Of a stretch of 64,000 bases of DNA, positions 1-64,000 are shown in pieces. Location: contig JAGTXO010000003.1 in assembly GCA_019448385.1 (NCBI GenBank), positions 434,001-498,000 of the forward strand, given 5' to 3'. The stretch's first letter is position 1. Each line of letters begins with the position of its first letter. This DNA is from Diacronema lutheri (lineage: Eukaryota; Haptophyta; Pavlovophyceae; Pavlovales; Pavlovaceae). Made by a program: the position numbers and the translations under genes. The notes under the pieces were generated by a model. The model saw only the letters and a program-made list of their open reading frames with translations. It was not told the DNA's origin and did no database searches.

Positions 1-3000
1 TCGCCCACGCGCGCAGCGCGTCGCGCACCCGCGTGACGATCGCCTGGTCGACCGCCGCCTCGCCGGCAGCGTGCGCCGGCGCGCACGCCGGCGGTGCGGC
101 GGCAGGCGCGAGCGCGGGCGCGCCGTCGGCGCCGTCAACGCCGACGGCGCCGTCGGCGCGCCGCCACGCGAGCTTCGCCTCGATCTGCTGCCGGACGGCG
201 TGGCAGTGCCGGTCGATGCCGCGCGCGTCGTCGAGCGCGGCCAGCGCGTCCTCAGCGGCGGGACGGCCGCTCGCGTCCGCGACGGCCTGCAGGCAGAGCA
301 GCGCGGCCGCACGCGCGTTGCACGCGCTCTGCGGCTCGGGCGCGAGCGCGTGTTCGAGCTCGAGCGGCGACGCGCCTCGCGCCGCGGCGATCGCGTCCAT
401 CAGCACGTCCAACCGCTGCACCAGCGCCCTGTGCGCGTCGCGCGGCGCGCCCGTCGACGGCGCGCGCGAGCGCGTCGCCACGAGCCCGAGCGCGCGCGCC
501 GGCGCGCCCGCCGGCGTGTGCAGCACGAGCAGCGCCGCGCCCGCCAAGCTCGCGTTGCGCGTGACGAGCGCGAAGATGCGCGTCGCCTCGTGCGCGCCCA
601 CCGACGCCCAGATCGCAGCGCGATCGGCGTCCGTCTGCGCGTCGCACAGATCGCGCACGTCGTCCGGCGCGAGCAGCGCGCCGCCGCCGGCGGAGCGCGC
701 GACGATCGCCCGCGCCTCCGCCACGAAGACGGCCTGCGGCAGGTCGGCGTGGCGCGCGTCGACGATGGCGCGCGTCGCGTGCACGCCGAGCTCCACGCCG
801 CGGTAGAAGGCGCGCGCGTTGGCCGCGCGCGCGTGCGCCGGCCGTCCGTCCGCGTTGCGCCTCGCGCGCGCCTGCTTGCTCGTGCGCGCGAGGCCGTCGC
901 GTGGCGGTGGCGGCAGCGTAGCGAGGAAGCGCGCGGTGGGCGGCGGCGCGCGCACGCCGCGCTGCCGCCGTGCGATGGCCGCGAGCCGCCGGCCCGCCGC
1001 GCTGCCGCCCGCGCCGACGTGCTGCCAGCGGTTGAGCGCCGCCGGTGGCGGCGGCGGCGGCGGCGGCGGCGCGGCGGCGGGCGGCGGCGCGACGGCGGGC
1101 GGCGGCGCGGCGGCGGGCGGCGGCGCGGCGGTGGGCGGCGGCGCGGCGGCGGGCGGCAGCGGCGGCGGCGCGCCGGCGACGGCAGCACCAGTCGGCTTGT
1201 CCGCCCACGCACCCGAGACGCTGTCCCAGGCCTTGCCCGGTGGCGCGCGCCCACGCGGCCGCGGGTGGCGGGCTCGAGCGGCGGGGGGCGGGCGGCCGGC
1301 GCGCCAGTCGAAGACAGGTGCAACCGTGGCGGCAGGCGCCGAGTGCCGCGCGTCGGTCACAGAGCGCGTGGTGCGCGCGGCGACCGTCGCGCGCATGGCG
1401 GGCGGGCGGTGAGCAGCGCCCGCCGGCGCGCCGGCGGGCGCGGCAGCCGGCGCGCCGGCGGGCGCGGCCGCCTCGAGCCCGGCGGAGGCGCCGCGCTTGC
1501 GCTTGCGCGTGCCGCCGCGCGTGCGCCTGCGCGCGCGCCCGCCGCGCGCCCGTTCGGCCTGCGCGTCGCCAGCCGCGTCGCCGGCCGCGTCGCCGCGCCG
1601 CACGTAGACGACCGCGAACGCCTCCTCGCCGGTCCCGTCGACGCCGCCGCGCGCGCGGCGCAGGACCGACCGCCACTGCAGCCGCCGCGCGCGGCCGGGC
1701 TCGCACGCAAACCAGCGCCCACCGCGCCTGACGACGGCCACAAAGTCGTCGTCGCGCCGCCCGCGCCGGCGCGTGCGCAGCAGCACGCACTGCACGTCGA
1801 GCCAGCCCTCGTGCCAGTCGGCCGTGCTGGGGGCGACGCGAATCGACTGCGGGAGCTCGACGCCAAAGCCGGCGAGGCGCACGATGTGCGCGACGATGAC
1901 GCTCGAAATGGCGGGGGCGCTCGACGGGTCGCCCGCTGCAGCGAGCCCCGCCTCGCCCCAGTGCTCACGCGTGACGCAATCCGCGTCCTCGACGTGCACG
2001 TGCGCCACGCTCGCGCCGAGCTGGTGCAGCAACGCGCAGATGTCGGCGTCGACCGTCCTCTCCTCCTCGGCCGCCTCGGCCGTGCCGCGGGCGGCGGCGT
2101 CGCCCGCCGGCTGCCCGAGGTACGCGATCGCCCGCTCGACGGCCGCGCCCTCCGCACGCGCTGCGCTGGCGATCGCCGCATTGCCGACGGGCGCGCGCAG
2201 CGCCGCGATCGCGTCTTGCAACGCCGTCGCGTCGCCCGTCGCCGCCGTCGCCGCCACCGCCGCCGCGCTCGCGGTGCCGTGCGCGACGGCGTGCAGCGCG
2301 GCGGCGCGCGCGGCGGGGATGCGCCCGTCCAGCGCGAGCACGAGCGGCGGCCCGGCCGGCGTCTGCTGCCGCCGGTGCCGCCGGCTCGCAGCCGGGTGGT
2401 CGGCGCGCGCGCGCTCGAGCCGCGCGCGCCGCTCGACGACGCGCGCCCAGAAGGCCTGCACCCTCGGCTGCGCGAATGCAAGCCAGCCGGCGCCGCGCGT
2501 CACGACGTGCACGACGATCCGGTCCTCGTGCCTGAGGTACTGCACGTAGAGCGCTTTGCGCACGCCGAGGACGTGCATGCCGAGCTGCAGCTGATCGCGG
2601 TGCGGCTGCGGCGGCCCGTCCTCGTGCGCCGTGGCGTCCGCCTTGGTGAGCGTCTTCACCTCGACGAGGACCTGCTCGTTGTCTTCGGGGAGGATGGCGA
2701 GCCCGTCCGGCGAGAAGGCGAACGGCGCGCTCTTGTCGTGCGGGTCCGCACGCACCATCGGCAGGTTGCACACGACGGTGATGCCGTACGCGGCCGCCAG
2801 CTTGCGCAGCGCGACGGCCTCGCCGAGGATGCCCGCGGTCGTCGCCTTGGTCCGCACCTCGCGCCGCCGCCGGTGCACGTACTCGTCGGTGAGCGTCTCG
2901 TGCGCGACGCCGGCGTTGTCGTTCACGACGTCGCCAACCTTGCTGCCCGTGACCTCCTCCCATCGCTCGTCGTGCCAGCGCGGGCTGCGCTGCGCGGGCG

Positions 3001-6000
3001 CGCCCGCGCCGACGGCGTCGAGCACGCGGCGCAGCGCTGTGCCGTCGGGCGCAGCAGGCACGCGCGCGCGGTCCTGGGCCTCGCGAGCGTCGAGGACGCA
3101 GCCCGTAGTGGAATCTTGGGGTAGGTCGAGCTTGCTCGCCTCGCCGTAGCGGCTCTCCAGCTGGCGCGGTGCGTCGGCAGGGCCGCCGTCCGTGCGCGCA
3201 CCCGACGCGCCCGCCAGTGCACGGGGCGCAGCGTCCGAGGCGCCCGCCGCGCCCGCGCCGCCGCCAATCGCGCCAGCGCACGCGCGCGCCGCGACCTGCG
3301 GACGGCCAGCCGCAGGGGCCTCGTCCGCTCGGCCGGCCGCTGCGTCGGCCGTCCGCTTGGCCACCTCGCGCACGTCTCCGAGCGCGAGCGTGGCTGGCGC
3401 CGTCCAGCTCCCGTGGCGTTTGTCCCAAAATTTGAGCAGCCCGCCAAGGAAGGGCGTGCCCGTCGGGCGGTCCTCGGGCACCTCCGCCAGGATCGCGTCG
3501 ACGCGCAGCGCGGCCGCCACATCGCAAAACGCGCGCGCGGCGCGCGCCATCCGCTCGGCGCGCGCGCCGCCGTCGTCCGCCGCGCGGCGGATGGCGTGGC
3601 TCACGTGCGCGACGCGGAGCGAGACGACGGCGTGCGCCGGCGCGCCGGCGCCCGTGCCGAGCGTGTGCCGCCGGATGGCCAGCTGCCCATCGCCCATGCG
3701 CGGCGGCAGCGACGCGCACGCCGCGACGGTCGTCGTGCCGGCCGCGCTGTCGCACAGCCAGCTCGCCTCGCCGCCGCCCGCAAACTCAAAGGTCGCGAAG
3801 CCCTCGCGGCCGAAAAGCGCGACGAAGTGGTCGAGCACCGCCTTGTTGATCGCGCGCGCCGCCGGCCGCGTCGATGCGCCGCGGGCAGCGCCACCCGCCG
3901 CGCCGCGCGCATCGCTGCACGTCGCAGGGCAGGTGCAGCCGGACGCGCGCACGCCGTCCGACCGCGTCCGCGGCAGCTCGAGCTCGCGCACCTTGGGGCA
4001 GAACCAGAGCGGGTTGGACGCCTCGAGGCACAGCACGACGAGCCGCCCGTCCGTGCCGGCCAGCGCGCGCGCGTCGCGCAGCAGCTCGACGGCGAGCTCG
4101 GACGTCGCCGCGTGCACCGCCGGCTCGCCCGTCGCGCGGTCGGGCGGGAAGAGGCCGCCGCCGACGAGCGGGCTGGGGCAGCGGCCGAGCATCACGAGCA
4201 GCGGCGGCGGCGGCGTCTGCGGCGCCTGCTGCCCGACCGCAGCCGCCGTCAGCCCGGCCAGGTCGGAGCTCGTGCGGAGGGCCTTGAGCGCGACGCGCGA
4301 GCCGGTGCCCGCCTGCTCGGAAAACGTGGCGAGCATGGCGCACGTGCTCGCCCTCGCGCCGCACTGCCAGCTGACGCGCGCGAGGAGGCCTTCCAGCGTG
4401 TCGTTTTCGCGCGGCCGCGTGACCGCGTCGAGCGCCGCCGAGTCGAGCTGGAGGCTGCCGGGCGTGACGCACAGCACCGCCTCGTGGTAGGCGCGCAGCA
4501 GCTCCCTCGGCAGCTGCTCGGCGGGCGTCGCCGCCTGCCCGCCCACCCACCGTGCACCGTGGCCGCCGTCGCCCGCGCCCGCGAGCCGCACCGCCGGCCC
4601 GCCCGTGATCGCCGAGGTCGGTGGCGTGCCGAGCGCGTCGACGAGCGCGCGCACGGGCGCGACACGCCTGCGCGCAGCGTCCGCGCCGACGGCGAGCGCG
4701 GCGATCCGAGCGCCCTCCCATGCGCGCTCCCTCGCGTCGTCCCGCGCGGCCGCCGGCGCGGCGCCCGGCCGCGCGCCGGGCGGCACCGCGCACGCCGCCG
4801 CGACGACCTCCGCGCGCGCGCCGGCGGCGTCGGGCGCGTGCAGCTGCGCGAGCGCGCCAGAGAGCGCGGCGGCCGAGCGGTAGCGGCCGTGCGCCGCGAC
4901 GAGCGCGTAGAGCACGCGCAGCGCGGCCACGCCCGCCTGGTCGGGCGCGTCGTCAGCGATGCGCTCGACCTCCCACGTGCGCGTGGGCGGCGGGCTGCCG
5001 TCGGCCGGGTCCGGACGCAGCGCCCACGCGCGCTCGACGATCGCGTTAAACACGCCGTGCGCGGCGCCCTCGTCAAACTCGGCGGCGCCCGCCGCGTGCG
5101 CGCACCACCCGTGCACGCGCGACGTGGGCGCGTCCACGGCGCGCTGCACGACGAGCACCGCCGGCCGGTCGACGCAGCCGAGGCTCACCGCCGCGTGCTT
5201 GCCCTCGAGCAGCGCCGCCGCCGCAGCCTCGACCAAGGCGTCATCAGGCGCGTCGCCGACGACGACGGCACAGCCGTCGCCGTACTCGGCCTGCATCGCG
5301 GCGACGCACGACGCGACAAAGTCGCCGCCCGCGGCCGCCGCGTGTCGCGCCGCCAGCATCCGGCGCGCGATGGCAAGCCAGACGTACTCGGCCGGCGCGC
5401 GCGCGGCGCGCGCGCGAGGCGCGCCGGCCGCGCCGCGTGCGCCCGCGCGTGCGCCTCCAGCGGCCGCAACGGCCGAGGCGGCTGGAGCGGCGGTGAGCGT
5501 GCGCCGCGCGCGCTTCGCCGGCCGCGTGATGGGCGATGCACCCGCCATCGCACCGCCCGCAGCAGCCGGTGCGGCCGCCACAGCGCCCGCCGCAACGCCA
5601 CTCGTCACGACGCCCGTGGCGGGCGGCGCGGCGTCGGACGCGGCCGCGTCGACGGGCGTCGCGCAACTACCGCCAGCGGTCGCGGACGCGCCCGGCGACG
5701 CGTCGGCGAGGAGGTGGCGCAGCACGCCGCGCGCGAGCGCGACTCGCACGGCGAGCGTCAGCGCGCGCAGGCGGTCGGAAGGCGAGGCGTCGCGCTCGGC
5801 GTCGGCGGACGTGGCGGCAGCAGGCGGGGCGGCGGGCGGCACGGCGGCGGACTGGGCGGCCGCCGGCGCAACCTCGTCGGCCTTGGCCAGCCAGACGAGC
5901 CCGGCGACTGCGAGCACGACGCTGTACGCGCCGACATCGTCACCCGCAACGCGCGCCAGCCGGGCGTGGGCGTCGGCCTCGGACACGGCGACGCGGAAGA

Positions 6001-6686
6001 GCACGTCGTCGCGGGCAGCTTGCTCGGCAAACTGACGCAGCTGCTTGGCCATCGTCACGCCGGCGACGCACGCCTCGCCCGCCTCTGCCTCGACCTGCTC
6101 GTCCTGGCCGATGGCGGACGCGCCGGCCTCGGCGCCAGCGTCGAGTGTCCGGCGGCGCTCGAGGGCAAAGCCACGCACACAGACGCTCTGGAGGCCGCCG
6201 AGCGCGCCCGCCTTCTCGTGCAGCGCGCACGACAGCTCGACCACCGAGTCCACGCGCCTCGCGGCGGCGCCCCCCCGCTCGCCGCGCGTGGCCGCGCGCA
6301 CGACGAACACCGTGAATTGCGCGCGCTTCGCCGCGCGCGCCGACGCGCACGCGTGCTTCAGGAGCCGGCAAAGCGCGGGCCTTTGCGCCGCTGCGCCCCG
6401 CGTGCACAGCAGCAGTTGGCCGCGCTCGTCGCCCAGCTCCTGCTCGACGGCGGCCTCGAGCGCGTCGTCCGTCAAATCGCCGTGCTCCGTCGAGGCGAGC
6501 GCGCGCGCAGCCGCGAGCGCCAGCTCGCCTGCGCCCGCGCGCCGCCGGCGGCGCGCACCGGCGGGCGCGTGCGGCGCCGACGCGTGTGACGACGCCGCCG
6601 CGTCCGCGCGCGCACACGCGGCGCGCAACGCCTCACGCGCCGAGGCGGCCGCGCGCGCCCTGGGCGCGAGCTTCAAGAACGTGCGC

Positions 6687-6734
<48 letters not shown>

Positions 6735-9700
6735 TCGCCCTCGTCGCCGGCACGCGGCGGCGGTGGCGGCGGTGGCGGCGCGGCCACGGCGGCGGCAGCA
6801 GCGGCAGCGGCGGTGGTGGTGGCGGCGGCGGCGCCCAGCGCGGGCGGCGGAGGTGGCGGCGGCGGCGGAACGGCGGCAGCGGCGGCGGCGTCTGCGGCGG
6901 CCTTGGCGCCGCGCGTCTGCCGCGGCGCTTCGGCAGCGCGATCGCGGCTGCCCCCGCCGCGCACCGCGCCCGCCCCGGCGCAGGCGCCGCTCGGCGCACG
7001 CCCGCTGACCGCGCCAGTCAACGCGACGCGGAGGTGCTCGCCAACAGCGTACATGTCCGCCACGCTGAACGTGCGCGGCGCGGATGCACCGCCCGCCGCA
7101 GCGAGCGCGGCGTCGTTGAGCGCGCCCACCACGGCGAGGCCGCACGTCGCGCCACGCTGCGCCGCGTTGTCGAGCAGCCGCGCGCGGCGCACGGGCAAGA
7201 CGTCGAGGCCCGCCGCGTGCAGCGTGGCGGTTATCGACCTGGCACGCTTGAGCGCCTGCCTGCTCGGCGACGCGAGCGTGTCGACAAGCACCGCGTCGTA
7301 GCGATGCTCGCCCGCGCGCGCGACGCGCACGAGGCGCAACGCGGTGAAATGGCCGGAGGCGGGCGGCGTGCCATCGTCACTGCCCGCACCGCCGCGCCCG
7401 CCCGGCGGGCTCCACATGCCGATGACCGCCTGCGTCGTCGCCTCGCTGTGCAGGCGGTGCAGCAGCGCGGCGCGCTCGGCGCCGTCCTGGAACACCGCGG
7501 GCTGAGCGGCAAGCGGTACGTGGCAGACGCGCCCTTCGCCGGCCTGCCCGTGCACGCGCAGCACGACCTCGCAGCAAGCGTCCACAGTGGAGGCGAGCAT
7601 GTCGCCGCCCGCAATGCAGTCCACCTCTGCCTGCGGGATGCCGGCGCGCGCGGCGGCATCGGCCAGCCGGAGCGCAGCCGCGTCGCCCGCCCACGCGAGC
7701 AGCGCCGGGGCGGCGGACTGGACGTCGCGCTGCGCCACGGCGGGCTCGGCCGCGGCGGGCTGGGCAGCGGCTGGCTCGGCAGCGGCGGGCTGGGCGGGGG
7801 CTGGCGCGGCGGCGGTGGGCTCGGCGGCCGACGATTGCGTGGCAGGCTGCGGCGCGGCCAAGGCGGCGGTCGGGCGGGCGGCGGAGGCGAAGGCGGCCCA
7901 TGCGGCGGCCGAGCACACGGCGACGAGCCAAAAGGCGGTGGCTGCAGACGGGCGAGCGGCCGGAGCAATGGCGGCCCGGACGGCAGAGGCGGCGACGACA
8001 CTCGCGAAGATGCCGACGGCGCACCGGACAGTGGCGACGGCGACGGCGGCACCGGCACACGGGCGGCGGTGGGGGCTGTCGGGCTCGGCGGCAGGCTCGG
8101 CGGCATGCTCGGCCGAGGGCCGATCGGTGCGCGACGGCGGGCTGCGACTCGCGCGGCGGAGCGGCTGCGGTGCGTGCTGGCCGCCCGTCGCGCACCTGCG
8201 CTTGCGCTCGCGGCGCGCGTCGCCGCCACGCAATCGGCGGCCGACAGCCCGCTCTGACCTGTCGATTGATCTCCGCAGCCGGTCGCGCGCGCGCTTTGCC
8301 GCCCGCCGTGCGCGCCGCGGCGGTGCGCGCGGGCACTGGTCGGGCGAGCTGCGCGCGGCAGGCTCGCAGCAGCCGCCGTCGCGTGCGTGCGCGCAGCCTC
8401 GGTCGCACGGCGCGCAAACGAGGTCGTCAGCGCCATCGACGCCGTCGAGGCCGTCGCCGCGCGCTGCGGCTGCGAGCGCGCGTGCCACGCCGTCGTCGCC
8501 GGCCGCCGGCGCCGCTGCGGCGGCCGCGGCGTCGGCTGCACGGCGCTCGGGCTGCGGCTCGAGCGGCGGGACGGCGCCGGCCGCCGCGGGCGGCGCCGTG
8601 TCGAGCGGAGCAGCCGCGGCGCGCGCGCGCGCGCGCGCGCACCCTTTGCGCCTACCGCGAGACGCCACCCGCGCGGGCGCCACGCGCGCCGCGGCTCGGC
8701 GGCCGCGCGACCGGCGGTGCCGGGCGTGGCGGCGAGCGCAGCGCTCGAACTTGCGTCTGGCTCGGTGGCGGCGAGCCGGCGCAGTTGCCGCGCAATGCAG
8801 GGCTGCACGTCGAGGTGCGCCTCGTCGAGTCGCGAGAGGAGCTCGCGCGCGCGAGTGCCGAGCGCGGCGCCGTCGCACTCGGCACGCGCGCCCGCCGGAG
8901 CCACCGAGCCTTCGGGGTCGCGCGGCGCGAGCAGCTCGCGCGCAGTCGCGAGCAGCTCCGCCTGCTCGGCGGTGGGGATGCAGGCGCGGCGCAGCGCGAG
9001 CTCTGTGTGCGCGGGCAGGTGGGCGCCCACGGCCTCGGCGTGCATGAGTAGCGCGCGCGCCTCCGCAGGTGCGTCCGCCTCGCCCATCTCGGACGCGGCG
9101 AGCACGCCCGCCGCCTCAGCGGCGAGCGCGAGCCGCGGCGACGCGAGGTCGCGCAGCGACCGCAGCAGGTGCGGAGGCAGCGCGTGGCCACGCGCCTTGA
9201 CGCGCTCGAGCAGGGCGCGCGCGCGCGCTGCATCGTCCGCAGAGCCCAGCGCGCACTGCTCGATCAGGCGGCCGGCCGCGCGCTTGTCCTCGCGAAAAAG
9301 CTGCTCGCGGTGGAGCGCGCGGCGGGTCTCGCGCTTGGCGAGCGCGTCGGCACGCGCCCTGCAGCCCTCGTCGGCGGCGGCGGCGAGCTCGGCAACGCCG
9401 CCAGGCTCGGTGGCGGCGGCAAGCGTGGCGGCGACGGCGCCTACCTCAGCGGCAGCAATGCGGTCGTCAGCGCGCTTGGCGGCAGCGCATTTGACGGCGG
9501 GCTGGTCGGCTGGCTTGGCGTCAGGCACGGTGGGAGGCTGGGCCGTGGACTGGGCGGCGGGCTCGGCGGTGGGCTTGGCAGCGGCTGGCTTGGCGGCGGG
9601 CTCGGCGGCGGGCTGGGCGGCGGGCTGGGCGGCGGCGGGCTCGGTGGCGGGCACGTCCGCCTCGGCCAACAAGAGCGGCTCGAAGCGGTTGCTCGCGCGC

Positions 9701-11589
9701 ATGCTGGCGCGCGGATGGCTCGGCGGCAGAGCAGCGGGCCGAACGCCAGCGCCCGCGCCGAGGCCTGGCCGCGCTGGCTGCCAGGGCTGCTCGCGCTGCT
9801 CGCGCTGCTCGCGCTGCACGCGCTGCACGCGCTGCTCGCGCTGCTCGCGCTGCTCGCGCTGCTCGCGCTGCTCGCGCTGCTCGCGCTGCTCGCGCTGCTC
9901 GCGCTGCTCGCGCTGCTCGTGCTGCGGGCACCACGTGCGCTTGCGCCAGTTGTGCTGCGCATCCCCGCCCTCCGCTGCCGGCTCAAAATTTGCGCATGCC
10001 CAGATTTGGCCGCGCCCAACAATTGGCGTGCGCTGGTCCTGCGCGCGGCCGGCGGGCAAGAGGTCGGGCGGGCGGGAGGCGTAGGGGATGCGTGAGGGTG
10101 CTGCACGCTATACGCGCAAACTTTACCTGGCGCGAGCGCAAGCGCCGGGCGCCACGCTGTGGACAGCGGACGGCGTGCGCGTGCGAGGCACTCACCGCCA
10201 TTGGCAATGCGCGCGTCGCGGAGACAACTTGGCGGGCCTCGCACGCAGCTGGGCCGATCGCCGCCGCAGAGGTGTCTGCAGCCGTCTCCGCGATGCCGAT
10301 CGTCGCATCTGTTGGCACCGCTGCCATCTGCCGCACCCGCGACCAGGCTGCCGACAGGGTCGGCGCGTCGGGCGCCGAGCTCGGCCACGCAGGCGATGCG
10401 GCCGACGGCGGTGACGCTGAGCCCAGCGCCGGGTCCAACGGTTCCGCGTCGAGCCGGCTGTAGAAGAGCATGCTCGCACCACTTGCCCACGCCAGCGCGT
10501 CGGACTGAGACAAGTTGTGCATCTGCGCGGGCAACGCGCGTGCGTGCGGCAGGCGCGCGGCGCGAGCTTTCAGGCCACGCGCGCGTGCCGCGCGGGAGGA
10601 CGGGGCGGCTGCGGCTGCGATCAACCGCCGGTCGCGGCGCCAAGCGGCCGTGCGCGCCGCCGCACGTTGTCGTCGTCGCACAGAAACCAAGCCCCGTTGC
10701 GGAGCACGATGGCGACAAGGTGCCCGCTCGTCGACTCCTCGCCCAAGTGCACGACGGCGGCGACGAGGAGGTAGTCGCGCCCGCCGAGTAGCAGCCGCGG
10801 CGCGCACACGAACGCGTGCTTGTTCTTGCACTGCGAGCCATTGCCGCGCGTCGTGCGCGGCACCTCGACGGCAATGCTGGCTGGCATGAGCACGTCCGAG
10901 CGGCACGCGTCCGGGCTGCCACCCTGCGGCGGCCCAGCGACGCCCCCCAGAGCGTGTGCGAGCGTGCGCGCCGCATCGCCGCCAATGCTGACGAGGATGG
11001 CGATGCCCTCACCGCGCTCGCTCGAGGCCACAGCGATCGGCTCGAGCACTACGCGTCTGTCGTCTTCGAAGGCAGCAGCGAGCCCGGGCACTCGGCCGAG
11101 TAGCATCTGGAAGAACTCAGCAGCGTCCTGCTGCGTCCCTCGCGTGCCACGGCCCAAGATGACGTCGACGACGGACACAAGACACAGCTGTGCCGGCGCC
11201 TCGGTGTCCTCGAGCAGCGTGCCAAAGTCCCGAAAAAGCGCCTTCTCGACTCTTCCCGCACGGCGCGAAGCGGAGCGGGGCATCGGACGGAGCACGTTCA
11301 AGGCGACGAGCGATTGCGCGAGGGCGTTCACGTAGCACGCGTTGCCCTCGTTTTTCACGCCTGCGCCGCGCCGCGCAGCGCCGGGTGTGCGGGGTGCGCA
11401 CGCAAGGTTTACGGCGGGTCGGAGAGAGGCCGACTGGGAACGCGCCGAACCCGGCGAGCCGTGCAGGCGCTCACCACGCGGCACGTCGGGCACTCTCACC
11501 GGCCACATCGGGCCGATGAACGCGCCCCCCACAGGCTGCCGGCCGACGACTCGGAAGTTGCTCCAGGCGCTGCGCCGTGCACGCGTCAT
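1..11589 (-). CDS. Giant multidomain protein: USP peptidase, Ulp1-like peptidase and YqaJ nuclease (C-terminus beyond left edge)
   Basis: I read this as one gene of four exons: 11589-10666, 10504-10127, 10038-8656 and 8551 to beyond base 1. The introns (161, 88 and 104 bp) begin GTGCGG, GTAAAG and GTAGGC and end CTCAG, GCGCAG and CCGCAG; all are phase 0, and each join restores an open frame. The product in the window is over 3,740 residues. In order it has a ubiquitin-specific protease fold, an EQR-repeat linker, a low-complexity Ala/Pro region, an Ulp1-like (C48) protease, poly-Ala and poly-Pro tracts, a long unrecognised middle, a YqaJ-type nuclease and a basic, Pro-rich tail. The last exon shows no stop over about 8.5 kb. 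The ATG at 11589 is the first in frame before the USP domain; an upstream exon is possible. The domain set resembles large DNA transposon proteins more than a housekeeping gene. Sure of the domains, less sure that all exons form one transcript. Confidence 0.7.
1036..1170 (-). repeat. GGC-rich microsatellite coding Ala/Pro run
   Basis: Imperfect GGCGGC and GGGCGGCGGCGCGGC repeats on the plus strand. On the minus strand they encode alternating short Pro and Ala blocks near the visible C-terminal part of the giant protein. The tract is in frame and looks like a disordered linker. Confidence 0.8.
2480..3020 (-). other. YqaJ-type PD-(D/E)xK nuclease domain of the giant gene
   Basis: The minus frame reads TAGILGEAVALRKLA, then FSPDGLAILP (Asp at 2705-2707), then VLVEVKTLTKA (Glu at 2660-2662, Lys at 2654-2656), then HRDQLQLGMHVLG. 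This is the YqaJ signature: helix, D, 15 residues, ExK, then a QxQxGM helix. YqaJ proteins are phage and transposon exonucleases that resect DNA for recombination. All active-site residues are present. The location after two peptidase domains in one protein is unusual. Confidence 0.8.
6687..6900 (-). repeat. GGC trinucleotide repeats coding poly-Ala and poly-Pro
   Basis: A pure (GGC)n run at about 6690-6732 followed by mixed GGC/GGT repeats. In the minus frame of the giant gene they give long alanine and proline runs just after the Ulp1-like domain. Confidence 0.85.
7120..7620 (-). other. Ulp1-like (C48) cysteine protease domain of the giant gene
   Basis: The minus frame shows the C48 catalytic order His-Asp-Gln-Cys. 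These are GHFTALRLV (His at 7349-7351), DAVLVDTLAS (Asp at 7280-7282) and AQRGATCGLAVVGAL (Cys at 7142-7144, Gln five residues before it). Spacing is 23 residues His to Asp and 46 Asp to Cys, close to yeast Ulp1 (17 and 49). The upstream segment beginning DCIAGGDMLAST could match the strand-helix region before the His. Known members cleave SUMO or related tails, and Ulp1-like domains are common in large eukaryotic DNA transposons. Assigned from motif order only. Confidence 0.6.
9784..9926 (-). repeat. 9-bp coding minisatellite (EQR repeat)
   Basis: About 15 tandem copies of the nonamer GCGCTGCTC (plus strand), with a few CAC-for-CTC variants. On the minus strand they encode a run of Glu-Gln-Arg triplets with some Val replacements in exon 3 of the giant gene. 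The unit is three codons, so copy-number change keeps the frame. The product would be a highly charged, helical linker between the USP domain and the rest. Confidence 0.9.
10440..11370 (-). other. USP (C19) deubiquitinase domain of the giant gene
   Basis: The Cys box reads NEGNACYVNALAQSL with the nucleophile at 11335-11337. It is followed by GTQQDAAEFFQMLL near 11110-11150 (the QQDAxEF box). The His box reads YLLVAAVVHLG and then SGHLVAIVL, with the catalytic His at 10720-10722, and ends WFLCDDDN. The usual C-terminal motif (A-Y-x-L-F-Y) appears as GASMLFYSRL only after splicing out 10505-10665, which supports that intron. The domain is about 300 residues, short for a USP but with all catalytic boxes, so it is probably active. 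In this setting it may process the polyprotein or remove host ubiquitin marks; that role is inferred. Confidence 0.85.
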
Positions 11590-13290
11590 GCGCGCGCTGT
11601 TGCGGGCTACGCAGCAGAAACGACGGGGGAATAGGCGAGCGAGGGTTGGGCGCAGATCAGCGTGGTGGCGCGGCAAGACGAGCGCGCGCCGGGCGCCTGG
11701 CGCGGAGGCGCCCCGCGCGAGGACGCGAGCCGCTTCTCGCACCGGACGGGCGCCCACGCGCAAACCGGCTTTAGAGGGCCAGATGGATGGTGGCCGATGA
11801 CGAATCAGCGCGGCACCCGCCTTTGAAAAAGGGCGTCGCGGCACTGCCCGAATGCGGTACGGACGAGCCGGGCGCCATGCATGGAACGATGCGACGGCGG
11901 CGCGAGCGCGGGACGATCTTGCCCAGGCAATTGTGCGCGTTCAGCGGGCGGCGCGCGCGTTGCGCGTGACGGGGCGCCGAGCGGCACACCGGCGGGGACC
12001 CGCTCGCCGCTGCCGTGGCATCCTCCGCTGCCGGCGTGCTGGCACGCACGCGCATTGCCGGCGCGAGGGGACGGCGAGTGCGCCTCGGCCGAACAGGCGC
12101 GAACGTTACGCCCGAGCGCGTGGCCGAGCACCGGATGGAAGCATGCTTCGTCATGCGGCGGCGACCCGCGCCGATTGCACGCAGCGCCGGCCTAGGCGCG
12201 CATCCGCCCGACGCGGATTTGGACGACGCGTCGACCGGCACGCCGAGCGTCTGCGTCTGCCTCGCGGCCGGTCGCGCCGGCCCCTCTTCGGCTCGCGGCC
12301 GCACGTGCGCCGCGCGCCGCTTCGGCGCGCGGCGCGGCGCGCCTGGAACGCGCGGAACATACGCGCGGTGCGCGGGCACGCCCGCAACGCGCCATTCCAG
12401 CGCGAGCAGTTCGGCAAGCTTGCAGCGCGCGAGCAGCCGGGCATGTGCCGCGGAAACACAGTTCGCTGTGTGCGCCGGCCGCGACGACACGGCGTAGCGG
12501 CGCGAGGCTGGCGGCCGGGGCCACGGGCGTAATCGTGGCGCGACGCCATGGCATGAGTAATAAATCCATGAGTAATAAATCACGGGCCCAAGCTCACGCG
12601 CTCTACGGCCTCTCCCGCATGGCGTGTCGGATCCGCCCCGCAGCCAGGACCGCATTTTCGCTCGGCCACGCAGCGGACCACGGCGCGTTGTGCGCGCCCG
12701 GCGCGAGTGGTGCGAGTGGCGGGCCAAGCCGCGTCGCCCACGGAGCCCGCCCCCGGCTCGGCGGCACCGCTACCGCTTGCTCGCCGGGCCGCGCACCGCC
12801 GTCGCCGCCGCTGCGCGCTTGCCCTGCTTGCCGGCAGGCGGCGGCGGCGGCGGCGGCTGAGGTTGCGGCAGCGGCGCGAGCGCGACGCCGGACGGCGGCA
12901 GCGCCGACGGCACGCGCGCGGCGGCGACCCACGCGGCGTCGGGCAGCGCGCCGGCTTGAGGCCCCTGCTTGCCGGCCGCATTGGCGCCGCCCAGCGCGCC
13001 CTAGAAGGGCGCGCAGGTACGCGGGCCAGTTGCGCGGCGCGCGGTGTTGGCGAGCACCCGCCGGCTGCGCGTCGGCCGCGAGCGGCGCGGCGGGCGTCGC
13101 GCCGGCGGGTGCTGGGCAGCACCGCGCGCCGGCGTCGCGCCCGCCGCCAGCGCGCCGCCCGCCGCCGGCGCCGCGCGCGCCGTCCGAGCCGCGCCCGCCG
13201 CGCCCGCCGCCACCGCGCGCCGCCGCCGCGCATTCGCGCGCGGCGGCGACGGCGGCCGCGGCGAACGCCGCCGCCGCCGCCGCCGCCTCG
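11590..13290. other. Stretch without a recognised gene between the giant gene and the helicase
   Basis: No frame here has a family I recognise. The minus frame from about 12600 to 13290 continues the helicase reading frame as Ala/Arg-rich low complexity and may be its C-terminal tail. A direct duplication of CATGAGTAATAAATC lies at 12552-12581, an AT-rich island in GC-rich DNA. An unseen 5' exon of the giant gene may lie in 11600-12550. Confidence 0.5.
12551..12581. repeat. 15-bp direct repeat, AT-rich
   Basis: CATGAGTAATAAATC occurs twice in tandem. It is one of the few AT-rich spots in the first 15 kb. It lies between the helicase remnant and the giant gene, so it could be a mobile-element edge, but no matching copy was seen elsewhere. 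Confidence 0.7.
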
Positions 13291-13294
13291 CCAC

Positions 13295-14860
13295 CGCTGA
13301 CCGCGCGGAGCACCTCTTTGAAGACGACGGTGCGCGTCACAGGGTCCGGGCCAAGCGCAAAGCGGATGCGCGACGCGTGCCCGACGCGCGAAGCGGCCAC
13401 GTAGAGCTGGCCGTGCGTGAAGCACGGCTCGGCGAGCCACACGCCCGCGCACCCGAGCGCTTGACCCTGCGCCTTGTTACGCCGGCCGCACCGGGAACTG
13501 GCGGTGCAGCCATGCAAACGCGAACGTGCCCTCGTCGGGCGAGTGGTGGTCGATGCGCGCGATGAGCACGGTGCTGTCGCGCCCGGCGGCCGCGCCGGGT
13601 CGCGCGCACTCGAGCAGCCGGCCGCCGGCGCGCACGCCGCGCACGACCAGCCGCGTGCCGCTGCACAGCCCCTCGCCGAGCGAGAGGAGGCGAGTGGCTA
13701 CGAGCTCCGCCGGGTAGGCCGAGACGCCTCGGGCAGCTGCACGGGATCGAGCGGGAATGCGCCGGGCATGGCCCCCGCAGGCGGCACCGCCGCGGGAAAG
13801 GCGCCGTCGCCGAGGCTGCGCGGCAGCTTCGCCCACTCGCCCGCGCCGAGCGCGTCGCCCGTGTCGCGCGCCGCGTTCGAGGCGCGAGAGTTCTCGACCA
13901 AGGCGTACGGCCGATCGTGCTGCCACGATGCCGAGTACTCGAGGCAGGAGCGCACGATCTGCGCGCGCGAGCCGCGCCGTACCACCGGCAAGCACTGGCA
14001 AAAGTCGCCGGCGAGCAGCAACGTCTTGCCGCCGAAGCGCTCGTCGACGCCCGTCACGTCGCGCAAACACCGATCGAGCGAGTCGAGGCGGCCCCGCTTC
14101 TGCATCGGCGCCTCGTCCCCCACGATCATTCGCCGCGGCGGCCACGGAGCGCCCGCGCTCGGAGCGCGGCACGCCATTGAACGGCTTGCCCGTCCGAGTC
14201 GGCGCCGACGGGCACCTTGAAGGTCGAGTGGAAGGTGCGGCCGTCGGGCAGCAGCGTGGCGGCGACGCCCGAGGACGCGCACACGACGACCGCGTGCCCA
14301 TCCGCGCGCACGGCGGCGATGATGGCGCGCTCGACGAACGTCTTGCCCGTGCCGCCCGGCGCGTCGCAAAAGTGCAGCCGGTCGCCCACGCCGCGCAGCG
14401 CCGAGTCGACGACCGCGCCGTGGAGCGCGCGCTGCTGGCCGGTCTCGGCCATCGCCGCGCGCGCCGCCGCCGCGCTCGCAGCCTGCTCGGCGCGATCGTA
14501 GCCCTGCGCGCGCGCGAGCTCGCGCCCGCCCGGCCCGGCCGGCGCGCGCGCCGTGCGCAGACCGGCCACCGCCGCGAGCGCCGCCGCGCGCTCGCGCTCG
14601 TCGGGCACGTACAGCCCCGTGGAGTCGAACGTGTCGGCCCAGGCGGCCACGCTGTACGAGGCGAAGGCGTCCGAGCCGGGCTGCGGCCGCTGCTCGGCGC
14701 GCTTCGGGAGCATGACCCCGCACACGTTCCACTTGGTGCCAAACATCGAGCCCGTGAGCCCCGTGTAGACGCAGTCGAGCTGCGTGGCGATGGCGCAGAC
14801 GTCCTCGTGCCGGATCTCGTCGACCGGTTCGCCATCCGTGGCGTCCAGGATGGCGACTGC
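13295..14860 (-). pseudogene. Pif1/Helitron-type DNA helicase, broken
   Basis: The minus strand carries the Helitron/Pif1 helicase motifs in correct order. These are PGGTGKTFVERAI (Walker A) with SSGVAATLL and GRTFHSTFKVP, then MIVGDEAPM (motif II), LLLAGDFCQCLPV (motif III), TFAFAWLHRQFPVR, NKAQGQALG and THGQLYVAASRVG. The sequence is spread over three reading frames with about three frame changes, and a few residues are lost before the NKAQGQ motif, so it is not a working gene as read. An N-terminal segment upstream (to about 14860) is open. No HUH Rep domain was found beside it, so it is either a Helitron fragment or the helicase of another transposon. It lies on the same strand as the giant gene. 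Confidence 0.85.
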
Positions 14861-15010
14861 GCCCGGGCCGTGACGCCGCGGCGTCGTTCGGCTGCGTCAC
14901 GGAGGAGCGCCATCCGTGCGCCACGGAGGAGCGGCAGGACCACGACGCGGCGTGACGCTGGACGACGCCATGCTGTCGAGGCGCCATGCTGTCGAGCCGC
15001 CATGCTCCGA

Positions 15011-15331
15011 GGCGCCGCCGCTTTCTAAAAGGGTGTAGGGTGTAGGGTGTAGGATGCAAAACAAGCCCTCCCCACATTTGGGCCCGACGTCACTCCTTCT
15101 TCCGTCACAGCGTCATTCCTTCTCCCCCTATGGGACTTTCATAACCGTACTTATCCTACACCCTACACTATGTAAATACTTAGAGAATAGATCCATCCTA
15201 CACTGAGTAAAAGTACTCGTATGTGAGTAACGTCACGGCTTCGAAGAAGGAATGACGTCGGGCCCAAATGTGGGGAGGGCTTGTTTTGCATCCGACACCC
15301 TACACCCTACACCCTTTTGAAAAGCGGCGCC
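15011..15331. mobile_element. Palindromic MITE with telomere-like termini
   Basis: Terminal inverted repeats of about 90 bp (15011-15103 and 15242-15331) match almost perfectly. Each starts near GGCGCCGC, runs through AAAAGGG and three TGTAGGG-type repeats, and ends near GACGTCA and TTCTTC. The 138-bp centre is AT-rich relative to its surroundings and contains a further TCCTACACCCTACAC. No transposase is encoded; short open frames starting inside both ends are by-products of the symmetry. It sits at the 5' side of the helicase remnant. Near-identity of the arms suggests recent insertion or gene conversion. Confidence 0.85.
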
Positions 15332-15746
15332 GAAGGTGGGAGGAAGCCACCCGTATGCGCGCGTTTGAACGTGCGCGGACGGCCGTTGGCTTCGCGCCCT
15401 TTCGCCCACGGTTTGCGCGCCAACGGACCAGTCCTCCGCAGGCGCCGCGCATCGTCTCAGAGGCGGTCGGTGTGGTATGCCGCGCGCATCGTCAGCGCCG
15501 CGGCGTCGAGCTCGGCGGGCGAGGGCGCGTACGTGACGCCGCTCAGCACCTCGTCCGCGCCCGCCCTCGTCGCGCTCGCCGCCTCCGCAGTGCGCGCAGG
15601 CGGCTTCGTGACGGCACGCGAGGCCACGCCGCGCGCTGCAGGTGCCTTCGCGCGCTGCATCGTCTGTCTGCCGGTCCGACGCGCTCTGCTCTGAACGAAC
15701 GGACGGCTCGCCCGACGAGATCTCGTCGCGTGCTCGCTCGCACAAC
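15332..15746. other. Spacer 5' of the decayed plus-strand gene
   Basis: About 400 bp between the MITE and the first plausible ATG (15747). No recognisable gene. The plus frame of the downstream gene is open from 15642, so the true start could be earlier. Confidence 0.4.
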
Positions 15747-16647
15747 ATGCACCCCCAGAACGTCTCCGAGCTGCTGCCCGACGAGATCTTCGGCGACGAG
15801 CTGCTCGTCGACCGGCACTACCGCGTGCGCATCCTTCAGCGCGTCGCCCGCCGCCGCGATGCGGCCGAGGCCAACGTTTGGCTCGACGGCGGGCCCGCCG
15901 ACTCGGTCGTCGGCGCGTGCATGTGCGGCCGAATCTACGCGCTCAAGTGCATGGGCCGGCTCGTCCGCGGCGCCCGGATCCTCGCGCTGCTGCGCAAGAA
16001 CGTCGCGCTCGCCACGTGCCGCGCGCACCTCATGGGCCACATGCTCCAGCGCATCGTCGGCGACAGCGGCGTCGCGCGGCTGCTGCAGCTGGTTGCAGCT
16101 CGTTCGCGTGGATCACGACACGCTCAACGCCGAGCACCAGGCCTTGGAAGCACAGCATGACACCGGCCAAATCATGCGACGGCATGTGCGCGCGCGCCGA
16201 CGCGCTCTCCAAGGACCTCGCACGGGCGCACGAGCACGCTCACAAGCTCGATGGCTATCTGGTGTAATGCAGCGAGCGCCTCCGTGAGAGTGACTCTTTC
16301 AACGGAGCGCTCAAGAACCTGATCACGCGGTGCAGCATGAGATGTGCTGGCTCCACGCCGAGATGTCGTCGCTCGTTGCGAGTTCGCCCGAGGCTTACGC
16401 GAACGACAGCGAGGCCACCGACTTCAAGGACCACGGCGTGTGCGTCGAGTTCGATGTCTTCAACCGCGACGGGGTCGAGGGCGCGCCCGTGCCCGCGACC
16501 GCGCCCACGAAGGCAGAGCCGGGCATCGAGTCCGAGTGCATCGCGCCCGCACAGGCAGAGCCGGGCAGCGAGTCCGAAGCGTCGCGCCCGCGCCCGCGCA
16601 CGCGCCCGCGCCGGCAGAGCCGCGCACCGCGCACCGAGCCCAAGTGA
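15747..16647 (+). pseudogene. Unknown protein gene, probably decayed
   Basis: From the ATG at 15747 a natural-looking frame begins MHPQNVSELLPDEIFGD and continues with RILALLRKNVALATC and HMLQRIVGDSGVA to about 16085. Downstream, coiled-coil-like pieces appear in other frames (LNAEHQALEAQHD, ADALSKDLARAHEHAH). The segment 16330-16647 reads MQHEMCWLHAEMSSLV, then FKDHGVCVEFDVF and a Pro/Glu/Ser tail. The simplest reading is one coiled-coil protein gene broken by two or three frame changes; unrecognised small introns are the alternative. Family and function are not recognised. Confidence 0.45.
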
Positions 16648-17132
16648 GCCAACATGCTGTCGAGGCGCTGGTTCCGGCCACCGGCGCATCGAGGCGCTGG
16701 CTGCGCAGCACGGCCGTGCGCGACACCCGCAGCTCGGCCAACGGCAAGTAGCGCGCCGGCGCAGCGCACGGTATGCCGCGGCGAGCTCAGTCGCGAAGAG
16801 TGTCCGACTGGCCGCGCCCTCCACGGGGTGCACGCGCACTCGGCGCGGTCCGGTCAGTCAGAGGGCCTCAGCTTGCGCGATGCCAGTTGCGATCCCCCCC
16901 GGAATCCGCCATTCTATTCTACTCTGCGTCAATCACCCAAGCCCTTCCGGTCGCCCGCATTCCGGGGTCGGTACCTCCGTCGGCCCGGCTCGGGCCCTCC
17001 GTCCGCCGCGCCCGCTCGACCCCGAATTCTACTCAAAATCGGCCGGTCAGGAGGGGGGTCTCGGTCCTAGGCTCGTCCTAAGCCTCGCCCCGACCCCTCG
17101 AGCGCTTATTGGCTGGCTTTTAACCCTTGATT

Positions 17133-17150
17133 GTACGACCCGGGTCGTAC
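17133..17150. repeat. 18-bp perfect palindrome
   Basis: GTACGACCCGGGTCGTAC is identical to its reverse complement. It lies 41 bp before a TATA-like sequence, so a dimeric-factor binding site is possible; function unknown. Confidence 0.8.
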
Positions 17151-17190
17151 TCTCAGCCTTACACTGGCCGGACCAGCCCGGACCGCGCCC

Positions 17191-17198
17191 TATATAGT
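17191..17198 (+). promoter_or_regulatory. TATA-like element
   Basis: TATATAGT within CCCTATATAGTTGTG, rare in such GC-rich DNA. No convincing gene follows within 300 bp, so it may serve a non-coding transcript or be fortuitous. Confidence 0.35.
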
Positions 17199-17663
17199 TG
17201 TGTTCTGACTTCTGATCCACTGCGCATCTCAGAGCGCATCGGCCACCAGCGCCAGGCGCGAACGATCGTGTGACCGCCGCGGACCGTAGCGCAGGCGCAA
17301 TGCCGGATGCCTGGACAAGGTCCATCATCAGAATGCCGGATGGCCGATGGGCCGACGAGGCGGCCGGGGCCGGGCGACGGGGCGGCGGCGCGGCGCGCAT
17401 GCCTCTCCGCGCTGCTGCGAGCAACTCGCCGTCGCCAACTGAGCGCCGCGTGCCACGTGCCGCGCGATGGGAACTGCCAGTGGAAGACGAGGGCAAAGTG
17501 CGTGGCGCGTGCCACGTGCCGCCGGGCGAATGAGTGCGTGCTGTGTGCGCGCGGCCGCGTTTGAGCAGCCACGTCGGAGGAGCCTTGGAAACCGCACAGG
17601 CGGAGAGCGCGGTGCAACGACGGTCGGAGCCTTGAAAGCGGCCGCGCCGCCCGACCGCGCGTT

Positions 17664-20189
17664 TTACACGGACGCGCCGACCGCGCCTTGCACGCTGCCG
17701 TTGCCCTTGACGAGGTCACGCACGGCAGCGCGCACGTCGCCGCGGTTCTTGACGAGCGCGGTGCGGTTGCGGCCTGCGTCGTCAAAGCCCATCGCCTCGA
17801 GGTCATTGAGGAGCGTGTCCCAGTCTGCGAGCGCACTCAGGTCGTTGACGCACGCGCCAATCTCGTTGTCATTATTCGCGGCGACGGTCGCAAGGAGGGC
17901 GTTGTCCTGCGTGAAGCCCATCGAGCGGAGCGTGGCGACGGCGCGCGCGGAAGCGTCTTCCGATGCAGACGCCGCAGCGCCGGCCGTCGCCGCAGGTGCG
18001 CCAACCGACGCCGCCGCCGACTCGAGCGACGGCGCCGCGGAGAGCGCGAGCGGCTGCGGCTGTGCGCCGGCTGCGGCCACGGCGGGCTCGGCGACGGTGG
18101 CGGCGGCGATCGGCGGCGCCGGCGATGCGACGGCGGGCTTGGTCTCGGCGGCGTTGCGCTGCGCCTGGCGGCTCGCGCGCTGCCGCGCAACAAGCGCCTC
18201 GGCCGTGTGCACGAACGCAACAATGTCCTCCTTGTCCTCAGCGGGCAGCCGGTGCTCGGCCGCGAACGCCTCGGCGACGGCGCGCGCGTCGGCGCCCGAC
18301 GACCACGAGATGGTCAGGCGGCGTCCGTCGGCCACCTCGACGGGGAATGCGAGCGTCGAGAGCGAGAGCGAGGCGAGCGGGTCGGCGGATGTCGGCGCAG
18401 GCGCCGGGGCCGGCGGCGCCGTCGCCGGCGGCGGTGCCGCATCGGCAGGCCAGCGCACCGGCGTCGGCGTCGTGGCTCGCGGCGGCGACGTCTTGGGCTC
18501 GGCGGGCGGCGCGACAGCCGCAGCGTCGGCCGCCGGCTCCTTGGGCTTGAGCTGCACGTCGGCGGCGGCAGGCGCGGCGGCGGCGGCGGCGGCGGCGGTA
18601 TGCGCGGCAGGCTCGGCGGGCTGCTCGCCTGTCGCCCAGCCGCCGCCGCTCGGCGACCCGCGCTCAAAGGCGCGCGCGGCCTGATCGAATGCGTCGGCGA
18701 ACGAGTTGACCGAGCCCGCCGACTCCTCGACCGCGCCCTTCGCCTCGCGCATGATGTCGGAGAGCATGCGCGCGATCGAGCGCGCCTCGTCGACGGCGCC
18801 GCCGGCAGCGCCCTGCTGCGCACCGCCGTCGTCCTCCGCGGCGTCCTGGTCGTCAGTCGCGCCGTGGTCAGCGGGCGCGCCCTCGACGTCGGCCGCGTTG
18901 AACGCGGGCGGCGACGCCGGGTCGACGACCGTCACGCTTGCCCAGATGCGCTGGCCGAAGCGCTTGCCGCGCGGCGTGCACAGCCGCCAGTATCCGACGT
19001 AGCGGCCGAGCGTGTGCGGCGCGACCATGTCGACGGCAATGTCCTGCTCGGCGCCGGGCGCGACGACGCCGTCCGCCGTGCCGACGAGTGCGAGCGGCAG
19101 CGCGCCCATCTGATCGCCGCCGCAGAACGCAAGCCGCGTGCCCGCCGGCCACGGCGCCTCGCCCTCGTTGCGCAGCCGCCAGATCTTGGTGAACTTGGCG
19201 CCAGGCCCGACCTCCGTGCCGTCAAACACGGTCACGTCGCGGATGAAGCGCGCGCCCGGCCGCGCGCGCTCGGCCCACTCGGCGGCGCGCTCGGCGTGCG
19301 CGAAGCCGCCGCCGGCACCGCCGCCGCCGCCGCGGCAGCCGCGCCGCCACGGCCCAACGCCCGAGCCAAAGCCGCCGCCGCTCGGGCCAAACGGTTGGCC
19401 GCGCATCGGCGTGAACGACTCGTCAAATGCGGGCTTGTGCGCGCCAGCTTTGGCGCCCTCCGCCGCAAAGCACGTGTCGCACAGGTCGTAGTTCGGCAGG
19501 ACCTTGGAGTGGTAGCGCACGCCGCGAATTGGTGAGACGTCACACACGTCGCACGTGTGCATCGGGTGGATGCCGGCGAATGGCTGCGCGGCGGGCGTGG
19601 CGTCGTGGCGCGGCGTCGCGCCGAGGTTCTCGTGCGGCGCGGGCGCGGCGACGCCAAACGGCAGCGCGCTGCCTCCGGCCGCCGCCGCCGCCGCCGCCGC
19701 CGCCGTCGCCGCCGCGGGCGCAGGCCCGCCGGCGGGCGCGAGCTCGCCGCGCGCGAGCCGAATGCCGTTCTTGAGGCGGTTGATGATGGGGCGAAGCACC
19801 GGCAACTCCATCGCGACCAAAGTGAGGATTTCGTGCACGTTGGGCGGCGCCGGCGCCGGTGTCTGCGTCGGCGTCGCGAGCCCGCTGGCGGCGGTCGGCG
19901 GCGGCGACGGCGACAAGGGCTGCGCGCCCGGTTTCTTGGAGACGATGAGGCGGAGGATGGGCGGCGTGGCGAGCGCGGCGAGGCGAAGGGCCTCGGCGAG
20001 CTCCTCCGTCGAAGCGATCGTGACAAGGTCGCCCTCGTCGTCCTTGTAGGCGACGTGCAGCGGCGCGACGTCGACACCAAGCAGCTCGGCGACGCGGCGC
20101 TGGACGACCGGCCACGTCAGCTCGGCGGGGTTGGAGATGGAGCAGCGGCGAATGTCCTTGCCGAAAACGATCTTGAGCACGGTGGCCAT
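17664..20189 (-). CDS. NBR1: NBR1-type selective autophagy receptor
   Basis: Single-exon gene of 841 residues. Residues 1-85 form a PB1 domain (MATVLKIVFGKDIRR and YKDDEGDLVTI, with the acidic cluster used for oligomerisation). Residues about 209-260 are a ZZ zinc finger (CDVCDVSPIRGVRYH, YDLCDTCF). Residues about 315-425 are the NBR1 four-tryptophan domain (FTKIWRLRNEGEAPWPAG, GRYVGYWRLCTP). Near the C-terminus are two UBA-like domains (about 747-785 and 793-830). Between them is ADWDTLL, a W-x-x-L LIR motif for ATG8 in the same place as the WDPI motif of Arabidopsis NBR1. The role is to link ubiquitinated cargo to the autophagosome. The linkers are Ala/Pro-rich and longer than usual. The gene is divergent from the lipase, with 155 bp between start codons. 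Confidence 0.95.
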   Translation of the reverse strand: MATVLKIVFGKDIRRCSISNPAELTWPVVQRRVAELLGVDVAPLHVAYKDDEGDLVTIASTEELAEALRLAALATPPILRLIVSKKPGAQPLSPSPPPTAASGLATPTQTPAPAPPNVHEILTLVAMELPVLRPIINRLKNGIRLARGELAPAGGPAPAAATAAAAAAAAAGGSALPFGVAAPAPHENLGATPRHDATPAAQPFAGIHPMHTCDVCDVSPIRGVRYHSKVLPNYDLCDTCFAAEGAKAGAHKPAFDESFTPMRGQPFGPSGGGFGSGVGPWRRGCRGGGGGAGGGFAHAERAAEWAERARPGARFIRDVTVFDGTEVGPGAKFTKIWRLRNEGEAPWPAGTRLAFCGGDQMGALPLALVGTADGVVAPGAEQDIAVDMVAPHTLGRYVGYWRLCTPRGKRFGQRIWASVTVVDPASPPAFNAADVEGAPADHGATDDQDAAEDDGGAQQGAAGGAVDEARSIARMLSDIMREAKGAVEESAGSVNSFADAFDQAARAFERGSPSGGGWATGEQPAEPAAHTAAAAAAAAPAAADVQLKPKEPAADAAAVAPPAEPKTSPPRATTPTPVRWPADAAPPPATAPPAPAPAPTSADPLASLSLSTLAFPVEVADGRRLTISWSSGADARAVAEAFAAEHRLPAEDKEDIVAFVHTAEALVARQRASRQAQRNAAETKPAVASPAPPIAAATVAEPAVAAAGAQPQPLALSAAPSLESAAASVGAPAATAGAAASASEDASARAVATLRSMGFTQDNALLATVAANNDNEIGACVNDLSALADWDTLLNDLEAMGFDDAGRNRTALVKNRGDVRAAVRDLVKGNGSVQGAVGASV

Positions 20190-20344
20190 GGGGACGTGCG
20201 CGCGCGAGGGATTGCTTGGCCGGCTGCTGCGAGGTGGTCGGCGCTGTGGAGCTGCTCAAGCACACCTGGGTTGGACGCCGGGGAAGGACAAGTCCACAGC
20301 CCAGACGTCCGGACAATTCTCCGCGGGCGTCTCTCCGGACAGCG
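20190..20344. promoter_or_regulatory. Divergent promoter between NBR1 and the lipase
   Basis: 155 bp separate the two start codons, so both genes must be driven from this space or from inside each other's 5' ends. No TATA box is seen; CCGGACA occurs twice (20306-20346). Confidence 0.5.
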
Positions 20345-22744
20345 ATGGCCGCGGGGAACGATCGGCGGATGGACGGACTCGTGTCGATGTTGCTCGAGAC
20401 GCAAGAGCTCGACATGCTCGGCGCGCTCTTCACTGGGCGCTGGGGCGCGAGCAGCTGGTCGCCGTCGCCGCCCGCCGAGCACGACGCGCCGCCCGCCGGC
20501 CGCGAGTGGCGGCCGGTCGCGGGCGAGGGCACGGACGCCGATGGCTGGCGGTACGCAACGTCGCTTCGCCGGCTGGGCGCGCCGCGCGACGGCGGCCGCG
20601 GCGTGCAGCGCCCGACGGATAAGGCGCGCTGGCGTGAGTGGCAGCTCGTTGACGCCGCCGCGCACACCGCCGGGTGCGACGGCTGCGCGTGCGCGGACGG
20701 TGACGACGAGCCGCGCGAGATGGTCGGCGCGTTCCTCCGACTGATGGCCGGCACGCTGTGGCAGTCGTCACGCTTCTCGCATCTGCCGCCCGACCTCGTC
20801 GCGCCCGCGCGGCTGCGCGCAAAGCATGAGGCCGCGTACGAGGCCACATTCCGCGCGCTGCTCGCGCGGCCGGGCGGCGCGGCCGGCGCGCCGCGCTCGG
20901 GCGAGGCGCCGGGCTGGGCGCGCGCGCAGGCGGCGGACGCGCCACTGCTTGGCGAGGCGGTGCGCGCGATGGTGCACGCGCGCGCCGCGTTCGGCTATGC
21001 CGCGCTGCGCGGCCATTTCGCGTCGGTCGGCCGCGCGCTCGGCGGCTTTGCGCTGAGCGGCGGGTACAAGCATGTCGACGCCGAGGCGCACACCACCGCG
21101 CTGTGTGCGCTCACCGGGCTGCAGCCCTCCGACGTTCGGCTGCGACGGTGGGGGGCGACGGCGCTACTGCCCGCGCACTACGTCGCCATCGACCGCTCGG
21201 CCGGCTGGATCGTCGTGTCCGTTCGTGGCACGCATTCTGCCGCCGACGTGCTCACCGACCTGCACGCCGCAGCACACCCGTTCGCGTTGTGCGCGACGGC
21301 GTGCGCCGCGAGCGCGGGCGCACGCGATCCGGGCGGGTGCGATGCGTTCGGCAAGGCGGATGCGCGGCCCGACGGCCGCGTGCGCGGCAGCGTGCACGCG
21401 GGCATGCTCGCGTCCGCGCGCGCGCTTCTCCGATCGGTCACACCGGCCGTTGCACAACTGCGCGCCGAAGAACCGCATGCGGGCGTCGTGGTCGTCGGCC
21501 ACAGCCTCGGCGCGGGCACTGCGGCCCTCCTCGCCGCGCTCATGCGCGACCCTGCCGCCGACGTGTGCCCGCTCGTCGCGCAGCCGCCGCAGCCGCCGCT
21601 GAGTGGCCCGCCGCCGCCGGCGGACGGCGGGGCGCCGGCGTGCGCGGCGGCCGGTGCAGCGGGCGGCGCAGCGATCCCTGACTGGGCGAGCCGCGCGGCG
21701 TCGGCATGCGCGGCGCGCACCGAGCAGTCCGAGCCGCCGCGCGCGGCGGCGCAGCCCCCGCCCGCGCTGCCGCTCGCGCCCGACGCGTGCGCCTTTTGCA
21801 TGAGCCCTCCAGCAATGGCGGAGCTTGCGACCGCGCGGCTGCTCGGTGCATTCGTTACGTCCGTCATCGTCGGCGCGGACGTCGTGCCGAGGCTGTGCGC
21901 GGCGAACGCGTTGCAGCTGTCGGCCGAGATGGAGGACGAGAGCGCGTACGCGGCCATCGCGCAGAGCCAGGCGTGGCGCATCGCGCACGACGGGCTGCGG
22001 GGCGCCGCGCGCGCGCTGAGTGCGATGCGCGAGCGCGCGGCGGCCGCGCGGCGCGCGACGGATAGCGCAGCCGGCGCGCCGTGCGCCGCGCCGGCGGCGG
22101 CAGCGGCAGGCGAGGCGGCGGCGATCGAGACGGCCTCGCTTCTCCGCGCGGGCCAGGCCGCGCCCGAGCCCGCGCTCGCCACCAACGCAGCAGTCAGGGG
22201 CGGTTTGGACGCGCGCGCCGAGAGCGACGGCGCGGACGGCCAGCCCACGGCCGAGTGGGCGCCGGTGCTGCCGAGCGAGCTGCGGCGCGGCGGCGCGGGC
22301 CACCACTTCCCGCCTGGCCGGATCATTCACCTGTGCGACCGACGGCCCCGCCGCGCCGCGCGCACGCACGCATCGTCCACAGATGCGATCACCGTCGCGA
22401 TGGCAGCCGAGGCGAGCGCGGACCTGCTCGTCCCAATGGACAGCGCGCCACAGCTCGCACGCGACGAGACCTTGAACGCGGCGCAGCCCGTGCTCATTGC
22501 GACCGCGACCGCGCTCGCCACCGACGGCGGGTCGGCCTCGGGCGCAGGTGCAAATACGTCAGCGCATGGTGCGCAAGCTCATTCTGCGCCTGGCACACCC
22601 GTGGTCGGCGTCGCACTCGTCGAGCCGGCGCTGTACAGCAAGATTTTGCTGATGCCCGACGAGATGCTGAGCGACCATTTGCCCGACCGCGTCCTCGAGC
22701 TGCTCGAGCGCGCACACAGTGCCGCGCTAAGGCGGGCGAACTAG
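20345..22744 (+). CDS. Class 3 (diacylglycerol lipase-like) lipase with an N-terminal DysF-like motif
   Basis: 799 residues from the ATG at 20345; an in-frame upstream ATG at 20216 lies in the shared promoter. Residues about 50-95 contain DGWRYATSL and DKARWREWQLV, resembling the dysferlin/peroxin (DysF) repeat. The lipase core has VVSVRGTHSAADVLTDL (oxyanion side) and VVVGHSLGAG with nucleophile Ser 387. It continues with VGADVVPRL (Asp 512), PPGRIIHL and MLSDHLPDRV (His 778), matching the DAGL triad and its DHxPD ending. An Ala-rich insert separates Ser from Asp. The expected reaction is release of the sn-1 acyl chain from diacylglycerol. No transmembrane helices precede the core, unlike animal DAGL, so it is probably soluble or peripheral. 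Confidence 0.85.
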   Translation: MAAGNDRRMDGLVSMLLETQELDMLGALFTGRWGASSWSPSPPAEHDAPPAGREWRPVAGEGTDADGWRYATSLRRLGAPRDGGRGVQRPTDKARWREWQLVDAAAHTAGCDGCACADGDDEPREMVGAFLRLMAGTLWQSSRFSHLPPDLVAPARLRAKHEAAYEATFRALLARPGGAAGAPRSGEAPGWARAQAADAPLLGEAVRAMVHARAAFGYAALRGHFASVGRALGGFALSGGYKHVDAEAHTTALCALTGLQPSDVRLRRWGATALLPAHYVAIDRSAGWIVVSVRGTHSAADVLTDLHAAAHPFALCATACAASAGARDPGGCDAFGKADARPDGRVRGSVHAGMLASARALLRSVTPAVAQLRAEEPHAGVVVVGHSLGAGTAALLAALMRDPAADVCPLVAQPPQPPLSGPPPPADGGAPACAAAGAAGGAAIPDWASRAASACAARTEQSEPPRAAAQPPPALPLAPDACAFCMSPPAMAELATARLLGAFVTSVIVGADVVPRLCAANALQLSAEMEDESAYAAIAQSQAWRIAHDGLRGAARALSAMRERAAAARRATDSAAGAPCAAPAAAAAGEAAAIETASLLRAGQAAPEPALATNAAVRGGLDARAESDGADGQPTAEWAPVLPSELRRGGAGHHFPPGRIIHLCDRRPRRAARTHASSTDAITVAMAAEASADLLVPMDSAPQLARDETLNAAQPVLIATATALATDGGSASGAGANTSAHGAQAHSAPGTPVVGVALVEPALYSKILLMPDEMLSDHLPDRVLELLERAHSAALRRAN

Positions 22745-23580
22745 TCGTCTGGGGCAGCGGGTTGCGTTGGGCACTGCGCGCCCACCCAGCGCGCAACGGC
22801 GGGAACAACAGCCGCGTGAGAGGCTCGCCGCCGCTGCCGCCGCCGTGCGCGAGAGAAGAGAAGGCAGGGGCTCAAAGGAAAGCCTCCAGCAGCGCGCGAT
22901 TGGGCGCGGGCGAGTGCCCGGGCGGTGTGCGCGCAGTCGGCGGGCTTGTGTCACCCGCCGCGTCGGATTGTGCGTGCCCGTCGATCGACACGCACGACGG
23001 ACAAGCCTGGACCGCGCCCTCGCCTGCGCGGCGTCGCAAAGGGGGGCCAGCTCAGGTCGGGTCGCGCGACAGCGTCTGCCAGCGCCGGCCTCGTGCGCGC
23101 GAGCGCGCACCCCGGTACGCCCGGCCCAACGGCCTCCCGCGCAGCACGCCGCTGCAGCCGGTGCGAGCGCCCGTCCGTGCGGCGCTTGAGCAAGCCGAGC
23201 TCGCTTAGCGCCGACCGCGCGAGAAGCGCAAGCCGAAGGTTGAGCGCAGAGCGCGCAAGCCGAGCACGTTCGCCGTGCCGCGCCGCACGGAGCCGCGCGC
23301 GTTGCGTGCGGTGCGGCGTGGCGCGGCGCGGCGCACGGTGTAGCTCGCCGCGGGCGCGCGCACTCGCACATGCCCGCATCGGCGCGCTGGCGATCGTCCG
23401 CGCACACGTCGCCATCGGCCGTCGAGGCGCATGCACCCCTTCTCCGTTCCCACGCAGAGCCCCGCATCATGCCCATGCCCCATGCTAACGACACTTACCG
23501 GGTCGGCGGAGGGGCGTGCACGGGGCCGAGGCGTGACGAACGGAGCGAGCGAAAAGGGCGCACGCAACGTCGGGCCGAAG
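22745..23580. other. Stretch without a recognised gene
   Basis: About 830 bp after the lipase stop. Frames are open but Arg/Ala-rich with no family resemblance, and no repeats of note. Probably spacer or old retroelement debris. Confidence 0.45.
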
Positions 23581-24120
23581 TCAGGGCGTCGACCCTGTGC
23601 ACGCCGGCAGCGGGGACGGCCGGGACGGCAAGGACGCGGCAGGACGCGGCATGGGCGGGCACCCACACGCGCCTAGCCACCCTCCGCCGCCATCGCCACG
23701 TCGGCAGCAGACGCCGTCCACACCGCCGCAGGCGTCCACGTGCGTCCACGTCGCCTGGACGCCGTGGGCGGCGCGGCGCTGCGGCGGCGCCTGCCCGCGC
23801 GCCATCTGCGCGCGCGCGAGCAGGAGCTGCGCGTGCCCACGCACGACGCACGCGGCGAGCTGAAGGCGTGTGTGCCGCTCGAGCACCGCCCGGGCGACGG
23901 CACGCGAGGGCGCGCCCATGCGCGCCATCCACGCGTCCGCGCCCATGTGCGAGAAGGTGGCGAGCAGGTCAGCGAGGCCGGTCGACCACTCGTCCAACGA
24001 GCCGACAACCAGCGCGCGGATCGGCGGGAACGAGTCGAGGCGAGCCTGCATCGGGCCCACCTGGCCCGGCTGCATGCCGAAGAGCTCCTCGTCGAGCTGG
24101 GCACACGCGCGCGCCGACGG
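23581..24120 (-). mobile_element. Retroelement end-domain fragment, inverted
   Basis: The minus frame reads VGPMQARLDSFPPIRAL, VVGSLDEWSTGLADLL and HMGADAWMARMGAPSR. This is clearly homologous to the C-terminal 130 residues of the plus-strand fragment at 25570-26010 (VGPMQRRLHEFPPLQAV, HMGADAWMARMRAPTR), at roughly 60% identity by eye. The likely start of homology is near 24120 and it fades near 23600. It is a fragment only, in opposite orientation to its neighbour, so the two were not copied as one unit. Confidence 0.75.
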
Positions 24121-24149
24121 CAGCGTGGGGCAGGATCGATCCGCTCCAC

Positions 24150-26015
24150 ATGGCCACGCTCGAGGCCTGCCGCGGCTCGATCCCGCTCGGCTCGGTGCCA
24201 GACGGCGCGGGTGGCGCGCATTACGGCATCGATGTCTACGGCGTGCCCATCGGCGCGCGCGAGTATGTGCACTCGACCCTCAGCACGAAGGCCGACGAGC
24301 TTGCCGGCAAAGCGAACAACATGATTCAGTCGCTCGGCTCGTCGGACAAACAGTCGCTGTGGGTCGTGTTGCGCTGCTCGTTCCAGCACCGCTTCGCATG
24401 GTTCACCTCTAACTCCTACCCTTCCGACGCGGCCGGCGCGGCGGCGATCTACGACGCTGCCGTCCTTCGGGTCGCCACCGTCGCCCTCGGCGTCTCGGTG
24501 TCCACAGATGCTCACGCCTGCCGCCGGCTGTTCCTACCGGTCGCGCAGCACGGCGGCGGCCTGCGCAGGCAGGCCGACTCTGCGCTCGCGGAAGTCTGGG
24601 GCGCAGCGTGGCGGGTCGTGCCACACTTGCTCGACACGCTCGCGCCGGACGGCACGGTGCTCATGCAGGGCATCCTCGACCGCCCGGCCATCGCAGCTCG
24701 CGTCGGTCGCGGCGCATTCGAAGACATGCCCACGCAGGGCTGGCGCCAGTTTTTCGCCTCGGGCTCGCGCCTAGGCGGCGAGCTCGAGGCGACGTGGAGT
24801 CGCATGCAGACGGAGCTGGCCGGATGGGGGCAGCAGCCGGACGGCGTGGAGGTGCGCGTGCTGCACTTGCCCGCTGGGTCGGTCGCACCCGCGGCGCCCG
24901 ACGCGGGTCGCAGGCCCAACCTGCAGGCCGACATCACCGGCGACCGCGAGCGCTGCCGCCTCGCGATGCTCGACGCGGAGCACGCCGCCATGCCCCCCTC
25001 CGCACGCGCGCGCCAGCTGTGGTTCGCACTCGGTCGGGAGAGCGGCTTGTTTCTCTCGTTGCTGCCGCGCGGCCTCGGCGCCTTCTCGTGCGCGGAGTGG
25101 GTCGAGGCCACGGCGCGCTACTTTGGCCTGCCGAGCCCGGCATGCGCGCCGCTCGCGGCGGCGGGCGCGCGCCTCCCGCGCAGCGGCGCGCAGCGGCCGG
25201 TGCCCGTCGACGCTTACGGCGACTCGATCGCTGCGGCGCCCGGCGTCGCGCACGACCACTTCGCCAAGCTTCGGCATGACCCGGTTCTCGCCGCGGTCGC
25301 GTCGCTCGCTCGCATGGCGGGCGCCTACGTGCGCCTCGAGGACAGTGACATCTTCGGCTCCGTGCTCGCCGGCGTGCCGGCCGCGGGCCGCCGTGCGCTC
25401 GGTCGCCGGCGCGTGCCGACAGTCGACTTCGTCATCGCGCTCCGCAGCCAGCTGAACCTCTTCGAGCTCAAGACGCTCGCCTTCTGCCCGACGCGCTACA
25501 AGCCGTGGGCGGACGCCCGACGCTGCGGGGCAGTGGAGCTGCGCGCGCGCGAGGTGCCGAGGGAGCGGCTGCGCGAGTGCGTCGCGCTCGACCGGGAGGT
25601 CTTCGCGGCGCCAGAGGGCCACGTGGGCCCGATGCAGCGGCGCCTCCACGAGTTCCCGCCGCTGCAGGCGGTCGTCGTCGGCAGTTTTGGCGAATGGTCG
25701 GCCGGGCTGGCTGCACTCCTCAAGACGCTCTCGCACATGGGCGCGGACGCGTGGATGGCACGCATGCGCGCGCCGACTCGCGGCGCCGCCCAGGCGTCGC
25801 TCGAGCGCGTCATGCGCCACCAGCTCGCCGCGTGTGTGGTGCGCGGGCACGCGCAGCTGCTGCTCGCGCGCGCGCGCATGGTGCGCGCGGGGGCCGCGCC
25901 GCGTCGTGCGGCCGACCAGGCGGCGGAAGCGGGCGCTGACGCGTGCGGTGGTTTGGACGGCGTGTATCGCCTGCACGCGGGCGGCGGCACGCGACCGGCA
26001 GCGCGCGGCGGTTAG
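24150..26015 (+). mobile_element. Retroelement fragment: reverse-transcriptase C-terminal part plus PD-(D/E)xK-like end domain
   Basis: One open frame of about 620 residues. Its first part (YGIDVYGVPIGAREYV, SSDKQSLWVVLRCS, FTSNSYPSDAAGAA, PVAQHGGGLRRQADSA) follows the pattern found after the polymerase core in non-LTR-type reverse transcriptases of algae and oomycetes. The last 250 residues (VPTVDFVIAL, LFELKTLAFCPTRY, VVVGSFGEWSAGL, CVVRGHAQLLLARARM) form an end domain with a PD-ExK-like set D...ExK. The catalytic polymerase core is not present upstream, so the element is incomplete at its 5' side. The frame is otherwise intact, which suggests a young insertion or continued use. Assignment to the LINE class is inferred from this domain order. 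Confidence 0.7.
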
Positions 26016-27231
26016 GCACGTGCGGGCCCTTTGGGCCCGTCGGGCCTCGCTGCCCGCTCGCTGGTGACCGGGATGCGCGGGAATCGACGACATTGGTGGC
26101 TACTCGATTCCCCCGCAGCTGGTGCTGACCCCGCTGTCCTGACGTAAGCGCCGTTTATTACTTCCCATACAGTGCCTGACCAGGTCCTTAAGTAGAGCGC
26201 TGACTCACTCACCGTCGCGTGCACGGCAGAGCATCCGTCGTTGAGCAGCAGGATGCGCTCAAGGACGGGGGCGAGCGCAATCCTCTTTGCGATGCAGACC
26301 CGATGGAAGCAGGCAAAGACGACGGCGTGCCGAAAGATCTGCGTGCGGTTCAACCCGCCGCAGGCGATGCCGTGCGAGCCATCAATGTCCAGGTCTCCGC
26401 GCGGGTAGTACATGCCGCCGTGCATGTTGATGTTCGCCTCGTTGAACACCGCCTGCGTCTTCTGCACCTCCGCCTTTAGCCAAAGCCCTTGCTGGAAGTG
26501 CGGCGCGAGGTCGCGGAGCACCTGGTCGGCGAGCGGCTTGAGCTTGAGGTTGTCTCCGGCAATGTTCTCGCAGAAGAACCTGTTGTACAGCGCGCCCGGC
26601 GCGGTGGACGATTCGTCTGGGTAGATCGAACGCAAAAACCACGTCAGCGTCTCGCGCAGCTCGTAGACCACGGCGTACTTGGCCAGCTGTGCGAGGTGAT
26701 CCCGAGCATTGGCGCGAAGCTCAACGATCAGCTCGTCGCGGCTCTTGATCAGCTCGTCGCTTTTCTTGATCACCTCGTCGCGGCTCTTGATCAGCTCGTC
26801 GCCTTTCTGGAGCAGCGTGGCATACGTCTGGAGCATGTCCTGAAAGGGCGCCCGGATGTCCTCTTGCACGTCGCCCGGCACGAGGCGGCCAAACCACCAG
26901 GGCAGTTTCGGCCCCTCTGTCGGCGACGACGCGCCTGCGGCGGGTGCGCACGCGGTGCGAGGACCGGCGCGTCAGCGGCGATCGTCACGAAGCGCACGAC
27001 TCGCTCATGCAGGCGCGCACCTGTGCTCATCCCCGACTTGGACGAGAGCACCGGCAGTGCGCACATCCGCGATGCGCACATCTGCTGGATCTGCGACCGT
27101 GCGCCTGCGGCGAGTGCAGCCAGATGGCGAGGGAAGACGCGTGAAGCAGGTGGCGTCACCCGACGCTCAACGCACCCGTGCAACCGCACGCGCGCACCTG
27201 TGCGCACCAACGTCGTGTACATTCGGACCAT
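26012..27231 (-). CDS. Array coiled-coil protein, copy 1 (two exons)
   Basis: Exons 27231-27021 and 26934-26012; the 86-bp intron starts GTGCGC, ends CCGCAG and is phase 1. The join gives a 377-residue protein beginning MVRMYTTLVRTGARV. Exon 2 reads GPKLPWWFGRLVPGDV, then four heptads of the type KSRDEVI, then AVVYELRETLTWFLRSIYPDE and GGMYYPRGDLDIDG. The heptads predict a coiled coil, so the protein probably oligomerises. The family is not recognised. The C-terminus differs from copies 2-4, because a deletion of about 70 bp fuses it to flanking DNA. It diverges from the plus gene at 27278, with 46 bp between starts. Confidence 0.65.
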
Positions 27232-28169
27232 GAGGCGGCCGTCCCGCAGTACTTTCGTTGGGTAAATCGCGTACAGTATGTGCACTAATAACGAGTTACG
27301 ACGCTTCCGGGCGAGTCAAGGGAGGCGTGGCAGCAGGGAAGTGCATGATCCGCTCGTCGACCAGCTCACGACGGCCGCGCGCAACGCTGGCTGCTACGCG
27401 CGGCAGGAGGACAGCTCGTTCTACCGCTCAGCCATCCCGCAGGACGCGCTCGACGCCATGGGCGCGCGCGCGGGGACGGCGCGACGCTCGCGCGTCCCGG
27501 TGCCGGACATAACACTCCAGCACGATGCCGCGCGTGGCCTCGAGCTCGTCAGGGTGAAGACGATCAGCTTCTGCGAATCGAGGTACCCGTCCGGCGCGCA
27601 CGACGGTGTCGCCCGACGCGAGCGCGCCATCGCCCCGGAGTACCTGCGCAAGGCGCGCGCGCTTGACCGCGCGTTTGGCCTTGCGCAGGCGGGTGCGGGC
27701 ACCGAGGACGCGACGATCGGCCCGATCGAGGCCAAGTACCGTTCGGTGGCGCCCGTGCGTGGTGCGGTCGTGGGCGGCTTTAACGAGGGCAGTGCCGGCC
27801 TCTACAGCCTCATCGCTGACATCTCTGCGGCGGCGGGGCGCAAAGTGCACTCGCATTTGGGCCTGAGCGCGGCGGCCGCCGCGGCGGCCGCGCGGCGGGT
27901 GCTCATCTCGCACGTCGGCACGATGGCTGCGCGCGGCCATGCGCAGCTCATCCTCGCGCGCCTGCGATTCATCGCTCCGCTCGCCGCGCAGCGCGCGTCC
28001 AGTCGCGCGCCCGCACGCAGTGTCTTCTCTATGCGCTCGCTTGAGGTGGCGCTCATGGCGCAGGGGGCCGGCGGGCGCTGTTTTGGTGGTGCGGTGGCGG
28101 CGTAGGGGGGTTTCGGCTCTCGTGCGGCTTTCAGGCGGTGGCGCGACACGTGATACCATGCCGTCCTCA
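26170..28169. repeat. Tandem array unit 1 (about 2.0 kb)
   Basis: First of four direct repeats, with boundaries taken at the shared CAGTGCCTGACCAGGTCC. It lacks about 70 bp present at the start of units 2-4 and has a 30-40 bp longer 5' part in its plus gene. It contains both genes of the divergent pair. Confidence 0.9.
27278..28105 (+). CDS. Array copy of the retroelement-type end domain, copy 1
   Basis: 275 residues starting MCTNNELRRFRASQ. The core (VPVPDITLQHD, LELVRVKTISFCESRY, VVGGFNEGSAGLYSLI, ARGHAQLILARLRF) is homologous to the last 250 residues of the retroelement frame at 24150-26015. Here it stands alone, with no reverse-transcriptase part. The PD-ExK-like residue set is not intact, so nuclease activity is doubtful. 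Its maintenance as an open frame in most units suggests selection or very recent amplification. Confidence 0.6.
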   Translation: MCTNNELRRFRASQGRRGSREVHDPLVDQLTTAARNAGCYARQEDSSFYRSAIPQDALDAMGARAGTARRSRVPVPDITLQHDAARGLELVRVKTISFCESRYPSGAHDGVARRERAIAPEYLRKARALDRAFGLAQAGAGTEDATIGPIEAKYRSVAPVRGAVVGGFNEGSAGLYSLIADISAAAGRKVHSHLGLSAAAAAAAARRVLISHVGTMAARGHAQLILARLRFIAPLAAQRASSRAPARSVFSMRSLEVALMAQGAGGRCFGGAVAA

Positions 28170-28223
28170 CAGTGCCTGACCAGGTCCATAAGTAGAGCGC
28201 TGACTCACTCGGCCAGTGACGAG

Positions 28224-29323
28224 TCACATCGGCGACGGCATCTCCGGCTCGGGCGGCCGCGGAATGTACGCGCCCTTCTCGATCGTCGCGTGCACGGCAG
28301 AGCATCCGTCGTTGAGCAGCAGGATGCGCTCAAGGACGGGGGCGAGCGCAATTCTCTTTGCGATGCAGACCCGATGGAAGCAGGCAAAGACGACGGCGTG
28401 CCGAAAGATCTGCGTGCGGTTCAACCCGCCGCAGGCGATGCCGTGCGAGCCATCAATGTCCAGGTCTCCGCGCGGGTAGTACATGCCGCCGTGCATGTTG
28501 ATGTTCGCCTCGTTGAACACCACCTGCGTCTTCTGCACCTCCGCCTTTAGCCAAAGCCCTTGCTGGAAGTGCGGCGCGAGGTCGCGGAGCACCTGGTCGG
28601 CGAGCGGCTTGAGCTTGAGGTTGTCTCCGGCAATGTTCTCGCAGAAGAACCTGTTGTACAGCGCGCCCGGCGCGGTGGACGATTCGTCTGGGTAGATCGA
28701 ACGCAAAAACCACGTCAGCGTCTCGCGCAGCTCGTAGACCACGGCGTACTTGGCCAGCTGTGCGAGGTGATCCCGAGCATTGGCGCGAAGCTCAACGATC
28801 AGCTCGTCGCGGCTCTTGATCAGCTTGTCGTCTTTCTTGATCACCTCGTCGCGGCTCTTGATCACCTCGTCGCGGCTCTTGATCAGCTCGTCGCCTTTCT
28901 GGAGCAGCGCGGCATACGTCTGGAGCATGTCCTGAAAGGGCGCCCGGATGTCCTCTTGCACGTCGCCCGGCACGAGGCGGCCAAACCACCAGGGCAGTTT
29001 CGGCCCCCCTGTCGGCGACGACGCGCCTGCGGCGGGTGCGCACGCGGTGCGAGGACCGGCGCGTCAGCGGCGATCGTCGCGAAGCGCGCGACTTGCTCAT
29101 GCAGGCGCGCACCTGTGCTCATCCCCGACTTGGACGAGAGCACCGGCAGTGCGCACATCCGCGATGCGCACATCTGCTGGATCTGCGACCGTGCGCCTGC
29201 GGCGAGTGCAGCCAGATGGCGAGGGAAGACGCGTGAAGCAGGTGGCGTCACCCGACGCTCAACGCACTCGTGCAACCGCACGCGCGCACCTGTGCGCACC
29301 AACGTCTTGTACATTCGGACCAT
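28224..29323 (-). CDS. Array coiled-coil protein, copy 2
   Basis: Exons 29323-29113 and 29026-28224 give 337 residues with five heptads, in frame. The C-terminus is EKGAYIPRPPEPEMPSPM, shared with copies 3 and 4 and therefore the likely ancestral end. Intron and architecture are as in copy 1. Confidence 0.65.
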
Positions 29324-29370
29324 GAGGCGGCCGTCCCGCATTACTTTCGTTGGGTTAAATCGCGTACAGT

Positions 29371-30165
29371 ATGTGCACTAATAACGAGTTACGACGCTTC
29401 CGGGCGAGTCAAGGGAGGCGTGGCAGCAGGGAAGTGCATGATCCGCTCGTCGACCAAGCTCACGACGGCCGCAGCTCGTTCTACCGCTCAGCCATCCCGC
29501 AGGACGCGCTCGACGCCATGGGCGCGCGCGCGGGGACGGCGCGACGCTCGCGCGTCCCGGTGCCGGACATAACACTCCAGCACGATGCCGCGCGTGGCCT
29601 CGAGCTCGTCAGGGTGAAGACGATCAGCTTCTGCGAATCGAGGTACCCGTCCGGCGCGCACGACGGTGTCGCCCGACGCGAGCGCGCCATCGCCCCGGAG
29701 TACCTGCGCAAGGCGCGCGCGCTTGACCGCGCGTTTGGCCTTGCGCAGGCGGGTGCGGGCACCGAGGACGCGACGATCGGCCCGATCGAGGCCAAGTACC
29801 GTTCGGTGGCGCCCGTGCGTGGTGCGGCCGTGGGCGGCTTTAACGAGGGCAGTGCCGGCCTCTACAGCCTCATCGCTGACATCTCTGTGGCGGCGGGGCG
29901 CAAAGTGCACTCGCATTTGGGCCTGAGCGCGGCGGCCGCCGCGGCGGCCGCGCGGCGGGTGCTCATCTCGCACGTCGGCACGATGGCTGCGCGCGGCCAT
30001 GCGCAGCTCATCCTCGCGCGCCTGCGATTCATCGCTCCGCTCGCCGCGCAGCGCGCGTCCAGTCGCGCGCCCGCGCGCAGTGTCTTCTCCATGCGCTCGC
30101 TTGAGGTGGCGCTCATGGCGCAGGGGGCCGGCGGGCGCTGTTTTGGTGGTGCGGTGGCGGCGTAG
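29371..30165 (+). CDS. Array copy of the retroelement-type end domain, copy 2
   Basis: 264 residues, nearly identical to copy 1 except for a shorter segment after HDPLVDQ. Same core motifs and start context. Divergent from the minus gene, with 47 bp between starts. Confidence 0.6.
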   Translation: MCTNNELRRFRASQGRRGSREVHDPLVDQAHDGRSSFYRSAIPQDALDAMGARAGTARRSRVPVPDITLQHDAARGLELVRVKTISFCESRYPSGAHDGVARRERAIAPEYLRKARALDRAFGLAQAGAGTEDATIGPIEAKYRSVAPVRGAAVGGFNEGSAGLYSLIADISVAAGRKVHSHLGLSAAAAAAAARRVLISHVGTMAARGHAQLILARLRFIAPLAAQRASSRAPARSVFSMRSLEVALMAQGAGGRCFGGAVAA

Positions 30166-30283
30166 GGGGGTTTCGGCTCTCGTGCGGCTTTCAGGCGGTG
30201 GCGCGACACGTGATACCATGCCGTCCTCACAGTGCCTGACCAGGTCCATAAGTAGAGCGCTGACTCACTCGGCCAGTGACGAG

Positions 30284-31341
30284 TCACATCGGCGACGGCA
30301 TCTCCGGCTCGGGCGGCCGCGGAATGTACGCGCCCTTCTCGATCGTCGCGTGCACGGCAGAGCATCCGTCGTTGAGCAGCAGGATGCGCTCAAGGACGGG
30401 GGCGAGCGCAATTCTCTTTGCGATGCAGACCCGATGGAAGCAGGCAAAGACGACGGCGTGCCGAAAGATCAGCGCGCGGTTCAACCCGCCGCAGGCGATG
30501 CCGTGCGAGCCATCAATGTCCAGGTCTCCGCGCGGGTAGTACATGCCGCCGTGCATGTTGATGTTCGCCTCGTTGAACACCGCCTGCGTCTTCTGCACCT
30601 CCGCCTTTAGCCAAAGCCCTTGCTGGAAGTGCGGCGCGAGGTCGCGGAGCACCTGGTCGGCGAGCGGCTTGAGCTTGAGGTTGTCTCCGGCAATGTTCTC
30701 GGAGAAGAACCTGTTGTACAGCGCGCCCGGCGCGGTGGACGATTCGTCTGGGTAGATCGAACGCAAAAACCACGTCAGCGTCTCGCGCAGCTCGTAGACC
30801 ACGGCGTACTTGGCCAGCTGTGCGAGGTGATTCCGAGCATTGGCGCGAAGCTCCACGATCAGCTCGTCGCTTTTCTTGATCACCTCGTCGCGGCTCTTGA
30901 TCAGCTCGTCGCCTTTCTGGAGCAGCGCGGCATACGTCTGGAGCATGTCCTGAAAGGGCGCCCGGATGTCCTCTTGCACGTCGCCCGGCACGAGGCGGCC
31001 AAACCACCAGGGCAGTTTCGGCCCCTCTGTCGGCGACGACGCGCCTGCGGCGGGTGCGCACGCGGTGCGAGGACCGGCGCGTCAGCGGCGATCGTCACGA
31101 AGCGCGCGACTCGCTCATGCAGGCGCGCACCTGTGCTCATCCCCGACTTGGACGAGAGCACCGGCAGTGCGCACATCCGCGATGCGCACATCTGCTGGAT
31201 CTGCGACCGTGCGCCTGCGGTGAGTGCAGCCAGATGGCGAGGAAAGACGCGTGAAGCAGGTGGCGTCACCCGACGCTCAACGCACTCGTGCAACCGCACG
31301 CGCGCACCTGTGCGCACCAACGTCGTGTACATTCGGACCAT
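30284..31341 (-). CDS. Array coiled-coil protein, copy 3
   Basis: Exons 31341-31131 and 31044-30284 give 323 residues with only three heptads, in frame. One substitution near the middle (NRALIFRH for NRTQIFRH) distinguishes it. Confidence 0.65.
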
Positions 31342-31532
31342 GAGGCGGCCGTCCCGCATAACTTTCGTTGGGTAAATCGCGTACTGGGTATGTGTACTAA
31401 CGAGTTACGACGCTTCCGGGCGAGTCAAGGGAGGCGTGGCAGTAGGGAAGTGCATGATCCGCTCGTCGACCAGCTCACGACGGCCGCAGCTCGTTCTACC
31501 GCTCAGCCATCCCGCAGGACGCGCTCGACGCC

Positions 31533-32180
31533 ATGGGCGCGCGCGCGGGGACGGCGCGACGCTCGCGCGTCCCGGTGCCGGACATAACACTCCAGCACGA
31601 TGCCGCGCGTGGCCTCGAGCTCGTCAGGGTGAAGACGATCAGCTTCTGCGAATCGAGGTACCCGTCCGGCGCGCACGACGGTGTCGCCCGACGCGAGCGC
31701 GCCATCGCCCCGGAGTACCTGCGCAAGGCGCGCGCGCTTGACCGCGCGTTTGGCCTTGCGCAGGCGGGTGCGGGCACCGAGGACGCGACGATCGGCCCGA
31801 TCGAGGCCAAGTACCGTTCGGTGGCGCCCGTGCGTGGTGCGGTCGTGGGCGGCTTTAACGAGGGCAGTGCCGGCCTCTACAGCCTCATCGCTGACATCTC
31901 TGCGGCGGCGGGGCGCAAAGTGCACTCGCATTTGGGCCTGAGCGCGGCGGCCGCCGCGGCGGCCGCGCGGCGGGTGCTCATCTCGCACGTCGGCACGATG
32001 GCTGCGCGCGGCCATGCGCAGCTCATCCTCGCGCGCCTGCGATTCATCGCTCCGCTCGCCGCGCAGCGCGCGTCCAGTCGCGCGCCCGCGCGCAGTGTCT
32101 TCTCCATGCGCTCGCTTGAGGTGGCGCTCATGGCGCAGGGGGCCGGCGGGCGCTGTTTTGGTGGTGCGGTGGCGGCGTAG
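31533..32180 (+). CDS. Array copy of the retroelement-type end domain, copy 3 (shortened)
   Basis: The conserved core is open from MGARAGTARRSRVPV for 215 residues. The usual N-terminal part, starting with MCTNELRRF near 31390, lies in another frame. Either this copy starts later or it is a pseudogene. Confidence 0.45.
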   Translation: MGARAGTARRSRVPVPDITLQHDAARGLELVRVKTISFCESRYPSGAHDGVARRERAIAPEYLRKARALDRAFGLAQAGAGTEDATIGPIEAKYRSVAPVRGAVVGGFNEGSAGLYSLIADISAAAGRKVHSHLGLSAAAAAAAARRVLISHVGTMAARGHAQLILARLRFIAPLAAQRASSRAPARSVFSMRSLEVALMAQGAGGRCFGGAVAA

Positions 32181-32244
32181 GGGGGTTTCGGCTCTCGTGC
32201 GGCTTTCAGGCGGTGGCGCGACACGTGATACCATGCCGTCCTCA

Positions 32245-33525
32245 CAGTGCCTGACCAGGTCCATAAGTAGAGCGCTGACTCACTCGGCCAGTGACGAGTC
32301 ACATCGGCGACGGCATCTCCGGCTCGGGCGGCCGCGGAATGTACGCGCCCTTCTCGATCGTCGCGTGCACGGCAGAGCATCCGTCGTTGAGCAGCAGGAT
32401 GCGCTCAAGGACGGGGGCGAGCGCAATTCTCTTTGCGATGCAGACCCGATGGAAGCAGGCAAAGACGACGGCGTGCCGAAAGATCTGCGTGCGGTTCAAC
32501 CCGCCGCAGGCGATGCCGTGCGAGCCATCAATGTCCAGGTCTCCGCGCGGGTAGTACATGCCGCCGTGCATGTTGATGTTCGCCTCGTTGAACACCGCCT
32601 GCGTCTTCTGCACCTCTGCCTTTAGCCAAAGCCCTTGCTGGAAGTGCGGCGCGAGGTCGCGGAGCACCTGGTCGGCGAGCGGCTTGAGCTTGAGGTTGTC
32701 TCCGGCAATGTTCTCGGAGAAGAACCTGTTGTACAGCGCGCCCGGCGCGGTGGACGATTCGTCTGGGTAGATCGAACGCAAAAACCACGTCAGCGTCTCG
32801 CGCAGCTCGTAGACCACGGCGTACTTGGCCAGCTGTGCGAGGTGATCCCGAGCATTGGCGCGAAGCTCAACGATCAGCTCGTCGCGGCTCTTGATCAGCT
32901 TGTCGTCTTTCTTGATCACCTCGTCGCGGCTCTTGATCACCTCGTCGCGGCTCTTGATCACCTCGTCGCGGCTCTTGATCACCTCGTCGCCTTTCTGGAG
33001 CAGCGCGGCATACGTCTGGAGCATGTCCTGAAAGGGCGCCCGGATGTCCTCTTGCACGTCGCCCGGCACGAGGCGGCCGAACCACCAGGGCAGTTTCGGC
33101 CCCTCTGTCGGCGACGACGCGCCTGCGGCGGGTGCGCACGCGGTGCGAGGACCGGCGCATCAGCGACGATCGTCACGAAGCGCGCGACTCGCTCATGCAG
33201 GCGCGCACCTGTGCTCATCCCCGACTTGGACGAGAGCACCGGCAGCGCGCACATCCGCGATGCGCACATCTGCTGGATCTGCGACCGTGCGCCTGCGGCG
33301 AGTGCAGCCAGATGGCGAGGGAAGACGCGTGAAGCAGGTGGCGTCACCCGACGCTCAACGCACCCGTGCAACCGCACGCGCGCACCTGTGCGCACCAACG
33401 TCTTGTACATTCGGACCATGAGGCGGCCGTCCCGCATTACTTTCGCTGCTGGGCAAATCGCGTATGGGTATCCCCATATGACATTATTGTGTACTAACGA
33501 GTTACGACGCTTCCGGGCGAGGCAG
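32245..33525. repeat. Tandem array unit 4 (partial, about 1.28 kb)
   Basis: Carries the whole minus gene but ends shortly after the plus-gene start region (about 33525). A small insertion around 33450-33490 distinguishes the junction. It marks the distal edge of the array. Confidence 0.9.
32299..33419 (-). CDS. Array coiled-coil protein, copy 4
   Basis: Exons 33419-33209 and 33122-32299 give 344 residues with six heptads, the most in the array. It has no divergent partner, because the unit ends beyond its start. Confidence 0.65.
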
Positions 33526-33870
33526 CAGCAGGCGGAAAGGACGTCCTTGTGAGGGAGCGGCAGCTCTGCGAGCGGGGGAGCACGACGCGCAGCGTTGCTG
33601 CGGCGGCGTGCGGGCGGCGAGCAGCGGTCGGGCTGCTTGAGACGAGGCCGGAGCAGACGGCTCCGTGGCCGCCGGCGCAGGTCACGCGCGCCGACGAGCC
33701 GTAGCGAGCGTCCGTGATCCGCTCGGCGGTTGGAGCGGGCCGGCTGGTGCGGCGCGCTCGGCCACGGGCGGCGGAGTGCACGGACGTGCCGCGCGCGGCA
33801 CGCGTCGCCAGCCGCGCGCGACCTGGGCAGAGCCCGCAAAGCGTCGACCGCTGCGCGGCTCGGCCGTGCG
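33526..33870. other. Spacer between the array and the Fanzor gene
   Basis: About 345 bp with no recognisable gene. A transition from array-derived to unique sequence occurs near 33525. Confidence 0.5.
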
Positions 33871-35326
33871 TCAACGCCGGCCGCGCTTCGGCCCGCGCGC
33901 GCTGCCGCCGCCGGCACTGGCGCCCGCAGCTCCGCGGGCGGGGGTGCGGGCGCGAGAGCCGCCGCCGCCACCGCCGCCGCGCCCGCTGCCGTCGTCGCCA
34001 CCGCCGCCGCCGCCGCCGTCGCCACCGCCGTCGCCGCCGCCGTCGCCGCCGCCGCCGCGCCCGGCGTCATCGTCGTCGTCGCCGCCGCCGCCTCCGTCGC
34101 CGTCGCCGTCACCGTCGCCCTCGCCCTCGCCGCCGTCGCCGTCGCCGCTGCCGTCGTCGTCGTCGTCATCGCCGTCGCCCTCGTCGTCGCAGTCGTCGCC
34201 CTCGCCGTGCACCATGCGCTCCTCACGCTCCCACACCTCGCCGCGCGCCCTCCAGGCGAGCACGAGGGCAAAGCGCTCAGGCGTCGACGTGGTGTCGCGC
34301 CCGGCCGCGTGCGCCGCAATGTCGTGCACGTCGTAGAAGATGTTGCGCGCGGCGTTGTAGTCGCGGTGCACGGGCTTCTTGCCGCTGTTGCACGCCGGGC
34401 AGATGACGAGCGCGTGCACCGTGCGCGTGCCGCCCATTGCCACGGGCAGGCGCGGGTCCTGCGCGAGCTCCGCGCCGCAGCGTTGCAGCCTGCCGCCCTT
34501 GGCGAGCCGCGGCATCGAGCAGTGCATCGACGTGTACGGCTCGGGCACGAAGACGGCCGCGACGCCGCGCCGCCGCAGCTCGCGCAGCAGCCCCACCTGG
34601 AAGGCGGGCGGCGCGCCCTTGGGCTGCGCGCCCTTGTGGTCGTGCAGCCACTTGCCCACGCACACGAGCAGCCGGTCGCGCGTCACGCCGTCGACGCAGT
34701 GCGCCGCGATGAGCGCCTCGGCGACGCGCGCCGCGTTGGACCGCCCGCCGCTGTCGCGCCGCCAGCGCTCCTTGCGGCGCGCCGGCGCGTCGTACACGTG
34801 CTCGGCGGCGCGCTCGCGCACCCGCGCGCTCTCGCGGTGGAAGGCGAGGAACTCGCCCTCGCCGAGCACCTTGGCGCTGTGCGCCTCGCCAAGCCGCGCC
34901 TCGTCCGCCTCCACGCTGAACTCCTCGCCGCGCCCGTTCTTGCGCACGCGCCGCCGCGCCGCGTTGGTCTTGGCCGTCTCGCGCGCAAAGCCCGCGGCGC
35001 GCGCGCGCGCGCTGCGTGAACTGCCGCCAGACGGCCGCCCGCCCGACGTGCGCAGAGTAGGTGGTGATGTTGCCCATGTTCGGGTCGGCCGCGACGACGA
35101 CCGCCTCCTCCTCGTCGATCGCCCGCCGCAGCTCGGAGCCGAGCGCGATGGCGATGCGCCCGTCCGGCCGGCGCCAGCGGTGCAGGACGCTCGAGCCGCC
35201 GGCCGGCGCCTGCGCCTTCGGCACGAGGACGGTCCCGACGGCGTGCACGGCGACGCCGTCCGTCACCACCGACGTGACGGGCTGCCGGCCCGGGAGCGGC
35301 ACGCGCGGCAGCGGCGCGAGGCCCAC
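33871..35326 (-). CDS. Fanzor (eukaryotic TnpB-like RNA-guided nuclease), one frame change
   Basis: The minus strand shows PVTSVVTDGVAVHAV (conserved N-lobe strand) and VVVAADPNMGNITTYS (RuvC-I Asp at 35083-35085). It continues with VAAVFVPEPYTSMHC (RuvC-II Glu at 34540-34542), VICPACNSGKK (zinc ribbon) and VHRDYNAARNIFYD (RuvC-III Asp at 34360-34362). All three acidic residues are present. The first zinc pair is CSMP instead of CxxC. The frame changes once inside the alternating CG run at about 34998-35013 and then continues correctly. This may be a real slip or a sequencing error. After the nuclease core there is a long Asp/Gly-rich tail encoded by GTC/GCC repeats (33950-34200). The N-terminus is uncertain, since the frame is closed just above 35326. 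Fanzors are carried by transposons and cut DNA guided by an omega-RNA; no transposon ends were identified. Confidence 0.8.
33955..34205 (-). repeat. GCC/GTC microsatellite coding an Asp/Gly tail
   Basis: Imperfect trinucleotide repeats giving a low-complexity acidic-glycine tail on the Fanzor protein. Acidic tails are unusual for a nucleic-acid-binding nuclease. Confidence 0.8.
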
Positions 35327-35429
35327 TCAAGAGCGCCGCGCGTGCCACGGCAGGTCGGCCGGCGGCCGCTCGCGCCCGGCGTAGTCGAAGACGCGGTTGG
35401 AGATGTGCGCGCACGGGCGCGTATGCCGG

Positions 35430-35957
35430 CCGCACGAGCGAGCACGAGTGGCGCTGAGCGTCGCCGGCGCAGTGGAGGCGCGCGAGGCAAGCCGATGGGA
35501 TGGCATCAACGGCGGGCGCGAGCGCGACCACGCCCGCCACGCGCGCGCTGAGCTGCGCGCGCTCTGTCGGCAGGAGCAGCGCGACGAGCCCGCCGAGCGA
35601 GGCGGCGAGCACGAGGCGCGCGGACTCACACTGCGCGGCGACAAAGAGGGCGCAATCGCACAGGTCCTCGATGAACGTGTGTGCCGCGTCGGCCGGCAGC
35701 TCGCCGCGCGCGCCCGATGAGCGCCCATGGCCCGTGTACTCGATGCCGGCGCACAAGCTGCGCGGCATCGCGCGCGAGAGCTTGGCGAGGTGCAGGTTGT
35801 GCGCGCAGTCCTCGTCGATGCCTGCGAAGAAGACGAGCAGCGGCTCGTCCGCGCCCATTCCAACCGCTGTCTCGGAGCCGAGCCAGCAGATGCTGAGCGT
35901 TGCCGCGCATCGGCGCGCGGAGAAGGTGGTCGGGAGAACGCGCAAGGGCGTCGCCAT
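35430..35957 (-). CDS. Alpha/beta-hydrolase, N-terminal part only
   Basis: The ATG at 35957 starts MATPLRVLPTTFSARR. The core reads PLLVFFAGIDEDCAHN (oxyanion strand), IEYTGHGRSSGARGEL (lysophospholipase-like GHGxS) and RLVLAASLGGLVALLL (nucleophile elbow with A-A-S-L-G in place of G-x-S-x-G). After APAVDAIPS the frame degenerates into low complexity. The Asp and His of the triad are not seen, so the gene is truncated or continues after an unrecognised intron. The Fanzor frame starts within about 100 bp on the same strand, which could mean that insertion cut the hydrolase. It diverges from the membrane-protein gene with 53 bp between starts. Confidence 0.6.
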
Positions 35958-36010
35958 TGTGGAAGCGCTCAAACTCCTTCGCCCTCGTCCGAAACCCGTT
36001 CGCCTTCATC

Positions 36011-37579
36011 ATGAGCGCGACCGCCTCGGGCGCGGAGCCGCGCGAGGGCGAAGCAGCGGGCGGAGCAGGCAGCACAGGCGCGCTCGAGCGCACCCGCGCG
36101 CACCACGCCGAGCGTGCCGATCGAGGCGACGCGCACTCGCGGGCGGAGATGCAGGCGCTGGCGAGCGCGCTCTGGGCGACGGCTGTCGTCGCGCTGCTCG
36201 CGCACACGGCCGGTGGGGCGCTCGCGCTCCTGCACGGCGCGGGCCGGCTTTCGCCGGCCTGCGGCGTGATCCTGCGCATTGTTCTGGCCGCCGCCGCGCT
36301 GCGTCACGCCCTCGCCGCCACCGGGCTCGCCGCGATCGCCGGCGTGCGTGCGGACGCGGCCGTCGGTGCGGACGCCGTCGTCGCCGCGCCCCTCCGCGCG
36401 CTGCGGCTGGCGAGTGCGGCGGGCGCGTGCGCGTGCGCGATCGCGCTCGCGGCGCACCTACCCGTCTCGCTGCTCGCCTCGGCGTGCGGGCTGCTCGGAT
36501 GCCTCGAGGTGCAGGCGCTCGCGTGGGGTGCCATGCTGATCGCACCGCCCTCTCCGGGCGGCGTGCTCGCACGGCTGCCGCGCGGCTGGCTCGTGGCGGT
36601 GTGCGACGCGGACGTGCTCACGCTCTTTGAGTGGTCGAGCCAGCAGGTCTGTGCGTACTGGTCGCTGCTCGAGCTCTGGTGGGGCGCCATCTTGATCGGC
36701 CTCTCACGCGCCGAAGTTGAGAGCGCGCTTGCCGCTGGCCTCCTCCCGCGCGCCATTGGCCGGTGGGTGCACCGGCCGCTCCTCGCGCAGCTGCCGCCCG
36801 ACGTGCTGCGCGCGCTCAGCGCCGATCCCGCCGCGCGGGCTCGCGCCGCGCTCGCCACCGCCATGCAGCGCTTTGCGCCGCGCGCCATGCGACCACCGAT
36901 TGCCCACAGGCCGCCGCCTCCGCCGCCAAGCGCGCACGCGCCCGTGCGCGAGCCGGCGCGCGACGGGCGGCGCGGTGACGCGAGGCCTGTCCAGAGCACG
37001 GACGAGCCCGACTCGCCCGAGAGCCTCAGCTCGAGCTCGTCCGAGCTCAGCGCCGACGGCGTTGGCGGCGATGGCGGCGGACGCGCGCACGGCGGAGGCG
37101 AGCGCGCGGCCGAGCGTAGCCCGGGCGGCCTCTTGGCGGGCGAGGGGGCTGGCGCGTTCCTGGCGCTTTCCGCAGCGCGCGCGCCCGCGCGCGCGCCAGC
37201 GTCCGCGCCGCACCGGGCGCGTGGCGTGCACCGTGCTGGCGCGCTCGTGCACTCGGCTGGTGTCGGCTCCTTTTTGCTCGGCGTGCTTGCCAAGCGACTG
37301 GGCGAGCACGCGGCCTGGCGGCTAGCGCTGTTGCGCGCGCGCGCCACGTCCAAGCGGGCGCGGGCGGCGCTCGCGCGCGCGCTTGCGACGCTCGCGTGCG
37401 CCGTGGCGCTGCTCGTCGCCGCGCGGCGCAGCCGGCGGCGCGGCGCGCTGACGCGTCCGGGCGCGCGGATGATCGCACTGCTCGCGAGTGTCGCGGCAGC
37501 CTTTGCCGCGGGCGTGACGAGCACGGCCGAGCCGCCATCGCAGCGCGCCAGCGGCACGCGCAGGCCTCAGTGTGAGTGA
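36011..37579 (+). CDS. Multi-pass membrane protein of unknown function
   Basis: 522 residues from the ATG at 36011. Hydrophobic stretches at about residues 48-75, 85-105, 130-155 and 160-180 predict four or more membrane spans, followed by FEWSSQQVCAYWSLLELWWG. A disordered Pro/Ser/Gly middle (PDSPESLSSSSSELS) leads to one or two further spans near the C-terminus (ALATLACAVALLVAARR, IALLASVAAAFAAGVTS). No family recognised. It ends 38 bp from the stop of the convergent SEP-UBX gene. Confidence 0.7.
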   Translation: MSATASGAEPREGEAAGGAGSTGALERTRAHHAERADRGDAHSRAEMQALASALWATAVVALLAHTAGGALALLHGAGRLSPACGVILRIVLAAAALRHALAATGLAAIAGVRADAAVGADAVVAAPLRALRLASAAGACACAIALAAHLPVSLLASACGLLGCLEVQALAWGAMLIAPPSPGGVLARLPRGWLVAVCDADVLTLFEWSSQQVCAYWSLLELWWGAILIGLSRAEVESALAAGLLPRAIGRWVHRPLLAQLPPDVLRALSADPAARARAALATAMQRFAPRAMRPPIAHRPPPPPPSAHAPVREPARDGRRGDARPVQSTDEPDSPESLSSSSSELSADGVGGDGGGRAHGGGERAAERSPGGLLAGEGAGAFLALSAARAPARAPASAPHRARGVHRAGALVHSAGVGSFLLGVLAKRLGEHAAWRLALLRARATSKRARAALARALATLACAVALLVAARRSRRRGALTRPGARMIALLASVAAAFAAGVTSTAEPPSQRASGTRRPQCE

Positions 37580-37617
37580 ACGGCGGCCACTGCTCACTTT
37601 TGCTTCAGTCACTTTGC

Positions 37618-39237
37618 TCAACTGAGAAGCTGCACGTGCAGTGTGGCCGATGGCGCGAGTCCGAGCGACGCGAGCGACGCGCCGCTCGAGCCGTCAAAGG
37701 TGGCTGCGGGGAACGCGCAGCGCAGCGAGTAGCTCCCGCCGGAGTGCACGTGCGGCAGCAGCGGGCCGAGGGACGCTCGCAGCGCGCTCAACGGCGCGTC
37801 GACAGGCAGCACGACGAGCACCGTCGGTTCGGCCGCGCCCGCCGGCAACTTGAGCTGCACGCGCGCACGCGGGGTCTCGCCCGGCACGTTGGCAGCGTCT
37901 GCGCGCGCGAGCGCCGACTGCGCGACGGGCGCGCGCGGCGCGCAAGCCGGCTCGAGCGCGCCGGGTGCGTGCAGCATCTGCGCAACCTCTGAGCGGACGG
38001 CAACAATTCGGCCGCCACGCACGACAGATGCGGGCAGGCGCGCGAGGAAGCGCGCAGCGTCGACGGGCGCGTCGGGCGCGCGCGCGCTCTCGAGCGTCGC
38101 CACGCTGCGCGCGCCAGCTTTCGTTCGCCTCGCTCTGCTCGCGAGCCGCTCGCCACTTCGGTCGAAGACCTCGAACGCCGCGCCGTGCGGGCATTTGCTT
38201 TTCAGCTCGTACGGGAAGTTTCCACGAAGCACCTCGTCGAGGAACGACGAGGCCTCAGCGCTGCCGTACTCGCGCGGCGGCCCGGCAAAGAGCAAGAAGC
38301 CGTCCTCGTACATGCTAATCGGCACGACGGGCAAGCGAACGCCGCCGGCCGGCGCCGAGAGCGCGTCGGCCGCGCGCGCCGCCGCAGCGGCGACGCCGGC
38401 GCGGCCGAGCGCGTGCACGCCACCCGGTGCGGCGGCACCGGCGCACTCAGCTGCGGCCTCGCTTGCGAGCTCGCTCAGTCCGCGCAGCATCGTGAGCACC
38501 GCGGGCACGTCCTGGACTCCGCGGAAGCGCAGGGGTAAGCCGTTCGGATCGGCGCCGGGCGAGGGCACGGCGGCGGCGGTGTGCGCGCATGCCCCGACGG
38601 GCAATGCAGCCCGGCGCCCGGACAGCGGCCGCGCGCTCGCGCCTGGCGGCGGCCCTTCTCGGCCGCGCGCGCGCGCATGCAGCGGCTCGCCGGGATTGTC
38701 AAAATGGCAGGCGCTCGCATGGCCCGTGCGCGCGCAAGCGCCGGCGAAGAACGCGTCCGCTGCAGCTGCAGCGACAGCGCGCGGCTCTGTTCGCTCGGCG
38801 CGCAGCTCCGCCTCGAGCTCGCGAATCCGCGCGTCCTTGGCGGCGAGCAGCGCGTCCTTGCGGCCAATCTCGCGCTCGGCCGCTTCGAGCCTGCGCACGT
38901 GCTCCGCAGCGCGCGACTGGGCCGCGGCGAGCCGGTGCGCCGCATTCGCTCCCGCGCGAACATCTGACGGCGCATCGCTCCGCCTGCCCGCTGCCGCCGC
39001 CGGCGCCGCAATGGCCGCGGCCTCCTCCGCCTGCGCGCGCTGTGCGGCCAACGCGCCGCGCTGCCGCAGGCCCTCGAGCTGCGCAACGCGTTCACCCATC
39101 GCCGCCATCAAACTGTCGACGCGCAACGGGTCACCGGGTGCGCTCGGCGCAGCCTGCGGCGCGCGCAGCGCGCGCTGTCGGCGGAATTCGTCGAGGGCCT
39201 CGTCGGCATTCACAGGCCCGCGGAAGAGGCTCGCCAT
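37618..39237 (-). CDS. SEP and UBX domain protein (p97/CDC48 adaptor, UBXN11-like)
   Basis: 539 residues from the ATG at 39237. The N-terminal third is coiled coil (EREIGRKDALLAAKDARI, ELEAELRAER). A SEP domain at about 300-365 reads MYEDGFLLFAGPPREYG, FLDEVLRGNFPYELKSKCP and AFEVFDRSGE. A UBX-like domain at about 460-539 reads VQLKLPAGAAEPTVLVVLP and LASLGLAPSATLHVQLLS. Coiled coil plus SEP plus UBX is the order in UBXN11 and p47-type cofactors, which bind CDC48/p97. The FPR loop of canonical UBX is not seen. Divergent from the next gene, with 114 bp between starts. Confidence 0.85.
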   Translation of the reverse strand: MASLFRGPVNADEALDEFRRQRALRAPQAAPSAPGDPLRVDSLMAAMGERVAQLEGLRQRGALAAQRAQAEEAAAIAAPAAAAGRRSDAPSDVRAGANAAHRLAAAQSRAAEHVRRLEAAEREIGRKDALLAAKDARIRELEAELRAERTEPRAVAAAAADAFFAGACARTGHASACHFDNPGEPLHARARGREGPPPGASARPLSGRRAALPVGACAHTAAAVPSPGADPNGLPLRFRGVQDVPAVLTMLRGLSELASEAAAECAGAAAPGGVHALGRAGVAAAAARAADALSAPAGGVRLPVVPISMYEDGFLLFAGPPREYGSAEASSFLDEVLRGNFPYELKSKCPHGAAFEVFDRSGERLASRARRTKAGARSVATLESARAPDAPVDAARFLARLPASVVRGGRIVAVRSEVAQMLHAPGALEPACAPRAPVAQSALARADAANVPGETPRARVQLKLPAGAAEPTVLVVLPVDAPLSALRASLGPLLPHVHSGGSYSLRCAFPAATFDGSSGASLASLGLAPSATLHVQLLS

Positions 39238-39351
39238 TTTTGTCCGCAAAACGGCCGTCCTTCAAAACTCGGTGGGAGCGAAGTGGACGGCGGGAGAAAA
39301 TCATCGCAAGGAAGGTCGACATCCGCCTCACGTCCGCACTCCGCAGCAAAC

Positions 39352-39904
39352 ATGCCCGACGTCGGCGTCTCGGTGCACAGCGTTGCGTTCATCACGTCGA
39401 TCGCGGCGTTCGTGGTCGGGATCATCCACCTGTGGCTCTCCTTCGAGGGCACCGACTCGAACTTGAAGTGGGCCAAGCGGAACGAGGGCAACCATGGCTT
39501 CATTTCGGAGGTCAACCAAGGCTGGCAGGAGGCCTTTGAGCTCACGCCACAGGCGATCGTCGACCACTTCCAGCCCGTCCTAATCGGTTGGTTCTCTCTC
39601 GCCCACCACATCCGGTACGCGGCGCGCACCCGCCCGCCCCACGCGCGCCCCGGCACCGCGCACGGCGCGTGCTCACGTGCGCTGTCGCACGGCACCGCTC
39701 TGCAGGTACGTGAACAAGCTGAGCCTGTACGGAAGTTGGCTGCAGATGTGCCTCTGGTACGTCTTCGTCGCGCTCTTTGGCTGCTTTGGCTACGCGGGCA
39801 GCCTGGGCATCATCGCCGGCGCGCTCGCGCTCGTCACGGCGGTCGTCGCCGGCGTCATGGTCTTTGTTGATCAGGCGGGGGAGCCGCGCCCCGTGCTCTT
39901 CTGA
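39352..39904 (+). CDS. Small membrane protein, two exons
   Basis: Exons 39352-39614 and 39706-39904 join across a 91-bp intron (GTACGC...CTGCAG). The join restores LAHHIRYVNKLSLYGSWL and gives 153 residues. Hydrophobic spans at about residues 5-28, 97-115 and 120-145, the last two reading QMCLWYVFVALFGCFG and LGIIAGALALVTAVVAGVMV. It ends PRPVLF. Family not recognised; the protein is compact and looks well conserved. The intron is a clean example of the splice sites used in this genome. Confidence 0.8.
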
Positions 39905-40102
39905 GCGCGCACGCGGCGCGCGCAGCGCGCCGTTGCAGGGGCAGCGCCGATCCCACGCGCACATCGTTCAAGAGTTCAGGCCGTCCGCCACACCACCTCG
40001 TCTGACTCTCACTCTGCGAGGCTCAGGCAATCTCTGCGAGTGCGAGCAGTGAAGCACGCTGTCTGACACGGACTGACTGATCCGGAGTGGCGTGAGCTGC
40101 CA
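39905..40102. other. Convergent spacer
   Basis: About 200 bp between the stop codons of two convergent genes. GC is lower than its surroundings; no motif identified as a terminator. Confidence 0.4.
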
Positions 40103-41877
40103 TCAGCCTGGCCATGCGCCCGTCGTGAGGTGTGGCGGCGCGCACGCGCACCATGCGCCGCGCGCTGCGGCGGAGGCGGCCGCATTCTGCGCCTGCTGCG
40201 CGATGGAGAGCGCGTGCGCGCCGGTCGCCACGGCGGTGGCGCGCGCGCGCGCGAGGGCGCGCAGCTCAAAGCGCGTGAGCGGCTCGGCGAGCGGTGGCTC
40301 GGCAAACCAGCGGTGGCGCAGCGCCTCGGACGCTGCAGGCCGGCTGCGCGGGTCGAGCTGGAGGCAGCGCGAGACGATTTCAAACCCTGCGGCGGAGAGG
40401 CCCGTCGTGGGCAGCTGCGCGGTCGACGGCACGGCAGGGTCGTAACCGCGCAGCGGCAGGCGCTTGCGCAGCTGCGAGCGCGGCACGCGCACCGTCTCGC
40501 CCGTCTCGGCGTCGAGCGCGTCGCACGTGAGCTCGGGGGGCAGTCGGAGAGCGTGCGCGCGCGGGAAGGAGAGACCATCGAAGAAGGCGGGCCACGAGGC
40601 GGGCGTCGGCGCGCCGAGCAGCGCGAGGATGCGCGAGAGCTGGTCTGATTCGGACTGGCCGGGCAGCAGCGCCTCGCCCTTGCGCAGCCACTCGCACGCG
40701 AGCACGCCAAACGCCCACACGTCGATGGCGAGCCCGTACCCGCCGTGCCCGCGGTGTCCGGGTGCGTCCGGCGTTAGTGCGCCGGCGGAGCCGCGGGTGA
40801 GGTCGCACCGGTTGCCGCCAAGAAGCACCTCAGGCGCGCGATACCACAGCGACGTCGTATCGGGCGTGAGCGGCTCGTGCGAGCGCGGCAGCCGTCGCGC
40901 GAGTCCAAAGTCCGCCAGCCTGAGCACACCTCGCTTATCAATGAGCAAATTGGTTTGCTTGAGGTCGCTGCGCTCCGTAAGTGGGTGGGCGGAAGGGAAG
41001 GCCCCCCCGGGTGTTGGGGAAAGGGGGGCAGAGGGAGATGCGACGCGCGCGCGCGCACGCTCAGCACCGGGCACGGTCGGGAGCGGCAGCAAAGCGCGAG
41101 CGCAACGCGGAAGCCGGCGCGCGCGGACCGGTGTGCGATGCGCTGCTCCTCGAGCGCGGCGAGCGCGCAGAGCAGCTGCTGGCAGAGGCATTTGGCCTGG
41201 CCCTCGGAGAAAGGGACGGCCATGTGCTCAATCAGCAAGCCCAGGTCAAAGTCCACCGCCTCCATCGCGAGGAAGAGCGCGCGCGGCGCGGGCGCAGCGG
41301 GGCTGCCGGCGGTGGCGGCATCAGGCGCGGCGGGCGCGTGCGCGTGAGTCAACACCTCGTGAGCGGACACAATGTTGGGGTGACGGAGCGAGCGGAGGAG
41401 GGCGCACTCACGGAGCACCTCGAGAGGCACGCCGCCCAGCTCGCCATCCGCCTCCTCCGCCGACGCCGCGCACGGCTGGTTGGAGCGGAACGCCTTGAGC
41501 GCGACGGCAACACCCGTCGCGCGCTCGCGCGCGCGGAAGACCCTTGCCATCGCGCCCGAGCCAAGCTCGCCCTCGCGCTCGTACGCGTCGATGGAGCGCA
41601 AGCGGCGCACGTCCGACGGCGCGATCGGCTCGCGCACACCGCGCGTGTACCGGCGGCCGAAGCGGTACGCGCCCGCGTCGCGCGCCGGCGTCCTCGCACT
41701 CGCGGCAGCCGTCGCCGCGCTCGGTGGGAGCGGCGCGGCGGCGGGCGCGGCGACGGGTGCCGCCGCGGCGCCCACCTCCTCCTCCAACGCCGTCGCGAAG
41801 ACCGAGGCCACCGCTGACCCGCCCCCTCGCCCCCGGCCACGGCCCTTGAGGCCAAAGCCGCTAAAGCCGCGCGACAT
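40103..41877 (-). CDS. Cyclin-dependent kinase of the CDK10/CDK11 group, two exons
   Basis: Exons 41877-41129 and 40967-40103; the 161-bp intron (GTCCGC...GCGCAG) splits the catalytic loop, and splicing makes IAHRDLKQTNLLID. Other kinase motifs are GELGSGAMARVFRARE (P-loop), VALKAFRSN (VAIK), GVPLEVLRECALLRSL (in place of PSTAIRE), LRLADFGLARRL (DFG), TSLWYRAPEVLLGG and IDVWAFGVLACEWL. The kinase core is complete and likely active with a cyclin partner. The P-S-T-A-I-R-E region and APE segment fit the CDK10/11 branch (transcription and splicing) better than CDK1/2. The N-terminus is Gly/Arg-rich (GLKGRGRGRGGG). Divergent from the DEAD-box gene, with 69 bp between starts. Confidence 0.9.
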
Positions 41878-41946
41878 CGTTCGCCGGAGCAAGCACAACC
41901 AACCAACCAACTGCACGTCGTCCGTGGACGTGCACGTCGCATTCTC

Positions 41947-44805
41947 ATGCGCCTCGCCGATGCGACGCTGGTCGCGCTGCTCGCGGCGTCGACGACAGGG
42001 CTTGGCGGCGGCGGACACTCAGCACTGAGACGTGCGCCGCGCGCACGCGCCACGCGCGCGATCGTCGCGCTCGACGCCGCGGCCGGCGCGCGTCCGCCCC
42101 GCGGCGCGCATCCCGAGTTTGACCGCGCGACACGCGCGGCGCCGCCGCTGCGTTCGGCCAAGAGCTGGGTGGAGCGCCGGCGGGGTGAGGATGGGAGCTC
42201 TTCAGTGGCGGGGCGCAACAAGAACCGCGCGCGCAACCGCGCGCGCGAGTGGGAGCGCCTCGGCGACATGGTGCACGTCCGGCCGGCCGCGCGCGCCGGC
42301 GACGCGACGCGCTCGGCGCTCGCCGGCCTCGGGCTCGGCGCGCGGGCGGAGGAGCTCGCGGCGCGCGGCGCGCGCGAGCTGCTGTCCGATACCGAGGCGG
42401 CGACGCTCCTCGCCGCGCTCCCGCGCGACGCAGCCGCACCGGCGCGCGCGGCGGAGGGCGGTGCTCAGAGCGCCGCGGCGGGCTCGGCGCAGCCGTGGGC
42501 CGGCGCGCCGGCGGCGGAGCAGCCGGGGGCAGCGGCGGCGCAGCGGCCGCGCTGGTTTGACGCGATCACGTTCGGCGGCCTCTCCGTCGGCCCGGGGCTG
42601 CGCGCCGCGCTCAGCGCACAACAGCTTCTCGCTCCGCTGCCCGTGCAGGCCGCAGCCTTCCAGCCGATTCGCGCACGCGAGAATGCCGTGGTCGTCGCGG
42701 CGCCGACGGGCTCGGGAAAGACGCTCGCCATCTTCCTGCCGCTCGTCGCGCGCCTCCTTACCGAGCCACCCGACGGCGAGCGTGGCCGCGTGGGTGGCGC
42801 CTTCCGCGCGCTGGTCATCGCACCATCAGCAGAGCTCGCCGCCCAGCACGCACGCACGCTCGCGCATTTGCTCGAGCACGCGCAGCGCGGCGAGGCCACG
42901 GCGCGCGCGGCGCGCGATGCGGGCGGCGCGGTGGGCGGCGCACGCCACGACGCGAGCGCCGACCGCCTGACCGTCGCGCTCTGGACGGTGGCGGACGCAG
43001 CAGCCGCGCGCGCCGCCCGCCTCCTCGCACTCGGTACGCGCGGCGGCGCGCCGACCACACGTGGCGACGGCGATGGTGGCGGCGGCGCGAGCTCGACCAG
43101 CGGCTCGGCGGCCTCGTCGGCGCTTGACGCGGCCGGCGCGACAGCTGGCGAAGCAGCGAGCGCCGAGCTCCAGCTCGCGACAATCGTGGTCGCCACGCCT
43201 GCAGCCGCTCTTCTCCGCGTGCGCTTAGGCCTCTCCGCAAAATGCTGGGCGCGGCTGAGCACCGTCGTGCTCGACGAGCCTGACGCGCTCCTCGCGCTGC
43301 GCACGGGCGGCGCGAGCCGCGCAGGCGCCGGCGCACGCAGCGCGCGCGAGGGCGGCGCCGACGCGGCCGACGCGGATGGTCGCGCGCGCGGCTGGTGGGA
43401 GGACGGTACCGACGGCGACGACGACGGCGACGGTGCCGACGACAGCGACGACGACGGCGACGACGGCGGCGGCGGCGCGGACGGTGACGATGCGGAAGAC
43501 CGCGCCGCGCCGAGCATGCCGTCGCGCGCTGCTCGCGCGCGTGCCGCGCGCGCCTCCAAGCGGCCCACGGACGAGCTGCTCGCCATCATCGCAGCGCGCG
43601 CGCCTGGTGGATTTGCGCCCGCGCGGGGGATGCGGCGCGACGCGGTGCCCGCAATGCGCGCATTGCCGCCGGCCGCGCGCGCGCCGTCGGCCGCCGCGGC
43701 GGGGCCGCGCGGCTGGGACGCGCCACCGGGCGGTTCGCTGCGCGGCTGGGACGGCGCATCGGTTAGGGCAGCGACCAGCTCGCGCGAGAGCGCGCGCGAC
43801 GCCGCGCCCGCGCGCACTCGCGCGCCCGCCCGCCCGCCGACGGCGCCGCCAGCCCAGCAGGCGCGGCCAGTGCAGCTCGTGCTCAGCTCCGCAACGGTGG
43901 GCCGGGCGCTGCGCAAGCGCGTGCAGCTGTTGACCGATGGCGCGTCGATCACCGACGCTGCCATCGTCGTGACAGCAGAAGCTGAGGGCGGCGGAGGCGG
44001 CGGCGCACGCGCCGGCGGCGGCGGAAGCGGCCGAGGCCGCGCGCAGAGCGCGCTCATGCTGCCGCCGCAGATCGCGCACGGTTATTGGCTCGCGCCGGAT
44101 GGAGCCGCCGACGGCGATGTATGCGACGACGCGTGGCTCGGCCTTGTCGCGCGCGCGTGGCACGCGTGGCTCGCGGTCGATCGGGCGCGCGCGCATGGCG
44201 CGCACGGCGCCGGCGCGGACCGCACGCCCGCTGCGGCGGCCGGCACCGAACGCGGCACGCACGAGCGCGGCCGCATCGGCATCCTCTTCGTGCGCCGGGC
44301 AGATTCGGTGGCGGACGCGACGCGCGCGCTGCGAGAGAGCGGCCGCCTTGGCGCGGGCGTGCGCGTCTGCGAGCTGCGCGCTCGGCCGGGCGCGGCGAGC
44401 GTCGGCTCAGCCGGCGAGGACGGCACGATGCCCGACGCGGCCGATGCGGTCAACGCGATGGCCGACGCAGTGGCCGACGCGCAGCTCGGCCGCACCACGC
44501 TGCTCGTCGCGTCGGAGCACCGCGCGCGCGGGCTGGATGTGAGCGGTGTCGGCCTCGTGCTGGTGCGTGCCACCGCTGGCGCATCAGCGGCCGCCTACGT
44601 GCACTGCGCGGGGCGGACGGGGCGCGCGGGCAGCGCGGGCAGCGCGCTCGCGTTGCTCTCCGCTGCGAGCGCGCCTGCGTACGCTCGGCTCATCGCGACC
44701 CTTGGGCTGCGGTTGAGTGACGCGCTGTGCACGAGCGAATGCCCGCCCGAGGCGGAGGCCGGCGCACCAGAAGCTGTCACGCCTGCGGCCGCAGCAGGGC
44801 TATAA
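41947..44805 (+). CDS. DEAD-box-type RNA helicase with secretory-like leader
   Basis: 952 residues. The first 20 residues are hydrophobic (LADATLVALLAASTTG) and are followed by a basic Ala/Arg stretch, as in bipartite leaders of secondary plastids; organelle targeting is an inference. Helicase motifs are FGGLSVGPGLRAAL with LLAPLPVQAAAF (Q motif), AAPTGSGKTLAIFLPL (I), VVLDEPDALLAL (II, DEPD instead of DEAD), LVLSSATVGRALRK (III), RTTLLVASEHRARGLDVSGV (V) and HCAGRTGRAGSAG (VI). Between II and III lies an insert of about 180 residues with an acidic run of Asp/Gly. All motifs needed for ATPase are present apart from the Ala-to-Pro change in motif II. Confidence 0.9.
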   Translation: MRLADATLVALLAASTTGLGGGGHSALRRAPRARATRAIVALDAAAGARPPRGAHPEFDRATRAAPPLRSAKSWVERRRGEDGSSSVAGRNKNRARNRAREWERLGDMVHVRPAARAGDATRSALAGLGLGARAEELAARGARELLSDTEAATLLAALPRDAAAPARAAEGGAQSAAAGSAQPWAGAPAAEQPGAAAAQRPRWFDAITFGGLSVGPGLRAALSAQQLLAPLPVQAAAFQPIRARENAVVVAAPTGSGKTLAIFLPLVARLLTEPPDGERGRVGGAFRALVIAPSAELAAQHARTLAHLLEHAQRGEATARAARDAGGAVGGARHDASADRLTVALWTVADAAAARAARLLALGTRGGAPTTRGDGDGGGGASSTSGSAASSALDAAGATAGEAASAELQLATIVVATPAAALLRVRLGLSAKCWARLSTVVLDEPDALLALRTGGASRAGAGARSAREGGADAADADGRARGWWEDGTDGDDDGDGADDSDDDGDDGGGGADGDDAEDRAAPSMPSRAARARAARASKRPTDELLAIIAARAPGGFAPARGMRRDAVPAMRALPPAARAPSAAAAGPRGWDAPPGGSLRGWDGASVRAATSSRESARDAAPARTRAPARPPTAPPAQQARPVQLVLSSATVGRALRKRVQLLTDGASITDAAIVVTAEAEGGGGGGARAGGGGSGRGRAQSALMLPPQIAHGYWLAPDGAADGDVCDDAWLGLVARAWHAWLAVDRARAHGAHGAGADRTPAAAAGTERGTHERGRIGILFVRRADSVADATRALRESGRLGAGVRVCELRARPGAASVGSAGEDGTMPDAADAVNAMADAVADAQLGRTTLLVASEHRARGLDVSGVGLVLVRATAGASAAAYVHCAGRTGRAGSAGSALALLSAASAPAYARLIATLGLRLSDALCTSECPPEAEAGAPEAVTPAAAAGL

Positions 44806-44898
44806 TGGCAAGGGCTATGATGGCGAGTCGTCCACCCGCCGATGGCCCCTTTGACGCGCGCGGCTCGGCCGAGCTCGGTGCGCACCCTCGTCGGCCAC

Positions 44899-45474
44899 TC
44901 ACTGATCCTGCACCTCGTCGCAATCGTCCGTGTCAAAGAGCGACGGCGAGAGGACGGCCACCTCTGTGGGGAGCGTGCAATTCATTCGGTTGCCAAAGGA
45001 CCAAAACTGCTTCAGCTGCGTGAGCAGACCGACCTCGGTCGGGATTGCCCCGGTGAGCTGGTTGTCGAAGAGCGAGACGACCTCGATCTGCGCAGCGGCC
45101 GCGCAATGGAAGACGCAGTACGGGATCCGCCCGCTCAGCTGGTTGCCCTCCAGCTTGAGCTGCACGATCGCGGGGAGGGCGCCAATCTCAGTGGGGATGG
45201 TGCCCGTGAGCGCGTTGTACGTCAGGTCAAGCGATGTCAACCCGCGGAGCAGGCCAATCTCCGTGGGGATCGGGCCGACGAGCGCCTGGTGGTCGAGCGT
45301 GAGCACCTTGCACGCCGGCGAGGTGGCGTTTGGCAGCTCGGCCTCGACGGTGGCGTTGAAGCACGCCACATATTCCCCATGCTCTGCCACGGTGACGTTC
45401 GCGCGGCTCGCAGCCGCCGCAAGCAGCAGGCCGCCGAGCACGGCTCGAGCGCCAACCCTCCGGCCCCTCGGCAT
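44899..45474 (-). CDS. Secreted leucine-rich-repeat protein
   Basis: 191 residues. A signal peptide (ARAVLGGLLLAAAASRA) precedes an N-terminal cap with cysteines, four to five LRRs of the plant/algal type (IPTEIGLLRGLTSLDLTYN, GTIPTEIGALPAIVQLKLEG, FDNQLTGAIPTEVG) and a Cys-containing C-terminal cap (MNCTLPTEV). No membrane anchor or kinase domain, so probably secreted or wall-bound. Its ATG lies only 30 bp after the stop of the exostosin gene on the same strand, very close for separate transcripts. Confidence 0.85.
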   Translation of the reverse strand: MPRGRRVGARAVLGGLLLAAAASRANVTVAEHGEYVACFNATVEAELPNATSPACKVLTLDHQALVGPIPTEIGLLRGLTSLDLTYNALTGTIPTEIGALPAIVQLKLEGNQLSGRIPYCVFHCAAAAQIEVVSLFDNQLTGAIPTEVGLLTQLKQFWSFGNRMNCTLPTEVAVLSPSLFDTDDCDEVQDQ

Positions 45475-45504
45475 GGAGCCCGACCCCTCCAGCCGAAGGA
45501 GGTT

Positions 45505-47826
45505 TCACGGAAAAATCTCAGAATGCCGTCCAACTTTGTCAACAACGACCCCCAAGGTCGCGCTCGCGTTCGCGCCGCGCGCGCGCCTCGTCCGGCCTCC
45601 GCCCTCGCGGACGCTCGCCGCCTTCCGCCAGCGGCGACGCGCGGCGGGCTCCGCCGCATCCGAGATGTTGAGGCGCTGCCGGCGCATGCGCACGACCAGC
45701 CCGGCGCGCGCGCCCGCCGCGCGCGGGTTCTCGCCCGCGCGCGCGCGCCGGCCGAGGAGCGCGAGCAGCGTCGCGACAGCGTCACGGCCGGGCCGCGCAC
45801 CCATCCGCGCATACGGCTCGGTATACGGGTAGAGCGACGTGTAGAGCAGTCGCTCCCACACGTGCGAGAGGCGCGTCCGCATCGCCACCTTCTCCTCGTG
45901 CGAGTAGGCGTCGAGTATGACATGCAGCTGCGGCAACTCGTGCGGGTCGATGGACACGGAGAAGAGGTCCCAGTCCCACTCCCAATCTCGCTCCCACGCC
46001 TCCTGCCGCTCCCAGCCGACGCCGGCCAAGTCGGACGCGGCAGAGCGCGGCGAGTGCTCGTCCGGCGTGCGCGGCGCGGGCGCGCCGCTGCCGGCGGCTC
46101 CGAATGGGCCTTCGCCGTGCCGGCCCGCGCCACGCTCGGCGGAGGGCACAGCGCCGTGACGCGTAACGCGCGTAACGCGCGTAACGCCTGTGAACGTGGG
46201 CACGTGGCGCACGCGCGCGGGCGCGCCGTGCGCCTCGCGCCACACGACCGCCCGGCCGCTCAGCGGGCGACTGGCAGCGCGCGCGTCGCCGCCCTCTCGC
46301 ACTGCCCGTGCGTGTGACCTGTTCATTTGCTGCAGCCGCCTGCGCGCGCGCTCGCGCCGTGCAGCCGCCGCGCCGGCGGGTCCGCTCGGCGCGCGCAGCC
46401 GGCGCTCTGCCCCCGTTTCCACCGTTTCCCCCGTTTCCACCGTTTCCACCCGCGCGCCAAGCTGCGCGCCGGCGCTCGCTGCCGGCGCGCGCGCTGTGGC
46501 GAGGCGTCCGGTTTGAAAAGGCGCGCGCGCTGTGGCGAGGTCCTCGAATGGGCGCAGCTCCGCTGTTGATGCAAAGACCGGGATGCAGCCGAAAAGGATC
46601 GCGGGCAGGTAACGGTCAGAGTCGCCGCCGTGCTGTCCGGGAGGCGCAAAGCAAAAGTCGGCATCGGACCTGCACGCGAACGCGCGCGCGGGCACGCGCA
46701 GGCCGGCGGGGCGCGCGACCACGTGGACGCGGCGAGCGCGCGGGGGGCGGGCGCGCGCGCGCGGCGGCGGTGGTGGCGGCAGCGCGCACATGGCTTGCGC
46801 ATAATCAACGCGCTCGACCGGCCCGCCGTGCCGCATCCGCCGCGGCAGCCGCGCGCCGCCGCTCGTATCGACGAGCAGATTCGCCGCCGAGTGGGCGAGC
46901 GCGGTGTCGGCCTGCGCCACCATCAACGCAACGCGGACGGCGTGCAGCGCCCTGCCCGCCCAGAAGAGGCGGTGCTTGCGCGGCGCGCGGAGCGAGGCGG
47001 GGCCGCGCGGCCCGCGCGCGTTCGCGGGCGCCCACGGCGAGAAGGCCTCGAGCGCCTCGGCCGAGTACCCGCACAGCACGCCACAGACGTGAGGGTGCGG
47101 CGATGGCAGCCGAATGTCAAGCGCGTGCACGCAGCCGTCGCACGCGTGCTGCGCGTCGCCGGTGAGCAGGACGAAGATGAGCGCGCGCTGCGCGTTCTCT
47201 GGCCATAGCTCGCGCGGCAGCCGCAGCCGCGCCGTCCTGTCCGGGTGGCGCGCGTAGACCGTGTCGCCCGGCCCGTGGTCGCCGGGCAGGAAAAGCAGGT
47301 GCCGCGCGGTGCGCGCGGAGAGCGTGTCGTTCCAGTAGGGCCACCTGCCCGAGACGTGCTCGACGAGCGCAACGAGCTCGCGTTGCTTCGCCCGCTGCTT
47401 GGTCGGCAGCAGGTAAAAGTCGGCGCACGCGCCGTCCGTCGTCGCGTGCGCCGACGCGCGCAGCGCGCTCAGGACCTTGTGCGTGTCACGCCACGCGAGC
47501 GGCGGCCTCGTGAGGTGGGCGGGGAGGTCGGGATAGCTGAACAGGCGCGGCACAATGCCGTCTGCCGATGCGCAGCGCGCGTGCCGCGCCGCCGCCGCAG
47601 CCGCCGCCGAGAGCGGCGCGCGCGCCGGACGCGCTGCGGGCGCGCGCTCGCGCGGCGCTGGCGACGCGGCCGACGGAATGGCCAGCGCCGGCGCGACAGG
47701 CGGCGACACCATGACGGCCAGGCGGAGCTCGCGCTCGCACGGCAGCGCGAGGTGATACGCGCCGAGCACCGCGATCGCCACCAGAGCGATGCCGCCCCCC
47801 AACACCGCGCCGTCCGCGCAGCACAT
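45505..47826 (-). CDS. Exostosin-family glycosyltransferase (GT47), type II membrane protein
   Basis: 773 residues from the ATG at 47826, just before the anchor (GGGIALVAIAVLGAYHLAL). GT47 features are RLFSYPDLPAHLTRPP, ADFYLLPTKQRAKQRE, GRWPYWNDTLSARTARH, HLLFLPGDHGPGDTVYAR and DFCFAPPGQHGGDSDRYLPA with ILFGCIPVF, the most conserved exostosin motif. Between the core and the conserved end (SIDPHELPQLHVILDAYS) is a low-complexity insert with VET/ETG and VTR repeats encoded by short tandem DNA (46160-46190, 46415-46465). Role: Golgi synthesis of cell-surface polysaccharide or glycoprotein glycans. An upstream in-frame extension to 48333 overlaps the divergent gene and looks non-coding. Confidence 0.85.
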   Translation of the reverse strand: MCCADGAVLGGGIALVAIAVLGAYHLALPCERELRLAVMVSPPVAPALAIPSAASPAPRERAPAARPARAPLSAAAAAAARHARCASADGIVPRLFSYPDLPAHLTRPPLAWRDTHKVLSALRASAHATTDGACADFYLLPTKQRAKQRELVALVEHVSGRWPYWNDTLSARTARHLLFLPGDHGPGDTVYARHPDRTARLRLPRELWPENAQRALIFVLLTGDAQHACDGCVHALDIRLPSPHPHVCGVLCGYSAEALEAFSPWAPANARGPRGPASLRAPRKHRLFWAGRALHAVRVALMVAQADTALAHSAANLLVDTSGGARLPRRMRHGGPVERVDYAQAMCALPPPPPPRARARPPRARRVHVVARPAGLRVPARAFACRSDADFCFAPPGQHGGDSDRYLPAILFGCIPVFASTAELRPFEDLATARAPFQTGRLATARAPAASAGAQLGARVETVETGETVETGAERRLRAPSGPAGAAAARRERARRRLQQMNRSHARAVREGGDARAASRPLSGRAVVWREAHGAPARVRHVPTFTGVTRVTRVTRHGAVPSAERGAGRHGEGPFGAAGSGAPAPRTPDEHSPRSAASDLAGVGWERQEAWERDWEWDWDLFSVSIDPHELPQLHVILDAYSHEEKVAMRTRLSHVWERLLYTSLYPYTEPYARMGARPGRDAVATLLALLGRRARAGENPRAAGARAGLVVRMRRQRLNISDAAEPAARRRWRKAASVREGGGRTRRARGANASATLGVVVDKVGRHSEIFP

Positions 47827-47950
47827 GATCTCCCGTCCCCCGAACCTGCTTGATCGAGTTTCGGGGCTTCGGCCCTCTCGCTCCGTGGTGCAGAACGCCG
47901 CGCGGCCAGCGGCGAGGCGAGCGGCTGCGAGCTGTGGGGCGCCGCGCGCC

Positions 47951-50900
47951 ATGCTGCTCTCGAGCGGGAACGACGACGCCGCCCTCTTCGGCATGGCAGT
48001 CACAGGCGCGCGCACCGCGGCCGAACCCGCGCCCGCCGCGCGCGCGCGCGCGGGCAGCGCCAGCTCGTGGCGCGCGGCGGGTGCGACAGTCTTCGAGGCG
48101 GTGCGCGCGACGCTCGTCGGAGGCGACGCAACGCTGCGCGTGCCGCTGCTTGCCGCCGTGCCCACCGCCGCGCCCGAGCTCGCGGCTGGCGCGCCCGCCG
48201 CCGAGTGGGGCGCGCGCTGTGCGGCAGAGGGCGAATGCTCGGACGCGGCCGCGCGCGGCGCGCGCGCGGGTGCGGGGCCCGACGGGCTCGACGCGACGCT
48301 GTCAGCGGCGCGCGCCGACCCGGGCTTTGACATTGAGCACGGCGCGCGATGCGGCGCGCGCGCGCACGGCGCGACGCCGCGCGCGCGCGCGGCGTGCGGC
48401 TGCGCGTGCGTGCTCGTGGTCGCGCTCGCGCTGCCCGCGGCTCTGTGCGCGCTCGCGGCCGCCGTCGCCTCGCTCGGCTGCTACCACGCGTCGCTCCTCG
48501 CCGCGGCCGAGCTCGCGCCCGGTGGCTGGCTCGAGCGTGGCGCGGCGCTCGGCGCGCGCGGCTGCCTTCCCAAGCCGCAGCCAGCCGCCCTTTTGAAGAC
48601 TCTGAACAACGAGGCGCAAGTGGCCGGCTCGCGCCTGAGCGAGTCCGGCTGGAGCCGGCTGTGCGATTCGGCGTACGCCGCGCTCGGCCTCACGCTCGGC
48701 TGCGCGCTCCTCGCCGCCGTGCAGCGCAGGCTGCACACGTGTGTGCTCGCGCGCACCGCGCGCACGAGCGCACGCGCGCGCGCTCATGACGCTGCCGCAG
48801 CACCCGGAAGTATGGCGCTCGATGAGCTGGGCGCTGGGCGCTCGCTCGCGCCGGGCTATGGCTCGCTCTCCGACGGCGCGTGCGCCGCGCTGCCCGCCGA
48901 GGCGCACCGGTATGCCGCGTCGATGCGCTGCATTCACGAGGGCCCGCTTGGCTTCACCGTGCACATCCGCGCGGCCAGCCACGCGCTGCGCGACGGCACG
49001 CCCCTCCTCGACAAGATGAGCTGCACGCTCTCGCCGGGCATGCTCACCTTGGTCGTCTCGGCCGCGCCCGCCTCCGCCGCGTCCACGCTCGTGCGCGTCC
49101 TCGCCGGCCGCCTGCGTCTCGCGCCGAGCCGGGTCCAACGGCGCGAAGCTGCTCGCTCGGGCGCCGCAGCCGCAACGATCTGCGTCGACGGCTCGGGGTG
49201 CACGTCGCTTCTGCGCGCGTGCCGCAAGTTCATCGCGTACGTGCCGCCCGCGCACGAGCCGTCGCTCCGCGCCAAGCTGACCGCGTACGAGCATGTCACC
49301 TTCTCTGCGCGGCTGGGACTGCCCGCGCAGCTGACGGCGGCGGAGCGCGACGAGCACGTGGTGGCGACGCTCGAGGTGCTCGGGCTGGGGCACGTGGCCG
49401 GGTGCACGGCGGGCAGCTCAGTGCCGGGCAGCAGCCGGGGCGCTGTGTGTACCAGCGCGCACTGGCAGCCCGCCAGCAAAGCGGTTACACCCTCGCACCC
49501 ACCGCTGCGCGAGCAGCGCGCGGGCGGCGCGCTTGGCGTTGGCGAGCTGCGTGGCAGCGAACGGCTGCGGCTGTCGGTTGCGATTGAGCTCGTTGCCAAC
49601 CCGGTGCGCGCGCGCCCCGTGCATCGCGCGTGTGCGCCGCCACGCGCGCGCGATGCGCGGGCGAGTTGGGAAAAGAGGCAAAGAGGGGGGCGGTTGGGGG
49701 GGGGGGGGGCGGCAGACGATGGCCTCGTCGTCTGGTGACGGCGCGGCGCGCGGGGGGCTATCCGAGCGCGCTCGCTCGTGTGCGCGCTCGTATTGCGCCT
49801 CACGCCATCCTGACAGCCCGCCCCACCCCCGCCCCCCCCGCCCCCCCCCCCCCCCGTCAGTCCTTCCTCTTCGTCGAAGACCCGACCGCCGCCCTGGACC
49901 CGGCGTCCGCGCGTCACGTGAGCGTCGCCCTCCGCCTCCACGCCGCCTTTGGCGCAACGGTCTGCATCGCCGTGCCCGCGGCTGGCTCCGCCCTCTTCGC
50001 GGCTGCGGACGAGATGATCATAATTGGTCCCGCTGGCGACCTCCTCCACGCAGGGCCCGCTGCGGCCGCGAGCTCGCTCATCAGCGCCCTCGACGACCAG
50101 GGCGTGCCGCTGCCTGCAGGCCTTGCGCGCGCAGCGGCGACGGGCTGGCTAGGCGCGCACCGCCCGCCGTCGCCGCAGCCCTCGGCGCCCGCCGCGCACG
50201 GCGGCCTGCTCACCGCCGCCGCCGCGCGCAAGCTGCCGGCCTCGCCGCTCGCTGCGCTCGCGCCGGCGTGCGCCGGCGCGAGCGGCGACGTGGCCGGGGT
50301 TGAGGCGAATGTGAATGGGGCGGCGCGCGGGAGCGGCTGCTGCACGGCGTGCGCGTGCGCGAGCAGCGCGTGCGGCAGCGCGACGAGCACCACCGCGCAC
50401 GGGCTCTCGGCTTGTCCGGCACGCGCGAGCTCGACGCCGCTCTCCACGCACGGCCCTTCCTCCTCCTCCTCGCCATCGGCACCGCCCCACCCGCCGCCGG
50501 CTGGCGCGCAGCCGCCCGCCGCGCTGAGCACGCCGCCGCCCTACGAGTGCGCGGAGGCGCGCGAGCGCGGCGCGATGGCGGGCAAGGCGGCGCGCGGCTG
50601 TGCGGAACCGTCGCCCAGCCACTCACGGCGGGCGGTGCCGCTGCGGTTGCGACGGAGCGCTGGCAGGGCGACGGCTGGCGCGTGGGCGCAGCTGCGGGCG
50701 CAGTGCGCGCGCACGCGTGCGCTGCGCGTGCGTGGCTGGCGCGGCACGTGCGGCCGGCTGTGGCTCAGCTTTTCGACCGGCCTCGCGCTCGGCGGCCTTT
50801 TTCTCAACGCGGGCGCGCAGCTGCGCGCCGTGCGCGGCGTCGACGCGAGCAGCATGGCGGGTCGTTACTTTTTGCTGCAGCTGAACGCCTCCCTCTCGCA

Positions 50901-51669
50901 GCTCGCCACGCTCCTCGCCCTCGCCCTCGCCGCCTCGTCGATGCAGGCGCGCGCGCACCGCGCGCCAAAAGCGCCGCGCGGCCGTCGCGCGCGCACGCCT
51001 CTTTGCGCTCATCGCCGCTGCACGGCGTGTGTGCGCGCGCGCGCGCGCGCGCGCGCGCAGGCGTCGATCGAGGCGTACGGCGCGGATGAGATCGCGGCCT
51101 TTGCGCGCGAGCGTGCAGGCGGTGCATCGCCCCTCGCCTTCTTGATCGCGCGCACGGCGGCGGCGCTGGGCGCGTCAATTGCGCTCGGCTATGCGCTGCT
51201 CCTGCCGCTGCACGCGCTGCTCGAGCCTCTTGCCCCCTTCGAAGAGCTGCTGCTGCCACTCTGCGCGCTCGCGCTCGCGGCCGACGGTTGCGGCCTACTT
51301 CTTGCGCTCGTTGCGCGCCGCTCGGCGCAGCCGGCGGGCGCGCTGCTCGCGGCCGGCGCGGCGCTGCTCGCCGGCACCTTCCCGCCGCTCTCGCAGCTGC
51401 CGCCGGCCATCGGGCTGCTCTCGCGCGGCTCGCCGTGCCGCTGGACCGTCGATTGGCTCCTTCTCCTCATATACTCGCCGATTGGCGCGCGCGGCGGCGT
51501 GCTTGGCGACGCGGCGTCCCAGTTGATGGCCACCTTCCGGTACGGCACGCTCTGCGACATGACGGGGCCACTCGCGACCTGCGCGGGCGTGCGTCACGCG
51601 GCGCTCGGGCTCGGCGCAATCGCGCTCGTCACGCGCGTGCTCGCCTACTGTGTGCTGCGCTCGAGCTGA
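47951..51669 (+). CDS. ABCG-like half transporter with degenerate ATPase site
   Basis: Exon 1 (47951-49603) and exon 2 (49861-51669) join ELVANP to SFLFVEDPTAALDPASAR across a 257-bp intron (GTGCGC...GTCAG). The protein begins with an Ala-rich region and two membrane-like segments (CVLVVALALPAALCALAA, AYAALGLTLGCALLAAV). Then comes the ABC domain: the Walker A position reads SAAPASAASTLVRVLAG (no GKS/T), the Q-loop region is KFIAYVPPAHEPSL, the signature region is VGELRGSERLRLSVAIEL and Walker B is LFVEDPTAALD, with D and E swapped. The C-terminal part has about six membrane segments. Order NBD then TMD is that of ABCG. Smaller introns near 49420-49520 (in frame) and 50945-51058 (GC-AG type) are possible. 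Divergent from GT47, with 124 bp between starts. Confidence 0.75.
49684..49857. repeat. Homopolymer runs inside an intron
   Basis: A run of 12 or more G at about 49695-49709 and a run of about 15 C close to the acceptor (about 49838-49855) lie in the ABCG intron. The C run forms the polypyrimidine tract of the acceptor; together the two runs could pair in the transcript. Confidence 0.8.
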
Positions 51670-52028
51670 CCTTAACCTGAACTCTGCCGATGACGCGTTG
51701 CTCGTTCCCGGCGGGTGCCGCAGCTCGCCGTACGAGGGCGTGCAGCTCGGGCGTGAGTGAGCCACGCGATGCCGTCGCTCGCTGGCTAGCATGTGGAGTC
51801 AGCGCTGCACGGCGCACTCGAGCCCACGGCCGAGCGAACGGTGAGCGAGAAGCGCAGGAACGCATCGTGCGTCTCGTGGTAGGCCACGAGCCCGCGTTGA
51901 ATGATTCTGTCGCACCGTCCGTCCCAGGCTCCCACCTCTCCCTTCCCCCCCAACACCTTCCGTCCGCCTCATCGACGCCATGCTGATGCCACGCCAGCAG
52001 CAGGGCAAAGGGCATCGTTCTTCTGCCG
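51670..52028. other. Spacer, no gene seen
   Basis: About 360 bp, lower GC, between two plus-strand genes. Contains a CT-rich stretch (51930-51960) close to the next ATG that may be the promoter of the DUF5690 gene. Confidence 0.4.
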
Positions 52029-53639
52029 ATGAATGACGGCGTGCCGCGCGGCGCCCTGATGGGCGCGTCGCCGCAGCGCGCACGCGCGCAGGCCGCGGCG
52101 CTTGCAATTTCGTGCTTCGCCTTCTACGCGTCGGTCTTCTTCATCAAGTCTGCCATGTTCGCCGCGCAGTGGCGAGGCGAGCGCGCGTTTGGCGTGGACT
52201 TCAAAACAGCGCTTGCGTCCGCGCACACGATCGGCTACCTCGCGGGCAAGGCGCCCGCGCTCGCGATTGTCCCGAAGCTCGAGCGGCACCAGTTCCTCCG
52301 CGCATCGCTGTTTATCGTCTGGCTCGCTGCTGCGCTCGTCGGCGCGTCGGCCGCGCTGCCGCCTGCGCTGAGCGTGCTGTGCATCTTCTCGGCGTGCGCG
52401 TGCCTCTCGCCATGCTGGTACGTGCTGCAGCGCTCGGTCGAAGGGCGCGCGTTCACGGAAGCGATCATGTCGGTCGCCTCGCTCTCAGTGATTGGGATGA
52501 GCGGCGTCGCCAAGGCGACGGGCGCGCAGATGCTGCAGCGCGGCACGTCGGAGCGGTGCATGGTCGCATGGTGCGCGCTCGGCGGCGCGCTGCTCGGCAC
52601 CGTGGCCGCGGTGGCGGTCGGCATGCAGCCGCCGCCGTCCGCCGTGGACGTGCGGCTACGCGGCAGCCGCGCGCGTGTCGCGTCGCTCCGCGTCGAGTGC
52701 GTTCTGCTGCTCAGCCGTTACGGCCGCGGGATCGCGCTGAGCACCGCCGCCCTTGTGCTCTGCGGCACGGTGCGTGCGTTCCGAGACTTCTTCCACGCGG
52801 AGCTGCTCGCGGCGGCGGGGTTGCAGCGCTCGCCGTCCGCATTCGCGTCGACCGAGCTCGTCGTCTGCGCGCTCGTCCTCGGCGTCACCGCGTGCTTCTC
52901 GCGCGTGCGTGACAACCTGCTCGCCGTGCGGCTCATCTGCGCCGCAGCCGCGTTCGGCGGCGCGCTCGTCGCCATCGTCAACGGCGCGTGGCTTGCGGGA
53001 AGCATTGGCGGGTACGCGTGGATTGTCGGGACGGGCGCCGGCACCTTTCTCGCTTACGTGCCTCTCGGCACGATGCTTTACGACCGACTGCTCTCCGCAG
53101 GCGGCGAGGAGGTCACATCGACACCGCTCACGCTCGCGGGCGACACCCTCGTGCTGCTCGCCACCGCCGTCCTCCTCGCGGCGAGCCGGCCGGTGGGCGG
53201 CTCGGTTGGCTATGCCGAGCGTGGCGGCGTGGAGGACGACGCCCGGACCGTGGCGTTCGATCAGACGGCTCGATTTTTCGCGCGCCTTGCCCTCGTCTGC
53301 GGCATTCTCGTCGCGCTGCTCACGAGCGCGGGCGGCGTGGCGCTCGTTGGCGCGGTCCGGCAGCAGCGGCGGCAGGTGCGCATCCGGCACGAGAGGTCGA
53401 ACGGAGCAGCCGACGCGCGCGACGAGGCGGAGACGCAGAACGACGAGCGCAGGTGTGACGACGGCGGCGGGACGGTGCTGCGCGGCAGGGCGAGCGGCGA
53501 GCTGCCGCACCTACTGCCGCACGGCAGAATCGCGGGTGGCTCCATGGGCGAGCCAGGCGGCTCCAAGCGCGAATGGCACGACGCTGAGCTGGAGCACGAT
53601 CACTCTGCGGAGAGAGGCGGCTCGAGCACGAGGCGGTAG
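52029..53639 (+). CDS. DUF5690/MFS-like multi-pass membrane transporter
   Basis: 536 residues, start ATG at 52029. Begins SCFAFYASVFFIKSAMFA, then VDFKTALASAHTIGYLAGKA, matching the DUF5690 signature (FxxYxxM...K...Q..GY..SK). At least ten hydrophobic segments are visible (LFIVWLAAALVGASAALPPA, LLGTVAAVAVG, LVVCALVLGVTACF, VLLATAVLLAASRPVG and others). The C-terminal 90 residues are hydrophilic. The family is uncharacterised; relatives sit near the major facilitator fold and are probably secondary transporters. Substrate unknown. Confidence 0.8.
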   Translation: MNDGVPRGALMGASPQRARAQAAALAISCFAFYASVFFIKSAMFAAQWRGERAFGVDFKTALASAHTIGYLAGKAPALAIVPKLERHQFLRASLFIVWLAAALVGASAALPPALSVLCIFSACACLSPCWYVLQRSVEGRAFTEAIMSVASLSVIGMSGVAKATGAQMLQRGTSERCMVAWCALGGALLGTVAAVAVGMQPPPSAVDVRLRGSRARVASLRVECVLLLSRYGRGIALSTAALVLCGTVRAFRDFFHAELLAAAGLQRSPSAFASTELVVCALVLGVTACFSRVRDNLLAVRLICAAAAFGGALVAIVNGAWLAGSIGGYAWIVGTGAGTFLAYVPLGTMLYDRLLSAGGEEVTSTPLTLAGDTLVLLATAVLLAASRPVGGSVGYAERGGVEDDARTVAFDQTARFFARLALVCGILVALLTSAGGVALVGAVRQQRRQVRIRHERSNGAADARDEAETQNDERRCDDGGGTVLRGRASGELPHLLPHGRIAGGSMGEPGGSKREWHDAELEHDHSAERGGSSTRR

Positions 53640-53791
53640 CACGTGAGTGTGCCGTGACGCTCGGCGAGTGCACGGCCAGTGTGGGTGAGGAAGAGGAGCA
53701 GCGCCTTGACGTTGAGCTCCGAGCCGCCTGGGGTTGAGGCGCAGCCGCGCGGCACGGAGGTGAGCAGAGCGCGCCGCGCACCGGCGCGCTC

Positions 53792-55852
53792 TTAGGCGCG
53801 CACGCACGCCGCGTGGGCGCGCGCGCAAGGCAGCGCGCGCGCGCGCGCACCCGCGTCGCCGGAGAGAGGCGCGAGCCCAGTCGCCTGCGCGATCGCCTCG
53901 GCGGTCCACACATCGGCACTGGCGCGCGCCTCCGCCGACGCGGCGCGCACTCCGACAGCCGCGCTGATCTGCGCGAGGTGCGCATTGAGCGGGAGGAATT
54001 CAAATTGCGATCGGAGAAAGGAGGGAGCGCGCCCAAATTCTGCGGGGCTGATCGGACGCAGCCGGCTGCTCGCGGGCTCGGCTGCGCGCGGCGCGTAGGC
54101 AAAGCCCTTCGCGACACCAAGCGCCGGCGCCGGCCTGTTCGGCGCGCCTCCGAGCTCCGACGCGCGCGGCGGTGAAGTGCACGCGGCGTGCGCAGCTCGC
54201 CTCGCCGCGCACTCGAAGGTCGCGTGCGCGCCGGCGGGGGCCGGCGCGGTTGGCGGCGGCGCGCGCGCGAGCGCAGTCGTGCGCAACGGCGAGAGCGAAG
54301 GCGGCGAGTAGGGCAGCCGCTCCGCAAACAGGCTGTCGACGCCATCGCGTGCGGCGGACGGCGCGGCTGCGGTGGGCGAGGGCTGCGTGGTTGCACCGCG
54401 CAGCGGCGCAGACGGACGCGGCGAGGCTGCGAGCGGCTGCCTGGAGGTGCTCGCCAGAACGCGCGGCGAGCTGGAGGCATGGACATGCAGCCGGCTGCTC
54501 CCGCCGCTCTCGAGCAGCGCGCGTGGAGCGAGCGAGCTGCTGCCGCGCACGTTCGCCTCGCCGAGATGGCGAGCCGCTGCGCCGCGCGCAGGGTCCGCCG
54601 CGCCTGGCTGGCGCGGCGCTGAGGGCGGCGCCCGCGGCGACTTGGACGCGGAGCGCGATGTACTCGCACCCGCGGTCGCGGGTCGCGCTGCCGAGCTGCT
54701 CGCCAGCGTGCTCGTGCTCGTGCTCGCCGTCGCGGCGCGTGGCGACGCGCGCCCGGGCGGCGCGCCACGCCGGACGGTTGGGCCTGCGCACGCGCGTGCG
54801 GCGCGGGCGCGCGTGCGGGGCGGTACGCCGATGAGTGCTGCGCGCCGAACGGCGTAAAACGCGTCGCCGCGCACCCTCCAGCCCGCCCACAGACCGTCGC
54901 GCGCCGCGACGTTCGCCCCGCCCCCACCGCGCTCGTGCGCACCGTGCGCGAGGGAGGGCGAGTGCGGGCTGCGCATGGCGGCCGCCGAGCACGACAGGGG
55001 CAGCGCGGAAGGCGGTGGCGAGCGGTCTGGCAGCGCTGGGAGCGGGCTGCCGAGCAGGTCGAGCAGGTCGCCGTGCGCGGCGCCGCTCTTTGCGCCGGAC
55101 GCCACGCCGGCGCACACGCTCGCGCCAAAGTGCGCGGCCGGGCTCAGCGCGCCGCAGTTGGACGGGCCGAGGGCGCGTGTGTGCTCGCTTGCGGCGACAA
55201 CGCGGAGCGAGTGCTCCGAGAGGCCGAGCGACTCGAGCGAGAGCCCCGGTGATGGCGGCAGGTTCTCGTCGAGCTGCGGCTCGGCGGCGGCCGATGCGGG
55301 CGAGCGCAGCGACGTAGAGCCTGGCTGGTCGGCGAGCTCGGCCGCGCCGTGCGCGCACAGGTCGATGTCGAATGGTGGCCCGTCGCTCAGCCCGACGGGC
55401 GCGGTGCCCTCCCATGCCGGCGATGGTGGTAGCTCCAGCTCGGGCGCCGCCTCGACGCTCTGCGGTGGCGCAACCGGCGCACGTGGCGGTGTGCGCGCGC
55501 GCGGCGGCCGCACATAGCCGTACGGCTCGAGAGCGCTCTCGACCGAGGAGAGCGCGGCCTCGTTGCCGTCGAAGAGCGCCTGCGCCTCGGCGAGCATCGT
55601 CGCGGCGGACGCGACGCCCACCTGCTCGCGCAGTCGGCGCGTCCGCGCCTCGAGCTCGCCAACCGTCGAAGTGACCTCGCGCTCGAGGTGAGACCGGGCA
55701 AAGCCACCCTCGGCGCTCGAGAGAGGCGGGCGCGAGACGGCGGAGCTCAGGGCGCGCGTCTCGGTGGCCAGCCAGTGCATCCGGTCGCGGAAGTGCGCGA
55801 AGAAGGCGACGTGCGCCGTCTCGAGCTGATCGCGCACCACGGCCGAGGACAT
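53792..55852 (-). CDS. SKA-complex-like kinetochore protein (SKA3-like)
   Basis: 686 residues from the ATG at 55852. The N-terminus (RDQLETAHVAFFAHFRDRMH, LEREVTSTVGELEARTRR) is coiled coil and resembles the SKA dimer region. A long disordered Ser/Pro-rich middle follows. Near the C-terminus comes LRPISPAEFGRAPSFLRSQF with EFLPLNAHLAQISAAV, the motif that begins the C-terminal globular region in SKA1/SKA3 proteins (xxEFxxxPxYLxxxLxxxxLNxxL). SKA complexes bind microtubules at the outer kinetochore. Assignment to SKA3 rather than SKA1 rests on the coiled-coil N-terminus and length, so it is tentative. Divergent from VDAC, with 119 bp between starts. Confidence 0.55.
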   Translation of the reverse strand: MSSAVVRDQLETAHVAFFAHFRDRMHWLATETRALSSAVSRPPLSSAEGGFARSHLEREVTSTVGELEARTRRLREQVGVASAATMLAEAQALFDGNEAALSSVESALEPYGYVRPPRARTPPRAPVAPPQSVEAAPELELPPSPAWEGTAPVGLSDGPPFDIDLCAHGAAELADQPGSTSLRSPASAAAEPQLDENLPPSPGLSLESLGLSEHSLRVVAASEHTRALGPSNCGALSPAAHFGASVCAGVASGAKSGAAHGDLLDLLGSPLPALPDRSPPPSALPLSCSAAAMRSPHSPSLAHGAHERGGGGANVAARDGLWAGWRVRGDAFYAVRRAALIGVPPRTRARAARACAGPTVRRGAPPGRASPRAATASTSTSTLASSSAARPATAGASTSRSASKSPRAPPSAPRQPGAADPARGAAARHLGEANVRGSSSLAPRALLESGGSSRLHVHASSSPRVLASTSRQPLAASPRPSAPLRGATTQPSPTAAAPSAARDGVDSLFAERLPYSPPSLSPLRTTALARAPPPTAPAPAGAHATFECAARRAAHAACTSPPRASELGGAPNRPAPALGVAKGFAYAPRAAEPASSRLRPISPAEFGRAPSFLRSQFEFLPLNAHLAQISAAVGVRAASAEARASADVWTAEAIAQATGLAPLSGDAGARARALPCARAHAACVRA

Positions 55853-55971
55853 CGCGTTTTGAACACGCGCTTTCGCGCCCCCTGTGCGGTCGGTCGTCGT
55901 TCTGCGAAGGCGCTTTGAGGGCGCGCCACGCTCGTCCTCGGCATCGGGAGATTGCGCCGCGGCTGTACGGA

Positions 55972-56850
55972 ATGCCGTTCGTCCCCGTGCCGCAGTTCTC
56001 GGCGGCGGTGCAGTCGCTCCTCTCTGACGGGTTCGAGACCGTGCGTGGCCTCTCGCTGAGCAAGGGGCGCAAGGCGGTGCGCGTGATCCACAACGTCGAT
56101 GACGGCAACGTTGCCGCGATGGCAACGGCGGCGCGCGACACGCGGTACGGCACGCTCGAGGCGGCGTTCACATCGGAGGGGATGCTCTGCTCGTCCTTCG
56201 TTGCGCAGCCAGAGCGCGCGCCGGGCCTTGCCGTGCGCGTCGACTCGGCCGTCGGCGCGCAGGGCGTGCTGCCGCTCGCCGGCCTCGAGCTCATGTACCA
56301 GCACGAAAAGTTCACCGCGTCCGCGAGTGTGAGCCCGGCGCAGGGCCTGGTGCTGACGGGCACGTCGGGCGCCGAGCCGCTGATGGTCGGCGGCGCCGTG
56401 CTGCTCCAGCCCGACGGCCGCCGATCCACGCTCGTCGGCGTGACGCTCGGCGGCGCAATCAGCGCGATCGTGACCATGCCGCAGGACGCGGGCCCGCTCC
56501 TGCACGCATCCGCGGTGATGCAGCCGACGCCGACAATGCTCGTCGGTGCGATGTGGGAGCGCGCCGTTGGCGCAGCGAGCACCACCGCGCTCGGCGTCGC
56601 GTACCAGGTGGAGGAGCATGCCGTCTCGGTCAAGGCGATGGTGCTGCAGGGCGCGGCAGAGCTCGACGGCCGCTCCGAGCCGTTCGCCGTCGCGAAGGCG
56701 GCAGTAGTCAAGGGCTTTCGCAATGTGCAGCTCGGCGCGTGCGTCGAGCTGCCGATCAAGGCGCCGTCGGGCGCGCCCACCGCGCCCAAATACGGACTGA
56801 CACTCGGCATCTCCCTCGATCCGCCGCCCGAGCCGTCGCCCATCGACTGA
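55972..56850 (+). CDS. VDAC: Voltage-dependent anion channel (mitochondrial porin)
   Basis: 292 residues from the ATG at 55972; the upstream in-frame ATG at 55915 adds an Arg-rich stretch not typical of the family. After a short helix (FSAAVQSLLSDGF) there are about 19 alternating beta-strand-like segments, such as GLSLSKGRKAVRVIHN, YQHEKFTASASVSPAQG and VEEHAVSVKAMVLQG. The last strand reads KYGLTLGISLD, as in porin-3 family proteins. Length fits (usual 280-295). It forms the main metabolite pore of the mitochondrial outer membrane. Confidence 0.85.
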   Translation: MPFVPVPQFSAAVQSLLSDGFETVRGLSLSKGRKAVRVIHNVDDGNVAAMATAARDTRYGTLEAAFTSEGMLCSSFVAQPERAPGLAVRVDSAVGAQGVLPLAGLELMYQHEKFTASASVSPAQGLVLTGTSGAEPLMVGGAVLLQPDGRRSTLVGVTLGGAISAIVTMPQDAGPLLHASAVMQPTPTMLVGAMWERAVGAASTTALGVAYQVEEHAVSVKAMVLQGAAELDGRSEPFAVAKAAVVKGFRNVQLGACVELPIKAPSGAPTAPKYGLTLGISLDPPPEPSPID

Positions 56851-56944
56851 GCTGCGCGCGCGCGTCGCAACGACGTGGCGCGCGGATGCTGGCGGACGCG
56901 CGGACGCGCGGCTTGGCGGCATGCGCGGCCTCGCGCGCGCGCGG

Positions 56945-56985
56945 GGGCGCGCGGGGGGGGGGGGGGGGTTGTTCGTATGTACACC
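56945..56985. repeat. Poly-G tract
   Basis: A run of about 15 G between the VDAC and F-box stop codons. Such runs are rare here and may form a G-quadruplex or mark an assembly-difficult spot. Confidence 0.8.
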
Positions 56986-57043
56986 TTTGAACACCAGCTC
57001 TGGCAGCTGGTGCCCGTGCCAGCATTGGAGTCCGGACCATGGC

Positions 57044-58186
57044 TTAGCTGCAACCGGCCAACGCCCCCCTGATCCCGGCTGCGCCAGGGGCCGGTCCCCG
57101 CGCCATCGCACTTGCGCTCGCCTCGCCCTCGCCCTGCGTGTGACGCGTCCCTTCGACCGCGGGCGCAGCCGCAGCCGCGGGCGCCCCAGCCGCCGCGGCC
57201 GATGGCGCGGCCTCCGATTCTGCGGGCTCGCCTTGCGCAGCAAGCCACGGAAGAAAGTCCACCTTGGGTCCCCACAGCAGCAGGCTCGGTGCTGCGCCTC
57301 TCGCCGCGTCGCTCGCAGGTGCGGCCGCGACGTCGACGCGAGCAGCGCATGCTGTGTCCTGAGCTTTTGCGGAACGTACGCCCTCTTCGCGATGCTCACC
57401 ACGCGCTGCGACCGCACCGACGGCAGGCGCACTCGAGCCGTTGAGCTTCGCAGAAACGGGCAAGCTGCCATAGAAGACTCCGCCGCGCAAAGCCGTGCGC
57501 TCAGCGAGGGGTTGGCGTGCGCAAAACCAGCAGCTCACCATCAGCAGCTCCTTGGGCCTGGCGCTCCGCGCGTCCTCGCTCGCCGGCATATCCGCGAGCG
57601 AGCGGGCCTGGTCCGGGCACTCGCCGCGCGCGCACGGAATGCAGAGGCGCAGGCCCCGGCCAGAGTGCAGCCAAGGGGTGGGCGCGTCGCACGAGACGCA
57701 CGTCCAACGGTGCACGGCCTCGTACAAAGCGCGCCATCCGACCGCCTCGCCGAGGACCGCCAGCTGTGCCTCCGCTGGCAGGTCGCCGCCGGCGAAGAGC
57801 GTGGACGGGGGACTCGGGCAATAGTCACCGCTCTTCACCATCTCGCAGACCACCGACAGAGTCATGTGGAGCGCCTTGCGCGAGCCGAGCCGGCCAAGCG
57901 GTTCGAGCAATCGTCTCTCGGGCACGCGCCCCGCGAGCGCGAACCGATCGCCGAGCGAGACGTCGGCACGGCGTAGCGAGCGCGCTGCGCGTGAGGACGC
58001 GTGCAGGCGCGTCTGCCACTGCGCGCGCACGATCTCGGCATTGGCCTTGGAGACACGCGCGAGCGCACACAGCGCGATATCACTCAGAAAGTGGCAGACG
58101 CACGCCTGCAGCTCGACCGGCAAGAGCTGGATGAGGCTCGCGCGCGTGGCCGTCATGTCGGACGGCTTCAGCTCGTGTACCCCCAT
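57044..58186 (-). CDS. F-box protein with a zinc-ribbon-like motif
   Basis: 380 residues. The F-box at about residues 20-60 reads LLPVELQACVCHFLSDIALC, continuing ALARVSKANAEIVRAQWQTR. Later CVSCDAP and LCIPCARG (spacing about 20) look like a C-x2-C...C-x2-C metal site. The C-terminus is Ala/Glu-rich and disordered. Substrate receptor of an SCF ubiquitin ligase is the expected role; the target is unknown. An alternative start is the ATG at 58156. Tail-to-tail with VDAC. Confidence 0.75.
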   Translation of the reverse strand: MGVHELKPSDMTATRASLIQLLPVELQACVCHFLSDIALCALARVSKANAEIVRAQWQTRLHASSRAARSLRRADVSLGDRFALAGRVPERRLLEPLGRLGSRKALHMTLSVVCEMVKSGDYCPSPPSTLFAGGDLPAEAQLAVLGEAVGWRALYEAVHRWTCVSCDAPTPWLHSGRGLRLCIPCARGECPDQARSLADMPASEDARSARPKELLMVSCWFCARQPLAERTALRGGVFYGSLPVSAKLNGSSAPAVGAVAARGEHREEGVRSAKAQDTACAARVDVAAAPASDAARGAAPSLLLWGPKVDFLPWLAAQGEPAESEAAPSAAAAGAPAAAAAPAVEGTRHTQGEGEASASAMARGPAPGAAGIRGALAGCS

Positions 58187-58336
58187 AGGCGTTTCGGCAG
58201 CACGGTCGTTTCACACTCGGGCGTTTCATGACTGAGCTTCTCATCAAGCGTTGTGAGTTTGTGAGTCACATCGTGCGAGATGCGAGCGGCGACGCGGGCA
58301 CCGCCGGCGCGCACGCGTGGCACGGCCGACTGCGGC

Positions 58337-59713
58337 TCATCGCAATGCGCCGCCGTTCGGGTCGCCGACTGGGCGGAATGCGCTGCTCGGCGCCAGGCCG
58401 TGATCGAGCGGCGCGCCCACAAACAAGTCGGGTGAGTGCTTGACCACCTCAAGCTCAGGCGCGGGCAGCGCCGCGCCCACGCTCGCGGCCGCAGCTGCCG
58501 CCCAGTGCGCGCACTCGTCGCCAAGCGCGGCGGGCGACGTGCAGCCAAGCAGCGCACCGCCATCGGCGGCTGGGCCGCCCGCGCCGCTCGCGGCGGCTTG
58601 CGACGCGTTGTGCAGCATCTGCAGGTACAGAGGCGAAAGGCGGAGCGGCCCGCACGAATCGTCGCCAGCGATGAGCGGCACGTTGGCAGACGCGAGCGGC
58701 GCGCCGGCGAGCGGCAGCTGCGCGAGCGGCGTCACGGCGGGCGTGTGCGCGGCGCAGGATGGCGCCGGCGAGGCGAGCGCGGCGTGCGCCACGCTTGGCT
58801 GCGGGTGGGCGGGGAAGCTCGCAGGCGGCGCAACCGGAGACGCGGCGCCTGCGGCCACGGACGCCGCCGCTAGCGTGGCCGCAGGCGGCGGCTCAGCGAG
58901 CATTTTCGTCAGTAAACGCTTGCGCAGCTCCGCCTTGAGCGGATCCGATGCACCGCTCAACGCATTGGCGCGGTGCGCGAAGCGCACGTCCAGCGCCCCG
59001 CATGCGCCCATGCCGATGCCCGAGGCCACGGCACCCTCCCCAGCGGCGACGGCTGCTGCGCCTGCCACGACGCCGGGAGCGGGCGTGAGCCCAAAGTTGA
59101 GCGCGCACGGCGGCAGCGCCTGCACGCGCCCGTTCACGCTCATGGGCTGCGCGCTCACGATGCCGGCGATCAGCGGCGCGGGCGTCCCATCGGCGCCGAG
59201 CGTGACGGCATGGGGCAGCGCGCCGCCAGGATGTGCGCGCGACGCGTGAGGCGTTGAGCCTGCGCCGGCACGGCTCGCTTCGCGCTGCTTGCGCGCCTCC
59301 GTACGCGTCTGCTTGCGGATCGCCGAGTTCCAGTGGTTCTTGATCGCGTTCTCGGTGCGGCCGGGCAGCATGCGCGCGATCGTCGCCCACCGCTTGCCGT
59401 ACTTGCTCACCGCGTCATTGATCGTCGCCTCCTCGGCCATGGTCCACGTGCCCTTGCAGATGTCGGTGCGCAGGTGGTTGTGCCAGCGCTCACGGCACTG
59501 CTTGCCCATCCGGCCGGGCAAGTGCTGCGCGATGTGCGACCAGCGCTTCGGGCCATGCTTCATCACGAGCGTGTGCAGCTGGCTGTCCTCGGACTGTGTC
59601 CACTCCTTGCGCTTGCCGTTGGCCGAGAAGGGGGAAGCCTCAGCCGAGCCGTCGTCGTCGCCAGTATTACCCCCTGAGCCACCCTGCTGCGTGCTGATCG
59701 GCGTCGGGATCAC
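58337..59713 (-). CDS. R2R3-MYB transcription factor
   Basis: At least 458 residues. The R2 repeat reads KEWTQSEDSQLHTLVMKHG, WSHIAQHLPGRMGKQCRERW; the R3 repeat reads KGTWTMAEEATINDAVSKYG, WATIARMLPGRTENAIKNHW. All tryptophans are in place. The remainder is Ala-rich with a possible activation region (AGDDSCGPLRLSPLYLQML). The first ATG is not in this frame near the N-terminus. The frame opens after GCGCAG at about 59720, a plausible acceptor, so a short upstream exon probably holds the start. Sequence-specific DNA binding in the nucleus; target genes unknown. Confidence 0.9.
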   Translation of the reverse strand: MIPTPISTQQGGSGGNTGDDDGSAEASPFSANGKRKEWTQSEDSQLHTLVMKHGPKRWSHIAQHLPGRMGKQCRERWHNHLRTDICKGTWTMAEEATINDAVSKYGKRWATIARMLPGRTENAIKNHWNSAIRKQTRTEARKQREASRAGAGSTPHASRAHPGGALPHAVTLGADGTPAPLIAGIVSAQPMSVNGRVQALPPCALNFGLTPAPGVVAGAAAVAAGEGAVASGIGMGACGALDVRFAHRANALSGASDPLKAELRKRLLTKMLAEPPPAATLAAASVAAGAASPVAPPASFPAHPQPSVAHAALASPAPSCAAHTPAVTPLAQLPLAGAPLASANVPLIAGDDSCGPLRLSPLYLQMLHNASQAAASGAGGPAADGGALLGCTSPAALGDECAHWAAAAAASVGAALPAPELEVVKHSPDLFVGAPLDHGLAPSSAFRPVGDPNGGALR

Positions 59714-60027
59714 ATTTGCCTGCGCACGCGCCCCGGTACGCGCGCGCGCGCGAGCATGTGTGGGCGCGGCGCGGCGGGCGCGCGCGAGCGCGCGCGCGTG
59801 CGCGACAGGCCGATGCTGCGTTGCGATCGTGCAGTGCGGACCATTGGCCTTTGGATGGGCGTCCCCGCGTCGACGATCATCCCGCCGCTCGCGAGCCTCG
59901 CCAGGACCCGCTGCCTTCCTGGGGCTGCCGAGCAGGCCTTCAGCTGGGTCGCCCTTGCCCTGCTGCCGGGAGGTCTTTGAACAGGATGGGAGACTAAAAA
60001 ACTAAAAAGTACCCACATGCGAGGGAA
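59714..60027. other. 5' region of the MYB gene, no clear gene
   Basis: Contains a minus-strand ATG-bearing segment (MIVDAGTPIQRPMVRT, about 59885) that could be the missing first MYB exon, but the splice donor cannot be fixed by eye. Confidence 0.4.
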
Positions 60028-60249
60028 ATGGCAGCGGCGCAACTGGAAAGGAGGAGAGGGCTCGTCGTGCTCCTGTGCAGCTGGCCGAGCCGGGCTCACG
60101 GGAAGCTGTTAAACTCGGCGCTGGCTTGGTCTGGGGGAGATTTCGTGCCCACCCTGTCGCTCAGCCCACCGCCGCCGCCGCCGCCGCGCGCGCCGCGCGC
60201 CGGCCCGGGCGCATTTGTGACGCACGGCTACGACGAGCCGCAAGCAATG

Positions 60250-60381
60250 CGCGCGATGCAGTTGCTGCGGACGATCGCGAGCAAGCAGTGGCCATGGGCA
60301 ATGCTTGGATTGTCGACGGTCCTGCTCGCCTTTGTCCTCGGCGCGCCGTCCGACGAGGATGATCCGTGCCTGATCGTCTGA
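60250..60381 (+). CDS. Small single-span membrane protein (start uncertain)
   Basis: The frame ending at 60381 has a clear membrane span (WPWAMLGLSTVLLAFVLGA) followed by an acidic tail, PSDEDDPCLIV. The shortest version, from the ATG at 60250, is 43 residues. The frame is open back to an ATG at 60028 (117 residues) through a Pro-rich segment. Eukaryotic tail-anchored or translocon-subunit-like proteins look similar; family not recognised. Confidence 0.5.
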   Translation, partial: RAMQLLRTIASKQWPWAMLGLSTVLLAFVLGAPSDEDDPCLIV

Positions 60382-60957
60382 GCGCGCTGCCGCCCGACGT
60401 GCGCACGGGGTCAATTGCGGAGAAGCTCGTCGTCGTCGCGCTCGTGTGCGGAACATCGTGCGCCATGCGGGTCATTTGCATCCATTGCCGTGCCGATGCC
60501 ACCGCTCGGGCATCTGGCGCTTGCGGACTTCGCCACCGAGCGCGCGCAAAGCGCGGAGCACGGTCACGCCTCACGAGCCAACCCGCAGCACCATTGTGCG
60601 TGTGTGCTGCGCGGCTCCGGTGGTGCGCTCACTTGCGAACGAGCTCTTTGCCGTGCCTGACCGCCAGGCGCTCACCCGTGCGGCGCCACGCAGTAGCGGC
60701 CGCCGTGGCACATTGTCACAATGCAGCTCGCCGCGTGGTTGACCAAGCCTGGACGCGCTTTCGCGCGCGCGTGGCCACGCTGGCGGGATCGTCTGATGCC
60801 GCCCTCGTGGCCGTGGTCCTTTCGCTGGGAAGCATGCTCCGCAATCGACTCGTCGGTCTTTGCAGTGCTCGGGGTGACTGATCAGACTGCAGTTTTTTCG
60901 GCTGGTTTCGGCGCGAGAGACGGACGGACTGTGCCAACTCCCGACCGCCGGCCGACG
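60382..60957. other. Spacer upstream of the O-methyltransferase
   Basis: Open frames overlap here but none shows a recognised family. The O-methyltransferase frame is open from 60721, but its extension to 60958 lacks resemblance to the family. Confidence 0.4.
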
Positions 60958-62211
60958 ATGTGCGTGGTGAAGGCCTCGCTCGTCGCGGCGCTCGTCGCGG
61001 CGCTCGCGTACATGCTCGCGACAAATCCGTTTGGCAACGTGCCCCCGTCGCTGCCCTCGGACTCGGCCATGTCCGCGCTGCCGTCATGGCCAGCGTACCG
61101 CGCGTCCAATGCGCTCGCATCGGTCCTCGGCGCTACGGCGGCGGCCACGACGCCGCCCTCGGCGCGCGCGTGGGCGATCATCACTGCCTTTATGCAGAGT
61201 GAGATCCTCGCCACGCTCCTCGCGCACGACGTGTTCGACAACATCTTCCCCGAGGGGAGCACCTCCGCGCAAGCCGCCATCGAGCTTGGGCTGCACGAGC
61301 CGACGCTCCGCCGCTACCTTGCCGCCGCCGAGACGCTCGGTCTTGTCAAGCACGGCCGCTCGACCGACCGCTTCTTCCTGACGGAAGCGGGCAAGACGCT
61401 CCGCTCCGACGCGCCGTCGAGCCTCCGCCCCATCGCCCTGTTCATGCACGGCGGCGCGACCAAGGCCGCATGGCGCGCGGCAACATCGCGCTCGATCGTG
61501 ACGGGCGAGAGCGGCTGGATGCTGGCACACGGCCAGGACATCTGGCATTACCTGGCGGAGCACCCCGAAGAGGAGGCGCTCTTTGGTCAGGCAATGACTG
61601 GACTCACGCGCCCGATGAGTGGCGCGATCGTCGCCGATCTCAAGCCGCCCACGAGCGTCGGCGGTCGGAACGCGACGTTTTGCGACATTGGTGGCGGCGT
61701 CGGCACGCTGCTCTCCGAGTGGTTGCGCCACCACCCGCACGCGCGCGGCTTTCTGCTCGAGCAGCCCGCCGTCGTCGAGCGCGCCAAAGAGTACCTCGCC
61801 TCGCGCGGCGTCGCCGGCCGCTCGACGGTCGCGAGTGGCTCCTTCTTCGAGAAGCTGCCCGCAAACATGGGGGCTGCATGCGACGTCTTCGTGATCAAGC
61901 ACTGCTTGCACAACTGGGCAGACGAGCCCGCCGCGGCGATCCTCGCGCACATCCGCGAGGGCTCCAAGAAGAAGCACGCCATCCTCGTGGCAATCGAGGC
62001 GGTGCTCATGCCGGGCGCGTCAGCCGTGCTTGAGCTGCCCAAGCGACTGATGGACATCAACATGGCGACCACCGTGTCGCATGGGGCGCGCGAGCGGACC
62101 ATGGCCGACTTTGCGGCGCTCTTCAAGTCGGCCGGGCTACCCGCGCCGACCCGCCAGACGCTGCGGCTTCCGTCCGTTTCGCTCCTCACCGCGCCCCTGC
62201 ACGCTGCGTGA
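60958..62211 (+). CDS. SAM-dependent O-methyltransferase (COMT/ASMT family)
   Basis: 417 residues from the ATG at 60958. A hydrophobic N-terminus (ASLVAALVAALAYML) suggests membrane association or targeting. A winged-helix dimerisation domain follows (IELGLHEPTLRRYLAAAETL, SSLRPIALFMHGG). The SAM site reads ATFCDIGGGVGTLLSEWL, and the catalytic region reads VFVIKHCLHNWADEPAAAIL, with the His of the family. The end (HGARERTMADFAALFKSAGL) matches the family. The acceptor may be a small phenolic, indole or quinone hydroxyl; the substrate cannot be told from sequence. Confidence 0.9.
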   Translation: MCVVKASLVAALVAALAYMLATNPFGNVPPSLPSDSAMSALPSWPAYRASNALASVLGATAAATTPPSARAWAIITAFMQSEILATLLAHDVFDNIFPEGSTSAQAAIELGLHEPTLRRYLAAAETLGLVKHGRSTDRFFLTEAGKTLRSDAPSSLRPIALFMHGGATKAAWRAATSRSIVTGESGWMLAHGQDIWHYLAEHPEEEALFGQAMTGLTRPMSGAIVADLKPPTSVGGRNATFCDIGGGVGTLLSEWLRHHPHARGFLLEQPAVVERAKEYLASRGVAGRSTVASGSFFEKLPANMGAACDVFVIKHCLHNWADEPAAAILAHIREGSKKKHAILVAIEAVLMPGASAVLELPKRLMDINMATTVSHGARERTMADFAALFKSAGLPAPTRQTLRLPSVSLLTAPLHAA

Positions 62212-62375
62212 GGGGCACAGATACTTGCTGTGAGCGCACAACTTGACGCAATGCGAAGGTGACACGTGTGGATGCGACGCAGAGGACGTCGGCTGGGGTG
62301 CGGTCAGGGGACGCGCAATGCAACAGAAGGCGGGGACCATGGCATGCCTCGGTGTGTGACACGATGGCCGTCTTG

Positions 62376-64000
62376 TCACTCGCCAAGAGCAGGCGCTGCG
62401 CCAGCCGCCCGGTGGCTGACAGCGACCGGCAGGCGCAAGCAGACCGAGTCGTGCGCAGCATCGGCGCCATGCTCGTTGTGCTCGTGCGCGGCAGACGCCT
62501 GCGAGGGCGGTGGCTCGGAGGTGCCCCCGTCCGCACTGGCTGCGCCGTCGCGCGCGCCGACGCGCGCGAGGACGCTGCGCAGCGTTGCTGGCTCGGAGTA
62601 GGCCGTGTGCGCGCGCACGAGGTCGGACACGTCGACAGAGCGCACGCCCGGGCACGGGATCGGGTGGAGGCCGCCCACGCCCGCGATGGCGCCCGGCGAG
62701 TTGGCGCGATATAGGAGGGCGAGAACCCAATCATTGGCGCAGTAGCAGCTCACGACCGCGCCGGCGGACACGCGGCGCGCGGCCGCCCACGCGTCAGAGC
62801 GCGTCTCGACGGGCGCGCCGAGGAGGACCATGTCCTCAATCAGGCCGAGCCCCGCGTCGCCCGCACGGTCGAGCGCGTGCGCGCACGAGAGCGCGACGCG
62901 CGCGCCGAGGCCGATCGCCGCGAAGGAGACGGGCCGCGCGCCGTGCGTGCGCGCGAGGAGCACATCGGCGAGCAAGACCCCGGCCTTGTGTGCGCGTGCA
63001 GCCGCCACCGCCCACGGGTTGTCGATGATTTCGCCAACTTTGATCAGCATGGAGGGCACGGCAAGGGCGGCCATGAGCGCTGCAAGCGACGTGTGCTTGA
63101 GCACCTCGCCCGCGGCCATCTTGCCCGCCTCGGACGAGAGCGTGCTGTCGACGGCGATGCCAAGCCGCAGCAGCTCTGCCCTCTCCCACACGAGCGCCCA
63201 CGGCTCGGCGTGCGGCTGCACGAGCGTGTACGGCCGAGTACCGGCCGTGCTGCCGTCCGCGCTGCCGTCCGTGCCGCCGTCCGTGCTGCCGTCCGTGCCG
63301 CCGTCCGTGCTGCCGTCGCCGCGCCACTGCGACTCGACCGAGTCGGCATCGGTGCGCCGCCAGCCGGAGATGGCGATGAGTACGGCGAGGCGTGGCGCGG
63401 CCGGCTCAATTGGCGCCGCCTCGGCGGGCAACGGCGAGCGCGCCGCCGGCTGCGGCTGCGGCTGCGCATCGCCGCTGCCGCCAGCGGCAGCTGCCCACGG
63501 CGAGGGCAGCTGCCATTTCGACCAGGGCGCGCGCTTCGCGGCTGCCGCGCCGTGCCGCGCCTCGCGCTCGGCCTGCGCTTCGGCCGGCGGCGCGTCGAGC
63601 CGCGCAAACGTGAAATCGGACAGATGGCGAATGCGCCGATCCAGCCGGTAGCCGGCGAGACCCGCACCCGTTGCTCCAAAGAGGGACGTGAATGTGAGTG
63701 TGCCCGCTGCCGTGCCGAGGAAGGCAGAGATCGGGCCGAGCACGGCGGCAGTGCTGACGCCGCCAACACCCGAGAGCGCTGCGAGCCCGACGCCGACCGC
63801 CGGCGCCGCGAGCCCCGCCGTCGCCGCGATGAGGACGCCGCCGAGCGCGGCGGCGCCGGCAATCGACGCCGCCTGCATCAGCCCGCGGCCGTGGCGCGGC
63901 GACGCGGCCGACACTGTGCGCAGCGTGGCGAGCGCGGCGACGCGCGCGGCGAGCTGGTCCTCCGCCTCGGTCAGCACCGCGGGCGGCAGCTGCAGCACGG
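62376..64000 (-). CDS. DUF726/TMCO4-like alpha/beta-hydrolase (N-terminus beyond right edge)
   Basis: At least 540 residues. Two or three hydrophobic stretches (AALGGVLIAATAGLAAPAVG, GPISAFLGTAAGTLTF) lead to FGATGAGLAGYRLDRRIRHL and FTFARLD, the TMCO4/Mil1 pattern. The hydrolase part reads RLAVLIAISGW, MLIKVGEIIDNPWAVA, ARPVSFAAIGLGARVALS and GLIEDMVLLGAPV. The nucleophile position reads I-G-L-G-A-R instead of G-x-S-L-G-A-R, so catalysis may be lost. A Thr/Asp/Gly repeat encoded by 63240-63320 interrupts the fold. The relatives Mil1 and TMCO4 act at the Golgi and adaptor coats. The gene continues beyond the right edge. Confidence 0.8.
   Translation of the reverse strand, partial: VLQLPPAVLTEAEDQLAARVAALATLRTVSAASPRHGRGLMQAASIAGAAALGGVLIAATAGLAAPAVGVGLAALSGVGGVSTAAVLGPISAFLGTAAGTLTFTSLFGATGAGLAGYRLDRRIRHLSDFTFARLDAPPAEAQAEREARHGAAAAKRAPWSKWQLPSPWAAAAGGSGDAQPQPQPAARSPLPAEAAPIEPAAPRLAVLIAISGWRRTDADSVESQWRGDGSTDGGTDGSTDGGTDGSADGSTAGTRPYTLVQPHAEPWALVWERAELLRLGIAVDSTLSSEAGKMAAGEVLKHTSLAALMAALAVPSMLIKVGEIIDNPWAVAAARAHKAGVLLADVLLARTHGARPVSFAAIGLGARVALSCAHALDRAGDAGLGLIEDMVLLGAPVETRSDAWAAARRVSAGAVVSCYCANDWVLALLYRANSPGAIAGVGGLHPIPCPGVRSVDVSDLVRAHTAYSEPATLRSVLARVGARDGAASADGGTSEPPPSQASAAHEHNEHGADAAHDSVCLRLPVAVSHRAAGAAPALGE
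63245..63320 (-). repeat. 12- to 24-bp tandem repeats in the DUF726 gene
   Basis: GTGCCGCCGTCC/GTGCTGCCGTCC alternate about six times, encoding repeated DGGT/DGST tetrapeptides. In frame, so length variants would be tolerated. Confidence 0.8.

Follow-up and report, generated by a model that had tools for sequence, protein, structure and literature searches.

Exonucleases of the YqaJ/lambda type prepare DNA ends for annealing-type recombination by resecting them. Deubiquitinases recur in eukaryotic transposons and in viruses, and the reason is unsettled. Ulp1, OTU and, in one case, C19 peptidases occur together with transposases (PMC2836005), the deubiquitinases of Helentrons are active, and the VTD domains of zebrafish Helitrons show deubiquitinase activity; the authors of the Helitron study suggest that transposition proteins are thereby protected from degradation (PMC9741609). 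YqaJ is present in ISL2EU transposons (PMC4482050). In herpes simplex virus, UL12, an exonuclease likened to lambda Red, directly binds the host deubiquitinase USP15 and draws it into the nucleus; there, viral DNA in replication is enriched for USP15 (PMC13157150).

The locus analysed here, a USP gene and, behind it on the same strand, a giant open frame with a YqaJ domain, shares some features with each of these systems. Helentrons and Helitrons with OTU or VTD domains likewise hold a helicase, deubiquitinases and a nuclease together. Compared with these elements, the locus has a USP peptidase, a YqaJ instead of an AP-type nuclease, and a separate, decayed helicase, and neither an HUH Rep nor element ends were found. 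ISL2EU, of the PHIS superfamily, has YqaJ in common with the locus (PMC4482050), but it has a DDE/THAP transposase, which was not found at the locus, and the available part of its description mentions no deubiquitinase. The Ginger1 and Mutator proteins (Ulp1 or OTU) and a Trichomonas transposase (C19) resemble the locus in their ubiquitin- or SUMO-cleaving peptidases (PMC2836005), but they carry transposase domains, none of which was found at the locus, and YqaJ is not mentioned for them in the available part of the source. The herpes simplex alkaline nuclease UL12 with USP15 pairs a 5'-3' exonuclease with a USP, as the locus does, at replicating DNA (PMC13157150); in the virus, the partner is a USP of the host, bound in trans, whereas at the locus the USP and the exonuclease lie side by side.

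For transposons, deubiquitinase or SUMO-peptidase domains (PMC2836005, PMC9741609) and, separately, YqaJ (PMC4482050) have already been published. A literature search returned nothing that joins YqaJ with a Helitron; most subscription journals lay outside its scope, so the combination may be described there. Searching for YqaJ, Ulp1 and transposon together brought up only work on Mimiviridae, and no title or opening of an abstract among the matches listed described the combination.

Organization of the locus

The window, that is, the whole 64 kb stretch of DNA analysed, has a G+C content of 74% overall (66–81% in 2-kb steps) and is dense with codon-biased frames on both strands. Its neighbouring genes are eukaryotic in kind: an NBR1-like protein with PB1, ZZ, NBR1 Ig and UBA domains, a SEP-domain protein, a protein kinase and a Myb protein. 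The kinase is split over two frames of one strand, and a 161-nt GT–AG intron read between them restores the HRDLK motif; introns of such size therefore occur in the window. Rfam and tRNA scans of the whole window gave no matches. The USP and YqaJ domains, their order and their common strand, and the adjoining helicase relic, can be read directly from the DNA; they are listed below together with the claimed and candidate parts.

13200–14896, minus strand: decayed PIF1-type helicase, fragmented over three frames, with no recognizable 5' part
10666–11589, minus strand: USP exon 1 (Pfam UCH, E 5.9e-14; codon scan; catalytic codons checked)
10523–10665, minus strand: intron 1, GT–AG, 143 nt
9986–10522, minus strand: USP exon 2, completing the USP fold (ASMLFYSRL), with UCH matched to the profile end; ORF 11008–9986
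10039–10126, minus strand: claimed intron 2, the sole join from USP to the giant frame
8656–10038, minus strand: claimed exon 3, with a firm coding signal from about 9700 down
8552–8655, minus strand: claimed intron 3; alternatively, a GC run at which the frame changes
2–8551, minus strand: giant frame, stop-free over 2850 codons as far as the window edge
7016–7693, minus strand: candidate Ulp1/C48-like segment, by motif only (His codon from 7351, Asp from 7282, Gln from 7159, Cys from 7144)
2531–2995, minus strand: YqaJ/lambda-exonuclease-family domain (profile matches, D...ExK, DQLQ)
1571–2098, minus strand: segment suggestively like the C-terminal half of a USP by alignment, with Asp at the place of the catalytic His

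The USP deubiquitinase gene

The catalytic boxes of a USP had been claimed in the preliminary description, and our analysis bears them out. The motifs GNACY, TQQDAAEFF, SGHLVAIV, CDDDN and MLFY correspond to the Cys, QQDA, His and Asp/Asn boxes and the C-terminal LFY strand. The catalytic Cys codon lies at 11335–11337 (in GNACY), and the His codon at 10720–10722 (in SGHLVAIV), followed by FLCDDDN. Exon 1 alone matched the Pfam UCH (C19) profile with 52.7 bits and the unspliced ORF 11940–10624 with 55.7 bits; with exon 2 added, the score rose to 64.2 bits against a cut-off of 23.9, and the match reached position 254 of the 254 in the profile. The nearest solved sequences, in a search of PDB sequences, were USP46, USP12 and USP14. 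These results confirm a predicted USP (C19) deubiquitinase on two minus-strand exons (11589–10666, and from 10522 down). Its start codon is uncertain, the codon scan giving a clear coding signal from about 11325 down and a weak one above.

The last strand of a USP (AYxLFY) usually follows the Asp box by about 20 residues. Here the frame of exon 1 stops shortly after CDDDN, and the strand MLFYSRL stands in another frame, past a GT–AG intron. This intron had been placed at 10505–10665. Its existence is supported by homology, through the rise in UCH bits, while its boundary at 10505 gives way to 10523: the acceptor at 10523 yielded 64.2 bits and that at 10505 yielded 59.4 bits, both reaching the last profile position. 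Intron 1 thus appears sound, though slightly shorter than first claimed. Read without intron 2, the frame of exon 2 is open as far as a stop at 9983–9985.

The giant open frame and its YqaJ domain

The giant frame (8551–2) consists of islands of ordinary composition separated by Ala/Pro-rich linkers, and its codon-position G+C is 0.82/0.66/0.90; the whole minus-strand frame, 9115–2, spans 3038 codons. Long shadow frames are common in the window, and a second frame across this stretch runs for 1040 codons without a stop, as would be expected if the giant frame had opened by chance at 80% G+C and its domains had been read into noise. However, in 300 shuffles of the same 9115 bases the longest stop-free run had a median of 579 codons and a maximum of 1090, and a run of 2850 codons was reached in none. 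Together with the codon-position bias and the independent profile support for the YqaJ domain (PHROG and NCBIfam matches), this led us to reject a chance frame, which we consider highly improbable.

The claim of a YqaJ nuclease with a D...ExK site stood up to profile comparison. The domain matched PHROG 434 (RecE-like) with E 1.8e-16 and NCBIfam TIGR03033 (lambda-exonuclease family) with E 2.4e-7, the latter at 31 bits, below the cut-off of 68; the Pfam YqaJ profile gave 21.4 bits, slightly below its cut-off of 22. The motif SPDG...EVK is followed by DQLQ, with the Asp codon starting at 2707, the Glu codon at 2662 and the Lys codon at 2656. By tblastn, 25 of 50,697 phage records matched (Escherichia, Pectobacterium and Dickeya phages), the best with E 1e-5 and 28.6% identity over 65% of the query, and the relationship is accordingly distant. 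In a pairwise alignment with one phage protein, SPDG and the DQ.Q motif line up, with a gap near ExK. A search of PDB sequences returned nothing relevant to YqaJ. A YqaJ/lambda-exonuclease domain is thus confirmed in the giant frame, and nuclease activity is predicted for it.

Peptidase-like segments within the giant frame

An Ulp1/C48 peptidase had also been proposed, and for this we obtained the H-D-Q-C order and no profile match: segment 7693–7016 gave nothing in Pfam at E 10, in NCBIfam at E 1 or among PDB sequences at E 10. A loose H-D-Q-C pattern, written after the sequence had been seen, occurred once in the protein and also in 16 of 2000 shuffles; a stricter one, likewise written afterwards, finds Gln and Cys one residue too close. 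Single-sequence AlphaFold2 modelling of the segment gave a pLDDT of 45, and Foldseek returned no match at E 0.001. The confirmed YqaJ stretch reached a pLDDT of 35 with the same method, which therefore failed on a known domain, and the structure result is evidence neither for nor against a peptidase. The segment at 7016–7693 is retained as a C48-like candidate, by its motif.

We also compared 36 segment pairs for internal repeats, with 200 shuffles each. Several degenerate C48-like domains repeated within the giant frame were considered and rejected, as the pairs needed (D1–D4a and D3–D7, p 0.04 each; D5–D6, p 0.015) did not exceed what is expected by chance from 36 tests. The only pair to stand out was that of the USP and a segment located after YqaJ (0 of 200 shuffles, z 5.7). 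When this segment, 2098–1571, is aligned to the C-terminal USP half, FVAVVRRGGRWFACE pairs with LVAIVLRNGAWFLCD, and Asp takes the position of the catalytic His. The score of the whole segment against the USP was reached in 9 of 4000 comparisons when the segment was shuffled and in 2 of 4000 when the USP was shuffled; the score of the C-terminal parts alone, which were cut after the alignment had been seen, was reached in none of 4000. Among 291 windows from real ORFs, two outscored the pair, both of them overlapping Ala-rich windows of the NBR1-like protein. The segment matched nothing in Pfam at E 10, and the search of PDB sequences gave chance matches only (best E 0.95). The alignment is suggestive of a USP-like domain that lacks the catalytic His. 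If this second USP is real, a dead USP relative would stand in the same exon as the nuclease, and the link between USP and YqaJ would be independent of intron 2.

Relation between the USP gene and the giant frame

In the preliminary description, the USP and the giant frame formed a single polypeptide, a fusion that hangs on intron 2 (10039–10126). The splice dinucleotides are present, and the donor, CAG/GTAAAG, is good. In one scoring, neither the tail of exon 2 (10330–10121) nor the first part of exon 3 (10030–9941) had a net coding signal. With the other background, exon 3 was weakly positive at 10050–9901 (+5.2), and in the 9-nt repeat stretch that follows, the opposite strand outscored the minus strand. 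Neither intron 2 nor the fusion could be confirmed from these flanks. An in-frame ATG at 9702, where the firm coding signal begins, offers an alternative start for a separate giant gene. The frame of exon 2 terminates by itself at 9983, and two genes are as likely as one polypeptide. The repeat lies at 9786–9925 (9-nt unit, 15.6 copies in tandem, 97% matches); on the minus strand it reads as Glu-Gln-Arg repeats, and it is untranslated if the giant gene begins at 9702.

The third claimed intron (8552–8655) was not upheld either. The frame shifts at a 22-nt GC run (8619–8640), and for 8610–8551, a stretch that the claimed intron includes, the downstream frame has a coding score of about +8. Of 19 GC runs of at least 12 nt in the window, three coincide with a same-strand frame change, 13 with no change and three with a strand change. 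The three frame changes are those at the kinase intron, at claimed intron 3 and in a Fanzor-like gene that seemed to leave no space for an intron. Two of the five runs that reach 16 nt have a frame change; the longest of the five, at 26 nt, has none. As frame changes coincide with some GC runs, including the one in the Fanzor-like gene, an indel, either genomic or introduced by the assembly, is a reasonable alternative to intron 3.

The helicase relic upstream of the USP gene

The PIF1-type helicase relic lies on the same strand as the USP and ends approximately 1.7 kb before the USP start. Motif I is in one frame (Pfam PIF1, E 6.5e-19) and the next motifs are in another (E 2.7e-24), and the frame scan detected at least three frame changes. 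The two C-terminal pieces had no helicase match in Pfam; one of them matched DGF-1_N with E 4.9e-4, below the cut-off. The last motifs of the relic, HGQLYVAASRV...VVFKEVL, are presumably typical of Helitron helicases, and we take the relic to be Helitron-like. Helitron_like_N (HUH Rep) was found neither in the helicase pieces, whose 5' part is missing, nor in the nine ORFs between 14900 and 17836. Between the relic and the USP, from about 12,750 to 11,550 (about 1.2 kb), there is little coding signal, the best same-strand window scoring +2.7. The relic could be left over from an element with which the USP and the nuclease arrived, or it could come from a dead element that has no relation to them.

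At the 5' edge of the relic there is a foldback (15013–15102 and 15243–15332) with 90-nt arms that are 94% complementary and a 140-nt loop; it contains short CCTACAC-type repeats.

Origin of the locus

We tentatively favour, at less than even probability, the view that the locus consists of a USP gene and then, on the same strand, a giant multidomain YqaJ gene (two adjacent genes or, less surely, a single one), and that both stem from a large mobile element, perhaps one of the Helitron or Helentron kind. In favour of this view are the USP boxes, the YqaJ domain, the stop-free frame with its strong codon-position bias, the suggestive His-less USP-like segment beside YqaJ and the published precedents, and the same-strand helicase relic about 1.7 kb upstream is circumstantial support for a mobile origin. 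In such an element, deubiquitination by the USP would keep proteins of the element itself, or a repair factor of the host, from being turned over, the YqaJ exonuclease would resect DNA ends or process replication intermediates, and the USP and the exonuclease would act at the same DNA. A USP next to a phage-type recombination exonuclease would then tie ubiquitin control to DNA-end processing in transposition, in parallel to the herpesvirus nuclease that recruits a host USP. A bolder version, which we regard as improbable, is a Helitron-related large element of a new class, with one giant protein of more than 3,000 residues carrying an active USP, a dead USP-like domain, a C48-like peptidase and a YqaJ exonuclease; if true, rolling-circle or recombination-dependent copying and ubiquitin control would be combined in one polypeptide.

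Only slightly less probable is that these are ordinary, non-mobile host genes, two or one: the USP would be a divergent one, the giant protein would be nuclear and would have acquired its YqaJ nuclease, the function would lie in DNA repair or replication, and the helicase relic would be an unrelated dead element. The long intact frame has a codon-position bias like that of its neighbours, which are themselves of host type (the NBR1-like receptor, the kinase and the Myb protein), and the gap of about 1.2 kb between the decayed helicase and the USP has little coding signal. Because the helicase is decayed and the giant frame intact, the two need not belong together. The giant gene is also single-copy within the window: blastp of ORFs of at least 120 residues and blastn of the window against itself revealed no second copy. 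We know of no host family with the architecture of a USP and a giant YqaJ protein. Against host genes, the best YqaJ match is a phage family, YqaJ is known in ISL2EU transposons, and deubiquitinases recur in transposons. The locus might also be a fragment of an endogenized large DNA virus or polinton-like virus, with YqaJ and cysteine proteases serving replication and protein maturation; the best nuclease profile, a phage RecE-like family, speaks for this. YqaJ is mentioned in algal giant virus papers, and polintons encode an Ulp1 protease (PMC11071308). We consider this origin unlikely, since the USP part contains an intron and since Pfam searches of 48 of the 55 codon-biased ORFs of the window found no capsid, packaging ATPase, integrase or viral polymerase. 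In the same 48 ORFs there was likewise no Pfam match to a DDE transposase or a Helitron Rep, which, like the lack of a second copy in the window, counts against a mobile element. Six scans of viral contigs and one of prokaryotic genomes gave pattern matches and no confirmed relative, a result that counts against a mobile element and, for the viral contigs, also against a virus; the scans used short exact peptides and reach close relatives only. Positions 1–14900 had no match to phage DNA.

Other features of the window

Three further features were noted. A Fanzor/TnpB-like gene is located at 33874–35100 on the minus strand (Pfam Cas12f1-like TNB, E 3e-6, 27.7 bits against a cut-off of 26.3); its frame shifts at a 16-nt GC run (34997–35012), and a RuvC-I-like ADPNMG was read by eye in the second frame. 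From 26213 to 33471 there is a tandem array of units of about 2.0–2.06 kb, approximately 95–98% identical, each with a divergent ORF pair, the plus-strand ORF of which is 30–33% identical to part of the adjoining ORF 23244–26012. Finally, the plus strand encodes a DUF5690 protein at 51987–53636 (E 7.1e-47).
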